Below, one piece after another: positions 1-64,000 of a stretch of 64,000 nucleotides of DNA. The DNA comes from Chrysaora quinquecirrha (taxonomy: Eukaryota; Cnidaria; Scyphozoa; Semaeostomeae; Pelagiidae), in assembly GCA_014526335.1 (NCBI GenBank), contig JACTAT010000006.1:1752738-1816737 (forward strand), given 5' to 3'. Numbering within the stretch: position 1 is the first letter of the stretch; every line of letters starts with the position of its first letter. The position numbers and the translations under genes are program-made. Below the pieces are notes generated by a model. It worked only from the letters and a program-made list of their open reading frames with translations. It did not search any database and was not told where the DNA came from.

Positions 1-308
1 AGTTTTGGCTAATATCAACATATCAAAGCAAATATGTCATTCGATCAACGCTCGATTTATCGCCATGTAACGTTTGATTTTCGTAAAATTAATTCGTCAA
101 CCTGATGAAGGCATTCCATATTCGAATTTACATACGTCATCAGATGTATCAACATATAGGGATACATAATGGGCTCAAAACTTTGTAACAGGAAGGGTCT
201 TCAATAAAAAACGTAAAATGTTCATGGCCAGGCCAGGCGATGTTTAAAGGAATCAAATTACGTCTTTATTGACGCATGTATGTGGAAAAATAGAAAATAT
301 AATTCTAC
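1..308. other. No recognised feature
   Basis: AT-rich sequence to the left of the last protease exon seen. Only short ORFs with no family resemblance were noted; it is probably intron or 3' flank of the protease gene. Confidence 0.4.
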
Positions 309-1616
309 CTACTACAAGCTGGATTATTCCATTTGATGGTCCCTCACTTTCAACAATGTAGACTCCTTTATCCTTTATTTGCTCAAATCTGTACGTGCAG
401 CCCAGAATATTAGCATAAAGCGGAGCTATTTTATTTTCTTCTCTCTTTGGAAAGTTAACGTGGTTGACTGTAGATTCTCGAAGTCCTATGGAATTTGGAT
501 GCATAAATTGTTTAACGTTGAGATGCGTGGAAAACTTAAAGTTCTGATAGGACCTAAAATCTTAAATGCCAGGGATTTCCGATCCCCAATTCTTACCAAA
601 TGTGGGTGGGGTTCTTTTGGGACCTTTTTCTGCCTATTTAATATCATTTTGTACGGGTATGTACCCAAATGGCACGGGTGCGGGTTGTTTGGCCCAGAAA
701 TTCTCTTTACATTATGGTATGATTTTAACCAAAACACCATAGAAGAGGATGATAAATTGAGAAAACCTAAATAATTTCACTTTGTTTCAGTCTGAATAGT
801 GTTAATATTACTTTGACGATGTTCGCAGTGCAAGTAATGAAAGTCTTGTTGCTCTGGTTTACCGCTGTGTCTACCTTGGGTCTGTAAATTCTCGGCGGAG
901 CATCCCCGTCCGTCCAAAACTCACATACCCCCCTCCGACACTAGGACCGAATTGCAGTCGTTTCATGAGAGATATTGCAGCAAATTTTCTTCAAATTCAC
1001 GTTTATTTGAAGGTAAAGTGAAACAAAGGATTCAAGTCCAAGTTTTTCTGTTCTAGGAGGCATTTTATCAAGTATTTTCTTTTTTGCAAGTTACCTGCAT
1101 CTTGTTTCCTCAGTTTCTACAGATATTGTCCACATTTATAGTCACAGATTCCTTTCCGCTCTTAGTCTTCTATTATTCATGCATTAGAAGTAAAATTTGC
1201 TGCACTACCCCCTCGTAGAGCGGCTGCAATCAAGGCCTTTGCACGTGGAGAGGGTTCCCTTACTCAATATATCTACCATTTTCCAGAAAAATGTCGTGCC
1301 GACCCAGACCTCTTTGAAAAGGTCTATTCCTGGCAAAATCTACCCATCTCCGATTTATTCTGAGTCTACCAACTATGCCGCTTTCAGAATAGGTCCATAG
1401 CAAACACACCCTAAGAACAATAGTAGCTAGATACATCCATTGCCATAAGATGTACGCGATATTGGCTGAATTTTATTTAAAGCTATCCTGTCCAAAACAA
1501 ATCCATACAGAATTATATAGTTTTAAAGTACATACCCACTGTTGCGTTTAGAGCTGCAAAAATCACAAAATTTAAGTTTGTCGAGCCTGGTGGGATCATC
1601 ATTAGTGTTGTTTCAT
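309..1616 (-). CDS. Probable spacer-domain exons (last exons seen in window)
   Basis: Exon 1616-1536 reads [20 protein letters not shown], similar to the start of the ADAMTS spacer (the IPxGAxxIxI pattern). Exon 467-309 is open with good splice sites and matching phase 1 and reads [29 protein letters not shown] do not recognise a specific motif in it, and part of its first 40 bases is also present, inverted, at 2596-2640, so it could belong to a repeat. An alternative donor lies 6 bases upstream. No stop codon or poly(A) signal was identified, so the gene may continue to the left of the window. Confidence 0.5.
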
Positions 1617-4600
1617 CTGAAATGAAAACGTGGTTATGTACTTGTTTAAATGCTTTTGCGTAACTTAAGTTTTTTCAATAAGCCGTCTCGATTGCCTAAT
1701 GCTTTCGAGCTATTGTTTGTCAAACTTTGAATTTTGCTTGTCAAACAGTGTTTGACTGTTTGGCCACATCACTAAACATTTAATGGTTAAACAATTTTTT
1801 GTTTGTGACAAGAAGAAATATTCTAAACACTGCAAAGCCAGTTTGCCTGTCAAGATATGTTTTCTGCAACGAGGGCAGGACCTTAGGCTCTGGCCAAACG
1901 ATCAAACATTGTTGGTCAAAGATCTCAATTTCGTTTGTCAAACAATATTCGACTGTTTGGCCACATCATTAAACATTATTCGTCAAACAGTTTTTTTTGC
2001 GACGCGGCCAGGAGGACCTTAGGCTCTTGCCAAACGATCAAACGTTGGTCAAAGATTTGCCATTTGCTAAATCAAACAAAATGTTTGACCGTTTGGCCAC
2101 ACCACAAAACATCAAAACGTCCAAAATATTTTCTTGATACAAACGTAAAATGTTTTTGAAGTTTTTCAAAAACATTGCTAAGCGATTCTGCTTGTCAAGC
2201 AAAATTCTGTGATTTGTGATGAGGCCAAACGGTCAAACATTGCTTGCTAAGCAAATCTCAAATGTTTGACCAACAATGCTTGATCGTTTAGCTAGGGCTT
2301 TAGCACAACAAGTATTTTTTTATACTATCACATACCTATATCATTTACTGGCACTGTTGCATTGCCTTCTCTCAAAACACAACTTGATCCATCTCCACCA
2401 CAAATCTTGCAATTATCGATTGTTTTGTTGGAGCCAAACTGCAAATCACATCCAAGTTTCTGCGACGAAAATTGAAAGCAGATATGAGATTTTGTGAACT
2501 CCAATTATAGTCCCTGGCTAAATGATGAAACAATGTTAGTAAAACATTCGAGATTTGCTTCACAAGCAATGTTTGACCGTTTCGCCCACAGGACTTCTAC
2601 AGCCAACCACGTAAACTTTCCAAAGAGAGAACATAATCAAAAATTGTTTGACAAACAGCATTGATTAATATTTCGTAACATTTGCTACTGGTAAAAAGCT
2701 AAATTGTTCGACCAGCAATGTTTTTTGACGTGGCCAAATGGGACATTATTTTGTTTGACAATCAAATTTCAGATGTTTGAAAAATGATGTTGGATCGTTT
2801 CGCGGATCTTTTTGTCAGACTCTCGGCCTTATTTTTATAGCACTACGAACATCTTCGACGCGATAATAAAGTGAATTTAGATAAGTAACATGGATAAGAA
2901 TAAAGAAAATTTATTCAGTTTTCTTTAATCCCCCCTTATATAGTGTTTTGGTTAAATTCATACCCATGTTAAAAGAATTTCAGACAACTAGACCAGTGTG
3001 TGGGACATATAACTTTACCTAAAGCACACACCCCCCTCCCATCTAAAGATACGAGAGATTGAAGACAAAAGGTTTCAGAACCTCCTGTTCTTAGCAGACC
3101 TCTGACTAATGATTGTACTATGCCTCTTCTATGAGCGTGGTAATAAAAGAAGCAGAAAACAAGCAACAAGACAAGGAAAAAATTATTTCAAGCATGTCTT
3201 CCCACCTCACACTTTCCATTCAGACATATATCAGTACGATTGTCATCAAAACAACTGAATGTATCTGGTAGAACAGCATCGGTAAACACGGTTTTATTTG
3301 CATCAGTACAAATTATCTCGCATGTTTTATCTGAAAAGAATCAAGAAAAATATGGCAATGAATAAGAAAGTTTCTCAGGAAACATGCTTGTCACGAATCT
3401 TGAAGCTTTCCGAAAGTACATTTGATATAGTGTACCTCAGCTACGGTAGCGTCACGGCCAGGATCGAGGTATCGATTAGTTAACCTATTACTGAGATCCT
3501 AGTGACTGGTGCTAGATGCACCATTTCACCCTTACCTTCATCTCGCAGTTGAAGGCTAAGTCTACGCATTTGTGACATGATAGAGGCATCTGACATCTTG
3601 CAGTCATTTGGGCCAGAAAAAAGGAAACTTTTAGAGTGCCTTATTTTTGGGCCTTTTTCAAGCTATTTTCTGGATCTAATGTGCATTCTTTTTGACAACT
3701 CTCGGAGAAATCAGCGACTTCCACGCTCCAAACTCTCCTGACTCCAGAGCTGGAAGATTTTGCCGGATTTCGCAGAGATACCCACGTTCCCAATCAACTT
3801 CTCTGAAGTCTGTTCGTTTTCAAGAAAGTGTGTTTTTTGGGCCCGAAATCGGAATCCTGCAAAGTCAACTTATTCCAGAATTTAGAAAAGACAAAAGCCC
3901 CAAAAGAACACCCCCTTAGTTGATGCACCTGCAGAGTCCTATAGATAGGGGGTCGTTTGTTTTGGAACCGCATTCATTAGGCTACTGTCCCGCAGAGCAG
4001 ACCTTCAGGAACGGAGCTATTGGGCCAGCTCAGCTTACTTCGAATCGACGAAAAGTGTTTTTTATTACAGTTGCAGCCAAGCCACGCCACAACCTGCAAT
4101 AATTTGGTTTGAAGGGCTAAAATGACGGTCGAAAAAATTTTGCGTTTTTGTGATGTTTGATAATCCTTGGCTAGTACTCACAATGGTGACAATCCTTGGC
4201 TTGGCCTAATTATGGCAATGTTTCTGCGAAAGCCTCAGCGATATATGTAACTATTAAACTAAAGCCAATGTATGAAGGCAAAATTATAAAAAACTTAATT
4301 ATAATGACTATTACCCTTCTTGATTTCACCACTGCATCGCCCAGCATTTACCGCCAAATCATCAACAGCAATGTCACCTTGATAGTGGACGCCACGGACG
4401 CCTTCAATAACAATCTAAAAGAAAAAAGCGATATTTTCATGGTAATGGTGATGATGTTTTTGCCTATAATGCATCTTTTAACCAACTAAAGTGGGCGGGG
4501 GGGGGGCTGACAGGTTCCCGGTACGCCAGTACACGGTAAGGCTAAACATTGACCCGGTACGGTACAAACGCAATCTGGTACATGGTTTTTCAAGGCACAC

Positions 4601-7600
4601 TTGAAAAATCACATTCATAAAATGTGCATGCGAGCAAACTGGTACACCGGTACATTGATCATAGCTGCTTCTATCTCGTGATCAATTAAGATAAGTCCAT
4701 ATAAACAAATTGAACTCACACTAAATGCTTGCTTGCTCGTGACGCTAATATTTGCGAAGAACCATTGATCATCTAAATCTTTCGTTCGCTTCCATAACAA
4801 CACTTCCTCATTCCCAGTCTTTTTATAAACGTTTAATACACCAATATGGCTTCCAAACATGTGATAGAAGAAACCAAAACAGACTTCAGGTGCATTTATT
4901 AAAGGGCTGATCAGCCTCGCTTTGTATCCTGTCAGCCTCTTATCCTTGTCTTGACCATCTGAGGCTTCTATGAACATGTAGTGGCCTAAAAGCAGAATCA
5001 TCTTTAAAGCAACCTAAGGTTTTCTCGTTTGAAACTCTTTAGGCCCTGCCTGGCAAGACAATAAAAACATTGTTGCTCAAACATTTGAAATTTGCTTTAG
5101 AAGCAATGTTTGACGTTTAACCAAGTTGCGAAACATTGCTTTACAAGCAGAACTGCTTAGCCTTAGCAACTTTTTTTAAATACTTTGTACTTCATTAGTT
5201 CTAAGATCCAAATCAGAAAAAGAACTCTTTCTGACTATACAGAATTGATTTACTGGGTTTGATGTGGACAAATTCTGGAAACCCGCTACAGAAACGAAGA
5301 CTTTGCCTATTTTTCGGAACTAATTTACGCGGTAGTTTTGCACAATCTGTGTTGATCAAGTTATTGAGCCAAAGTTTTACTGTTTTATAAATTAGTCTCG
5401 AGCAACCGGCAGAGCAAAGTCAACAATTCATGTAGGGGTGTTTTGAATCTCTTTCAATAGCAAAATAAGTAAGCTAGTCAATCCATTTACCTGTAATATT
5501 GCCAAACGTGTGATCTCTCTCGGCCCAGTCCCATGGCTTGGCGTACTTTCTTTGTGCTTCTGCCAATCAAATTCATCACCATTATCTTGCGTCCAGCTGC
5601 AGTTCTTCACACTGTCAAAAGTGCAATTTAGGCCAACGTTTGATTCAACTGTTGGAAGAAGAATAGATATATAAAAAAACTGCCTAGACAGTTCAAATAC
5701 ACGCTTTTTTTATAAAGAACCACTTTATAAGAAGCCTACATGTAGAAGGCTCGGAAATTTAAAGAACATATACTACTAAAGAGAAAATCATTAAGGAACT
5801 TTTGAATGTTGAATACTTTTATCACTGCAAATAATCAAGAATAAGAAAGCCGGTTCCATTCATTTGCTGTCGAAAATCGCATAAATTGTACGTTAAGCAT
5901 GTATCCAATGTTTCTTTGAGCAGTCTCGAGCTTTGCTCACACGCAAATGTCTCTCTTTTATTGTTAAGACCACTGTATGTGCAGTTAAAATGAAGGAACT
6001 ATTAAGGAACTTTTGGAACTACAATTTCCTCAAAAGAGGCCCAAAAATAAGGAACTTTAAGAACTAGGCCTTGAGGTAGGTTCCTTATAGAAAAAAAGCG
6101 TGTAATATCGAAGAGCTCAATGAAATAGCTTATCCAAGCTCTTCAAGTCACTCAGTTTTACGATATTTTCATTTTCCCCCATGCATGTACCTAAAAGAAT
6201 TTTAGCTACCAACCACAGGACAGGCTTCCCCAGGACGGTATTAGAGTTTCTGTTATGCTAAAGCAATTGGTTTTGTATTTTCAAACCCCCCGTTTATTCC
6301 AACCCCCGTTTATTAACTTTTAACAATATTTCCAACCCCCCGATTATTCCCCCCCCTGATTATACGGTACTTCAGAGTAGTATTAACGACTCCATACACT
6401 CAAATTTGGCAAAAAACTTCTGCTCTATAAAATTGTCCCAAATTTTGGCACAATTGTTGTGGTAAAACTGTCTTCAAAGGGTTTTAAATGAAAAATCAAT
6501 TTTCTCTACCGATACCTGACGGAATGAACGTGCTAGAAATATAAAAACAAGCAGAGTTTGTTATGCTTGTTTTAGCGCAGAAAAATTTCAATAATACTTT
6601 TGTTTTATCGAGGAAAAATCTTTTGGGTAAAGCTAAGTGCACCATTTGTGTTTCAAACACAAAGATTTGTTGCCTTGTAGCTATGCTGGGCTTTACAACT
6701 CCCATATCGACAAATATTTTACCCCCAAGCGCCGCAAACAAATCTCAAACGATTGGAAAGCATTAAATCGTTCGGTATCTAGGGCTGCCTGTTTTGCTTA
6801 TGTTTTAAAACAGCATTCGATTTGCACGCTTTTCTGCGACTACTTTGACAATTTGACAATGAAATCGACACCAGTGGATAAATCACGTGCTTACCAGAGC
6901 CAATCACATCCGCTTCTGTATACCAATGCAAATTCCCTTTCCCAAGAGAGTTGCAATGCTCGTTGCGTTTGTCTTTGACATTTCTTTCGATTTCACACGG
7001 CTGCGAAGAGAAATAGCTTGCTTAGAATTAAATTAGAGAATTCAGTTCTAAACGAAGAGCCAAAATGTGTTCATTAGAATATTTTATCAATATTGCAAGT
7101 TTCTTATACAGTCATTATTACATAACACCGTCTTTGACAAAAGACGGCAACTGCCGTAAAGCAAGAGAAGCAAGGAGAAATAAAAATGGAAGGCACAAAG
7201 GCACCATGCATTTCAACTCAACGAACTGATAAAATTGGCCTATTCGGTAAGTCAACGTTTTGAGTTTTCTTTAATTTTAAATGCTGAAATGCAGTAGTAA
7301 ACGGTGCTTACTTCGCCCTACACGTACAGTAAAGCAATGCGGACGGGAATGTGGTAAATTTGTACGAAAGATTCATGCAGAGCATGCGGCCAGGTTGCTC
7401 AGGCAGCAGGGCGTTGGCGTAGGATGCAAAACGTCGCGAATTGAAGTTCGGCTCTTCAGTCATGCTAGCGAATCGATACGCCCTACTATGGAGGATATGC
7501 ACTACTGTGGTGGCATTTTTTGCATACTGTGTTGGTATTTTTTGCGTACGGTGGCGGATAAACAGTACTGTGATGTGTTATTATGCTTGATGTGGTGGTA

Positions 7601-10600
7601 TTTTTCGCGTATTGTAGTGGATTTTGTGGTGTTTTCTTGCTTGATCTATAGACTTTTGCTATGATTTCGTATCCACTACAGTACGCAAAAAATACCACCA
7701 CATTAGTGCATACCCATTACAGTAGTGCATATAGATCTGCTGGCGTGTTACTGGTCGTATCAATCTGTCTAAAGCTTTCTTCAAAAAAGAACTCCAAAAT
7801 ATAGAAAAACTAAAACATTAGATAATTAAAGCTTTCGATAAAGATCACTCCTATGCTTTCTTTCTTTTAAAATGTCAACAATCAGTCGTATTCCTACCTT
7901 TTCATTGCATATTTTGACATCATCGCCTTCGCCCTCGCAGTCTTCTCCGTCGTATTTAGGACTGCAAAGATAGAAACATACTTAACCAAACGACTTAGCT
8001 AAAGGGCATTAGATGTTACATATATTTGCCATAGCTAGAAAACTATAATATTACCTTGGATTGTTGCATTTTCTGCTCCTGTTCCGAATGCCTATTCCAC
8101 AACTTGCTGAGCATTTGCTCCAAGACTCCCAATTCGACCAGCCCCCATGAATGGGGTAATAATTGAAACGACCATTTGGGAAACATTTTCCCTTGATACA
8201 CCACTGAAATAATAAGGATTGAGAAACAGAGTTAGTGAAAATTGGTGAAACAGTAACATCAACTTGCAAAGTAGATATTTTCTCAAATTTCTAAAAGATG
8301 AAAGAATACTAACGTCTTTTCCGTATTTGCATTGGGTGCCATCTAAAGGTGGAAGGGAGTATCGGAAGCATTCTCTTCTTGACCTTGCCCAATATGGAGC
8401 ACAGTACAAAAATCTGCAATCCCATCTGAAATAAAACTAAAATCAAGGAAAATATCAATAATAAATAGAACGGTTTTAGTAGACTAGCCCTAGAAGAAAA
8501 ACGGTATTAGTAGACTCACCCTATGACATCCTCTGTAGTGACCACCAAGATAGAAGGCACACTGTTCGTCTAAATTATAATGCACCCCAGGCAATTTAGT
8601 CGCAAATTTTGATATGTTTTTCTGCGGACGATCATTTAAACAGGAGACTAGACTTATTACCTGAGTCCCAGTTATCGCTCACCAGACCGAGACTACACCA
8701 AACCGAGATCGCTCAAACTGGCGATTGAGCGTTCAGGCGATTCATTTCAATAGCGATAACTACAACTCAGGTAATAAGTCTAGCACAAGGCGCATGTTCT
8801 TCTGAGGCTCTCTGAAGAGAACTTTCTGAGCTTCGAAAACAGAAAGCTTCCAAAATAGAACCTATTATTTTAAAAAGAAACAGGAATTTGGAAATCCGAG
8901 ACTTTTTCCAAAGCCGGTTCCAAACGAGTCAACTTTCGCGCCAAAATTCTTGTTTGCCTGGTCCCTAGACCCCTTCGTGGGATGTCTCCTTGCAACTGGT
9001 AGAAACGTAGTCTATTTCGAACTTCAAATCGAGAATCTGGAAAGTCTCGGAAACCTTCTGCTTTTGATGACAGAAGAGCTCCAAAATCTACCGTTTTCAG
9101 AAGAATGGGATCGAAAAACATATTCCGAAAAAAATCTGCCGAGAAAGATTTGTCCAACAAGAACACGCCCTCAAGGTCGCAGGAATTTTTCTAAAGGAAC
9201 TATAACTTGCCAAAAGTTAGAAAAGACAGAAAGAATATATTTTCTCTTACGAATGGCCAATTTCGTGTGCTATTACATGAGCATTTTGGAAGCCTCTTTC
9301 CAACACGACTGTACATCCAAGCTGCATATCACACATGCGGTATATTGGTGTGTAACCTAAGAATTGATAGCAAAATGTGAGGAAAATTGTCATATACTAC
9401 AAGATAAACCGGTTTAAACCGGCTTAAAATAAACCAATTTCACAAAGTTTGCGTTCTGATTGGTCAATTCAATAAATCCAATCGATCTGATTGGTGGAAA
9501 TTTAATCCGAGCCTTTAAAAGGACACATGATCTTCCTTACCTGAATAGCCAAATCTTTTTCTAAAAAAAATTAAAACAGCTCAAGATTTGGGCAAAGACA
9601 AGAAAACAAAATTGTTAGGAGATGAAAATCAACTCGAAAATTACAGAGAGTAACTACACTTATCCTTACCTTGTTAAAATAACAGCAAAGTCAAAATGAT
9701 CACTGTTTGCATCAGAATAATAATTCAATGTTGATGCGTAATGACATGCACTTCTCATGGAATTCTTTGGTGCTCCTTTCACAATGTTCAGGTTCGGCTA
9801 AAAACAACAACAAAAAAACAAAATTTAATTCAAAGTACAGCACTTAATAAAACTGCCAATTTATACGGGTGAATTTCGGTAGAACTTGGAATCAAACCTT
9901 ACTGGCAATAAATTCGATGCGACATTAAAGCGGGTAAACTCTGTTTTTATAAGAACCTTGTTTATAAGAAACCCAGTACTGAGATGAATAGCTGTTCGGA
10001 AATTTCAGTACTCGACCAAAAATGATGAGAAACTTGCAGGTCTCAACAATCTATAGAATTAGAATTATAGCATCGAGAAACAAACTTTTGTTACGCGTCA
10101 AGTGTCTATTTTTACAAAAACAGCTCAAGTAAACGTGAATTGTATTGCTTCTTCTATTTGTCAAATGTAGCCAAGTGTCAATTACCTGTTTCAGTACTAA
10201 AAAATTTGATCCCTAAGAAACTGCTAAGAAACTTTCAGTACTGAAATTCTCCAAAACTTAAGAAACTGGGAACTGCCAAAAAAGGGTGTAGCTATAAAGT
10301 CCACTAGAACCAATATTGGACTAGACTTACTGTCTAAATCTTTCCTTACCCGAACACAAAGTCATGCCAGAAATATCATGGCGCTGCGGAGGAGACAGTG
10401 AGAAAAGTGAACGGAGATTTAAATCTCAGTCCACTTTTCTCATCGTAAAACATTCCTCCTTCAATTTTCTCTTTAGTAGTATAAGTTCATAAATTTTGGG
10501 TTATGAATTTGTGTTCGGATCCAAAAACTAAGAAAAAGATTTAGATTAGCTATAAAGTCTAATATTGGACATGATAATTACCGCTTATCGTGACAGACCT

Positions 10601-13600
10601 TTGGATATTTATTAGGGCAACTATATTTATTCCGAAGAAGACCGCTTCCCACCATCAGAGTCTGGTTGAATAACATCAAACTCAATAAATAGAGAAGAAC
10701 CGCATTCTCGTTAACCGACGGAAAGAGACGGATCTCTCCCAAACGTTGCCTCGATAAAAACAAGGCTTGTCGCAATAAGCGGTGACTATACTGTAATGAA
10801 AGGAATAGAAAAACACCACAACACTTACGGGATCCTTTTCCAGAAGTTTGATTCTTGTTACAACGATATGCAGGGTGATTCCAAAAGATTTGTCTTTGAA
10901 AAGTCTGTTTACCTAAATAAGAACGGAAATTATGATACTGTTGGTTTTATCTTATGAATGAAGCTCACTTCATCTATGAGACTGAGTCAATGTAAAACTT
11001 TAACCCTTGTAATCCTGTATTGCTTTGTGGTATGCCATATGTGGAAAAATCGATCCTAGTGTTCGCCATTCGTGACAGATATATACAAATATGTATGGTG
11101 CTGAAGTAGGCTTAACATAGCCGAAACACAAAATGCAAAACGGGAGGAGAGCCTTGGGCTGTATGACTTAGAGAGTTACTCGGCGATTTCATTGAGCTCT
11201 ATAGCTCAGTGGAAACGTCGTGGCTCTCTGGTAATGCAGTCTGATCCGAATCCTATCTATTGTGGTATGCCTCTTGTGGAAAAATCTATCCTAGTGTTCG
11301 CAATTCATGACAAATATATACAAATATGTACGATGCTGAAGTAGGCTTAACATAGCCGAAACACAAACTCAAGCGGGAGGAGCGGGAGAGCCTTGGGCTG
11401 TATGACTTGGAGAGCTACTCGGCGATTTTATTGAGCTCTATAGCTCATTGAAACCTCGTTGGCTCTCTGGTCATGCAGTCCAGGTTCAAATCCCATCTAT
11501 TGCGCTATGCGAATTGTGGAAAAATCTATCCTAGTAGGAAAGATATTTTCACAATTCGCATAGTGTTCGCCATTCATGACAAATATTTACAAATATGTAT
11601 GGTGCTGATTAAAGCTCAGTGAAAGCGTCGTTGGCTCTCTAGTCATGAGTCTAGGTTCGAATATATTCGTATATTCGTTTGTATCTTTTTCGGCTATTTT
11701 TAGGGAGTTAACGGAGAAACCTTATAAAAAGCTAAAATAGGAACTCAATAAAAAAACTCTGGGCTATCTCTAAGTTGAGAAGGATGGACGATCTCTGCTT
11801 TGAGAAAGATGTGACAGACAACAAAAGATCAACAAAATAAGAACTTTCAACCTTAAAACAACAAACTGAAAGGCTTATTTTAGACATAAGAAGGCCATAT
11901 GAAATACATAACGTAGATTATCAGTAAAAGAATCAGTAGCGATAACAAAAGTTTTTCAAAAGGCTTACCGCATTCATAAGCGTCAGTAAATATTTTTCAG
12001 TATTTTTGCCATGCTTCTTAACCACGGTTGAGTCAGCAATGACCATGACTTCAATAAATTTCTCCGGAATTGCAACAGGCTGTGGTTCAATTTTCGTATT
12101 CGCTTGAGAAAAAACAAGTAAGGGTCATTTTATAGGGCCACTATTAGGTCGAGTCGCATTTTAATTTGAACTTTATTCACCCATATAAAGTGACAATTCT
12201 ATTCCGTGCTGCACTTTGAATTAAATGCAGCAGGATTTGCCGAACTAAATTCACCGAGGGGCGTTTCACTCTGCAAAAAGGCGTACGAGACTTCCTATAT
12301 GGTCGCATTTTGGTCGCACTTTGGTCGAATTTAGCTAATCACAATTGATTTGCTGTATGTTTCAGAATGAATGGGCCCTCTTTCCCGATCCTATTCTTGG
12401 AGCCACAACATCCCCGGGTAGGAATACCAAATAAATAAGCAAAAGAGCAACATATAGCTAACAAACGAACACTTACATTGTGCTGTGACGAGGACTTGAA
12501 TCTCAGCATCCAAATGATTATAGTAAACTAAGAATGTAAACTTGTTGTTCAAAAGTAAGCTAATGTGATTATTTCTGTCGTAAGCCAGCCATGTTGTTCC
12601 GACTTTTGATCTGATGATTTTTCGCTCATTTAAACGCAGAGAAAAGTACATGCGACGATAACCGTAATGGTCCATGTAGAAAACCTGGAACAGAATGACA
12701 ATTTCAGAAATCTTTTCTAACTGACTATGGTCCGTCATCTGTTAAAGACCATCCTGGAAATATATAGTCCTTTAGCTGTAAATACCTGAAAAATTGCAAT
12801 TAGAAGCAGAAACATTTCATCTCTTTGTCAAGGACAAAAATGTATGAGAAGCAATGTTTTGTGACCTAGCAAAATCATCAACTAGTCTATTTGTACTAAA
12901 ACGGTCTGCCTTGTCTATATCTACTAAAAACGGTCCATCTAGCTAGTCCGTATATACTTAAACAGTCCGTCTAGCTAGTCTATAATACTAAAAATGGTCT
13001 GCCCTGCTAGTCTTTATTTTCTAAAAACGGTCTGCCTTGCTAGTCTTTATATACTAAAACGGTCTGCCTTGCTAGTCTATATAGACAAAAAACGGTCTGC
13101 ATTGCTAATCTATATACACTAAAACGATCTGCCTTGCTAATCTATACATACTAAAACGGTCTGCCTTGCTAGTCTATATATACTAAAAGGGTCTGCCTTG
13201 CTAGTCTGTATATACTTAAAATGGTTTGCCTTGCTATTCTGTATATACTTAAGCAGTCTGCCTAGTTAGTCTATATGTACTAAAATGTACAATGGATTAA
13301 GTCACCTTCTTGTAACAGTAACTTTTAATATTTCGTTTGATAACACGTTTTTAAATTTTTGACTGATGTTGTTTGATCCCACTATTACCTGTTTCGGTTT
13401 TTTGTCAAGGGCAAGAGCAATGTTTTGTGACGTAGGCAAACAGTCAACATTTTGTTTCACAACAGGTTTTTAAATTTTTGGCTGATATTGTTTGATCCCA
13501 CTATTACCTGCTTCATTTACTTGTCACAGACAAGAGCAATGTTTTGTAAAGTAGGCAAACGGTCAAACAATTTTTTTTACAAGACGTTTAGAAACATTTG

Positions 13601-15062
13601 ACTTATATTTTGATCAATGACAATTCAGCAAAAGCGCTGCTTAGTAACTTCTGGCATATGGTAATTTGGCACATAAGTAAGCACCTCCATCTTTTAAACC
13701 CATTCTTTTGTACCACACTCGGCTCTGAAAAGTTTCCTTGGCTTCATAAGAACATGCTATGGCGTCGTAGTGTAATTCATAGCTTGTGGTGAAAATAACA
13801 CAATGAGGTTGGAGTTCGATCCCTACACCTCATTAAGTTACAACCAGGGTCAAGGTCTCGTTATTTCATTTAGAGGTTCTAGCAACTGGTGCTTAATACA
13901 CAACTTCACCTTTCATCTTCAGCCTTTCATTCCGTATTAAGAGTCTGGGACCGTACGGGAAACAAATAACAAAAAGGCCTACAACATGCTTAAACATTAT
14001 AATAAAATACACCTTAGTTTTCCCTTCCCAAACAGTCGTAAACTAATTAGTGAAGGGTGGAATTCATAGAAAATATTTTTCTTACATTGACTTCCATTCC
14101 AGATTTGTTAATAAATGTAATCGAAGAATATCTCACAGCCCGTCTGCGTCGCACTTTTGCAATATCTGTAAATGAAACCAAAGATAAAAATGATTACACG
14201 ACAAATAATATCGCAATAGCTGAGCAGTGCAAATCACTAAAGCTTTTGAGATGAAGGTTAAACAATGAACGTCATAAGATCACTACCAACATACCTTGAT
14301 CAGATATGGTTCCAGGAGAAGTTTGAAGATCAAACTCATAAGCATCTGCGGCGTAAATTGCTTCATTTTTAATGATATCATTCTGTATAATAAAAATTTA
14401 ATTTAATAAAATTTAATAAAAAGTTTAATGTACAAAATAATAGCTAAGTCTTTACTTTAGGAACATTTGATATATGGGGAGGACATGTGTAACGTACAAT
14501 TTACATGTCAGTTTTTACTGCAAATGAATGGAACCGGCTTCCTTGTTCTTGGTTGTTTGCAGTGATAAGAATATTATTATTATTTAGTTGCATTCTAGCG
14601 ATTTCATCTTTAGTAGTATAAGTTAAAGTTCTTAAAATTTTTCGACCTTTCACATGTAGGCTCCTTATAAAGTTGTTCTTTATAAAAAAAGCGTGTAAAT
14701 TGTAGAATATAGCTATTTAGCTAAAGGAAGTAAAACTTTAGCAACATGCTGTGTTTTAATGAGGAAATTTATTACGATGTTTGAGTTCGGACAATCATTC
14801 AAATATTGTATGTATTGAAGAATTTGCTATCAGAATTTCCAAATCCAAGTTTGTTTTTCGGCAATCTGCATTTCATTAGAGCAACAAGGTCAGAAGAAAA
14901 AAATCAAACATTATTCTGTTGATACATAAAAATAGTTTTAAAAACAGCAGCATTTCTACAAACCTTTTCTGAAAATTTAGAGTCAAATCTTTTCCCATTG
15001 TGCGACGCCACAATCTCATTCAACAGGGGAAAGCAAAACAACATAAACACAAATTTCGCCAT
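309..15062 (-). CDS. Secreted ADAMTS-like metalloprotease with VHL-beta-like and MAM modules (split gene, 3' end may be outside window)
   Basis: I assembled this gene by eye from splice sites and reading phases. Exons on the minus strand: 15062-14964, 14382-14295, 14165-14086, 12684-12477, 12102-11969, 10912-10829, 9797-9670, 9560-9541, 9356-9251, about 8647-8520, 8425-8314, 8203-8055, 7961-7898, possibly 6224-6210, 5648-5491, 4985-4720, 4414-4315, 3330-3206, 2459-2336, 1616-1536, 467-309. About 800 residues are visible. The protein starts with a hydrophobic signal peptide and should be secreted, acting on extracellular matrix as ADAMTS enzymes do. Module order matches ADAMTS (protease, disintegrin-like, TSR, Cys-rich, spacer), except that a VHL-beta-like module replaces most of the usual long prodomain and a MAM domain sits between TSR and Cys-rich. 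Oddities: no exon found for the third zinc ligand, and two frame or phase breaks. It could be an active gene with assembly errors or a decaying one. Confidence 0.8.
468..1535. other. Intron without recognised coding or repeat content
   Basis: This stretch between the last two protease exons holds short ORFs on both strands (for example 486-774 and 1197-1400) with no homology I recognise. Nothing else supported. Confidence 0.4.
1690..2830. repeat. Cluster of CAAACATTG / TTTGGCCACATCA short repeats
   Basis: Many diverged copies of TTTGTCAAACA, CAAACATTGNTGGTCAAA and GACTGTTTGGCCACATCA, in both orientations, lie between the last protease exons; the Cys-rich exon 2459-2336 is embedded in the cluster. 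The same words recur at 5060-5145, 12840-12860, 13410-13580 and 48318-48400, so this is a dispersed inverted-repeat family that has multiplied here. Confidence 0.6.
2336..3330 (-). CDS. Exons encoding the ADAMTS Cys-rich module
   Basis: Exon 3330-3206 reads [18 protein letters not shown] and [16 protein letters not shown]. Exon 2459-2336 reads [36 protein letters not shown]. The string [36 protein letters not shown] is the hallmark of the ADAMTS Cys-rich region and shows that this MAM-containing protein is an ADAMTS relative, not an astacin or meprin. Phases (1 to 0, then 0 to 1) join cleanly. I chose the donor at 2335 (GTATGT) over an earlier GTAAAT at 2348 because only the later one fits the phase of the next exon. 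Confidence 0.85.
2596..2640 (+). repeat. Inverted, degenerate copy of the start of the terminal protease exon
   Basis: Plus-strand bases from TCTACAG through AACTTTCCAAAGAGAGAA match, with a few changes, the minus-strand acceptor and first bases of exon 467-309. It lies in the intron between exons 3206 and 2459, in the opposite orientation to the gene. Confidence 0.6.
3433..3535 (+). mobile_element. SINE tail fragment (CTGGTGCTAGATGCACC family)
   Basis: The segment with GTCACGGCCAGGATCGAGGT and CTGGTGCTAGATGCACCATT matches the 3' part of elements at 13757-13915 and, inverted, 46545-46745, where a tRNA-like head is also present. Here the head is degraded. It sits in an intron of the protease gene. 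Confidence 0.6.
4315..5648 (-). CDS. Exons encoding a MAM domain, with a one-base frame break
   Basis: Three exons make a MAM domain, an extracellular adhesion module of meprins, neuropilins and receptor phosphatases. Exon 5648-5491 reads [37 protein letters not shown]. Exon 4985-4720 reads [46 protein letters not shown], and [10 protein letters not shown]. Exon 4414-4315 reads [20 protein letters not shown] followed by CSG. These cover the whole MAM pattern including the four usual cysteines. In the first exon the frame shifts at the GAGAGAGA run (plus 5514-5521): upstream GTGP is in one frame, downstream DHTFGNITG in another, so one base is missing relative to the family pattern GPxxDHT. 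Exon length 158 should be 159 for its flanking phases, which supports this. Confidence 0.85.
4488..4655 (+). repeat. Dispersed repeat rich in GGTAC (copy 1)
   Basis: The segment includes GGGGCTGACAGGTTC, CCGGTACGGTACAAACGCAA and TGGTACACCGGTAC. The reverse complement of 19350-19513 shows the same order of words (GGGGCTGACAGCT, GGCACGGTACAAACACAATC, GGTACACTGGTACC). The two copies are inverted relative to each other. No coding capacity was seen. Confidence 0.65.
5697..6103 (-). mobile_element. TIR element of about 405 bp (ACGCTTTTTTTATAAGGAACC family), copy 1
   Basis: The ends read ACACGCTTTTTTTATAAAGA and CCTTATAGAAAAAAAGCGTG, an inverted repeat. The body shares its whole length with 15612-16015 in reverse orientation: for example GAACCGGC next to AAATGAATGG, TGCAGTGATAA, AAAGAGAGACATTTGC and TCGAGACT. 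It has no ORF, so it is a non-autonomous transposon (MITE-like). It lies in the intron between the TSR and MAM exons. Confidence 0.85.
6225..7897. other. Intron between TSR and MAM exons; C-rich tract and weak ORFs
   Basis: Around 6285-6365 there is a C-rich tract made of AACCCCCCGTTTATTCC-like units, related to the CCCCTCGAATAAGCC elements at 18.0 and 49.3 kb. ORFs at 6496-6978 on both strands and 7281-7664 show no family resemblance and appear non-coding. Apart from the inverted repeat at 7495-7735, nothing else is supported. Confidence 0.4.
7495..7735. repeat. Imperfect inverted repeat made of GGTGGTATTTTTTGCGTA units
   Basis: Units such as TGGTGGTATTTTTCGCGTA and GTGTTGGTATTTTTTGCGTA run on the left half. 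The right half (7675-7730) carries the complement, CAGTACGCAAAAAATACCAC. The pattern could form a long hairpin, as in a MITE. No coding capacity. Confidence 0.6.
7898..8203 (-). CDS. Exons 12-13: thrombospondin type 1 repeat
   Basis: Exon 12 (8203-8055) finishes the disintegrin-like part with [12 protein letters not shown] and enters a [23 protein letters not shown], then [10 protein letters not shown]. Exon 13 (7961-7898) supplies [20 protein letters not shown]. The layered tryptophans (WxxWxxW), the CSxSCG motif and the CxGxxxxxxxC spacing are diagnostic of the central TSR of ADAMTS proteins, which binds matrix glycosaminoglycans and carries C-mannose and O-fucose in animals. The last cysteine pair should lie just downstream. 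A 15-nt candidate micro-exon at 6224-6210 would read roughly PCPVV if one base were restored and would supply the phase needed by the MAM exon. I regard it as possible, not shown. Confidence 0.85.
8314..8647 (-). CDS. Exons 10-11: disintegrin-like region
   Basis: The minus-strand piece 8647-8520 reads [27 protein letters not shown] and GCHR, matching the ADAMTS segment CLLDxP...LPGxxYxxxxQCxxxFG that ends the protease and begins the disintegrin-like domain. Exon 8425-8314 reads [32 protein letters not shown], the matching second half. The 5' edge of exon 10 is uncertain: the only AG there is the end of an inserted TIR element (8648-8783). The junction between the two exons is off by one base: exon 10 ends in phase 0 at AGG before GTGAGT, whereas exon 11 needs a phase-2 donor. 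One G too many in the GGG run would explain it. Confidence 0.75.
8648..8783. mobile_element. 136-bp MITE with about 32-bp terminal inverted repeats
   Basis: The left end CTAGACTTATTACCTGAGT is perfectly complementary to the right end ACTCAGGTAATAAGTCTAG; including the next 13 bases (CAGTTATCGCT against AGCGATAACT) the TIR is about 32 bp with three mismatches. It has no ORF. It directly abuts the 5' edge of the disintegrin-like exon, and its terminal CTAG forms the apparent splice acceptor on the minus strand. Confidence 0.88.
8784..9250. other. Gap where the catalytic exon was expected
   Basis: I read all minus-strand frames between the HEIGHS exon and the MITE. No GxxHD, no Met-turn and no WSxCS-type motif typical of ADAMTS occurs. 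ORFs at 8870-9166 and 8950-9240 have no resemblance to the family. Confidence 0.5.
9251..12102 (-). CDS. Exons 5-9: reprolysin-type (M12B, ADAMTS) metalloprotease, N-terminal two thirds
   Basis: Exon 5 (12102-11969) encodes [19 protein letters not shown] followed by YLLTLMNA, the first strand and helix typical of ADAMTS catalytic domains. Exon 6 (10912-10829) gives [20 protein letters not shown] and exon 7 (9797-9670) [20 protein letters not shown] and [10 protein letters not shown]. Exon 8 is a 20-nt micro-exon (9560-9541) joining LTR to KRFGYSG. Exon 9 (9356-9251) gives [16 protein letters not shown] and ends in [10 protein letters not shown], which holds the first two zinc histidines and the catalytic glutamate of HExxHxxGxxH. 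All phases agree. The third histidine and the Met-turn methionine should follow in the next exon, but I cannot find them before the disintegrin-like exon near 8647. Confidence 0.82.
11018..11665 (+). mobile_element. Three tandem tRNA-derived SINE units (about 240 bp each)
   Basis: Each unit has TATGCC...TGTGGAAAAATC, a block ending in CTTAACATAGCCGAAACACA, and a tRNA-like head. The head holds an A-box (TATAGCTCAGTGG) and a B-box (GGTTCAAATCC in the middle unit), both internal RNA polymerase III promoter elements. Unit starts are near 11029, 11271 and 11501; the last unit is shortened. A related head lies at 51725-51800, and the AACATAGCCGAAACAC block recurs inverted near 17695. It sits in an intron of the protease gene. 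Confidence 0.75.
12477..15062 (-). CDS. Exons 1-4: signal peptide, furin site and VHL beta-domain-like module
   Basis: Exon 1 begins [20 protein letters not shown], a typical signal peptide. A short linker leads to KVRRRRAV (about residues 66-73), a strong proprotein-convertase site. The next 70 or so residues, across the exon 3/4 junction (14086/12684), resemble the VHL beta domain: ITFINKS (VHL VIFCNRS), RRMYFSL (VHL PQPYPTL), [14 protein letters not shown] (VHL RIHSYRGHLWLFRD) and [12 protein letters not shown] (VHL GLLVNQTELFVP). The spacing Tyr-13-Ser-6-Trp equals human Tyr98-Ser111-Trp117 with no gap. Trp88 is Tyr and His115 is Thr here. No VHL alpha domain (the elongin C-binding part) follows, so a ubiquitin-ligase role is not expected. 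Exon phases 0, 1, 0 and 1 join cleanly with no stop codons. Confidence 0.78.
12887..13285 (+). repeat. Minisatellite, about 34-bp unit, about 12 copies
   Basis: The unit is close to ACGGTCTGCCTTGCTAGTCT followed by ATATATACTAAA. Copies vary by substitutions and small indels, and the first few are the most diverged. It lies in the intron between the two exons that together encode the VHL-like module. Confidence 0.9.
13325..13600 (+). repeat. Tandem repeat of about 120 bp, a little over two copies
   Basis: Two consecutive copies share TTTTTAAATTTTTG, TTGTTTGATCCCACTATTAC, and AAGAGCAATGTTTTGT followed by a GTAGGCAAAC motif; a third begins with ACAAGACGTTTAGAAACA. The unit contains the CAATGTTTTG/GTCAAACA words of the dispersed family seen at 1.7-2.8 kb. 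Confidence 0.75.
13757..13915 (+). mobile_element. tRNA-derived SINE with CTGGTGCTTAATACAC tail
   Basis: The head reads GGCGTCGTAGTGTAATTCAT then GGAGTTCGATCCC, which resembles tRNA A- and B-boxes. The tail (ACCAGGGTCAAGGTCTCG, then CAACTGGTGCTTAATACACA) is shared with the copies at 3433-3535 and 46545-46745. Confidence 0.7.
14485..14703 (+). mobile_element. Partial copy of the ACGCTTTTTTTATAAGGAACC TIR element
   Basis: It shares AACGTACAATTTA, GCAAATGAATGGAACCGGCT, TTTAGTAGTATAAGTT and the terminal TTCTTTATAAAAAAAGCGTG with 15612-16015. The other end is missing. It lies upstream of exon 2, in intron 1 of the protease gene. Confidence 0.75.
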
Positions 15063-15611
15063 GATTCGGTAAAATTATAATCCCTAAAATGCTAACATGA
15101 ATATTAGTTCAAAAAGGCCATTAATTCCAAAGCAATTTTTATTCTCTTCGTACAACAACGTTTGGCCTCGAAGTTGTTGTAATGAATACTCTCTCAGAAT
15201 ACCCAAAACACAAAATTTCAAACTACATATTTTGACCACAGCACTTATCCTGAAGCGTCTGGCCAAGTGCCCCGGGCTTGCTGAGGATTTCCTGTTGAGG
15301 ATAAAGCCACTAAAAACAGTATCACCCTTTCAAATATCAAAACATTTATTTGAGCTTGTGTTAAATTACGGAACGCTAAAGTCTGGATTGATGGAGCTCT
15401 GTCGGGACCAAAGGAACGATGGAAGGCTTCAAATGATGGAATGCTAGGAATAATGGAACGCAACGAAGTGGAATTTAATTCCTTTTATATCTATCCTACA
15501 AAATTTATCCTAAACCCTTCGCGTCGTCCTACAACATCATTAAAATATCCTCCGATTCACCAGAATGCGTTTTTTACATTTCATTGTTTCAAGTTTTTCA
15601 GACTTACCGAG
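15063..15611. other. 5' flank of the protease gene
   Basis: This is the upstream side of the minus-strand start codon at 15062. ORFs at 15097-15447 and 15245-15463 do not resemble known proteins. I could not identify a convincing TATA box or initiator; the promoter is presumably here but is not defined. Confidence 0.35.
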
Positions 15612-16015
15612 TACACGCTTTTTTTTTATAAGGAACCTACCTCAAGGCCTAGTTCTTAAAGTTCCTTATTTTTGGGCCTCTTTTGAGGCAATTGTAGTTC
15701 CAAAAGTTCCTTAATAGTTCCTTAATTTTAAGTGCACATACAGTGGTCTTAACAATAAAAGAGAGACATTTGCATGTGAGCAAAGCTCGAGACTACTCAA
15801 AAAAACAATGGATACATGCTTAACGTACAATTTATGTGATTTTCGACTGCAAATGAATGGAACCGGCTTTCTAATTCTTGATTATTTGCAGTGATAAAAG
15901 TATTCAACATTCAAAAGTTCCTTAATGATTTTCTCTTTAGTAGTATAAGTTGTTTAAATTTTCGGGCCTTCTACATGTAGGTTCCTTATAAAGTGGTTCC
16001 TTATAAAAAAAAGCG
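15612..16015 (+). mobile_element. TIR element of about 405 bp (ACGCTTTTTTTATAAGGAACC family), copy 2
   Basis: The ends are ACACGCTTTTTTTTATAAGG and CCTTATAAAAAAAAGCGT, and the body matches 5697-6103 in reverse orientation over the full length. It is non-coding, hence non-autonomous. Inverted full copies this similar suggest recent activity. Confidence 0.85.
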
Positions 16016-16075
16016 TCACACAGTGGAGGATATTTAGTTCAGTGGGTGGAAGGATATCATCAGTAGTCCAGTCAA

Positions 16076-16214
16076 GTGCGCCGGAAGCAATGCAGGGCGG
16101 CGGGGGCAGAAGCAACAATTTTGGGGCAGAACAATAGGAAAATAAAAGAATTTGGCAATTTTTCCGAGGGCAGGGGGCAGCTGCCCCCGCTGCCCCTGTG
16201 CTTCCGACACCCCT
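16076..16214. mobile_element. Short G/C-rich TIR element (GGAAGCA...TGCTTCC family), copy 1
   Basis: The left end CGCCGGAAGCA and right end TGCTTCCGAC are inverted. The interior GGGGCAGAAGCAACAA and GGGGGCAGCTGCCCCCGCTG is shared with 45560-45727. A further fragment lies at 45240-45290. Non-coding. Confidence 0.75.
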
Positions 16215-17425
16215 GAGTACAGTGGAGGGATATCATATCATCAGTACAATGGAGGATGGAGGATTCTCATTACTGACTGTACTGAACTGATGATATCCCT
16301 CCAAAGTACTGAATATTCTCCACTGTACTGACGATATATCTCCACTATACTGATGATATCCCTTCATTCCACACATAACTCTACCACGCCGTGCACGACA
16401 CCTACTTGAGCCAATCACAATTCACCTCCAATTTCAAAAATTTCATATTCATTGTAAATATTGCAGTTATACTCTGAAGAAGCCCTGTATGCCAGGGCGA
16501 AATTTTAGTTATTTTCAATTGAAAATATTGTGTCTGTTCTCTGCCTCTCGTCGTTTTACGGTGTTATATTTCTTCGCCGTAAGCATCTAGCCGATTCGTT
16601 GAGCAGAACTGTTATAGTGGCCTTTTCTTCACTCAAGCACTCTTTTATACATACAGCTCACAACAAGTCCACTCACATATAACTCTGGCTTCAACAAAGC
16701 TCGATACTGTATCTGCAGACTTTTGTTGAAAAGCCAACGCATCCCAGTATTGCCTGTGTTGTTCATTCTTATTTAAAACTGAATTTACCCATTACTTATT
16801 AATTCTTCGCTTGGACGGTGTGACGAAAAAAAGGAATCAATGTTTTTCTGCTTTCTTCTGCAACTGTAGATTAATTTAACTTCAAAACAATCACAGTATA
16901 TATTATGTACAATTTAGAGGCCAGACTGTCGACCACTCTACTTAGCTAAACTATCCATTATGCATGATCTATTTTCGACAAACTTCCATGTTATACAGAA
17001 CATTTTCTCATTGAGCGTAAAATAGCCGTCGTAAAATAATCGTCTAAAGAACGATAAAAAACACCATTTTATGTGTTTTTGCCGTCCTTTTCAAGTGGCG
17101 CAGCGAGCGACATCAGCGCACGGCGCTCCCTGGGGGCAAAAAGGAACGTCGCGCCCGCTATATTCCACTTTTAGTCATATTTTTGTTGATGATTTTTCCT
17201 ACTCGATTTACTACACAATTCTACGATTTTGCGCTATCTATGACTTAGTGCCTTGGAACACTTCCTGCCCCTCAATTCGCTACGCCACTGCTTTTTTATC
17301 GTCATAAATCTTTGAAATGCATAAGACTTTTCACACAATTTTTAAACCTTCCTAACAGTACTTTAAAGTACTTAGCTTTCGCAGCAGCAAATAAATAGTC
17401 CCATCCTCACATAGACATAATCAAT
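16215..17425. other. Intergenic, short inverted repeats only
   Basis: From 16215 to 16370 there are several GGAGGGATATCATCAGTAC-like words and their complements, which could fold. The rest up to the stop codon of the hydroxylase gene has no recognised gene; the ORF at 17071-17307 has no family resemblance. Confidence 0.4.
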
Positions 17426-20400
17426 CTATACAGTATCTTTAGAATACATTACATCTGTTCTCATTGTGTATTTTCTTCCCTTTTTCAACAGAGAGCCCTC
17501 ATGCAGAATAGGATGCTCAAAAATCAAAACCATGCCTAGGAGAAAAGCAAATACTTCTAAATAATTCAAGACAGTTCATTTCTCTTGAAAGAAAATCACT
17601 AGACCCTACCACAATTGGAATCATCCAATGACCCGATTGAATCCTCAAGTAAGTTTTCAAACCATAAAGCCATAAAGCCATTTGACTTTTTGTGTTTCGG
17701 CTATGTTAAGCCGTCTTCAGTGCAACGCATATGCATACCGCCCGGGGGGATACTTGACCCTGAAATGTACAGGTTTGTGCCCTCGAGTTTTTACAAACCA
17801 ACCCACATTTATTAAGGTATTGTTTTACACATTCAGCCACCCAGTTTTATGACTTTTGTCTGAATTTGTGTACCAAACGTTAAGGAAATTTAATTCTATA
17901 CCCATTTTTAAGGTATTTTAGGCATGAATCGGACCCAGTCGTAAGGAATTTTCGAAGAAAATCCACCCGTAAGAGGGGCACATACCTGTCAGCCTACATT
18001 AGGGACTAATCCCCGGGGGCATACCGTAAATCCTCGAAGAAGCTCCACCTTCGAATAAGCCCTCCCCTCGAATAAGCCCCCATGGGGAATTATTCGATGG
18101 ACTTATGAATTTGTTTTTGTCTTTAATGCATCTTTTAACTAATCAAAACACTGAACAAGTTAGCCCTGACAGGTTTCACTATTAATTCAATCAATAATAA
18201 GCCATTGGATGTTGGCAAACAGCTGATTTCGATAACAGAGTACTCTCTGCTATTCTTTCGACAACACACTTGAACCATGGAACTTCAAAATAAGCCCCCC
18301 CCTCGAATAAGCCCACTAATCGAATAAGCCCCCACCGTAAAATTCATTTTTGCAAATAAGCCCTTGAATTGAAAACACCCAGCTTCTTGATTGTTTGCTG
18401 TGACAAAATATTAAAAATTTAAAAGTTCCTTAGCGACTTTTTCTTAAGTAGTAATTTTTTTTAACTTTTTCGACCGTTTACATGTAGGTTCCTTATAAAG
18501 TGGTTCTTTATAAAAAAAGAGTAAAATTATTGGGTTAGAAACTGGACTTGATGATCAGAGACCAAACGATCATTCCACTAACTTAAGAGTCAAAAGAAAT
18601 CGTCAACTAACCCTGACAGCCTAAGGCTTTTCTCCCACCTAGCTATTCGTTCTACCGCTATGTTAAGCCTTCTTTATCGCCATACATATGAAAATATATG
18701 TTTCTTCAACGGCAAACACAAAAGCTAGATTTTTCCACGAGTGACACGCCACAGTTGATACGAATGAAACCCTGGACTGCGTGATCAGAGAGCAAACGAA
18801 AATTCCGCTGAGCTAACAAGCAAAATGAAATCGTTGAGGAACTCTTCAAGTCATATATAGCCCAAGCCCAGCTTATGTCGACCAAGGATATCATAGAACT
18901 AACGCAAACTTTTTATAAACTGCTAACTTGTGTCAACATGGCAACAACCAGCCCAAACTTATAGAATACAGTTGATTGCGGTCGCAAGAGCACTCAGGTT
19001 GACTGCGACTGACTTTTCTGACTGTGCACAATGTAGACATAAGCATCAAGGTTCTCCTCCCATTTTGCTATGTGTTTTTGCTACGTAAAGTCTATGTCGC
19101 AAGACATTTAAAATTTACCTGTTTTAACTTTGACTGCAACATCATTCTTTCTAGATTCATAACTTGAGGGGTCCAGAAATGTTGTACAACCACCCTTGTA
19201 TCCCTGAAATAACAGAAAATAGAAATAGACTAAACATCTATGGAGTACATTTTAGTACAATTTATACTTACAGAGTTGTAGGGGTAACAGCTATAATCCA
19301 TATACAGATGTACTGGTATTTTTGCAGGAGTTTGGGTCAGTATTCAAGCCAATGTAGGTACCAGTGTACCATTTTTCATTCATGCCAATGTTATGGCTTC
19401 GATTTTTCAAATGTACTTTGTTCCAGATTGTGTTTGTACCGTGCCGTACCCTGTTGGTTTTTAACCTGTATTGGGTGCTCTGTACTGGCACGCAGGTAAG
19501 CTGTCAGCCCCCACTTAAGAAGCCCATGAGCCACAGGTTTATTAACAAAAATTCTTTCAAATTATTCAACATGTTAAAGATCATAAGACTTTAGATATTC
19601 TTCCTACCTCATTCAGGTACAAATGAACAGTTATCAAGCTTCGTTCTCCATTCTCTCTTTCATAAGAACCATCCATATGAGGTTTGAAGTACTCTCCAGG
19701 GTCGATCGAAGAAACCGCTGTCTAGAGAAAGAATTGACAGCATTTTTAAAAGACAACAATATTAGAGATACAATAAAAACTCCTACCATCAAATGATAAT
19801 AAGCAAACAGCAAACCTCTCATTAAGCCCAAGAGCTCTGCGATTCTTAAACTCATTCGGAATGTAATCTTTTATTCTCTGCCAAAGCCATTCCGACTTTT
19901 CAAATGAATCCAAAATACAGCGAGAACTATTTCTAACTTTTGTATCTAGAATTTGTCTATGGGAAAAATTAGATATAGACATGGTTAGATAAAGGAAATA
20001 ATTAACAAAGTAACACTTTAGTGTGGGATAATAAATGCACTGATAAAAACATACACCCATATGCACATAGTACCATCCAGAGGGGGGTCTAATGGGTATA
20101 AAGTTTGGGGCCCAGACTCCAAAAAACCTGAAAAAATTCTCTTATTTGCTTCTCCCAAAAATGCACCACAACTTGGTATTATTTCATTACCCTTAGACTC
20201 CCAAGCCAGTGCCTGACCCCGGCTGGCCCCTAATTCACAAATTGTTTGCAGCAGCCCCTACCTTCCACCACCAACATTCAAAAGAGCAACTTCATATCCC
20301 TTTTCCTCTGTAATCCTGATCAATTCATCACATTCCTAAGAAAAACAAGATGTTGCAAGGTTCAAACTCATGACGATGGCACAAGCAAGAATAACACGAC

Positions 20401-20927
20401 ACAACATTAACTGTCCTGCACTGTGGGGTAGTAATCATAGCAGGCACAAAGCTAAGGGGGGACAGGAGATCATTGCCCCCTCTCAAAGAAAATCTTTTAG
20501 CCCTCTTTTCCTGTCCAAAATTCAAAATATTAACACATGTTTTGTTTAAATAAGCATTTTTGCTTTCAATTGAAAGGCCTTTCAGGGACCTTTCAAGACG
20601 TGGTCGTTAAAAATTTTCAGGGACTCCACCCAACCCCTCCCGCGAACCTTATCTATTTCTGTCTGACCCCCCAACTTTTGTTAAAGGACTGCCTTTGTTT
20701 TCCCCGATATTTTACTTTGCGCATGTCCAACTTTTTAGCGCTTGGGGCTTTAAAAACTTAAACCTAATTAACATGACTTAATTTGATTTCAACCGAGTTA
20801 CCTCTTTGGTCAAAACATTCTCCAAAACAAAGGCTAATTGATCATTTCCATCTGGCAATGTTATTGGAATCTTTCTGATACTGTGCCTCTCACCTAATGT
20901 CGACATTGAAGACTCACTTTGTCCCAT
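17426..20927 (-). CDS. 2-oxoglutarate/Fe(II) dioxygenase, prolyl 4-hydroxylase-like
   Basis: There are six minus-strand exons: 20927-20802, 20335-20262, 19956-19816, 19721-19608, 19203-19119, 17535-17426. The protein is about 214 residues with no signal peptide, so probably cytosolic or nuclear. It starts MGQSESSMSTLG. Family signatures in order are ECDELIRITEEKGYEVALLN, VGGG, WLWQRIKDYIP, LGLNER, RFLR, DPGEYFKPHMDGSYE (HxD iron ligands), GERSLITVHLYLNE, GYKGGCTTFLD, FEHPILHEGS (third iron ligand) and GRKYTMRTDVMY (basic residue for 2-oxoglutarate), ending ...SKDTV. The fold hydroxylates prolines using oxygen and 2-oxoglutarate; the substrate is unknown. Exon 4 has a one-base frame break between RFLR and DPGEYF (about 19700-19712): its 114 bases should be 115. 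All other phases agree. It lies on the same strand as, and 2.4 kb upstream of, the protease gene. Confidence 0.88.
18023..18343. mobile_element. TIR element with CCTCGAATAAGCCCCC repeats, copy 1
   Basis: It begins ACCGTAAATCCTCGAA and carries several CCCTCGAATAAGCCC words, ending CCCCCACCGTAAAATTC. The same words and the end ACCGTAAATCCCCGAA occur at 49260-49436. Non-coding. It lies in the last intron of the hydroxylase gene. Confidence 0.65.
18365..18530 (+). mobile_element. Partial copy of the ACGCTTTTTTTATAAGGAACC TIR element
   Basis: It retains TTCTTGATTGTTTGCTGTGA, AAAAGTTCCTTAG and the terminal ACATGTAGGTTCCTTATAAA with AAAAAAAGAGT. The opposite end is missing. Confidence 0.7.
18538..18835 (+). 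repeat. Pair of diverged repeats GGACT...GATCAGAGA.CAAACGA
   Basis: The block at 18538-18605 (ACTGGACTTGATGATCAGAG, AACGATCATTCC) recurs at 18769-18835 (CCTGGACTGCGTGATCAGAG, AACGAAAATTCC). The intervening GCTATGTTAAGCCTTC word is shared with the SINE body near 11.1 and 17.7 kb, so these are probably SINE fragments. Confidence 0.5.
19350..19513 (-). repeat. Dispersed repeat rich in GGTAC (copy 2)
   Basis: Inverted partner of 4488-4655, sharing GTGCCGTACC, GATTGTGTTTGTACCGTGCC and AGCTGTCAGCCCCCACTT on the plus strand. It sits in an intron of the hydroxylase gene. Confidence 0.65.
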
Positions 20928-21235
20928 ATTCGATCTGCAAACTCAGACCAAATTTACAGTAAAAACGTCTCGCTCTGTCAGCTATAATTATAATATATAT
21001 AAGATAAGTAAATGCCTGCCTGTCTCTGCTTTATATTATCCTCAACTATATTTAGAAATGATGAAACAAGTCATTTTGTGTCAACGTTGCAGAAAAAGTT
21101 GTTCCGCATTCCGCATGTTATGTTTATGATCGCAAAGTATTTTCTACCATTTGTTTACAGCCTCTTTTTGGAAAAATTGCGAAACTTTTTTGCAAAGTCA
21201 GCATAGGGTCAGCAAATTTGAAATTCGGCAAATTT
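20928..21235. other. 5' flank of the hydroxylase gene
   Basis: TTTGCAG precedes the chosen ATG by a few bases on the minus strand, so the ATG may open the second exon of a transcript with a non-coding first exon. The ORF at 21012-21206 has no family resemblance. No promoter motif was defined. Confidence 0.35.
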
Positions 21236-21364
21236 GTAGGGTTTTAGGGTCAGGGTTTTAGGATTAGGGTTTTAGGGTTAGGGAAGGGTTTTAGGATTAG
21301 GGTTCTAGGGTTAGGGTTGGGGTTAGGGTTTTAGGGTAGGGTTTTAGGTTAGGGTTAGGTTAGC
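21236..21364 (+). repeat. Interstitial telomere-like repeat (TTAGGG / TTTTAGGG mix)
   Basis: About 130 bases are made of TTAGGG, TTTTAGGG, TTAGGTTAGG and GGATTAGGG units. TTAGGG is the metazoan telomere unit in many phyla, including cnidarians. The units are degenerate, so this is an old internal tract rather than a chromosome end. Confidence 0.9.
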
Positions 21365-22439
21365 TACTTCTCTTTCACAATGTTTTTGCAGCGTTCAAAG
21401 TTTGGAACAATTGAATCAGCTGCTTTCGAAATTTTGATCGTGAAACAGTGAAAACGGTAATTCAACTCAATTGAAAACTTCTTAAGAAAAGTGGGTCTGC
21501 TAAAGTGCATGTGTCAGATCTTAAGGCTCATCTTTCTTGTACACCAGGGTGTTGGAGGGTAAATACAGTGAAGCAATTGAAGGCGTTGGTACACCCTGCT
21601 AGGGGGGGTTCGGAGAAGGCATACCCAAATAAAATTGTTAAGTAAACCCTTAAATAGAATGCAGTTTAGCTTAGGGGACACTTTTGGCTTTGTATGAAGA
21701 TGAATGGTATGAATATTTGACACTTTTTTCGTGCAAATCACAAACAAAAAGTGTTCAACATCAAATAAATCACTCTAAAACAATGTTTACAGCAAAGGTT
21801 AGGGGGCAGCAGCTCCCAATAAGAAGATATGCCAAAATTTTGTGGATTGAACTGATCAATATTTATTTTCTCCTTGTTACACTTGAACCTCATTCAAAAT
21901 TATTGTCATTTGTTCAAAACCTGTTGTTTACTTTTGTTGCATTCCTATTTTGCTGCTAAAGGATGTGTGCTGCATCTATACAAAACCCTCTACTTTGGCT
22001 TAGATCGGATTTTCATACTTTAATTATCAATAAAATAAAGGTTGTCTTATAAACCAGCATGATCACACCCATTCAACATTATACTTTTGTCATTAGTCTT
22101 AATTTTTTGCTACAACTAACTTATTACAGTTTATTTCATTGCTGTAAGAACTAGTCTGCCTTCTTTACCAAGGATTGTTTGACTTGTTTCTGAAAAAATT
22201 CGTTTTGTTTCAGGCGATATCCATTTGAAACTCCCCAAGATGTATCAATGCATGAAGATATGTCAAGATGATGAAGACTTGTTCTTTTAAAGTCACACAA
22301 TTGCTTGTAAGTTTTTTTGCTTTATAATCATCATCATCATTTCTAGTAACGTCTATCGTCTATTGCCAGAAAGCTTACATTATTTATTGATTGATGGGGA
22401 TTTCCCCCCGAGGTTCTACAGACAAACCCACTTGTACTG
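21365..22439. other. No gene recognised
   Basis: Unique-looking AT-rich sequence between the telomere-like tract and the satellite flank. ORFs at 21514-21747 and 21684-21959 show no family resemblance. Confidence 0.4.
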
Positions 22440-22640
22440 TAAACACAGACAACTGTAGTTTAACAGTGCGTCTGTACAATATAGCAGCTTCTATTGAAGT
22501 TTAACAGTGTTTCATTTCACTATAGCGGCTTCTATGGACGTTTAATGCCACAGATTTTGAGTATAGCGAATTCTATGGCAGATTAATGTCAGTCACATCT
22601 TTATGGTATAACAGCTTTTATAGCAGTTCTGTCTTGATCA
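22440..22640 (+). repeat. Degenerate tandem of about 42-bp units flanking the satellite
   Basis: Successive units contain TATAGCAGCTTCTATTGAAG, TATAGCGGCTTCTATGGACG, TATAGCGAATTCTATGGCAG, and TATAACAGCTTTTATAGCAG. The last runs into TTGATCATACTCTGCTTTCC, resembling ATCATACTCTGCTTCGC beyond the far end of the array at about 40725. Confidence 0.6.
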
Positions 22641-22896
22641 TACTCTGCTTTCCGATTACACTTTTTAGAAGGCTATTAAAACTGGGGAGGGACAGAATTT
22701 AGTTGCTGCATGTGCAAATATAAATTTGGGATCGTAAATAATATATTTCGTTGAAATAAACAAAATTGTATTAACACATTGATTGCATTTTGGTGGTAGT
22801 TAGATCTTCGACTAAGATTACTTTTCTTAGAGGCTCGATTGTAATATTGCATTAAAAAAAACGACAAACAAAGAAACTATCAAACATTGTTATCGG

Positions 22897-25800
22897 TGTT
22901 GTTGCGTGGAGTGTTTTGTTGAAGTAGAACTAACTTCTCCATATCATCACTCTCATACTCTAATTCAGCACATTCCTTCTACATGATGATCACTACGTTG
23001 AATTTTCTGTCTTCAGTGGCCAGCGCTACCCGAGCGCCGGAGCTGCTTGGATGGGAGAAGAGACATGGTGTTGTCGGGTAGGGTGTTTTGTTGAAGTAGA
23101 ATTAACTTCTCCTTATCATTACTCTCATACTCTAATTCAGCACATTATTTCTACATGATGATCACTACGTTGAATTTTCTGTCTTCAGTGGCCAGCGCTA
23201 CCCGAGCGCCGGAGCTGCTTGGATGGGAGAAGAGACATGGTGTTGTCGCGTGGGGTGTTTTGTTGAAGTAGAATTAACTTCTCCATATCATCACTCTCAT
23301 ACTCTAATTCAGCACATTCATTCTACATGATGATCACTACCTTGAATTTTCTGTCTTCAGTGGCCAGCGCTACCCGAGCGCCGGAGCTGTTTGAATGGGA
23401 GAAGAAACATGGTGTTGTTGCGTGGAGTGGTTTGTTGAAGTAGAATTAACTTCTCCATATCATCACTCTCGTACTCTAATTCAGCACATTCATTCCACAT
23501 GATGATCACTACGTTGAATTTTCTGTCTTGAGTGGTCAGCGCTACCCGAGCGCCGGAGCTGCTTGGATGGGAGAAGAGACATGATGTTGTCGCGTGGGGT
23601 GTTTTGTTGAAGTAGAATTAACTTCTCCATATCATCACTCTCATACTCTAATTCAGCACATTCATTCTACATGATGATCACTACGTTGAATTTTCTGTCT
23701 TCAGTGGCCAGCGCTACCCGAGCGCCGGAGCTGCTTGGATGGGAGAAGAGACATGGTGTTGTCGCGTGGGGTGTTTTGTTGAAGTATAATTAACTTCTCC
23801 ATATCATCACTCTCATACTCTAATTCAGCACATTCATTCTACATGATGATCACTACGTTGAATTTTCTGTCTTCAGTGGCCAGCGCTACCCGAGCGCCGG
23901 AGCTGCTTGGATGGGAGAAGAGACATGGTGTTGTCGCGTGGGGTGTTTTGTTGAAGTATAATTAATTTCTCCATATCATCACTCTGATACTCTAATTCAG
24001 CACATTCATTCTACATGATGATCACTACGTTGAATTTTCTGTCTTCAGTGGCCAGCGCTACCCGAGCGCCGGAGCTGCTTGGATGGGAGAAGAGACATGG
24101 TGTTGTCGCGTGGGGTGTTTTGTTGAAGTAGAATTAACTTCTCCATATCATCACTATTTTTCTTGTTCTGCCTTGATCATACTCTAATTCAGCACATTCA
24201 TTCTACATGATGATCACTACGTTGAATTTTCTGTCTTGAGTGGTCAGCGCTACCCGAGCGCCCGAGCTGCTTGGATGGGAGAAGAGACATGGTGTTGTCG
24301 CGTGGGGTGTTTTGTTGAAGTAGAATTAACTTCTCCATATCATCACTATTTTTCTTGTTCTGCCTTGATCATACTCTAATTCAGCACATTCATTCCACAT
24401 GATGATCACTACGTTGAATTTTCTGTCTTGAGTGGTCAGCGCTACCCGAGCGCCCGAGCTGCTTGGATGGGAGAAGAAACTTGGTGTTGTCGCGTGGAGT
24501 GTTTTGTTGAAGTAGAATTAACTTCTCCATATCATCACTATTTTTCTTGTTCTGCCTTGATCATACTCTAATTCAGCACATTCATTCCACATGATGATCA
24601 CTACGTTGAATTTTCTGTCTTGAGTGGTCAGCGCTACCCGAGCGCCGGAGCTGCTTGGATGGGAGAAGAGACATGGTGTTGTCGCGTGGAGTGTTTTGTT
24701 GAAGTAGAATTAACTTCTCCATATCATCACTCTCATACTCTAATTCAGCACATTCATTCTACATGATGATCACTACGTTGAATTTTCTGTCTTGAGTGGT
24801 CAGCGCTACCCGAGCGCCCGAGCTGCTTGGATGGGAGAAGAGACATGGTGTTGTCGCGTGGAGTGTTTTGTTGAAGTAGAATTAACTTCTCCATATCATC
24901 ACTTGTTCTGCCTTGATACTCTAATTCAGCACATTCATTCTACATGATGATCACTACGTTGAATTTTCTGTCTTGAGTGGTCAGCGCTACCCGAGCGCCG
25001 GAGCTGCTTGGATGGGAGAAGAGACATGGTGTTGTCGCGTGGGGTGTTTTGTTGAAGTAGAATTAACTTCTCCATATCATCACTCTCATACTCTAATTCA
25101 GCACATTCATTCTACATGATGATCACTACGTTGAATTTTCTGTCTTCAGTGGCCAGCGCTACCCGAGCGCCGGAGCTGCTTGGATGGGAGAAGAGACATG
25201 GTGTTGTCGCGTGGGGTGTTTTGTTGAAGTAGAATTAACTTCTCCATATCATCACTCTCATACTCTAATTCAGCACATTCATTCTACATGATGATCACTA
25301 CGTTGAATTTTCTGTCTTCAGTGGCCAGCGCTACCCGAGCGCCGGAGCTGCTTGGATGGGAGAAGAGACATGGTGTTGTCGCGTGGGGTGTTTTGTTGAA
25401 GTAGAATTAACTTCTCCATATCATCACTCTCATACTCTAATTCAGCACATTCATTCTACATGATGATCACTACGTTGAATTTTCTGTCTTGAGTGGTCAG
25501 CGCTACCCGAGCGCCGGAGCTGCTTGGATGGGAGAAGAGACATGGTGTTGTCGCGTGGGGTGTTTTGTTGAAGTAGAATTAACTTCTCCATATCATCACT
25601 CTCATACTCTAATTCAGCACATTCATTCTACATGATGATCACTACGTTGAATTTTCTGTCTTCAGTGGCCAGCGCTACCCGAGCGCCGGAGCTGCTTGGA
25701 TGGGAGAAGAGACATGGTGTTGTCGCGTGGGGTGTTTTGTTGAAGTAGAATTAACTTCTCCATATCATCACTCTCATACTCTAATTCAGCACATTCATTC

Positions 25801-28800
25801 TACATGATGATCACTACGTTGAATTTTCTGTCTTCAGTGGCCAGCGCTACCCGAGCGCCGGAGCTGCTTGGATGGGAGAAGAGACATGGTGTTGTCGCGT
25901 GGGGTGTTTTGTTGAAGTAGAATTAACTTCTCCATATCATCACTCTGATACTCTAATTCAGCACATTCATTCTACATGATGATCACTACGTTGAATTTTC
26001 TGTCTTCAGTGGCCAGCGCTACCCGAGCGCCGGAGCTGCTTGGATGGGAGAAGAGACATGGTGTTGTCGCGTGGGGTGTTTTGTTGAAGTAGAATTAACT
26101 TCTCCATATCATCACTCTCATACTCTAATTCAGCACATTCATTCTACATGATGATCACTACGTTGAATTTTCTGTCTTGAGTGGCCAGCGCTACCCGAGC
26201 GCCGGAGCTGCTTGGATGGGAGAAGAGACATGGTGTTGTCGCGTGGGGTGTTTTGTTGAAGTAGAATTAACTTCTCCATATCATCACTCTCATACTCTAA
26301 TTCAGCACATTCATTCTACATGATGATCACTACGTTGAATTTTCTGTCTTGAGTGGCCAGCGCTACCCGAGCGCCGGAGCTGCTTGGATGGGAGAAGAGA
26401 CATGGTGTTGTCGCGTGGGGTGTTTTGTTGAAGTAGAATTAACTTCTCCATATCATCACTCTCATACTCTAATTCAGCACATTCATTCTACATGATGATC
26501 ACTACGTTGAATTTTCTGTCTTCAGTGGCCAGCGCTACCCGAGCGCCGGAGCTGCTTGGATGGGAGAAGAGACATGGTGTTGTCGCGTGGGGTGTTTTGT
26601 TGAAGTAGAATTAACTTCTCCATATCATCACTCTCATACTCTAATTCAGCACATTCATTCTACATGATGATCACTACGTTGAATTTTCTGTCTTCAGTGG
26701 CCAGCGCTACCCGAGCGCCGGAGCTGCTTGGATGGGAGAAGAGACATGGTGTTGTCGCGTGGGGTGTTTTGTTGAAGTAGAATTAACTTCTCCATATCAT
26801 CACTCTCATACTCTAATTCAGCACATTCATTCTACATGATGATCACTACGTTGAATTTTCTGTCTTGAGTGGCCAGCGCTACCCGAGCGCCGGAGCTGCT
26901 TGGATGGGAGAAGAGACATGGTGTTGTCGCGTGGGGTGTTTTGTTGAAGTATAATTAACTTCTCCATATCATCACTCTCATACTCTAATTCAGCACATTC
27001 ATTCTACATGATGATCACTACGTTGAATTTTCTGTCTTCAGTGGCCAGCGCTACCCGAGCGCCGGAGCTGCTTGGATGGGAGAAGAGACATGGTGTTGTC
27101 GCGTGGGGTGTTTTGTTGAAGTAGAATTAACTTCTCCATATCATCACTCTCATACTCTAATTCAGCACATTCATTCTACATGATGATCACTACGTTGAAT
27201 TTTCTGTCTTCAGTGGCCAGCGCTACCCGAGCGCCGGAGCTGCTTGGATGGGAGAAGAGACATGGTGTTGTCGCGTGGGGTGTTTTGTTGAAGTAGAATT
27301 AACTTCTCCATATCATCACTCTCATACTCTAATTCAGCACATTCATTCTACATGATGATCACTACGTTGAATTTTCTGTCTTGAGTGGTCAGCGCTACCC
27401 GAGCGCCCGAGCTGCTTGGATGGGAGAAGAGACATGGTGTTGTCGCGTGGGGTGTTTTGTTGAAGTATAATTAACTTCTCCATATCATCACTCTCATACT
27501 CTAATTCAGCACATTCATTCTACATGATGATCACTACGTTGAATTTTCTGTCTTGAGTGGCCAGCGCTACCCGAGCGCCGGAGCTGCTTGGATGGGAGAA
27601 GAGACATGGTGTTGTCGCGTGGGGTGTTTTGTTGAAGTATAATTAACTTCTCCATATCATCACTCTCATACTCTAATTCAGCACATTCATTCTACATGAT
27701 GATCACTACGTTGAATTTTCTGTCTTCAGTGGCCAGCGCTACCCGAGCGCCGGAGCTGCTTGGATGGGAGAAGAGACATGGTGTTGTCGCGTGGGGTGTT
27801 TTGTTGAAGTATAATTAACTTCTCCATATCATCACTCTCATACTCTAATTCAGCACATTCATTCTACATGATGATCACTACGTTGAATTTTCTGTCTTGA
27901 GTGGTCAGCGCTACCCGAGCGCCGGAGCTGCTTGGATGGGAGAAGAGACATGGTGTTGTCGCGTGGGGTGTTTTGTTGAAGTAGAATTAACTTCTCCATA
28001 TCATCACTCTCATACTCTAATTCAGCACATTCATTCTACATGATGATCACTACGTTGAATTTTCTGTCTTCAGTGGCCAGCGCTACCCGAGCGCCGGAGC
28101 TGCTTGGATGGGAGAAGAGACATGGTGTTGTCGCGTGGGGTGTTTTGTTGAAGTAGAATTAACTTCTCCATATCATCACTCTCATACTCTAATTCAGCAT
28201 ATTCATTCTACATGATGATCACTACGTTGAATTTTCTGTCTTCAGTGGCCAGCGCTACCCGAGCGCCGGAGCTGCTTGGATGGGAGAAGAGACATGGTGT
28301 TGTCGCGTGGGGTGTTTTGTTGAAGTATAATTAACTTCTCCATATCATCACTCTCATACTCTAATTCAGCACATTCATTCTACATGATGATCACTACGTT
28401 GAATTTTCTGTCTTGAGTGGCCAGCGCTACCCGAGCGCCGGAGCTGCTTGGATGGGAGAAGAGACATGGTGTTGTCGCGTGGGGTGTTTTGTTGAAGTAG
28501 AATTAACTTCTCCATATCATCACTGTCATACTCTAATTCAGCACATTCATTCTACATGATGATCACTACGTTGAATTTTCTGTCTTGAGTGGTCAGCGCT
28601 ACCCGAGCGCCCGAGCTGCTTGGATGGGAGAAGAGACATGGTGTTGTCGCGTGGGGTGTTTTGTTGAAGTAGAATTAACTTCTCCATATCATCACTCTCA
28701 TACTCTAATTCAGCATATTCATTCTACATGATGATCACTACGTTGAATTTTCTGTCTTCAGTGGCCAGCGCTACCCGAGCGCCGGAGCTGCTTGGATGGG

Positions 28801-31800
28801 AGAAGAGACATGGTGTTGTCGCGTGGGGTGTTTTGTTGAAGTAGAATTAACTTCTCCATATCATCACTCTCATACTCTATTTCAGCACATTCATTCTACA
28901 TGATGATCGCTACGTTGAATTTTCTGTCTTCAGTGGCCAGCGCTACCCGAGCGCCGGAGCTGCTTGGATGGGAGAAGAGACATGGTGTTGTCGCGTGGAG
29001 TGTTTTGTTGAAGTAGAATTAACTTCTCCATATCATCACTCTCATACTCTAATTCAGCACATTCATTCTACATGATGATCACTACGTTGAATTTTCTGTC
29101 TTCAGTGGCCAGCGCTACCCGAGCGCCGGAGCTGCTTGGATGGGAGAAGAGACATGGTGTTGTCGCGTGGGGTGTTTTGTTGAAGTAGAATTAACTTCTC
29201 CATATCATCACTCTCATACTCTAATTCAGCACATTCATTCTACATGATGATCACTACGTTGAATTTTCTGTCTTCAGTGGCCAGCGCTACCCGAGCGCCG
29301 GAGCTGCTTGGATGGGAGAAGAGACATGGTGTTGTCGCGTGGGGTGTTTTGTTGAAGTAGAATTAACTTCTCCATATCATCACTCTCATACTCTAATTCA
29401 GCACATTCATTCTACATGATGATCACTACGTTGAATTTTCTGTCTTCAGTGGCCAGCGCTACCCGAGCGCCGGAGCTGCTTGGATGGGAGAAGAGACATG
29501 GTGTTGTCGCGTGGGGTGTTTTGTTGAAGTAGAATTAACTTCTCCATATCATCACTCTCATACTCTAATTCAGCACATTCATTCTACATGATGATCACTA
29601 CGTTGAATTTTCTGTCTTCAGTGGCCAGCGCTACCCGAGCGCCGGAGCTGCTTGGATGGGAGAAGAGACATGGTGTTGTCGCGTGGGGTGTTTTGTTGAA
29701 GTAGAATTAACTTCTCCATATCATCACTCTCATACTCTAATTCAGCACATTCATTCTACATGATGATCACTACGTTGAATTTTCTGTCTTCAGTGGCCAG
29801 CGCTACCCGAGCGCCGGAGCTGCTTGGATGGGAGAAGAGACATGGTGTTGTCGCGTGGGGTGTTTTGTTGAAGTAGAATTAACTTCTCCATATCATCACT
29901 CTCATACTCTAATTCAGCACATTCATTCCACATGATGATCACTACGTTGAATTTTCTGTCTTGAGTGGTCAGCGCTACCCGAGCGCCCGAGCTGCTTGGA
30001 TGGGAGAAGAGACATGGTGTTGTCGCGTGGAGTGTTTTGTTGAAGTAGAATTAACTTCTCCATATCATCACTCTCATACTCTAATTCAGCACATTCATTC
30101 TACATGATGATCACTACGTTGAATTTTCTGTCTTGAGTGGTCAGCGCTACCCGAGCGCCGGAGCTGCTTGGATGGGAGAAGAGACATGGTGTTGTCGCGT
30201 GGGGTGTTTTGTTGAAGTAGAATTAACTTCTCCATATCATCACTCTCATACTCTAATTCAGCACATTCATTCTACATGATGATCACTACGTTGAATTTTC
30301 TGTCTTCAGTGGCCAGCGCTACCCGAGCGCCGGAGCTGCTTGGATAGGAGAAGAGACATGGTGTTGTCGCGTGGGGTGTTTTGTTGAAGTAGAATTAACT
30401 TCTCCATATCATCACTCTCATACTCTAATTCAGCACATTCATTCTACATGATGATCACTACGTTGAATTTTCTGTCTTCAGTGGCCAGCGCTACCCGAGC
30501 GCCGGAGCTGCTTGGATGGGAGAAGAGACATGGTGTTGTCGCGTGGAGTGTTTTGTTGAAGTAGAATTAACTTCTCCATATCATCACTCTCATACTCTAA
30601 TTCAGCACATTCATTCTACATGATGATCACTACGTTGAATTTTCTGTCTTCAGTGGCCAGCGCTACCCGAGCGCCGGAGCTGCTTGGATGGGAGAAGAGA
30701 CATGGTGTTGTCGCGTGGGGTGTTTTGTTGAAGTAGAATTAACTTCTCCATATCATCACTCTCATACTCTAATTCAGCACATTCATTCTACATGATGATC
30801 ACTACGTTGAATTTTCTGTCTTCAGTGGCCAGCGCTACCCGAGCGCCGGAGCTGCTTGGATGGGAGAAGAGACATGGTGTTGTCGCGTGGGGTGTTTTGT
30901 TGAAGTAGAATTAACTTCTCCATATCATCACTCTCATACTCTAATTCAGCACATTCATTCTACATGATGATCACTACGTTGAATTTTCTGTCTTCAGTGG
31001 CCAGCGCTACCCGAGCGCCGGAGCTGCTTGGATGGGAGAAGAGACATGGTGTTGTCGCGTGGGGTGTTTTGTTGAAGTAGAATTAACTTCTCCATATCAT
31101 CACTCTCATACTCTAATTCAGCACATTCATTCTACATGATGATCACTACGTTGAATTTTCTGTCTTCAGTGGCCAGCGCTACCCGAGCGCCGGAGCTGCT
31201 TGGATGGGAGAAGAGACATGGTGTTGTCGCGTGGGGTGTTTTGTTGAAGTATAATTAACTTCTCCATATCATCACTCTCATACTCTAATTCAGCACATTC
31301 ATTCTACATGATGATCACTACGTTGAATTTTCTGTCTTCAGTGGCCAGCGCTACCCGAGCGCCGGAGCTGCTTGGATGGGAGAAGAGACATGGTGTTGTC
31401 GCGTGGGGTGTTTTGTTGAAGTATAATTAACTTCTCCATATCATCACTCTCATACTCTAATTCAGCACATTCATTCTACATGATGATCACTACGTTGAAT
31501 TTTCTGTCTTCAGTGGCCAGCGCTACCCGAGCGCCGGAGCTGCTTGGATGGGAGAAGAGACATGGTGTTGTCGCGTGGGGTGTTTTGTTGAAGTATAATT
31601 AACTTCTCCATATCATCACTCTCGTACTCTAATTCAGCACATTCATTCCACATGATGATCACTACGTTGAATTTTCTGTCTTGAGTGGTCAGCGCTACCC
31701 GAGCGCCGGAGCTGCTTGGATGGGAGAAGAGACATGGTGTTGTCGCGTGGAGTGTTTTGTTGAAGTAGAATTAACTTCTCCATATCATCACTCTCATACT

Positions 31801-34800
31801 CTAATTCAGCACATTCATTCCACATGATGATCACTACGTTGAATTTTCTGTCTTGAGTGGTCAGCGCTACCCGAGCGCCCGAGCTGCTTGGATGGGAGAA
31901 GAAACTTGGTGTTGTCGCGTGGAGTGTTTTGTTGAAGTAGAATTAACTTCTCCATATCATCACTCTCATACTCTAATTCAGCACATTCATTCCACATGAT
32001 GATCACTACGTTGAATTTTCTGTCTTGAGTGGTCAGCGCTACCCGAGCGCCGAGCTGCTTGGATGGGAGAAGAAACTTGGTGTTGTCGCGTGGAGTGTTT
32101 TGTTGAAGTAGAATTAACTTCTCCATATCATCACTCTCGTACTCTTGTTCAGCACATTCATTCCACATGATGATCACTACGTTGAATTTTCTGTCTTGAG
32201 TGGTCAGCGCTACCCGAGCGCCGGAGCTGCTTGGATGGGAGAAGAGACATGATGTTGTCGCGTGGGGTGTTTTGTTGAAGTAGAATTAACTTCTCCATAT
32301 CATCACTCTCATACTCTAATTCAGCATATTCATTCTACATGATGATCACTACGTTGAATTTTCTGTCTTCAGTGGCCAGCGCTACCCGAGCGCCGGAGCT
32401 GCTTGGATGGGAGAAGAGACATGGTGTTGTCGCGTGGGGTGTTTTGTTGAAGTAGAATTAACTTCTCCATATCATCACTCTCATACTCTAATTCAGCATA
32501 TTCATTCTACATGATGATCACTACGTTGAATTTTCTGTCTTCAGTGGCCAGCGCTACCCGAGCGCCGGAGCTGCTTGGATGGGAGAAGAGACATGGTGTT
32601 GTCGCGTGGGGTGTTTTGTTGAAGTATAATTAACTTCTCCATATCATCACTCTCATACTCTAATTCAGCACATTCATTCTACATGATGATCACTACGTTG
32701 AATTTTCTGTCTTCAGTGGCCAGCGCTACCCGAGCGCCGGAGCTGCTTGGATGGGAGAAGAGACATGGTGTTGTCGCGTGGGGTGTTTTGTTGAAGTAGA
32801 ATTAACTTCTCCATATCATCACTCTCATACTCTAATTCAGCACATTCATTCTACATGATGATCACTACGTTGAATTTTCTGTCTTCAGTGGCCAGCGCTA
32901 CCCGAGCGCCGGAGCTGCTTGGATGGGAGAAGAGACATGGTGTTGTCGCGTGGGGTGTTTTGTTGAAGTAGAATTAACTTCTCCATATCATCACTCTCAT
33001 ACTCTAATTCAGCACATTCATTCTACATGATGATCACTACGTTGAATTTTCTGTCTTCAGTGGCCAGCGCTACCCGAGCGCCGGAGCTGCTTGGATGGGA
33101 GAAGAGACATGGTGTTGTCGCGTGGGGTGTTTTGTTGAAGTAGAATTAACTTCTCCATATCATCACTCTCATACTCTAATTCAGCACATTCATTCTACAT
33201 GATGATCACTACGTTGAATTTTCTGTCTTCAGTGGCCAGCGCTACCCGAGCGCCGGAGCTGTTTGAATGGGAGAAGAAACATGGCGTTGTTGCGTGGAGT
33301 GGTTTGTTGAAGTAGAATTAACTTCTCCATATCATCACTCTCGTACTCTAATTCAGCATATTCATTCTACATGATGATCACTACGTTGAATTTTCTGTCT
33401 TCAGTGTCCAGCGCTACCCGAGCGCCGGAGCTGCTTGGATGGGAGAAGAGACATGGTGTTGTCGCGTGGGGTGTTTTGTTGAAGTAGAATTAACTTCTCC
33501 ATATCATCACTCTCATACTCTAATTCAGCATATTCATTCTACATGATGATCACTACGTTGAATTTTCTGTCTTCAGTGGCCAGCGCTACCCGAGCGCCGG
33601 AGCTGCTTGGTTGGGAGAAGAGACATGGTGTTGTCGCGTGGGGTGTTTTTTTGAAGTAGAATTAACTTCTCCATATCATCACTTTCGTACTCTAATTCAG
33701 CACATTCATTCCACATGATGATCACTACGTTGAATTTTCTGTCTTCAGTGGCCAGCGCTACCCGAGCGCCGGAGCTGCTTGGATGGGAGAATGGACATGG
33801 TGTTGTCGCGTGGAGTGTTTTGTTGAAGTAGAATTAACTTCTCCATATCATCACTCTCATACTCTAATTCAGCACATTCATTCTACATGATGATCACTAC
33901 GTTGAATTTTCTGTCTTCAGTGGCCAGCGCTACCCGAGCGCCGGAGCTGCTTGGATGGGAGAAGAGACATGGTGTTGTCGCGTGGGGTGTTTTGTTGAAG
34001 TAGAATTAACTTCTCCATATCATCACTCTCATACTCTAATTCAGCACATTCATTCTACATGATGATCACTACGTTGAATTTTCTGTCTTCAGTGGCCAGC
34101 GCTACCCGAGCGCCGGAGCTGCTTGGATGGGAGAAGAGACATGGTGTTGTCGCGTGGAGTGTTTTGTTGAAGTAGAATTAACTTCTCCATATCATCACTC
34201 TCATACTCTAATTCAGCACATTCATTCTACATGATGATCACTACGTTGAATTTTCTGTCTTCAGTGGTCAGCGCTACCCGAGCGCCGGAGCTGCTTGGAT
34301 GGGAGAAGAGACATGGTGTTGTCGCGTGGGGTGTTTTGTTGAAGTAGAATTAACTTCTCCATATCATCACTCTCATACTCTAATTCAGCACATTCATTCT
34401 ACATGATGATCACTACGTTGAATTTTCTGTCTTGAGTGGCCAGCGCTACCCGAGCGCCGGAGCTGCTTGGATGGGAGAAGAGACATGGTGTTGTCGCGTG
34501 GGGTGTTTTGTTGAAGTAGAATTAACTTCTCCATATCATCACTCTCATACTCTAATTCAGCACATTCATTCTACATGATGATCACTACGTTGAATTTTCT
34601 GTCTTCAGTGGCCAGCGCTACCCGAGCGCCGGAGCTGCTTGGATGGGAGAAGAGACATGGTGTTGTCGCGTGGGGTGTTTTGTTGAAGTAGAATTAACTT
34701 CTCCATATCATCACTACTTTTCTTGTTCTGCCTTGATCATACTCTAATTCAGCACATTCATTCTACATGATGATCACTACGTTGAATTTTCTGTCTTGAG

Positions 34801-37800
34801 TGGTCAGCGCTACCCGAGCGCCGGAGCTGCTTGGATGGGAGAAGAGACATGGTGTTGTCGCGTGGAGTGTTTTGTTGAAGTAGAATTAACTTCTCCATAT
34901 CATCACTCTCATACTCTAATTCAGCACATTCATTCTACATGATGATCACTACGTTGAATTTTCTGTCTTCAGTGGCCAGCGCTACCCGAGCGCCGGAGCT
35001 GCTTGGATGGGAGAAGAGACATGGTGTTGTCGCGTGGGGTGTTTTGTTGAAGTAGAATTAACTTCTCCATATCATCACTCTCATACTCTAATTCAGCACA
35101 TTCATTCTACATGATGATCACTACGTTGAATTTTCTGTCTTGAGTGGTCAGCGCTACCCGAGCGCCCGAGCTGCTTGGATGGGAGAAGAAACTTGGTGTT
35201 GTCGCGTGGAGTGTTTTGTTGAAGTAGAATTAACTTCTCCATATCATCACTCTCATACTCTAATTCAGCACATTCATTCTACATGATGATCACTGCGTTG
35301 AATCTTCTGTCTTCAGTGGCCAGCGCTACCCGAGCGCCGGAGCTGCTTGGATGGGAGAAGAGACATGGTGTTGTCGCGTGGGGTGTTTTGTTGAAGTAGA
35401 ATTAACTTCTCCATATCATCACTCTCATACTCTAATTCAGCACATTCATTCTACATGATGATCACTACGTTGAATTTTCTGTCTTCAGTGGCCAGCGCTA
35501 CCCGAGCGCCGGAGCTGCTTGGATGGGAGAAGAGACATGGTGTTGTCGCGTGGGGTGTTTTGTTGAAGTAGAATTAACTTCTCCATATCATCACTACTTT
35601 TCTTGTTCTGCCTTGATCATACTCTAATTCAGCACATTCATTCTACATGATGATCACTACGTTGAATTTTCTGTCTTCAGTGGCCAGCGCTACCCGAGCG
35701 CCGGAGCTGCTTGGATGGGAGAAGAGACATGGTGTTGTCGCTTTGGGTGTTTTGTTGAAGTAGAATTAACTTCTCCATATCATCACTCTCATACTCTATT
35801 TCAGCACATTCATTCTACATGATGATCACTACGTTGAATTTTCTGTCTTCAGTGGCCAGCGCTACCCGAGCGCCGGAGCTGCTTGGATGGGAGAAGAGAC
35901 ATGGTGTTGTCGCGTGGGGTGTTTTGTTGAAGTAGAATTAACTTCTCCATATCATCACTCTCATACTCTAATTCAGCACATTCATTCTACATGATGATCA
36001 CTACGTTGAATTTTCTGTCTTCAGTGGCCAGCGCTACCCGAGCGCCCGAGCTGCTTGGATGGGAGAAGAAACATGGTGTTGTCGCGTGGAGTGTTTTCTT
36101 GAAGTAGAATTAACTTCTCCATATCATCACTATTTTTCTTGTTCTGCCTTGATCATACTCTAATTCAGCACATTCATTGTACATGATGATAACTACGTTG
36201 AATTTTCTGTCTTGAGTGGTCAGCGCTACCCGAGCGCCCGAGCTGCTTGGATGGGAGAAGAGACATGGTGTTGTCGCGTGGGGTGTTTTGTTGAAGTACA
36301 ATTAACTTGTCCATGTCATCACTCTCATACTCTAATTCAGCACATTCATTCTACATGATGATCACTACGTTGAATTTTCTGTCTTCAGTGGCCAGCGCTA
36401 CCCGAGCGCCGGAGCTGCTTGGATGGGAGAAGAGACATGGTCTTGTCGCGTGAAGTGTTTTGTTGAAGTATAATTAACTTCTCCATATCATCACTCTCAT
36501 ACTCTAATTCAGCACATTCATTCTACATGATGATCACTACGTTGAATTTTCTGTCTTCAGTGGCCAGCGCTACCCGAGCGCCGGAGCTGCTTGGATGGGA
36601 GAAGAGACATGGTGTTGTCGCGTGGAGTGTTTTGTTGAAGTAGAATTAACTTCTCCATATCATCACTCTCATACTCTAATTCAGCACATTCATTCTACAT
36701 GATGATCACTACGTTGAATTTTCTGTCTTCAGTGGCCAGCGCTACCCGAGCGCCGGAGCTGCTTGGATGGGAGAAGAAACATGGTGTTGTCGCGTGGAGT
36801 GGTTTGTTGAAGTAGAATTAACTTCTCCATATCATCACTCTCATACTCTAATTCAGCACATTCATTCTACATGATGATCACTACGTTGAATTTTCTGTCT
36901 TCAGTGGTCAGCGCTACCCGAGCGCCGGAGCTGCTTGGATGGGAGAAGAAACACTGTGTTGTCGCGTGGAGTGGTTTGTTGAAGTAGAATTAATTTCTCC
37001 ATATCATCACTCTCATACTCTAATTCAGCACATTCATTCTAGATGATGATCACTACGTTGAATTTTCTGTCTTGAGTGGCCAGCGCTACCCGAGCGCCGG
37101 AGCTGCTTGGATGGGAGAAGAGACATGGTGTTGTCGCGTGGAGTGGTTTGTTGAAGTAGAATTAACTTCTCCATATCATCACTCTGATACTCTAATTCAG
37201 CACATTCATTCTACATGATGATCACTACGTTGAATTTTCTGTCTTCAGTGGTCAGCGCTACCCGAGCGCCGGAGCTGCTTGGATGGGAGAAGAGACATGG
37301 TGTTGTCGCGTGGAGTGTTTTGTTGAAGTAGATTTAACTTCTCCATATCACCACTACTTTTCTTGTTCTGCCTTGATCATACTCTAATTCAGCACATTCA
37401 TTCCACATGATGATCACTACGTTGAATTTTCTGTCTTGAGTGGTCAGCGCTACCCGAGCGCCGGAGCTGCTTGGATGGGAGAAGAGACATGGTGTTGTCG
37501 CGTGGAGTGTTTTGTTGAAGTAGAATTAACTTCTCCATATCATCACTCTCATACTCTAATTCAGCACATTCATTCTACATGATGATCACTACGTTGAATT
37601 TTCTGTCTTCAGTGGCCAGCGCTACCCGAGCGCCGGAGCTGCTTGGATGGGAGAAGAGACATGGTGTTGTCGCGTGGGGTGTTTTGTTGAAGTAGAATTA
37701 ACTTCTCCATATCATCACTCTCATACTCTAATTCAGCACATTCATTCTACATGATGATCACTACGTTGAATTTTCTGTCTTGAGTGGCCAGCGCTACCCG

Positions 37801-40735
37801 AGCGCCGGAGCTGCTTGGATGGGAGAAGAGACATGGTGTTGTCGCGTGGGGTGTTTTGTTGAAGTAGAATTAACTTCTCCATATCATCACTCTCATACTC
37901 TAATTCAGCACATTCATTCTACATGATGATCACTACGTTGAATTTTCTGTCTTCAGTGGCCAGCGCTACCCGAGCGCCGGAGCTGCTTGGATAGGAGAAG
38001 AGACATGGTGTTGTCGCGTGGGGTGTTTTGTTGAAGTAGAATTAACTTCTCCATATCATCACTCTCATACTCTAATTCAGCACATTCATTCTACATGATG
38101 ATCACTACGTTGAATTTTCTGTCTTCAGTGGCCAGCGCTACCCGAGCGCCGGAGCTGCTTGGATGGGAGAAGAGACATGGTGTTGTCGCGTGGAGTGTTT
38201 TGTTGAAGTAGATTTAACTTCTCCATATCATCACTACTTTTCTTGTTCTGCCTTGATCATACTCTAATTCAGCACATTCATTCCACATGATGATCACTAC
38301 GTTGAATTTTCTGTCTTCAGTGGCCAGCGCTACCCGAGCGCCGGAGCTGCTTGGATGGGAGAAGAGACATGGTGTTGTCGCGTGGAGTGTTTTGTTGAAG
38401 TAGAATTAACTTCTCCATATCATCACTCTCATTCTCTAATTCAGCACATTCATTCTACATGATGATCACTACGTTGAATTTTCTGTCTTCAGTGGCCAGC
38501 GCTACCCGAGCGCCGGAGCTGCTTGGATGGGAGAAGAGACATGGTGTTGTCGCGTGGGGTGTTTTGTTGAAGTAGAATTAACTTCTCCATATCATCACTC
38601 TCATACTCTAATTCAGCACATTCATTCTACATGATGATCACTACGTTGAATTTTCTGTCTTCAGTGGCCAGCGCTACCCGAGCGCCGGAGCTGCTTGGAT
38701 GGGAGAAGAGACATGGTGTTGTCGCGTGGGGTGTTTTGTTGAAGTAGAATTAACTTCTCCATATCATCACTCTCATACTCTAATTCAGCACATTCATTCT
38801 ACATGATGATCACTACGTTGAATTTTCTGTCTTCAGTGGCCAGCGCTACCCGAGCGCCGGAGCTGCTTGGATAGGAGAAGAGACATGGTGTTGTCGCGTG
38901 GGGTGTTTTGTTGAAGTAGAATTAACTTCTCCATATCATCACTCTCATACTCTAATTCAGCACATTCATTCTACATGATGATCACTACGTTGAATTTTCT
39001 GTCTTCAGTGGCCAGCGCTACCCGAGCGCCGGAGCTGCTTGGATGGGAGAAGAGACATGGTGTTGTCGCGTGCAGTGTTTTGTTGAAGTAGATTTAACTT
39101 CTCCATATCACCACTACTTTTCTTGTTCTGCCTTGATCATACTCTAATTCAGCACATTCATTCTACATGATGATCACTACGTTGAATTTTCTGTCTTCAG
39201 TGGCCAGCGCTACCCGAGCGCCGGAGCTGCTTGGATGGGAGAAGAGACATGGTGTTGTCGCGTGGGGTGTTTTGTTGAAGTAGAATTAACTTCTCCATAT
39301 CATCACTCTCATACTCTAATTCAGCACATTCATTCTACATGATGATCACTACGTTGAATTTTCTGTCTTCAGTGGCCAGCGCTACCCGAGCGCCGGAGCT
39401 GCTTGGATGGGAGAAGAGACATGGTGTTGTCGCGTGGGGTGTTTTGTTGAAGTAGAATTAACTTCTCCATATCATCACTCTCATACTCTAATTCAGCACA
39501 TTCATTCTACATGATGATCACTACGTTGAATTTTCTGTCTTCAGTGGCCAGCGCTACCCGAGCGCCGGAGCTGCTTGGATGGGAGAAGAGACATGGTCTT
39601 GTCGCGTGGAGTGTTTTGTTGAAGTAGATTTAACTTCTCCATATCATCACTACTTTTCTTGTTCTGCCTTGATCATACTCTAATTCAGCACATTCATTCC
39701 ACATGATGATCACTACGTTGAATTTTCTGTCTTGAGTGGTCAGCGCTACCCGAGCGCCCGAGCTGCTTGGATGGGAGAAGAGACATGGTGTTGTCGCGTG
39801 GAGTGTTTTGTTGAAGTAGAATTAACTTCTCCATATCATCACTCTCATACTCTATTTCAGCACATTCATTCTACATGATGATCACTACGTTGAATTTTCT
39901 GTCTTCAGTGGCCAGCGCTACCCGAGCGCCGGAGCTGCTTGGATGGGAGAAGAGACATGGTGTTGTCGCGTGAAGTGTTTTGTTGAAGTAGATTTAACTT
40001 CTCCATATCATCACTCTCATACTCTATTTCAGCACATTCATTCTACATGATGATCACTACGTTGAATTTTTTGTCTTCAGTGGCCAGCGCTACCCGAGCG
40101 CCGGAGCTGCTTGGATGGGAGAAGAGACATGGTGTTGTCGCGTGGAGTGGATTGTTGAAGTAGAATTAACTTCTCCATATCATCACTCTCATACTCTAAT
40201 TCAGCACATTCATTCTACATGATGATCACTACGTTGAGTTTTCTGTCTTCAGTTGCCAGCGCTACCCGAGCGCCGGAGCTGCTTGGATGGGAGAAGAAAC
40301 ATGGTGTTGTCGCGTGGAGTGGATTGTTGAAGTAGAATTAACTTCTCCATATCATCACTCTCATACTCTAATTCAGCACATTCATTCTACATGATGATCA
40401 CTACGTTGAATTTTCTGTCTTCAGTGGCCAGCGCTACCCGAGCGCCGGAGCTGCTTGGATGGGAGAAGAGACATGGTGTTGTCGCGTGGAGTAGTTTGTT
40501 GAAGTAGAATTAACTTCTCCATATCATCACTCTCATACTCTAATTCAGCACATTCATTCTACATGATGATCACTACGTTGAATTTTCTGTCTTGAGTGTT
40601 CAGCGCTACCCGAGCGCCGGAGCTGCTTGGATGGGAGAAGAAGCATGGTGTTGTCGCGTGGAGTGGTTTGTTGAAGTAGAATTAGCTTCTACGTAACATC
40701 ACTACCTTTATTGCTTTGCCTTAATCATACTCTGC
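22897..40735. repeat. Satellite array, 172-bp monomer (about 100 copies) with 192-bp variants
   Basis: The monomer contains GTTTTGTTGAAGTAGAATTA, CTCTCATACTCTAATTCAGC, ACATGATGATCACTACGTTG and AGCGCTACCCGAGCGCCGGA. Successive GTGTTTTG words at 25044 and 25216 are 172 apart. The GCGCT-ACCCG-AGCGC core can form a small hairpin. Variant monomers carry 20 extra bases around TTTTCTTGTTCTGCCTTGAT (for example near 24150, 24345, 24540, 34716, 35597, 36130, 37357, 38236, 39115, 39650). Middle monomers are nearly identical; the outermost ones differ more. Because 172 is not a multiple of three, the frame is lost each unit and the minus-strand ORFs inside are incidental. A length near one nucleosome repeat is typical of centromeric or heterochromatic satellites, but no such role is shown. 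Confidence 0.97.
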
Positions 40736-41040
40736 TTCGCGTTTACGCTTTGTCATTCTATGTATGTAGCTGTCTTTACGGCTGATAGGTGTATTTCAAT
40801 GTCGTTACCTTCTTCTAACTTTCCCATTAGTATGTAGAGCATATACTAATCGTCTTGAAGATTATTTCGTATTTATTTGTTTTTATTGCGTATTGCTATT
40901 TTGTATTTAGCTGTCTTTTTTGCTTATATGTGTATACACGATGTCTTTACCAACCTCTATATGTAAACTTGTCCATGTATACACGATGTCTTTACCAACC
41001 TCTACCTTACCCCTTAGTATATATAGGACATGTACCGTGT
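40736..41040 (+). repeat. Diverged flank of the 108-bp repeat
   Basis: Contains ATGTCTTTACCAACCTCTA twice (a duplicated block around 40930-41010) and TATATTTCGTATTTAACTG-like words related to the neighbouring 108-bp array. The ORF at 40855-41046 arises from it and is not considered a gene. Confidence 0.55.
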
Positions 41041-41830
41041 GTTTAGGTATATTTCGTATTTAACTGTCGTTACGGCTTAAAGGTGTATTGACAATGTCTT
41101 TATTTTCCTCTACCTTTCCCATTTGTTTACCGGGCATGTACCAATTGTCTTTAGGTATATTTCGTATTTAACTGTCGTTACTGCTTAAAGGTGTATTTAC
41201 AATGTCTTTATTTTCCTCTACCTTTCCCATTTGTTTACCGGGCATGTACCAATTGTCTTTGGATATATTTCGTATTTAACTGTCGTTACTGCTTAAAGGT
41301 GTATTTACAATGTCTTTATTTTCCTCTACCTTTCCCATTTGTTTACCGGGCATGTACCAATTGTCTTTGGATATATTTCGTATTTAACTGTCGTTGCGGC
41401 TTAAAGGTGTATTGACAATGTCTTTATTTTCCTCTACCTTTCCCATTTGTTTACCGGGCATGTACCAATTGTCTTTAGGTATATTTCGTATTTAACTGTC
41501 GTTACGGCTTAAAGGTGTATTGACAATGTCTTTATTTTCCTCTACCTTTCCCATTTGTTTACCGGGCATGTACCAATTGTCTTTGGATATATTTCGTATT
41601 TAACTGTCGTTACTGCTTAAAGGTGTATTTACAATGTCTTTATTTTCCTCTACCTTTCCCATTTGTTTACCGGGCATGTACCAATTGTATTTGGATATAT
41701 TTCGTATTTAACTGTCGTTACTGCTTAAAGGTGTATTTACAATGTCTTTATTTTCCTCTACCTTTCCCATTTGTTTACCGGGCATGTAGCAATTGTCTTT
41801 AGGTATATTTCGTATTTAGCAGTCTTTATG
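41041..41830 (+). repeat. Tandem repeat, 108-bp unit, about 7 copies
   Basis: The unit runs TATATTTCGTATTTAACTGT, GGCTTAAAGGTGTATTGACA, ATGTCTTTATTTTCCTCTAC, CCCATTTGTTTACCGGGCAT and GTACCAATTGTCTTTAGG. As 108 is a multiple of three, a 36-residue repeating ORF appears (41191-41415), but stops interrupt it in other copies. I see no sign that it is translated. Confidence 0.92.
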
Positions 41831-42139
41831 GCTTAAAGCTGTATACACGGTGTCTTTACCAACCTATACCCTCAAGTAGCTATTTAGGACATGTACAACG
41901 TCTTTGGATATATTTTGTATTTTGCTGTCTTATGGCATATAGCTGTATAGCTATACGTCTTAACCTTCCTTAACCATATACATCTTAGTATATAGGACGT
42001 GAATCGTGTCTTAACGTTTATTTCACATTTAGTTGTCTTTATGGCTTATAGCCCATACCCAGTATTGTTTAAGTTGCTTCTAGCAGCCATAATGTTTGGG
42101 CTGCAGAAGACGATCGCCTCACTAGCGTCTTCATCAACG
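41831..42139 (+). other. Degenerate right flank of the 108-bp repeat
   Basis: Contains GCTGTATACACGGTGTCTTT and TTTGGATATATTTTGTATTT words related to the array, fading out before the Penelope-like remnant. No gene seen. Confidence 0.5.
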
Positions 42140-42363
42140 ACAGGGATATTTGTAAGGTACCAGTCATTCCAGGGACCCACCCTTAAACATGATTCTGCCA
42201 TAGGACAATATTTACTAGATATCCCAGAGGTGCAGAAAATAATTGGCAGGGCTAGATCCTCGTTTCATCTCAGCGTTTTGGAATCTGTCCACATCAAAAC
42301 CAAAAAGCCGGTTCTGTGTAGACAGAAAGGGTTCGTTTTCTCACTTGGACTCTTTAATTAATT
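42140..42363 (+). pseudogene. Penelope-like element, C-terminal (GIY-YIG side) remnant
   Basis: The plus-strand frame reads VRYQSFQGPTLKHDSAIGQY, LLDIPE, ARSSFHLSVLESVHIKTKKP, VLCRQKGFVFSLGLF then stop. This resembles the end of Penelope-like retroelement proteins, where HDSAIGxHLL and FVYSL-type endings are common (from my knowledge of the family; not searched). It is only the tail, and no GIY-YIG motif itself is visible. Confidence 0.6.
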
Positions 42364-42375
42364 TTCATTATTCCT

Positions 42376-42570
42376 CCCGCCGAAAGCTTATTGGTGTTTA
42401 AAACGCAATGCCAATTTAGCTTCTTTTCTGATTGGTGCATTTCAAGCTGCATCTCGGTATAAATTCCGAGTTAGTTTATTGTTTCGGTCCGTTTCTGGAC
42501 GTTCATGACGTGTGACAGACAAAAAAGCTTTTAAATATGCCCGAAAATGTTTCCGCTATTTATCGCAATT
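42376..42570 (+). mobile_element. LTR-like repeat of the Penelope-like element, copy 1
   Basis: It matches 43343-43527: GCCGAAAGCTTATTGGTGTT, AAAACGCAATGCCAATTTAG, TTTCTGATTGGTGCATTTCA, GGTATAAATTCCG, TAGTTTATTGTTTCGGTC and ATGCCCGAAAATGTTTC. GGTATAAAT could serve as a TATA box. An inverted solo copy lies at 46040-46172. Confidence 0.75.
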
Positions 42571-43342
42571 TAGAATTTTGTATTCCGCTTATAAATGTAA
42601 AAAGAGAGGAGCTTTTCGCTGAGTTTGAAATTCTCTGCGCTCAACTCACCAGGCTTAAGCCAGTTTCGGAAGAAGATCAAAGCTCACTATAAGCCCGTTC
42701 AAGCGATTTGGCACATGCTTACTGTAGCACACCCATCGACCTTACGGATTTTTGCATGCATGGTTAATATTTTCAAGCAATCAAATCCCTTCGAAACAAT
42801 AAACAGACAATAAACAATAAACAAAACCTGATAAAGGGTCAGGGATTGTCATTTTGAATAAAAAAGACTTTATTTCGAAATGGGCGACATAATCAACGAT
42901 GGAAATAAATTTGAAAATCAGGCAATGTTGGACAGTACGATAAAACGGCTAAAGTAGAGCAAAACTCCAAGAAACGGTTGCTGGAATTAGTCAAGAAAAG
43001 CTGTTGACTAAGGAAATTTATGATAGAATTTGGCCCACAGGTTCACAGCGTCCATGGATGTATTGTGTACCTAAAACTCACAAACCTAGCGTCCCACTTA
43101 GGCCTATTTTGTCTATGGTCGGTTCTGATCAACATGAGCTTGCCAAGTCGCTTTCGGAAATTTTGGAACCTATACTTCAAATTTAATCAAAAAACTGTAT
43201 TTCTGATTCGTTTTCCTTCGCTAATGTCATGCAAAACCCAGTACTTGACACGGCCAACTCTTTTATGTGTTCATTTGACATTAGCAGCCTTTTTTACTAA
43301 CGTGCCTTTGGACGAGACTATCGGGATTTGCGCTAAAACTCT
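42571..43342 (+). pseudogene. Penelope-like reverse transcriptase remnant (frameshifted, shortened)
   Basis: Read in several frames, the sequence gives EELFAEFEILCAQLTRLKPV, SEEDQSSL, then KPDKGSGIVILNKKDFISKM, then the ORF at 43004 with TKEIYDRIWPTG, MYCVPKTHKPSVPLRPILSM, VGSDQHELAKSLSEI. A later segment reads FMCSFDISS then, after one extra T in a T-run, LFTNVPLDETIGIC. The KPDKGSGxVI, PKxHKPxxPLRPI and FTNVPxxET motifs are characteristic of Penelope-like reverse transcriptases. Frameshifts and missing segments (the catalytic YxDD region is not seen) show a dead copy. Confidence 0.85.
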
Positions 43343-43527
43343 GCCGAAAGCTGATTGGTGTTTAAAACGCAATGCCAATTCAGCTTCGCTTTCTGATTGG
43401 TGCATTTCGAGCCGCATCTGGGTATAAATTCCGCTTTAGTTTATTGTTTCGGTCTGTTTCTCGACGTTCATGAGGAGTGTCAGACAAAAAAACTGTATGC
43501 CCGAAAATGTTTCTGCTATTTATCGCA
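43343..43527 (+). mobile_element. LTR-like repeat of the Penelope-like element, copy 2
   Basis: Direct repeat of 42376-42570, including GGTATAAATTCCGCTTTAG and ATGCCCGAAAATGTTTCTGC. It follows the reverse-transcriptase remnant immediately, with the coding frame cut at GICAKTL. The order tail, repeat, body, repeat resembles the partial tandem copies usual for these elements. Confidence 0.75.
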
Positions 43528-43532
43528 TTTCT

Positions 43533-43670
43533 GGAACAGTCATTATTAATGTCGGGTGGGGGCCGGAGGAAATCATGTAGGGCCACGAATAGTTCTGATG
43601 TGATTAAGGGGTGAGGCCTATAAATAGATTTCCTCCGACCCCCTGCCCAGCATTAATAATGACTGGTCCC
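43533..43670. mobile_element. 138-bp MITE with about 38-bp terminal inverted repeats
   Basis: The left end GGAACAGTCATTATTAATG and right end CATTAATAATGACTGGTCCC are inverted, and the similarity continues through GGCCGGAGGAAATC against GATTTCCTCCGACC. No ORF. It lies between the Penelope-like repeat and a LINE fragment. Confidence 0.85.
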
Positions 43671-43671
43671 T

Positions 43672-43795
43672 AATTTACGCTTTGCAGATGACATGGATCA
43701 GATTAACAACAAGAATAAGGTCCACAAAAAAGTCAGAAGCAAGTTCGATATGGACATCAGTGCAGCAAAGAGACGCAAAATTAAATTTTTGTGAA
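43672..43795 (+). pseudogene. LINE reverse-transcriptase fragment
   Basis: One frame reads NLRFADDMDQINN and continues about 25 more codons to a stop. LRFADDxDLI is the catalytic motif of many LINE reverse transcriptases. The fragment has no visible flanking domains. Confidence 0.55.
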
Positions 43796-44354
43796 TAGAA
43801 ATGAAATGAAGAAGATCTCAGGACTATGACGAAGACCTAAGAATCCATTACTATATCTGATGAAAGGAGAGAAAAGGAGATGCACATTGGTAGACTGGTA
43901 GACTGGAGCTGATGTGGAAAAGAAAAAATTTATCATCAAAGACATCCTTTAACTCGCTTTTCGTAAGAACTTCCAAAATAATGGATTATGACACAAATGT
44001 TCTCCATGACGAAAGGATCTAGTGAAGAAAATATTGAACTAAATAGTTCAATGAATATTAGATGATGAACTGTGGCTCTAGAAAGGGGTTACAATCAGAT
44101 ACAACCTACAACATACAACATTCAATAATCATGGACACAATGTTGCAGCCTCGAATCGGATATTTCTAATTACGTCACAGTTGGCATAAGTCGACCACAT
44201 TCTAGTGCTGACCATGTTTGTTGAACAAAGAAAGAATGGCGGACAAAAAGACAAAATTTGGGAGAGAAAAATAGTAACAATTCATAGAGAATAGACTTAC
44301 TATTTCTTAATTGTAGAGATACTTTTAAACTTTTGTAACTAAGTTGCTCTAATT
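43796..44354. other. Intergenic region upstream of SIRT1
   Basis: No gene recognised. It probably holds the SIRT1 promoter and 5' UTR. Non-coding AT-rich sequence with no clear TATA box that I could defend. Confidence 0.35.
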
Positions 44355-47300
44355 ATGGAGTCGAATGCAGAAAAGAAGAAGAGTCATGAAAGTAAATTGA
44401 TTTGTAAGGATGGCCTAGGCAAAACAATGGAAAATTCTAACAAAGAAACTTCAGATAATTTTGATGGTGGAGAAGGGCAAGGAAAGCATGTTCCCGTTGT
44501 ACCAAGTGGACCTTATTTTTTGAATAGAAATGACACTTTGGTAGAAAATGAAAGTCATCAGACGCATATTCTAGATAATCAAGGGGAACCAACCCCATTC
44601 ATCAGGATGTGTTGTTGCTGTCACAAAAAAACACTGATCCTGTAGCTTTTGAAACAAAAGAAATACCAAATCATTGCATGTCAAACGAAATCACTGGTCA
44701 AAGTAGTAATGCAGATGTAGATGAAAACAAAATGGTTCCTCAGCAAGATGAAAATGTCAATTATTTTGAAGATATGAGAAAGTTTGAAAAGTCCTCAAAA
44801 GATTCTGATGAAAGTTTAAAAGGTTCCACTTTTTGTTTCATGATATTCATTTGTCAGAATCTTGCTGTTAACATGCTTAGAATAAAACGTTTTGAACTTC
44901 AAAAATCTAATAGTTTTTTCTCTTTTTCAGGACCAATGGGATGGATTGTCAGGCAAATGTCTAACAATGTTGACCCAAAAAATGTTATTTCACAGATCAT
45001 GCCTGGTGTTTCTTTTGTAAGTTGGAAATATTTATTTTCTAAATTTACTCTAAAACTCAGTTCGATTTGGCATTGGACAAAATAAGATCAGTTTCGATTG
45101 ATTACTGCAATCCTGAGGAACTTGTTTTGGAATTTTCGCAAGAAGACCACCAGTTTTTGGGTGTGAAAAATTTGGTCCAAAACAGTCTCCTGGTTACCTT
45201 AAAACAGTCTGGACCCCATCATACTACTGTTTTCAAAATTATTGGGGGCTCAAGCTCCCCCTGCCCCTTGCTTCCAATGGCCCTGATTTATGAATTCTTC
45301 TACCATGCAACAAACATAGGTCCCACCTCCCAGATATTTGAAGATTTGGATAAAACAACATGTCCCTACTAATATTCATTAGTGCAATTTTCAGCACATT
45401 GAGCAAGCACCCAGGTCCAAATAACAATTTACCCTATAATATGATTCTTCCATATGAAAATGCTTCCTTGGCAACAAAATTTTGCTGAAAGTTGCATTAA
45501 AGATCATTTTAAAATCATCAGCAAAGCAAGATTTTGTTTCTTGACAATTGGGTTTAGAGGCACAGGAAGCAAGCGCATCAGAGCACTAAGCAGCAGGGGC
45601 AGAAGCAACAAATTCAGGGTAAAATGATAGGAAAATCAAAAAATTCACAATTTTATGAGGACAAGGGGGCAATTGCCCCAGCTGCCCCTGTATTGCCCCC
45701 TTGCCTCTGTGTCTCCAACATCACTGATTGGGTTATTTGAGGCTAGTTAATTGAACCCCACTGTTCAGTTATGCTCATTTCTTTTCAGCCACAATATGTT
45801 GACCCAATGAATCTTTGGAAAGTTGTATGGGAGATTTTAACAGAGCCCAAACCAAGACATAGATTGGAACATATCAATACTTTGGATGATGTTGTTAAGT
45901 TGATTAGCAGCTGTAAAAAAATCATAGTTCTCACTGGTGCAGGGGTAAGCTCTACTTTCTCATTAATAATTTTTCAGTAGAACAAAACTTCGAAATTGCA
46001 ATGAACAACAGAAGCATTTTTGGGCATACTTTAAAGCTTCTTTCTTCTGACACTCCTCAAAGTATGAATGTCAGAAAAAGACGGAAACAATAAACTAAGG
46101 AAGAATTTATACCCAGATGCAGCTCAAAATGCACCAATTAGAAAGAGAAGTCAAAATTGGCATTGTGTTTTATACACCAGTCATCTTGGGGGATTCAGTG
46201 GGATGACCAATAGAAATTTAATTTAAGAGTCCTTTTGAGAAAATTAACTCCTTCTGTCTATGCAGAATTTTTCTGCACTAGTTGTTGCTTGATAAACCGT
46301 TGTACAACATCCCTAGAACTGTGTTCTAGAATTTTTCTTGGGATTACACTTCCCAAATTTTCTGTTGTGGAAACTTTTGCACAAGCAAGCATTCTTTAAT
46401 CATTATTGCAAGACGAGGATTCTAACAGCTATACAGCCATTTCTGATAAGGAACTACAGCTTGTACCATAAGACTGATATTCTAGAACGAATTCCTTGGG
46501 TATTCATTTGCCAAATTTGGAAGGATGTACAGCTGTGTTGACTGTAGGCTTGTGGAAGAAAAGATGAAGGTGAAATGGTGTATTTAGCACCAGTTGCTTA
46601 GATTTCAGTAGTATGTTAACTAATCAGGACCTCTACCCTGGCTGTGACACTACTGTAGCTTGGTCTTGAACCCCGACCTCCCTGAGCTTCTGACACCACA
46701 AGCCAGCTGGATAAGGCTACGACAAAACCACAGCTCCTGACGATCACAAGCCAACAGCCTTGACTATTTGGCCACCAAACCTTTCTTGTGATTTAAACAT
46801 GAAACCTAACCTCAAAGCTTCAAAATCCTGAAAGTTTCTTCCTTGTTTGCTCAAGATAGGGGTGTCTTATCTACCTGAATATTCAACCTCTATCTAATTT
46901 ACCTTTTTTAGGTATCTGTTTCTTGTGGCATCCCAGATTTCCGATCAAGAGATGGTATCTACGCAAGACTGAGCAAAGATTTCCCAGACTTACCTGATCC
47001 CCAATCGATGTTTGATATCCATTATTTTCGAAGAGATCAACGTCCGTTTTTCAAATTTGCAAAAGTAAGTTGCAAGATTCTTTTTTTAAAAACTTGACTT
47101 TGAAGAAGCTCTCAACGATTTTCTAGTGTGACTCGCCATGTGACGGATTTCCTTGTCGACAGAAACGAATGACCGAGAAACTGTGTTACGTCACTAATTC
47201 TCGGTCGAAAACAACAATTGTTTTAGATTTCGGAGAATGTTGCAAATTTTTCACGTGCTGCCAAATAAACATTTTGTGCTATTTTTTGCTATTGCCATTT

Positions 47301-50300
47301 GTGAAGAAAGTGGTCCCGAAGAGATCTGAACCAGCTACCCCACCATCATGAGGTGAGCGCCTTGACCACTGGGCCACACAACCTTTAAAGCTCTTGTATT
47401 CTAAAATGAAATTAAAAATGAAATTGGTGAAACTTTTCCCCCACCCGGTCAAAGCCCTTAAAAATCGGGAACTTTAAACGCTGGTAAAATCGGTAAAATC
47501 GATTATACGAGCGCTGAGATAGTAAAAATTTGCACCTAGACTAATTTTTGGGTGCTTTATACGATTTTCGCATCAAAAATTGATATCTTGCGATGTCGAA
47601 AAATTTTTTCTGCCGAAATGATCTATAGCTATTTTCGCATACTGCGTCGGTGACGTTATTTGACTTAGATTTCGGAGAATTTTGCAAGTTTTTTACATGA
47701 TGCCAAATAAATATTTTGTGCTATTTTTCTGTTGCCATTTGTGAAGAAAAGGATGAAAAATCTACAAGTGTCCATTTCCATCTATTGGGCACTGAATAGT
47801 GCAGCGAGCAAGCAAGTAAGCAAGCACGCAACACTGTATTTATTTGTTCACGCTGGTCAGGAGTTCTGGCTTCTTTGCAGTTGATGTGGACCTGCAGCTT
47901 GTTTCCACAGACTCGGAAGGAATAGACAGCTGAGTTCGCTGTAGTCTTGTGGAAAGTGGAACCGACGAGATCCGAACCCACTACCTCACTATCATGAGAT
48001 GAGCGCCTTGACCACTGGGCCATTCACAACCTTTAAAGCTCTTGTATTCTATCGCTTTAGTATCTAAAGTTTCTCTACTTTAAAGCCTTACCTTCTTTTT
48101 TGATCATTTTCAGGAGATATATCCAGGCAGTTTCACGCCGTCACTTAGTCATAGATTCATAGCTGCTTTAGACCGAAAGAAGAAACTTCTCCACAACTAT
48201 ACACAAAATATTGACACTCTAGAACAGCAAGCGGGAATAGAAAGAGTTATTCAGTGTCATGGTAGGTAATATTTGTTTAATCATTCTAAAAGGCAATCAT
48301 ATAATCGTAAAGCTCTTGTCCGACCAATCGATCAAACATTGTTTTCAAAAATTTGAAATTTGCTTATCAAACAATCTTTGAACGTTTGGTCTAGCCTCAA
48401 GATACACTCTTTTTTATAAGAATAATTTCATAACAACACAACCCTGGACTTTACCCATGTTTTAAGAACAAATTATAAACAAGCTGAAACTGGCCTTTTG
48501 CTGAGCTGAGTATTCTGCATATTAAATTTTAATGCTCATTTTATAACTTGTTTTTTTTACATGTTAGGCTCATTTGCGACTGCTTCTTGCACAAATTGTA
48601 AATATCAAGTCAAAGCAGATGAAATTCGAGACAAAATCTTCAATCAGGTACGGGGCTATCCATGTCTTTTTCCGAATAAGGCCTCGTGTACTCTCAAAGG
48701 CAAAGTTCTTTTAGCTTGTACCCTTGTACCTTATTACAGAAGAGAATCAGCAAACCTATGTATTTCCACGCTGCAACATCTCAGGCCTCCAGCAAATTTT
48801 GCATCAAAATATTACATCTTTTCTGATGATTTTTGTAATGTATTTTAGATAATTCCAAAATGTCCAGTTTGTCCGGAAGATGAAAACGTTCTTGCAGTAA
48901 TAAAGCCAGGTGAGAAAACAACGAAAATCACAGTATTCCTCATGTCAGTTGTATTTTTCTTTGCCTATATTCGATATTGTTCCTTTTAGAGGCTTTATTT
49001 TAAGTATTGCCCTCTGTTTTTAGACATAATTTTTTTCGGAGAAGGTCTACCGAATGTTTTCTATGAAAATCTTGATACTGACAAAAACGAGGTAAGATAA
49101 AATATTCTGTTTTCCTTTTTCATTCTAAGCATTATCATTCTTATTGTGTATGCGCTTATAGAGCCTTCTGTCGTCATTAACGGTCTCTTGAAATCAACTC
49201 TTTGTTTATTGCTAATGCCCTTGCTCTTGTGGTATTTTGACATTTGCCTCTCTTTACACTACCGTAAATCCCCGAATTGGCCCCCTCGAATAAACCCCTC
49301 AAATTAGACACCAGGCACCCTATAGCGAGAAGTTGTTAATAGCCCCCTCGTTTAAACCCTCAACCAAAATAAGCCCCCTCCAAAATAGTGAAAATAATTA
49401 AGCCCCGAGGGGGGCTTATTCGACGATTTACGGTAGTCCTTCTTTACTTTAACGTGAAACTCTTTAATAAAAGTATGCTATTTCTCTAAAAGCAGTTGCC
49501 TTTTAACAGTTGCCTCTTTATGCTGGTTCTCAAAAAGCAGTTCTCCCTAAAAGCATCTGACTTTACAGTCATTGTCAACTTGTCTGACAATTATCGTCAG
49601 CTTTCTAGCAAATATAAAGATCTTAAATGTTACCCTTTCTAACTCTTACCTTTGTAATTCTACAGGCCGACCTGCTGATTGTTATCGGATCTTCGCTAAA
49701 AGTCAGACCAGTGGCTCTACTACCAGGTAACAGATTGATCTTACATTCATTGATTCTCGTTCTGAATCTCTATATATACTTAAGTCCTCTACTTTTCTCT
49801 GCCTTTTGGCAGACTTTAGAGACTTCTCAATCGTATTCTTTTCGGCATATCTCAGGAAAAAGACAGGTCTCGGAGCCTTTAACCAGGGTCTGTAAGCCTT
49901 GTGTCTCAGGGTCTGTAAGCCTTGTGGTGTAGAGCTGAAGGGGTTTGGGGGCTTAGCTCCCTGAGTGATTTTTTCAATATTCTTTGAGCCAATCTTGAGG
50001 TGGTATTTTGCGATTTTTGGAGATGGTATTTTAAGATTTTCTGGGGGACAGAATCCCTAGTCCCCTCTTGATGAGCAGACCCTATGATGCACCGTGCGCC
50101 TTTGGCTTACTATATCATTGACAGTCTAAAGCGTCAGTATAAAATGCATAAACTCCTTACCGAAGTAGACCCCCCTAGTTATTTTCCAGCCCTGAGATAT
50201 TTTTTCCACGAGTTTAAGGCATTTTTGCTTGACTCTCAGTTTGCCTAACTCTGTCGTGTCTTCGATTTTCAAAGTCTTAAAATTTTCAAAATCATAAGAA

Positions 50301-52391
50301 TTCATGTCGGGTTCAGTTATTTTTGCTTTGGTATACATGTCTGCATTCTCTGTAATGACACTTTGTTTCCCTGTTTTCTAGATTACCTAAAGCCTGACGT
50401 CCCGCAAATCCTCATCAACCGTGAGCCTCTCAATCACTTTAACTTTGACGTGGAATTGCTTGGCAACTGTGATGACGTCATTTGCGAAATCTGTCGAAGA
50501 CTCGGTGATGATTGGAATGACGTAACTCAGAGTCATGAAGTACCTCCTCTTGACAAGGAGGCCCTGTACAAAATACTGGAATCATTATCTGACAGTGATG
50601 TAGATTCGGCTGATAGTGACGATTTTGCTATGGGGATTAAAGATGGCGGGGAGAAAATGGAGGCTGAATCTAGAACTGTTGAAAGAGTAGATGGGGAGAT
50701 AAAGGGGTTTGGGCAGGCGGCCTGGAGTTCTGCAAAGAGCCAACCAAGTGACTTAAAAGAGGATCCAAAAACTGCTATCGAAGGCATCGGTAAAGAAAGT
50801 TCTGGTCTTGCTGATAAGGGAAAATTTCCAGAGACAAAAGTAGAAAGTTCTGGAACTGTTTCAGATAATGTTTATGGCAAAGACGGGGATATAAAACACT
50901 TTTATACCAAGGAAGAAAACGCACCAACCTTTTGTAATGAGGATAGAACTTGTATGGAAAAGAAAGCCCTAAAGCATGGGAATTGCGATAATATAGATGA
51001 AAATGCCTCTTCAAAGGATAGTACAAATAACAGTTTAGATCAAAATAAGGATACTGATAATTCAGATAAAGCTTTCAAAGATAACAACGAAGATAACTTA
51101 CTGGGAAACGAAAGAAAACGACCTCGTGAAAGCAAAAGCGAAAATACTGATATTTATATTGGTGAAGATATTGCTAAGATAGATAGAGGGGATTATGTGG
51201 GCCAGAACAGAAGACTAAATAATGACGAAAAAATACATGATGCGGAGAGTCAGATCGACGGGCAAAGTACTTCAGAAACTGATTCAGTTTTGAAAGAAGT
51301 GACTTCTGCATTAACTACAAGTAGAAGACCAGATACATACATTGATAGTGAAGAGAGATCTAAACGTTTAAAGCTAGACCACTCAGCCACTAAAGAACTG
51401 CCTGAATCTACGACAGGAAGAGCCAACCAAGAGTCGAACTATGCTGGTGATGGGTTTAAGAACACCTCTGATCATCATTCAAAGGAAATCAAATTGCTGG
51501 ATTCTTCTGAGGACTTAGATTCGGAGTTGATTTATCGACAAACAAGCCCGAAATATTCAAAGGAGTTTTTACTACACGAAATGGAAGAACAAAGTAGGTT
51601 TCTTTTTGTACAGATTTATTTTTGTATTTTTTTCTTCAGACTTGATGTATCGCCGAATAGGCCCTTTTGTACCTCCTTAATTTTTCGTGCTACTTGGGCT
51701 ATTATATATTGATCTAATTTAATTGGGCTCTTAAGCTGAGTGTTATCGTTGTTGGCTCTCTGATCTTGCAGTCTAGGGTTTGATTCCCATCGTGGACTGT
51801 ATGACTTTGAGAGTTATACAGAATGCCTGGGGAGAATACTGAGCAATTGTTTTCAAGCAATTATTTGCTAAAACACCCATTTTAGACCATCAAATTGAAA
51901 AAGCGCTGCGTATGGTTTGACTTAGGCCATTGGGAAAAAGCGCGATTTTGCTCAGTGGTGGGACAGGACTAGGGGTCTCCCGGGTGGGCCGGGCTAGGGG
52001 TCTTCCGGGGGCATTTGCATCGCCACTACATTTAAATTTCTTTTGTTCCTCAGGGGATAATTTTCTGTGATAAAAAAGTATGTTTTGGGTAAAAAGGTAA
52101 ATACACTGAAATAAATGTTTTCTCGTCTGATTTTTTGTTTATATTGTTCCTTGCCTGCTTCTTCTAGATATGCATTATCTATTCGTGCCTCCAAATCGAT
52201 ACATATTCCATGGCGCTGAGATAAACAGTAGTTTTGCAATCCAACAAAGACTTTTCGATTTCGGCAGCGACATTGACGATGAAGACGACAATGCGGATGA
52301 TAAAACTCACGACAATGATACATCACAATCAGGCGATATGATAGAAGAGCCTGAGAATTCACTACTCAGCACTGGCGAATCAACAACGTAA
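44355..52391 (+). CDS. SIRT1: SIRT1 NAD-dependent protein deacetylase (11 exons)
   Basis: Exons: 44355-44822, 44931-45016, 45789-45944, 46912-47064, 48114-48261, 48568-48647, 48849-48909, 49024-49091, 49666-49726, 50382-51593, 52168-52391; about 905 residues. Sirtuin motifs appear in order: KKIIVLTGAG|VSVSCGIPDFRS (NAD site), GIYARLSKDFPDLPDP, YTQNIDTLEQQAG, QCHGSFATAS (catalytic His), zinc pairs CTNC and CPVC, FFGEGLP, LLIVIGSSLKVRPVAL, VPQILINREPLNHFNFDVEL. The pre-catalytic segment GPMGWIVRQM and the C-terminal YLFVPPNRYIFHGAE, equivalent to the ESA activating segment of human SIRT1, identify SIRT1 specifically. The product would remove acyl groups from histones and transcription factors using NAD. 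Exon 10 is very large and encodes an acidic, low-complexity tail of about 350 residues with a basic ERKRPRE cluster. Exon 1 has a one-base frame break near 44580-44605. All other phases agree. Confidence 0.95.
45240..45290 (+). mobile_element. Fragment of the GGAAGCA TIR element in SIRT1 intron 2
   Basis: GGGGGCTCAAGCTCCCCCTG then CCTTGCTTCCAATGGCCCTG matches one end of the elements at 16076-16214 and 45560-45727. Confidence 0.5.
45560..45727. mobile_element. G/C-rich TIR element (GGAAGCA family), copy 2
   Basis: It shares GGGGCAGAAGCAACAA, AATGATAGGAAAATCAAAAA and GGGGGCAATTGCCCCAGCTG with 16076-16214. It lies in SIRT1 intron 2 upstream of the exon at 45789. Confidence 0.72.
46040..46172 (-). 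mobile_element. Solo inverted LTR-like repeat of the Penelope-like family
   Basis: The reverse complement reads AATTGGTGCATTTTGAGCTG, CATCTGGGTATAAATTC, TTAGTTTATTGTTTCCGTC, matching 42376-42570 and 43343-43527. It lies in SIRT1 intron 3. Confidence 0.72.
46545..46745 (-). mobile_element. tRNA-derived SINE in SIRT1 intron 3
   Basis: On the minus strand the head reads GTCGTAGCCTTATCCAGCTG then GGTCGGGGTTCAAGACC (B-box-like), and the tail CAACTGGTGCTAAATACACC with ATTTCACC. It is the same family as 3433-3535 and 13757-13915. Confidence 0.75.
47160..47395 (-). mobile_element. tRNA-derived SINE in SIRT1 intron 4, copy 1
   Basis: On the minus strand it begins GGTTGTGTGGCCCAGTGGTC (A-box), AAGGCGCTCACCTCATGATG, GTTCAGATCTC (B-box), and its body shares GCCAAATAAACATTTTGTGC and the AGATTTCGGAGAAT words with 47640-48040. 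Confidence 0.75.
47640..48040 (-). mobile_element. tRNA-derived SINE in SIRT1 intron 4, copy 2
   Basis: It has the same tRNA-like head on the minus strand (GGCCCAGTGGTCAAGGCGCT, GTGGGTTCGGATCTCGTCGG) and body (CAAATAAATATTTTGTGCT). The minus-strand ORF 47721-48023 begins in this head and is not a gene. About 170 bases more lie between head and body than in copy 1. Confidence 0.72.
48318..48400. repeat. CAAACATTG-type dispersed repeat in SIRT1 intron 5
   Basis: GACCAATCGATCAAACATTG, TTTGAAATTTGCTTATCAAA and TTTGAACGTTTGGTC repeat the words of the cluster at 1690-2830. It is followed near 48408 by a CACTCTTTTTTATAAGAAT end of the TIR family. Confidence 0.55.
49260..49436. mobile_element. TIR element with CCCTCGAATAAGCCCC words, copy 2 (SIRT1 intron 8)
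   Basis: The ends CTACCGTAAATCCCCGAA and TTCGACGATTTACGGTAG are inverted. The interior has CCCCCTCGAATAAACCC and GAGGGGGGCTTATTCG. It is related to 18023-18343. Confidence 0.82.
49727..50381. other. SIRT1 intron 9
   Basis: It holds a short direct duplication GGGTCTGTAAGCCTTGTG near 49887-49925. The remainder, including the minus ORF 50126-50338, shows nothing recognised. Confidence 0.45.
51725..51800 (+). mobile_element. SINE head fragment in the last SIRT1 intron
   Basis: GCTCTTAAGCTGAGTG, GTTGGCTCTCTGATCTTGCA, GGTTTGATTCCC and GACTGTATGACTTTGAGAGT match the tRNA-like units at 11018-11665. Confidence 0.65.
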
Positions 52392-52530
52392 TTTTGATTT
52401 GGGCCGCGATAATGACGAGAAAGACAATGATAATGTCGATGGGGGAGATAAGACTCGAGACAATGTCACATCGCAATCAGGCGATACGGTAGAAGAGACT
52501 GAAAATTCGCTACTTATTACTGGTGAGTCA
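52238..52530 (+). repeat. Tandem duplication of about 145 bp at the SIRT1 3' end
   Basis: Unit 1 begins at CAACAAAGACTTTTCGATTT and includes SQSGDMIEEPENSLLSTG; unit 2 begins at CAACAACGTAATTTTGATTT (52381) and encodes TSQSGDTVEETENSLLITG. Unit 2 ends in a good splice donor (ACTG|GTGAGT). The matching place in unit 1 reads ACTG|GCGAAT. The two units are in different frames, so the reading frame of unit 1 stops at TAA (52389-52391) inside the start of unit 2. Confidence 0.85.
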
Positions 52531-52796
52531 ATAATAGGATTAAAAAAGCCTCCTGGACTATTTATTTTTACCACGAATTTTATGGAACTTTCGTAACCTT
52601 GATATAGAACTGCTATTTTCAGAAATAGCTAATATTTTGTTGTTTTTAATACAAAAATATTTAATAATTGTCTTTATATATATTTATATATACGTTAGTT
52701 ACCAAAATTCTTGAACTTGAAAATTTCAGACAAAGTTATTGGGACTAAATGTTTTATTCATCGTTTTTTTTCCAAAAACTTTTCAAAACGTATTAC

Positions 52797-53335
52797 ACTC
52801 TTTTTTTATAAGAACCGGGAAATTTTTGCCTACGCTGGCTGTTCTTAAGTTTTTGCCTTTTTTGAGCCTGGAATGTTTTTAATCTGTTCTTATAATTCCC
52901 AGAGTCCAGAAAAGGGTTAAACCTTCCTCCAGACAACAATACCCCAAGCTGAAACCCTTCCTCATTAAACACTGAAAATAGGTGTGTCTTAGGTGTGGCA
53001 TTTGATTTTCTTTTGTTCTGGTTGACCTTCCTCCGGTCAATGACCGTGTGACCGTAACTTTTTCTTGGCTATGATAATTCCTTGGTATAAGACATCTATA
53101 TTTTTCAGTGAATGTCTGGAGTGGTACTAGTTTTATGAAAAAATGCACCATCTGGTCCATTTCTCTGTTTGCTTGCTTTTGACGTTCATTCTGACTATTT
53201 TACTTTCATATTTAGCTGATATTCTCAGGGCTTATGAAAAGGCCAGCCTCTGCTTGTTCTTATTTTGTTCTTAAAATCTGGGCAAAATCAAGGCTCGTGT
53301 TCTTATAAAATCGTTCTTATAAAAAAGAGTGTAAC
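52797..53335. mobile_element. About 540-bp TIR element (ACACTCTTTTTTTATAAGAAC)
   Basis: The left end ACACTCTTTTTTTATAAGAA and right end TTCTTATAAAAAAGAGTGTA are inverted. The TIR resembles that of the 405-bp family but the interior differs (CTTCCTCCGGTCAATGACCG in the middle). No convincing ORF, thus non-autonomous. Confidence 0.82.
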
Positions 53336-53543
53336 TAATGAATTTTCTAGACCGAAATTGAATATTGTCTGAATGTTTCTACGGCATTTGTTGCTTATGT
53401 ACATATTTAAACATGTTATTCTATACTTTTGCCTGTATTTAGACTTAAAGGAAAAATCAGATGTTCTTATATTTACATGTAGACTGCCTAAATATTACTT
53501 TTCCTTTAGGTGATATTTTGTTCCCTTGCCCTTAGTTTTCAAT

Positions 53544-53585
53544 CTTGGACAAAATATTTTGGACAAAATATTTTGGACAAAATAT
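53544..53585 (+). repeat. Short tandem repeat, 14-bp unit TTTTGGACAAAATA, three copies
   Basis: Three back-to-back copies; the unit is nearly palindromic, and an inverted echo (ATATTTTGTCCAAAAT) lies at 53749-53766. Confidence 0.85.
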
Positions 53586-53624
53586 GGCCTGTGCCATTGA
53601 TTTTCTACTACCATAACTTCTATT

Positions 53625-53712
53625 CTTCCCCCTTTTACCCCCAAAACAATGTTGGTAGTAGAGCAAGACAATTCTTGTTCGAAACAACATTGTAACGGGG
53701 GAGAAAGGGGAA
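53625..53712. repeat. Hairpin / small MITE with about 30-bp arms
   Basis: The left arm CCCCCTTTTACCCCCAAAAC with AATGTT faces the right arm AACATTGTAACGGGGGAGAA with AGGGGAA. The loop is short and non-coding. Confidence 0.65.
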
Positions 53713-53864
53713 TTCATAGATAATAGCAGAACTATTTAGGCTGTTCCAATATATTTTGTCCAAAATTCTAGGCCTTTACCATGTTTTAATCTTCAAACGT
53801 AATTGGCCCTAATTCAAAGACACTAAGATATTCCTACCACCCCCTTACTATTTAATGGTATGAG

Positions 53865-54010
53865 GTAGTAGTGGTTTGTAACCTTTAGTAGAAAGTGGTA
53901 ACCTCTGGTTAGTAACCTTGGCTATTGAACGGTAACCTCTGGTAACCTATGGTATAGAGTGGTAACCTTCAGCATTATCTGGTAACCTTGGGTAACTGTT
54001 AGTATAGAGT
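53865..54010 (+). repeat. Cluster of GGTAACCT motifs
   Basis: GGTAACC or GTAACC occurs about nine times in 150 bases (for example GTGGTAACCTCTGGTTAGTA, ACGGTAACCTCTGGTAACCT), separated by 5-20 bases. It may be a decayed tandem repeat of about 20 bp. Confidence 0.7.
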
Positions 54011-54689
54011 TTAGATCACGGTGCAATTTTGTTACATTTCCACACGGATGGGTAAGGGAAACACTTTTGTTTTGCTCACACAAAACACAAGATGATGATA
54101 AACGTCGGTACCGCCAGAAACACAAAAATTGCAGTTCGCCTGAAATTATTTTTGCAGAAGATTACAGTCAGCAAATCGTTAAGGTTAGTGTCTCAGTCGG
54201 GGAGGGTTCGTTTACTTGTTTTAGTGGTCGGGCTAGCTATAAGTTTAGGATCGCTTAATTGTTACATAGAATTAGAATGCTCCAAAGGATTTTAAATTGT
54301 ATACAGACATTGTATAGTATTATCATATTCTTCAAAATACCTTCGTATATGAGATTGATTACTTTGTTCTAACTTAAGTAGCTACTTCACGTTTTTCTAA
54401 GTACGCAATATAAGACACGGACAATACTGAAAAGGACAGCAGGGACGAATGTCAGTTATGAGAGGGGGGCTGTTAGAAACAGGGCACTTTATAGAGAAAA
54501 TATTTTATATTTATAATTTAGTAATCACTTTGATTTTAATAACTTTAAAGCATTAACCTTTACTTCAAAGATTCAGTTTTGTTTTATACATATATTCGTA
54601 TTAATGATAAAGTTTGTTCAATTGTTATTTTTTTCATGGCAACCTCTACTTTCACTTAAAGAAGCCAAGTCTATGAAAAGTCTGTAACC
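54011..54689. other. No gene recognised
   Basis: Unique AT-rich sequence between the GGTAACC cluster and the second satellite. The overlapping ORFs 54067-54295 show no family resemblance. Confidence 0.4.
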
Positions 54690-57600
54690 CTTTATAAGGA
54701 TATTATAATGCTCTTGAACGCAAAGAACCGTTAAAAGAAAAACCCTCAACATCGCCTATCTCTGGGTCACAAGGCAAGGCTATACTATCCCATACTATGA
54801 AAAAATGGCAAAATACAAGGTTTCGGAAATTGCCCAAAAAGTCCCTAAGTGGCTCTCAAAGGCTATAAAACACCTCTAATCCTTTTAAAAGGCTATTATA
54901 AAACTCCTGAACCCATAAAACCGTCAAAAGAAAAACCCTCAAAATCGTCCAATTTTGGGCAAAATGGCAAGGATATATATATACTATGAAACAATGGCCA
55001 AAAATTGATCAAAATCTAAGGTGTCTGAAAATGCCTAAAAAGTCCCTAAATGGTCCTCAGAGGGTATAAAAAGCCTTTCACCCTTTAATGACCCTATTAT
55101 AAAGCTCCTGAACCCATAAAAGGGTCCCAAGAAAAAACCTCAAAATACCCCATTTTTAGGCAAAAAGGCAAGGTTATACTATGGAAAATTTGCCAAAATC
55201 CAAGGTTTCCGAAATTGCCCAAAAAGTCCCTAAATGGCCCCAAAAGGCTATAAAAAGCCCTTTACACTTTAATGAGGCTATTATAAAGCTCCTCAACCCA
55301 TAAAAGGGTTACAAGAAAAACCCTCAAAATAGCCCATTGTCGGGCAAAAAGGCAAGGCTATACGATGGAAAAATTTCCAAAAATTGGCCAAAACCCAAGG
55401 TTTCCGAAATTGCCCAAAAAGTCCTTTAATGGCCCCAGAAGGCTATAAAAAGCCTTTAACTATTTTGAGAGGCTATTATAAAGCTCCTAAACCCATAAAA
55501 GGGCCTCAAGAAAAATCCTCAAAATAGCTCATTTTCGGGCAAAAAGGCAAGGCTATGCTATGGAAAAATTGCCAAAAATTTGCCAAAATCCAAGGTTTCC
55601 GAAATTGCCCAAAAAGTCCCTAAATGGCCCCAAAAGGCTATAAAAAGCCTTTAACTATTTTGAGAGGCTATTATAAAGCTCCTAAACCCATAAAAGAGCC
55701 TCAAGAAAAATCCTCAAAATAGCCCATTTTCGGGCAAAAAGGCAAGGCTATACTATTGAAAAATTGCCAAAAATTGGCCAAAATCCAAGGTTTCCGAAAT
55801 TGCCCAAAAAGTCCTTTAATGGCCTCAGAAGGCTATAAAAAGCCCTTAACCTTTTAAGAGACTATTATAAAGCTCCTAAACCCATAAAAGGGCCTCAAGA
55901 AAAATCCTGAAAATAGCCCATTTTCGGGCAAAAAGGCAAGGCTATACTATGGAAAAATTGCCAAAAATTTGCCAAAATCCAAGGTTTCCGAAATTGCCCA
56001 AAGAGTCCTTTAATGGCCCCAGAAGGCTATAAAAAGCCTTTAACTATTTTGAGAGGCTATTATAAAGCTCCTAAACCCATAAAAGGGCCTCAAGAAAAAT
56101 CCTCAAAATAGCCCATTTTCGGGCAAAAAGGCAAGGCTATACTATGGAAAAATTGCCAAAAATTGGCCAAAATCCAAGGTTTCCGAAATTGCCCAAAAAG
56201 TCCTTTAATGGCCCCAGAAGGCTATAAAAAGCCTTTAACTATTTTGAGAGGCTATTATAAAGCTCCTAAACCCATAAAAGGGCCTCAAGAAAAATCCTCA
56301 AAATAGCCCATTTTCGGGCAAAAAGGCAAGGCTATACTATGGAAAAATTGCCAAAATTGGCCAAAATCCAAGGTTTCCGAAATTGCCCAAAAGTCCTTTA
56401 ATGGCCCCAGAAAGCTATAAAAAGCCTTTAACTATTTTGAGAGGCTATTATAAAGCTCCTAAACTCATAAAAGGGCCTCAAGAAAAATCCTCAAAATAGC
56501 CCATTTTCGGGCAAAAAGGCAAGGCTATACTATGGAAAAATTGCCAAAAATTTGCCAAAATCCAAGGTTTCCGAAATTGCCCAAAAAGTCCTTAAATTGC
56601 CCTAAAAGGCTATAAAAAGCCTTTAACTAATTTGAGAGGCTATTATAAAGCTCCTAAACCCATAAAAATGCCTCAAGAAAAATCCTCAAAATAGCCCATT
56701 TTCGGGCAAAAAGGCAAGGCTATACTATGGAAAAATTTCCAAAAATTGGCCAAAATCCAAGGTTTCCGAAATTGCCCAAAAAGTCCTTAAATTGCCCTAA
56801 AAGGCTATAAAAAGCCTTTAACTAATTTGAGAGGCTATTATAAAGCTCCTAAACCCATAAAAGGGCCTCAAGAAAAATCCTCAAAATAGCCCATTTTCGG
56901 GCAAAAAGGCAAGGCTATGCTATGGAAAAATTTCCAAAAATTTGCCAAAATCCAAGGTTTCCGAAATTGCCCAAAAAGTCCTTAAATTGCCCTAAAAGGC
57001 TATAAAAAGCCCTTAACCTTTTAAGAGACTATTGTAAAGCTCCTAAACCCATAAAAGGGCTTCAAGAAAAATCCTCAAAATAGCCCATTTTCGGGCAAAA
57101 AGGCAAGGCTATACTATGGAAAAATTGCCAAAAATTTGCCAAAATCCAAGGTTTCCGAAATTGCCCAAAAAGTCCTTTAATGGCCCCAGAAGGCTATAAA
57201 AGCCTTTAACTATTTTGAGAGGCTATTATAAAGCTCCTAAACCCATAAAAGGGCCTCAAGAAAAATCCTCAAAATAGCCCATTTTCGGGCAAAAGGCAAG
57301 GCTATACTATGGAAAAATTGCCAAAAATTGGCCAAAATCCAAGGTTTCCGAAATTGCCCAAAAAGTCCTTTAATGGCCCCAGAAGGCTATAAAAAGCCTT
57401 TAACTATTTTGAGAGGCTATTATAAAGCTCCTAAACCCATAAAAGGGCCTCAAGAAAAATCCTCAAAATAGCCCATTTTCGGGCAAAAAGGCAAGGCTAT
57501 ACTATGGAAAAATTTCCAAAATTGGCCAAAATCCAAGGTTTCGAAATTGCCCAAAAGTCCTTTAATGGCCCCAGAAGGCTATAAAAAGCCTTTAACTATT

Positions 57601-60600
57601 TTGAGAGGCTATTATAAAGCTCCTAAACCCATAAAAGGGCCTCAAGAAAAATCCTCAAAATAGCCCATTTTCGGGCAAAAAGGCAAGGCTATATTATGGA
57701 AAAATTGCCAAAAAATTGGCCAAAATCCAAGGTTTCCGAAATTGCCCTAAAAAAGTCCTTTAATGGCCCCAGAAGGCTATAAAAAGCCTTTAACTATTTT
57801 GAGAACTATTATAAAGCTCCTAAACCCATAAAAGGGCCTCAAGAAAAATCCTCAAAATAGCCCATTTTCGGGCAAAAGGCAAGGCTATACTATGGAAAAA
57901 TTTCCATAAATTGGCCAAAATCCAAGGTTTCGAAATTGCCCAAAAGTCCTTAAATGGCCCTAAAAGGCTATAAAAGCCTTTAACCTTTTGAGAGACTATT
58001 ATAAAGCTCCTAAACCCATAAAAGGGCCTCAAGAAAAATCCTCAAAATAGCCCATTTTCGGGCAAAAAGGCAAGGCTATACTATGGAAAAATTGCCAAAA
58101 ATTGGCCAAAATCCAAGGTTTCCGAAATTGCCAAAAAGTCCTTTAATGGCCCCAGAAAGCTATAAAAAGCCTTTAACTATTTTGAGAGGCTATTATAAAG
58201 CTCCTAAACCCATAAAAGGGCCTCAAGAAAAATCCTCAAAATAGCCCATTTTCGGGCAAAAAGGCAAGGCTATGCTATGGAAAAATTTCCAAAATTTGGC
58301 CAAAATCCAAGGTTTCCGAAATTGCCCAAAAAGTCCTTTAATGGCCCCAGAAGGCTATAAAAAGCCTTTAACTATTTTGAGAGGCTATTATAAAGCTCCT
58401 AAACCCATAAAAGGGCCTCAAGAAAAATCCTCAAAATAGCCCATTTTCGGGCAAAAAGGCAAGGCTATACTATGGAAAAATTGCCAAAAATTGGCCAAAA
58501 TCCAAGGTTTCCGAAATTGCCAAAAAGTCCTTTAATGGCCCCAGAAAGCTATAAAAAGCCTTTAACTATTTTGAGAGGCTATTATAAAGCTCCTAAACCC
58601 ATAAAAGGGCCTCAAGAAAAATCCTCAAAATAGCCCATTTTCGGGCAAAAAGGCAAGGCTATACTATGGAAAAATTGCCAAAATTGGCCAAAATCCAAGG
58701 TTTCGAAATTGCCCAAAAGTCCTTTAATGGCCCCAGAAGGCTATAAAAAGCCTTTAACTATTTTGAGAGGCTATTATAAAGCTCCTAAACCCATAAAAGG
58801 GCCTCAAGAAAAATCCTCAAAATAGCCCATTTTCGGGCAAAAAGGCAAGGCTATACTATGGAAAAATTTCCAAAAATTGGCCAAAATCCAAGGTTTCCGA
58901 AATTGCCCAAAAGTCCCTAAATGGCCCTAAAAGGCTATAAAAGCCCTTAACCTTTTAAGAGACTATTATAAAGCTCCTAAACCCATAAAAGGGCCTCAAG
59001 AAAAATCCTCAAAATAGCCCATTTTCGGGCAAAAAGGCAAGGCTATACTATGGAAAAATTGCCAAAAATTGGCCAAAATCCAAGGTTTCCGAAATTGCCC
59101 AAAAGCCCTTTAATGGCCCCAGAAGGCTATAAAAGCCTTTAACTATTTTGAGAGGCTATTATAAAGCTCTTAAAGCCATAAAAGAGCCTCAAGAAAAATC
59201 CTCAAAATAGCCCATTTTCGGGCAAAAAGGCAAGGCTATACTATGGAAAAATTTCCAAAAATTGGCCAAAATCCAAGGTTTCGAAATTGCCCAAAAGTCC
59301 TTTAATGGCCCCAGAAGGCTATAAAAGCCTTTAACTATTTTGAGAGGCTATTATAAAGCTCCTAAACCCATAAAAGGGCCTCAAGAAAAATCCTCAAAAT
59401 AGCCCATTTTCGGGCAAAAGGCAAGGCTATACTATGGAAAAATTGCCAAAATTGGCCAAAATCCAAGGTTTCGAAATTGCCCAAAAGTCCTTTAATGGCC
59501 CCAGAAGGCTATAAAAAGCCTTTAACTATTTTGAGAGGCTATTATAAAGCTCCTAAACCCATAAAAGGGCCTCAAGAAAAATCCTCAAAATAGCCCATTT
59601 TCGGGCAAAAAGGCAAGGCTATACTATGGAAAAATTGCCAAAATTGGCCAAAATCCAAGGTTTCGAAATTGCCCAAAAGTCCTTTAATGGCCCCAGAAGG
59701 CTATAAAAGCCTTTAACTATTTTGAGAGGCTATTATAAAGCTCCTAAACCCATAAAAGAGCCTCAAGAAAAATCCTCAAAATAGCCCATTTTCGGGCAAA
59801 AGGCAAGGCTATACTATGGAAAAATTTCCATAAATTGGCCAAAATCCAAGGTTTCCGAAATTGCCCAAAAAGTCCCTAAATGGCCCTAAAAGGCTATTAA
59901 AAGCCCTTAACGTTTTAAGAGACTATTATAAAGCTCCTAAACCCATAAAAGGGTCTCAAGAAAAATCCTCAAAATAGCCCATTTTCGGGCAAAAGGCAAG
60001 GCTATACTATGGAAAAATTGCCAAAATTGGCCAAAATCCAAGGTTTCGAAATTGCCCAAAAGTCCTTTAATGGCCCCAGAAGGCTATAAAAGCCTTTAAC
60101 TATTTTGAGAGGCTATTATAAAGCTCTTAAACCCATAAAAGAGCCTCAAGAAAATCCTCAAAATAGCCCATTTTCGGGCAAAAGGCAAGGCTATACTATG
60201 GAAAAATTGCCAAAATTGGCCAAAATCCAAGGTTTCGAAATTGCCCAAAAGTCCTTTAATGGCCCCAGAAGGCTATAAAAAGCCTTTAACTATTTTGAGA
60301 GGCTATTATAAAGCTCCTAAACCCATAAAAGGGCCTCAAGAAAAATCCTCAAAATAGCCCATTTTCGGGCAAAAGGCAAGGCTATACTATGGAAAAATTT
60401 CCAAAAATTGGCCAAAATCCAAGGTTTCCGAAATTGCCCAAAAGTCCTTTAATGGCCCCAGAAGGCTATAAAAAGCCTTTAACTATTTTGAGAGGCTATT
60501 ATAAAGCTCTTAAAGCCATAAAAGAGCCTCAAGAAAAATCCTCAAAATAGCCCATTTTCGGGCAAAAAGGCAAGGCTATACTATGGAAAAATTGCCAAAA

Positions 60601-63600
60601 TTTTGCCAAAATCCAAGGTTTCGAAATTGCCCAAAAGTCCTTTAATGGCCCCAGAAGGCTATAAAAAGCCTTTAACTATTTTGAGAGGCTATTATAAAGC
60701 TCCTAAACCCATAAAAGGGCCTCAAGAAAAATCCTCAAAATAGCCCATTTTCGGGCAAAAAGGCAAGGCTATACTATGGAAAAATTTCCATAAATTGGCA
60801 AAAATCCAAGGTTTCCGAAATTGCCCAAAAAGTCCCTAAATGGCCCTAAAAGGCTATTAAAAGCCCTTAACGTTTTAAGAGACTATTATAAAGCTCCTAA
60901 ACCCATAAAAGGGTCTTAAGAAAAATCCTCAAAATAGCCCATTTTCGGGCAAAAAGGCAAGGCTATACTATGGAAAAATTGCCAAAATTGGCCAAAATCC
61001 AAGGTTTCCGAAATTGCCCAAAAAGTCCTTTAATGGCCCCAGAAGGCTATAAAAGCCTTTAACTATTTTGAGAGGCTATTATAAAGCTCCTAAAGCCATA
61101 AAAGAGCCTCAAGAAAAATCCTCAAAATAGCCCATTTTCGGGCAAAAAGGCAAGGCTATACTATGGAAAAATTGCCAAAAATTGGCCAAAATCCAAGGTT
61201 TCCGAAATTGCCCAAAAAGTCCTTTAATGGCCCCAGAAGGCTATAAAAAGCCTTTAACTATTTTGAGAGGCTATTATAAAGCTCTTAAAGCCATAAAAGA
61301 GCCTCAAGAAAAATCCTCAAAATAGCCCATTTTCGGGCAAAAAGGCAAGGCTATACTATGGAAAAATTTCCATAAATTGGCAAAAATCCAAGGTTTCCGA
61401 AATTGCCCAAAAAGTCCCTAAATGGCCCTAAAAGGCTATAAAAGCCCTTAACCTTTTAAGAGACTATTATAAAGCTCCTAAACCCATAAAAGGGCCTCAA
61501 GAAAAATCCTCAAAATAGCCCATTTTCGGGCAAAAGGCAAGGCTATACTATGGAAAAATTTCCAAAATTGGCCAAAATCCAAGGTTTCGAAATTGCCCAA
61601 AAGTCCTTTAATGGCCCCAGAAAGGCTATAAAAGCCTTTAACTATTTTGAGAGGCTATTATAAAGCTCCTAAACCCATAAAAGGGCCTCAAGAAAAATCC
61701 TCAAAATAGCCCATTTTCGGGCAAAAGGCAAGGCTATACTATGGAAAAATTGCCAAAAATTGGCCAAAATCCAAGGTTTCGAAATTGCCCAAAAGTCCTT
61801 TAATGGCCCCAGAAGGCTATAAAAGCCTTTAACTATTTTGAGAGGCTATTATAAAGCTCCTAAACCCATAAAAGGGCCTCAAGAAAAATCCTCAAAATAG
61901 CCCATTTTCGGGCAAAAAGGCAAGGCTATACTATGGAAAAATTTCCAAAAATTGGCCAAAATCCAAGGTTTCGAAATTGCCCAAAAGTCCTAAATGGCCC
62001 TAAAAGGCTATAAAAGCCCTTAACCTTTTAAGAGACTATTATAAAGCTCCTAAACCCATAAAAGGGCCTCAAGAAAAATCCTCAAAATAGCCCATTTTCG
62101 GGCAAAAGGCAAGGCTATACTATGGAAAAATTGCCAAAATTGGCCAAAATCCAAGGTTTCCGAAATTGCCCAAAAAGTCCTTTAATGGCCCCAGAAGGCT
62201 ATAAAAAGCCTTTAACTATTTTGAGAGGCTATTATAAAGCTCCTAAACCCATAAAAGGGCCTCAAGAAAATCCTCAAAATAGCCCATTTTCGGGCAAAAA
62301 GGCAAGGCTATACTATGGAAAAATTGCCAAAAATTGGCCAAAATCCAAGGTTTCCGAAATTGCCCAAAAAGTCCTTTAATGGCCCCAGAAGGCTATAAAA
62401 AGCCATTTAACTATTTTGAGAGGCTATTATAAAGCTCCTAAACCCATAAAAGGGCCTCAAGAAAAATCCTCAAAATAGCCCATTTTCGGGCAAAAAGGCA
62501 AGGCTATACTATGGAAAAATTGCCAAAAATTGGCCAAAATCCAAGGTTTCCGAAATTGCCCAAAAAGTCCTTTAATGGCCCCAGAAGGCTATAAAAAGCC
62601 TTTAACTATTTTGAGAGGCTATTATAAAGCTCCTAAACCCATAAAAGGGCCTCAAGAAAAATCCTCAAAATAGCCCATTTTCGGGCAAAAGGCAAGGCTA
62701 TACTATGGAAAAATTGCCAAAATTGGCCAAAATCCAAGGTTTCCGAAATTGCCCAAAAAGTCCTTTAATGGCCCCAGAAGGCTATAAAAAGCCTTTAACT
62801 ATTTTGAGAGGCTATTATAAAGCTCCTAAACCCATAAAAGGGCCTCAAGAAAAATCCTCAAAATAGCCCATTTTCGGGCAAAAAGGCAAGGCTATACTAT
62901 GGAAAAATTTCCAAAAATTGGCCAAAATCCAAGGTTTCGAAATTGCCGCAAAAGTCCCTAAATGGCCCTAAAAGTATATAAACAGCCCTTAGCCTTTTAA
63001 GAGACTATTATAAAGCTCCTAAACCCATAAAAGGGTCTTAAGAAAAATCCTCAAAATAGCCCATTTTAGTGCAAAAAGGCAAGGCTATACTATGGAAAAA
63101 TTGCCAAAAATTGGCCAAAATCCAAGGTTTCCGAAATTGCCCAAAAGTCCTTTAATGGCCCCAGAAGGCTATAAAAAGCCTTTAACTATTTTGAGAGGCT
63201 ATTATAAAGCTCCTAAACCCATAAAAGGGCCTCAAGAAAAATCCTCAAAATAGCCCATTTTCGGGCAAAAAGGCAAGGCTATACTATGGAAAAATTGCCA
63301 AAAATTGGCCAAAATCCAAGGTTTCCGAAATTGCCCAAAAGTCCTTTAATGGCCCCAGAAAGCTATAAAAAGCCTTTAACTATTTTGAGAGGCTATTATA
63401 AAGCTCCTAAACCCATAAAAGGGCCTCAAGAAAAATCCTCAAAATAGCCCATTTTCGGGCAAAAGGCAAGGCTATACTATGGAAAAATTGCCAAAAATTG
63501 GCCAAAATCCAAGGTTTCGAAATTGCCCAAAAGTCCTTTAATGGCCCCAGAAGGCTATAAAAGCCTTTAACTATTTTGAGAGGCTATTATAAAGCTCCTA

Positions 63601-64000
63601 AACCCATAAAAGGGCTTCAAGAAAAATCCTCAAAATAGCCCATTTTCGGGCAAAAAGGCAAGGCTATACTATGGAAAAATTTCCATAAATTGGCCAAAAT
63701 CCAAGGTTTCTGAAATTGCCCAAAAAGTCCCTAAATGGCCCTAAAAGGCTATAAAAAGCCCTTAACCTTTTAAGAGACTATTATAAAGCTCCTAAACCCA
63801 TAAAAGGGCCTCAAGAAAAATCCTCAAAATAGCCCATTTTCGGGCAAAAAGGCAAGGCTATACTATGGAAAAATTGCCAAAAATTGGCCAAAATCCAAGG
63901 TTTCCGAAATTGCCAAAAAGTCCTTTAATGGCCCCAGAAGGCTATAAAAAGCCTTTAACTATTTTGAGAGGCTATTATAAAGCTCCTAAACCCATAAAAG
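54690..64000. repeat. Satellite array, about 195-bp monomer (about 48 copies), continues past the window
   Basis: The monomer includes AAAATAGCCCATTTTCGGGC, AAGGCAAGGCTATACTATGG, CCAAAATCCAAGGTTTCCGA, TCCTTTAATGGCCCCAGAAG, TTTGAGAGGCTATTATAAAG and CCTAAACCCATAAAAGGGCC. The first few copies (54690-55300) are clearly diverged, then monomers become uniform, the usual picture at an array edge. Many copies differ by one base in A-runs. Two monomer types alternate: the common CCAGAAGGCT/GAGAGGCTATT type and a CCTAAAAGGCT/AAGAGACTATT type. Short ORFs (57820-58032, 62122-62379) are by-products. Confidence 0.97.

Follow-up and report, generated by a model that had tools for sequence, protein, structure and literature searches.

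The beta domain of the von Hippel-Lindau protein (VHL) is an oxygen-dependent intracellular receptor for hydroxylated HIF, and its appearance in a Chrysaora quinquecirrha gene that resembles a secreted ADAMTS-type protease raises the question of what such a domain might bind outside the cell. One candidate is collagen, which is rich in hydroxyproline, and an earlier note on this DNA had proposed precisely that a VHL-like module recognizes hydroxyproline in extracellular substrates. The gene, here called VA1, lies in a stretch of 64,000 nucleotides of contig JACTAT010000006.1 (the window). It is encoded on the minus strand, begins at position 15062 and seems to extend beyond the left window edge, and the interval from 12477 to 14165 corresponds exactly to its exons 3 and 4. 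Its parts, in the direction of transcription and with the evidence for each in brackets, are the following.

14964..15062, minus strand: exon 1, start codon and hydrophobic signal-like peptide (frame, donor GTTTGT, hydropathy)
14295..14382, minus strand: exon 2, short pro-region (frame, splice borders)
14086..14165, minus strand: exon 3, RRRR site and first VHL beta-domain strand (frame, motif, alignment)
12477..12684, minus strand: exon 4 (208 nt), remaining VHL beta domain (frame, Pfam, predicted fold)
11969..12102, minus strand: exon 5, linker followed by the first part of the M12B (reprolysin) domain (frame, Pfam)
10829..10912, minus strand: exon 6, M12B domain (frame)
9670..9797, minus strand: exon 7, M12B domain (frame)
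9541..9560, minus strand: exon 8 (20 nt), M12B domain (frame)
9251..9356, minus strand: exon 9, M12B domain to HEIGH (zinc histidines 1 and 2), phase 2 (frame)
8643..9250, minus strand: position of the paralogue coding part LGxxHDG...WSKCS (third zinc histidine), not found in VA1
8520..8642, minus strand: disintegrin-like/cysteine-rich exon, start uncertain, acceptor region altered in appearance
8314..8436, minus strand: ADAMTS cysteine-rich exon (Pfam, join)
8057..8203, minus strand: TSP1 repeat (Pfam, join)
4316..5637, minus strand: MAM domain, three exons (Pfam, join)
3206..3328, minus strand: second cysteine-rich exon, covered together with the next exon by the ADAMTS_CR_3 match
310..2459, minus strand: further exons, spacer-like by eye only

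Exons 1 to 9 (15062-9251) form a single open frame of 315 amino acids, with GT after each of them and AG before each of exons 2 to 9, and these clean borders fit a gene in which exons 3 and 4 are continuous with the protease exons. The encoded protein runs from a hydrophobic start through a short pro-region and RRRR to the VHL beta domain (residues about 77 to 157), which exons 3 and 4 encode; about 16 linker residues then lead into an M12B domain up to HEIGH. The N terminus is signal-like as judged by hydropathy only (mean Kyte-Doolittle value of 2.7 across 11 residues). Pfam detected Reprolysin_5 (41.7 bits, E value of 2e-10), and a longer join of 846 amino acids that takes in the downstream exons added ADAMTS_CR_2 (47 bits), TSP_1 (48.6 bits) and ADAMTS_CR_3 (23 bits), all above their cut-offs, as well as MAM; the Pfam spacer model gave no match in this join. 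The gene seems to continue past the left window edge, with a TSP1-like match on the same strand in locus L004. A tandem array with a 32-bp unit and about 12 copies (12882-13285) lies inside the intron between the two VHL exons.

The identity of the module was assessed by profile, alignment and predicted structure. The Pfam VHL model (PF01847) matched residues 75 to 143 of the 316-amino-acid join at 22.9 bits (E value of 8.8e-5, cut-off of 21), although on the 846-amino-acid join the score was 21.0 bits, exactly the cut-off. A VHL profile built without the jellyfish-type members (defined below) gave the VA1 module 43.3 bits, compared to 8.6 bits for the best of 500 shuffles. The gap-free alignment that had been described for a core of some 70 residues holds from human VHL residue 88 to 117. 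In a PDB fold search, the exon 4 model (pLDDT of 88.8) superposed on residues 86 to 154 of VHL at 1.1 to 1.9 Å, the PDB matches shown being VHL, and of 50 rows listed, 48 pair its residues 1 to 69 with VHL 86 to 154 and two are numbered differently; two of the five models for this exon were poor (pLDDT of 58.0 and 51.6). By profile and predicted fold, we regard it as confirmed that exons 3 and 4 encode a true VHL beta domain. That the resemblance reflects chance or a wrong exon join might be argued from the single-sequence search of the PDB set with the VA1 N-terminal join, in which the VHL rows were weak (E values of 0.78 to 2.0) and came behind three unrelated rows. However, the margin of the profile over shuffles, the fold match, the splice sites and frame, and the occurrence of the same join in protein records of other animals rule this out in our view, leaving it a negligible probability.

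Compared to human pVHL, then, VA1 shares the beta sandwich but carries it behind a signal-like start and fused to a metalloprotease-type domain. The M12B domain follows the module after only about 16 residues, which leaves no room before the catalytic domain for the elongin-binding alpha domain; the latter is absent, as the earlier note had stated. Compared to ADAMTS proteins, VA1 shares the M12B, ADAMTS cysteine-rich and TSP1 parts but carries a VHL module in front of the catalytic domain as well as a MAM domain; part of the zinc site was not found in the gene.

This architecture is wider than had been stated, being common to paralogues and other cnidarians. At least three VHL-ADAMTS genes (VA1, VA2 and VA3) are found on one contig. 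VA2 lies at about 762 to 773 kb of contig C467, and VA3 starts at about 1.721 Mb, adjoining VA1, the two being apparently tail to tail. The position of the module in VA2 and VA3 is the same as in VA1; at 208 nt, the VHL exon of VA2 matches exon 4 of VA1 in length and in phases, and that of VA3 measures 220 nt. At least 12 further protein records contain the module (P0009, P0011 to P0016, P0028, P0029, P0030, P0032, and P0033). They come from protein searches, one of which covered 120 of 145 hits and scored only candidates sharing most words, and more members may exist. Among them, P0011 is from Rhopilema esculentum (Scyphozoa) and P0033 from Acropora cervicornis (Anthozoa), extending VHL plus reprolysin to other cnidarians; the EukProt "Seg" record we take to be from Aurelia. 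We refer to P0028, P0030, and P0033 as coral-type. The term jellyfish-type denotes 12 modules that either fall into the clade of the Rhopilema protein or resemble it most. The Pfam VHL match was above the cut-off in VA1, VA2, VA3, P0009, P0011, P0012, P0028, P0030, and P0033, under it in P0029, and unreported in P0013, P0014, P0015, P0016, and P0032.

The Rhopilema protein has the same order as VA1 (RFRR, VHL, M12B, cysteine-rich, TSP1, and MAM), although its zinc motif is complete and its TSP1 and MAM domains are repeated. Neither VHL nor ADAMTS appears in its NCBI name, "MAM and LDL-receptor class A domain-containing protein 2-like." The Acropora protein, named "ADAMTS 2, partial," likewise has VHL between the pro-region and M12B, but differs from VA1 in having two VHL modules, an M12B propeptide and a conserved His115, and in lacking R-x-K/R-R just before the module. 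P0030 is nearly identical to it, with two tandem VHL modules and the M12B propeptide in one ADAMTS protein. A full-length model of P0012 showed the VHL module as a block of seven strands with pLDDT of 88 to 96 (whole-model pTM of 0.54). In full-length fold searches with it, the 50 rows listed per search included metalloproteases (ADAMTS, ADAM, and snake venom), enteropeptidase and MAM, the nearest solved structures among these rows being ADAMTS-1, -4, and -5; VHL was missing from these rows, which the larger domains take up.

Among the matches listed, P0015 came closest to VA1, with conservation values of 72% in the VHL module, 74% in MAM, and 61% in the N-terminal catalytic part. The corresponding values were 31, 59, and 50% for P0011 and 47, 60, and 50% for P0012. 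The VHL module is thus not clearly more conserved than the rest compared to P0015, and both MAM and the catalytic part surpass it in conservation compared to P0011 and P0012. P0015 and P0029 have consecutive gene numbers, and P0029 groups with VA3 in the tree described below, which, together with the closeness of P0015 to VA1, suggests from the names that the neighbor pair VA1/VA3 is conserved.

Twelve of the 15 family sequences have the whole motif HExxHxxGxxHD. Of the other three, P0009 is a record without the catalytic part, P0015 has a gene model that is apparently out of frame there (by eye), and in VA1 only HEIGH was found. In VA3, the zinc site is split by a phase 2 intron just after HETGH, and VA1 exon 9 ends where VA3 splits; in VA2, the site is in one exon. 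Apart from the exon belonging to VA3, the 114 kb of contig surrounding VA1 gave no match to an exon with the third zinc histidine, and for this reason the VA1 protease may be dead. The neighbor described in the earlier note as a matrix protease therefore stands as to its M12B, cysteine-rich and TSP1 parts but is incomplete at the zinc site. One could go further and regard VA1 as a dying gene, in which a transposon-like insertion removed this exon and the rest is kept for now. The failure to match the exon nearby, a 32-nt inverted repeat (91%) in the stretch where it would lie (8648-8679 and 8752-8783), and the altered look of the acceptor region before the following exon would all be consistent with such a decay. 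Yet the other exons read open, exons 1 to 9 have clean splice sites and most downstream exons have splice-like borders. Moreover, the lost exon is of phase 2-2 in VA3 (by eye), so the VA1 frame can stay open without it. We consider decay of the gene possible but rather unlikely.

Whether the module would be part of the mature enzyme depends on the basic site. RRRR directly precedes it in VA1, and R-x-K/R-R was found within 20 residues upstream of the module in 10 of the 15 sequences, while a basic motif between the module and the catalytic domain was found in only 1 of 14 readable sequences (P0013). Given the site's position in these 10, the module may become the mature N terminus beside the catalytic domain, and cleavage would leave it on the enzyme. 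Two of the remaining five sequences (P0015 and P0016) are cut off in this region; the coral-type proteins have the region but no basic site, and they do not fit this simple cleavage picture. In VA1, the RRRR motif is the sole sign of a possible ADAMTS-like furin activation, and the start described in the earlier note agrees with the hydrophobic signal-like N terminus and the RRRR. A different role, as a substitute prodomain that aids folding or latency without a ligand of its own, would suit a module that occupies the place of a prodomain bordering the catalytic domain, and in one query exon 2 of VA1 gave no convincing match to the propeptide-like exon of VA2 (itself resembling the M12B propeptide at 17.8 bits, under the cut-off of 23.7). 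The upstream basic site argues against it, as do the three coral-type proteins, which carry a Pfam propeptide above the cut-off beside VHL and in which the module is an addition and not a replacement. We do not favor this idea and judge it quite improbable.

The proposed recognition of hydroxyproline can be evaluated from the pocket residues. In the human VHL structures reviewed in PMC9528729, Ser111 and His115 make bonds with the hydroxyl of hydroxyproline and Tyr98 makes one with the carbonyl, while Trp88 and Trp117 contribute to the site. According to PMC3688787, Y98H abolishes binding of a hydroxyproline peptide and Trp117 belongs to a core aromatic cluster. By alignment, VA1 has Tyr98, Ser111, and Trp117 in common with the human protein (3 of 5 positions) but Tyr in place of Trp88 and Thr in place of His115, in agreement with the residues listed in the earlier note. 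Across the 17 ADAMTS modules, position 115 is His in five (one in P0028 and two each in P0030 and P0033), Thr in nine, and Ser, Ile, and Ala in one each, meaning that His115 is replaced in all 12 jellyfish-type modules and kept in the other five. Position 111 is Ser or Thr in 15 modules and Val in two, 15 modules have Tyr (six of them) or Phe at position 98, and position 88 is Trp in two, Tyr in 10, Phe in one, and another residue in four, with columns 88 to 98 uncertain for VA3, P0013, P0014, P0016, and P0029 due to insertions or shifts. Trp117 is present in all 17 and is the only pocket residue kept in all 21 alignment rows. Since it is also a core-packing residue, its retention proves little about hydroxyproline binding.

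A tree of the VHL plus catalytic domains was built from 13 members and three outgroup rows, leaving out P0009 and P0015. The 13 VHL-ADAMTS rows were found together on one side of a branch (90/91), in a drawing rooted at the midpoint in which two long outgroup rows meet. The three rows with His115 lay across another branch (96/98) from the eight that carry a Thr/Ser115 label; the unlabelled P0029 (Ala115) and P0032 (Ile115) fall on the Thr/Ser side. From human VHL and the side of the tree taken by the His rows, we infer that His115 is the older state, and it was apparently replaced on one branch.

These data bear on the notion of a hydroxyproline reader, a module that would bind collagens through their hydroxyproline and so direct the protease toward hydroxylated matrix. 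The residues retained in VA1 are in its favor, and so are the five coral-type modules, all of which keep Thr111, His115, and Trp117, and a profile of two of which matches human VHL in the PDB set with an E value of 1.4e-7. On the other hand, the loss of His115 throughout the jellyfish-type modules and the change of Ser111 to Val in two of them weigh against it. The triad Thr111, His115, and Trp117 also occurs in two of three further VHL domains from this genome, so it may mark the fold and not hydroxyproline binding. For the family in general we find this reading improbable. With His115, which holds the hydroxyl together with Ser111, replaced by Thr, the case for hydroxyproline recognition by VA1 is weak, and the proposal made for this gene is not supported; judging from pocket sequences, a hydroxyproline preference is plausible in coral-type members and unlikely in VA1. 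The idea is better posed in the coral-type modules, which have the triad. Its boldest version holds that VHL-ADAMTS fusion gave cnidarians an extracellular hydroxyproline reader. Matrix breakdown would then respond to how far the prolines of collagen are hydroxylated, and through this to oxygen, with the pocket retained in corals and retuned in jellyfish by a single loss of His115. We give this version little credence.

The reading we consider most likely is that of a putative matrix-peptide exosite, and as a whole explanation of the secreted ADAMTS-type family we hold it with slightly better than even confidence. Points against it are the variability of the pocket, the six records in which Pfam VHL was under its cut-off or unreported, the modest conservation of the module relative to the MAM and catalytic parts, and the three coral-type proteins without the basic site. 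VA1 would be a member of a cnidarian family with the VHL beta domain between pro-region and catalytic domain. A furin-like protease would cut the basic site before the module, which would remain attached as the first domain of the mature protein and might act as an exosite holding an extended proline-rich peptide of a matrix protein near the catalytic cleft. The coral-type pocket could prefer hydroxyproline, and the jellyfish-type pocket, VA1 included, would more likely bind plain proline-rich or other extended peptides. With its incomplete catalytic site, the VA1 protein itself would be able to bind without cutting, provided that the absence of the exon does not stem from the assembly or from a haplotype.

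The VHL domain and the ADAMTS protease are each known, but we found no description of their combination in the open-licence literature searched, although PMC12549020, on the Nematostella matrisome, may contain one mention of "von Hippel-Lindau." The VHL domain of these proteins is already in databases, as the precomputed Pfam lists of P0028, P0030, and P0033 show it. Two short peptide patterns of the coral-type module, searched as exact strings in a collection of bacterial and archaeal genomes, which is an insensitive approach, matched 15 stretches, none of them a confirmed relative. That at least one jellyfish and at least one coral have VHL as a module of secreted matrix-type proteases would move the domain outside the cell and near collagen, and the change of His115 on one branch offers a natural control for hydroxyproline reading.

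VHL-type domains were also observed in other loci of this genome. One, in L010 (C113, 5789-6043), scored 41.9 bits with Pfam and keeps Trp88, Thr111, His115, and Trp117. In L011 (C165), two VHL-like beta domains lie about 2 kb apart on the reverse strand (4252-4755 and 6458-6847), probably in one gene, the second having been recognized by eye and then aligned. Within the window, VA1 is adjoined by exons of a 2OG-Fe(II) oxygenase-like gene on the minus strand (19100-20939), with an HMDG stretch; 2OG-FeII_Oxy_3 scored 21.6 bits, under the cut-off of 27, in a join whose junction was guessed, and by eye the frame between two of its exons does not fit in the assembly. Two satellites occupy 22895-40703 (172-bp units, about 100 copies, or a 344-bp period with 51 copies) and 54735-64000 (48 copies of a 194-bp unit, reaching the window edge). 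An open frame of 487 amino acids, acidic and serine rich by eye, is located on the plus strand at 50249-51712.
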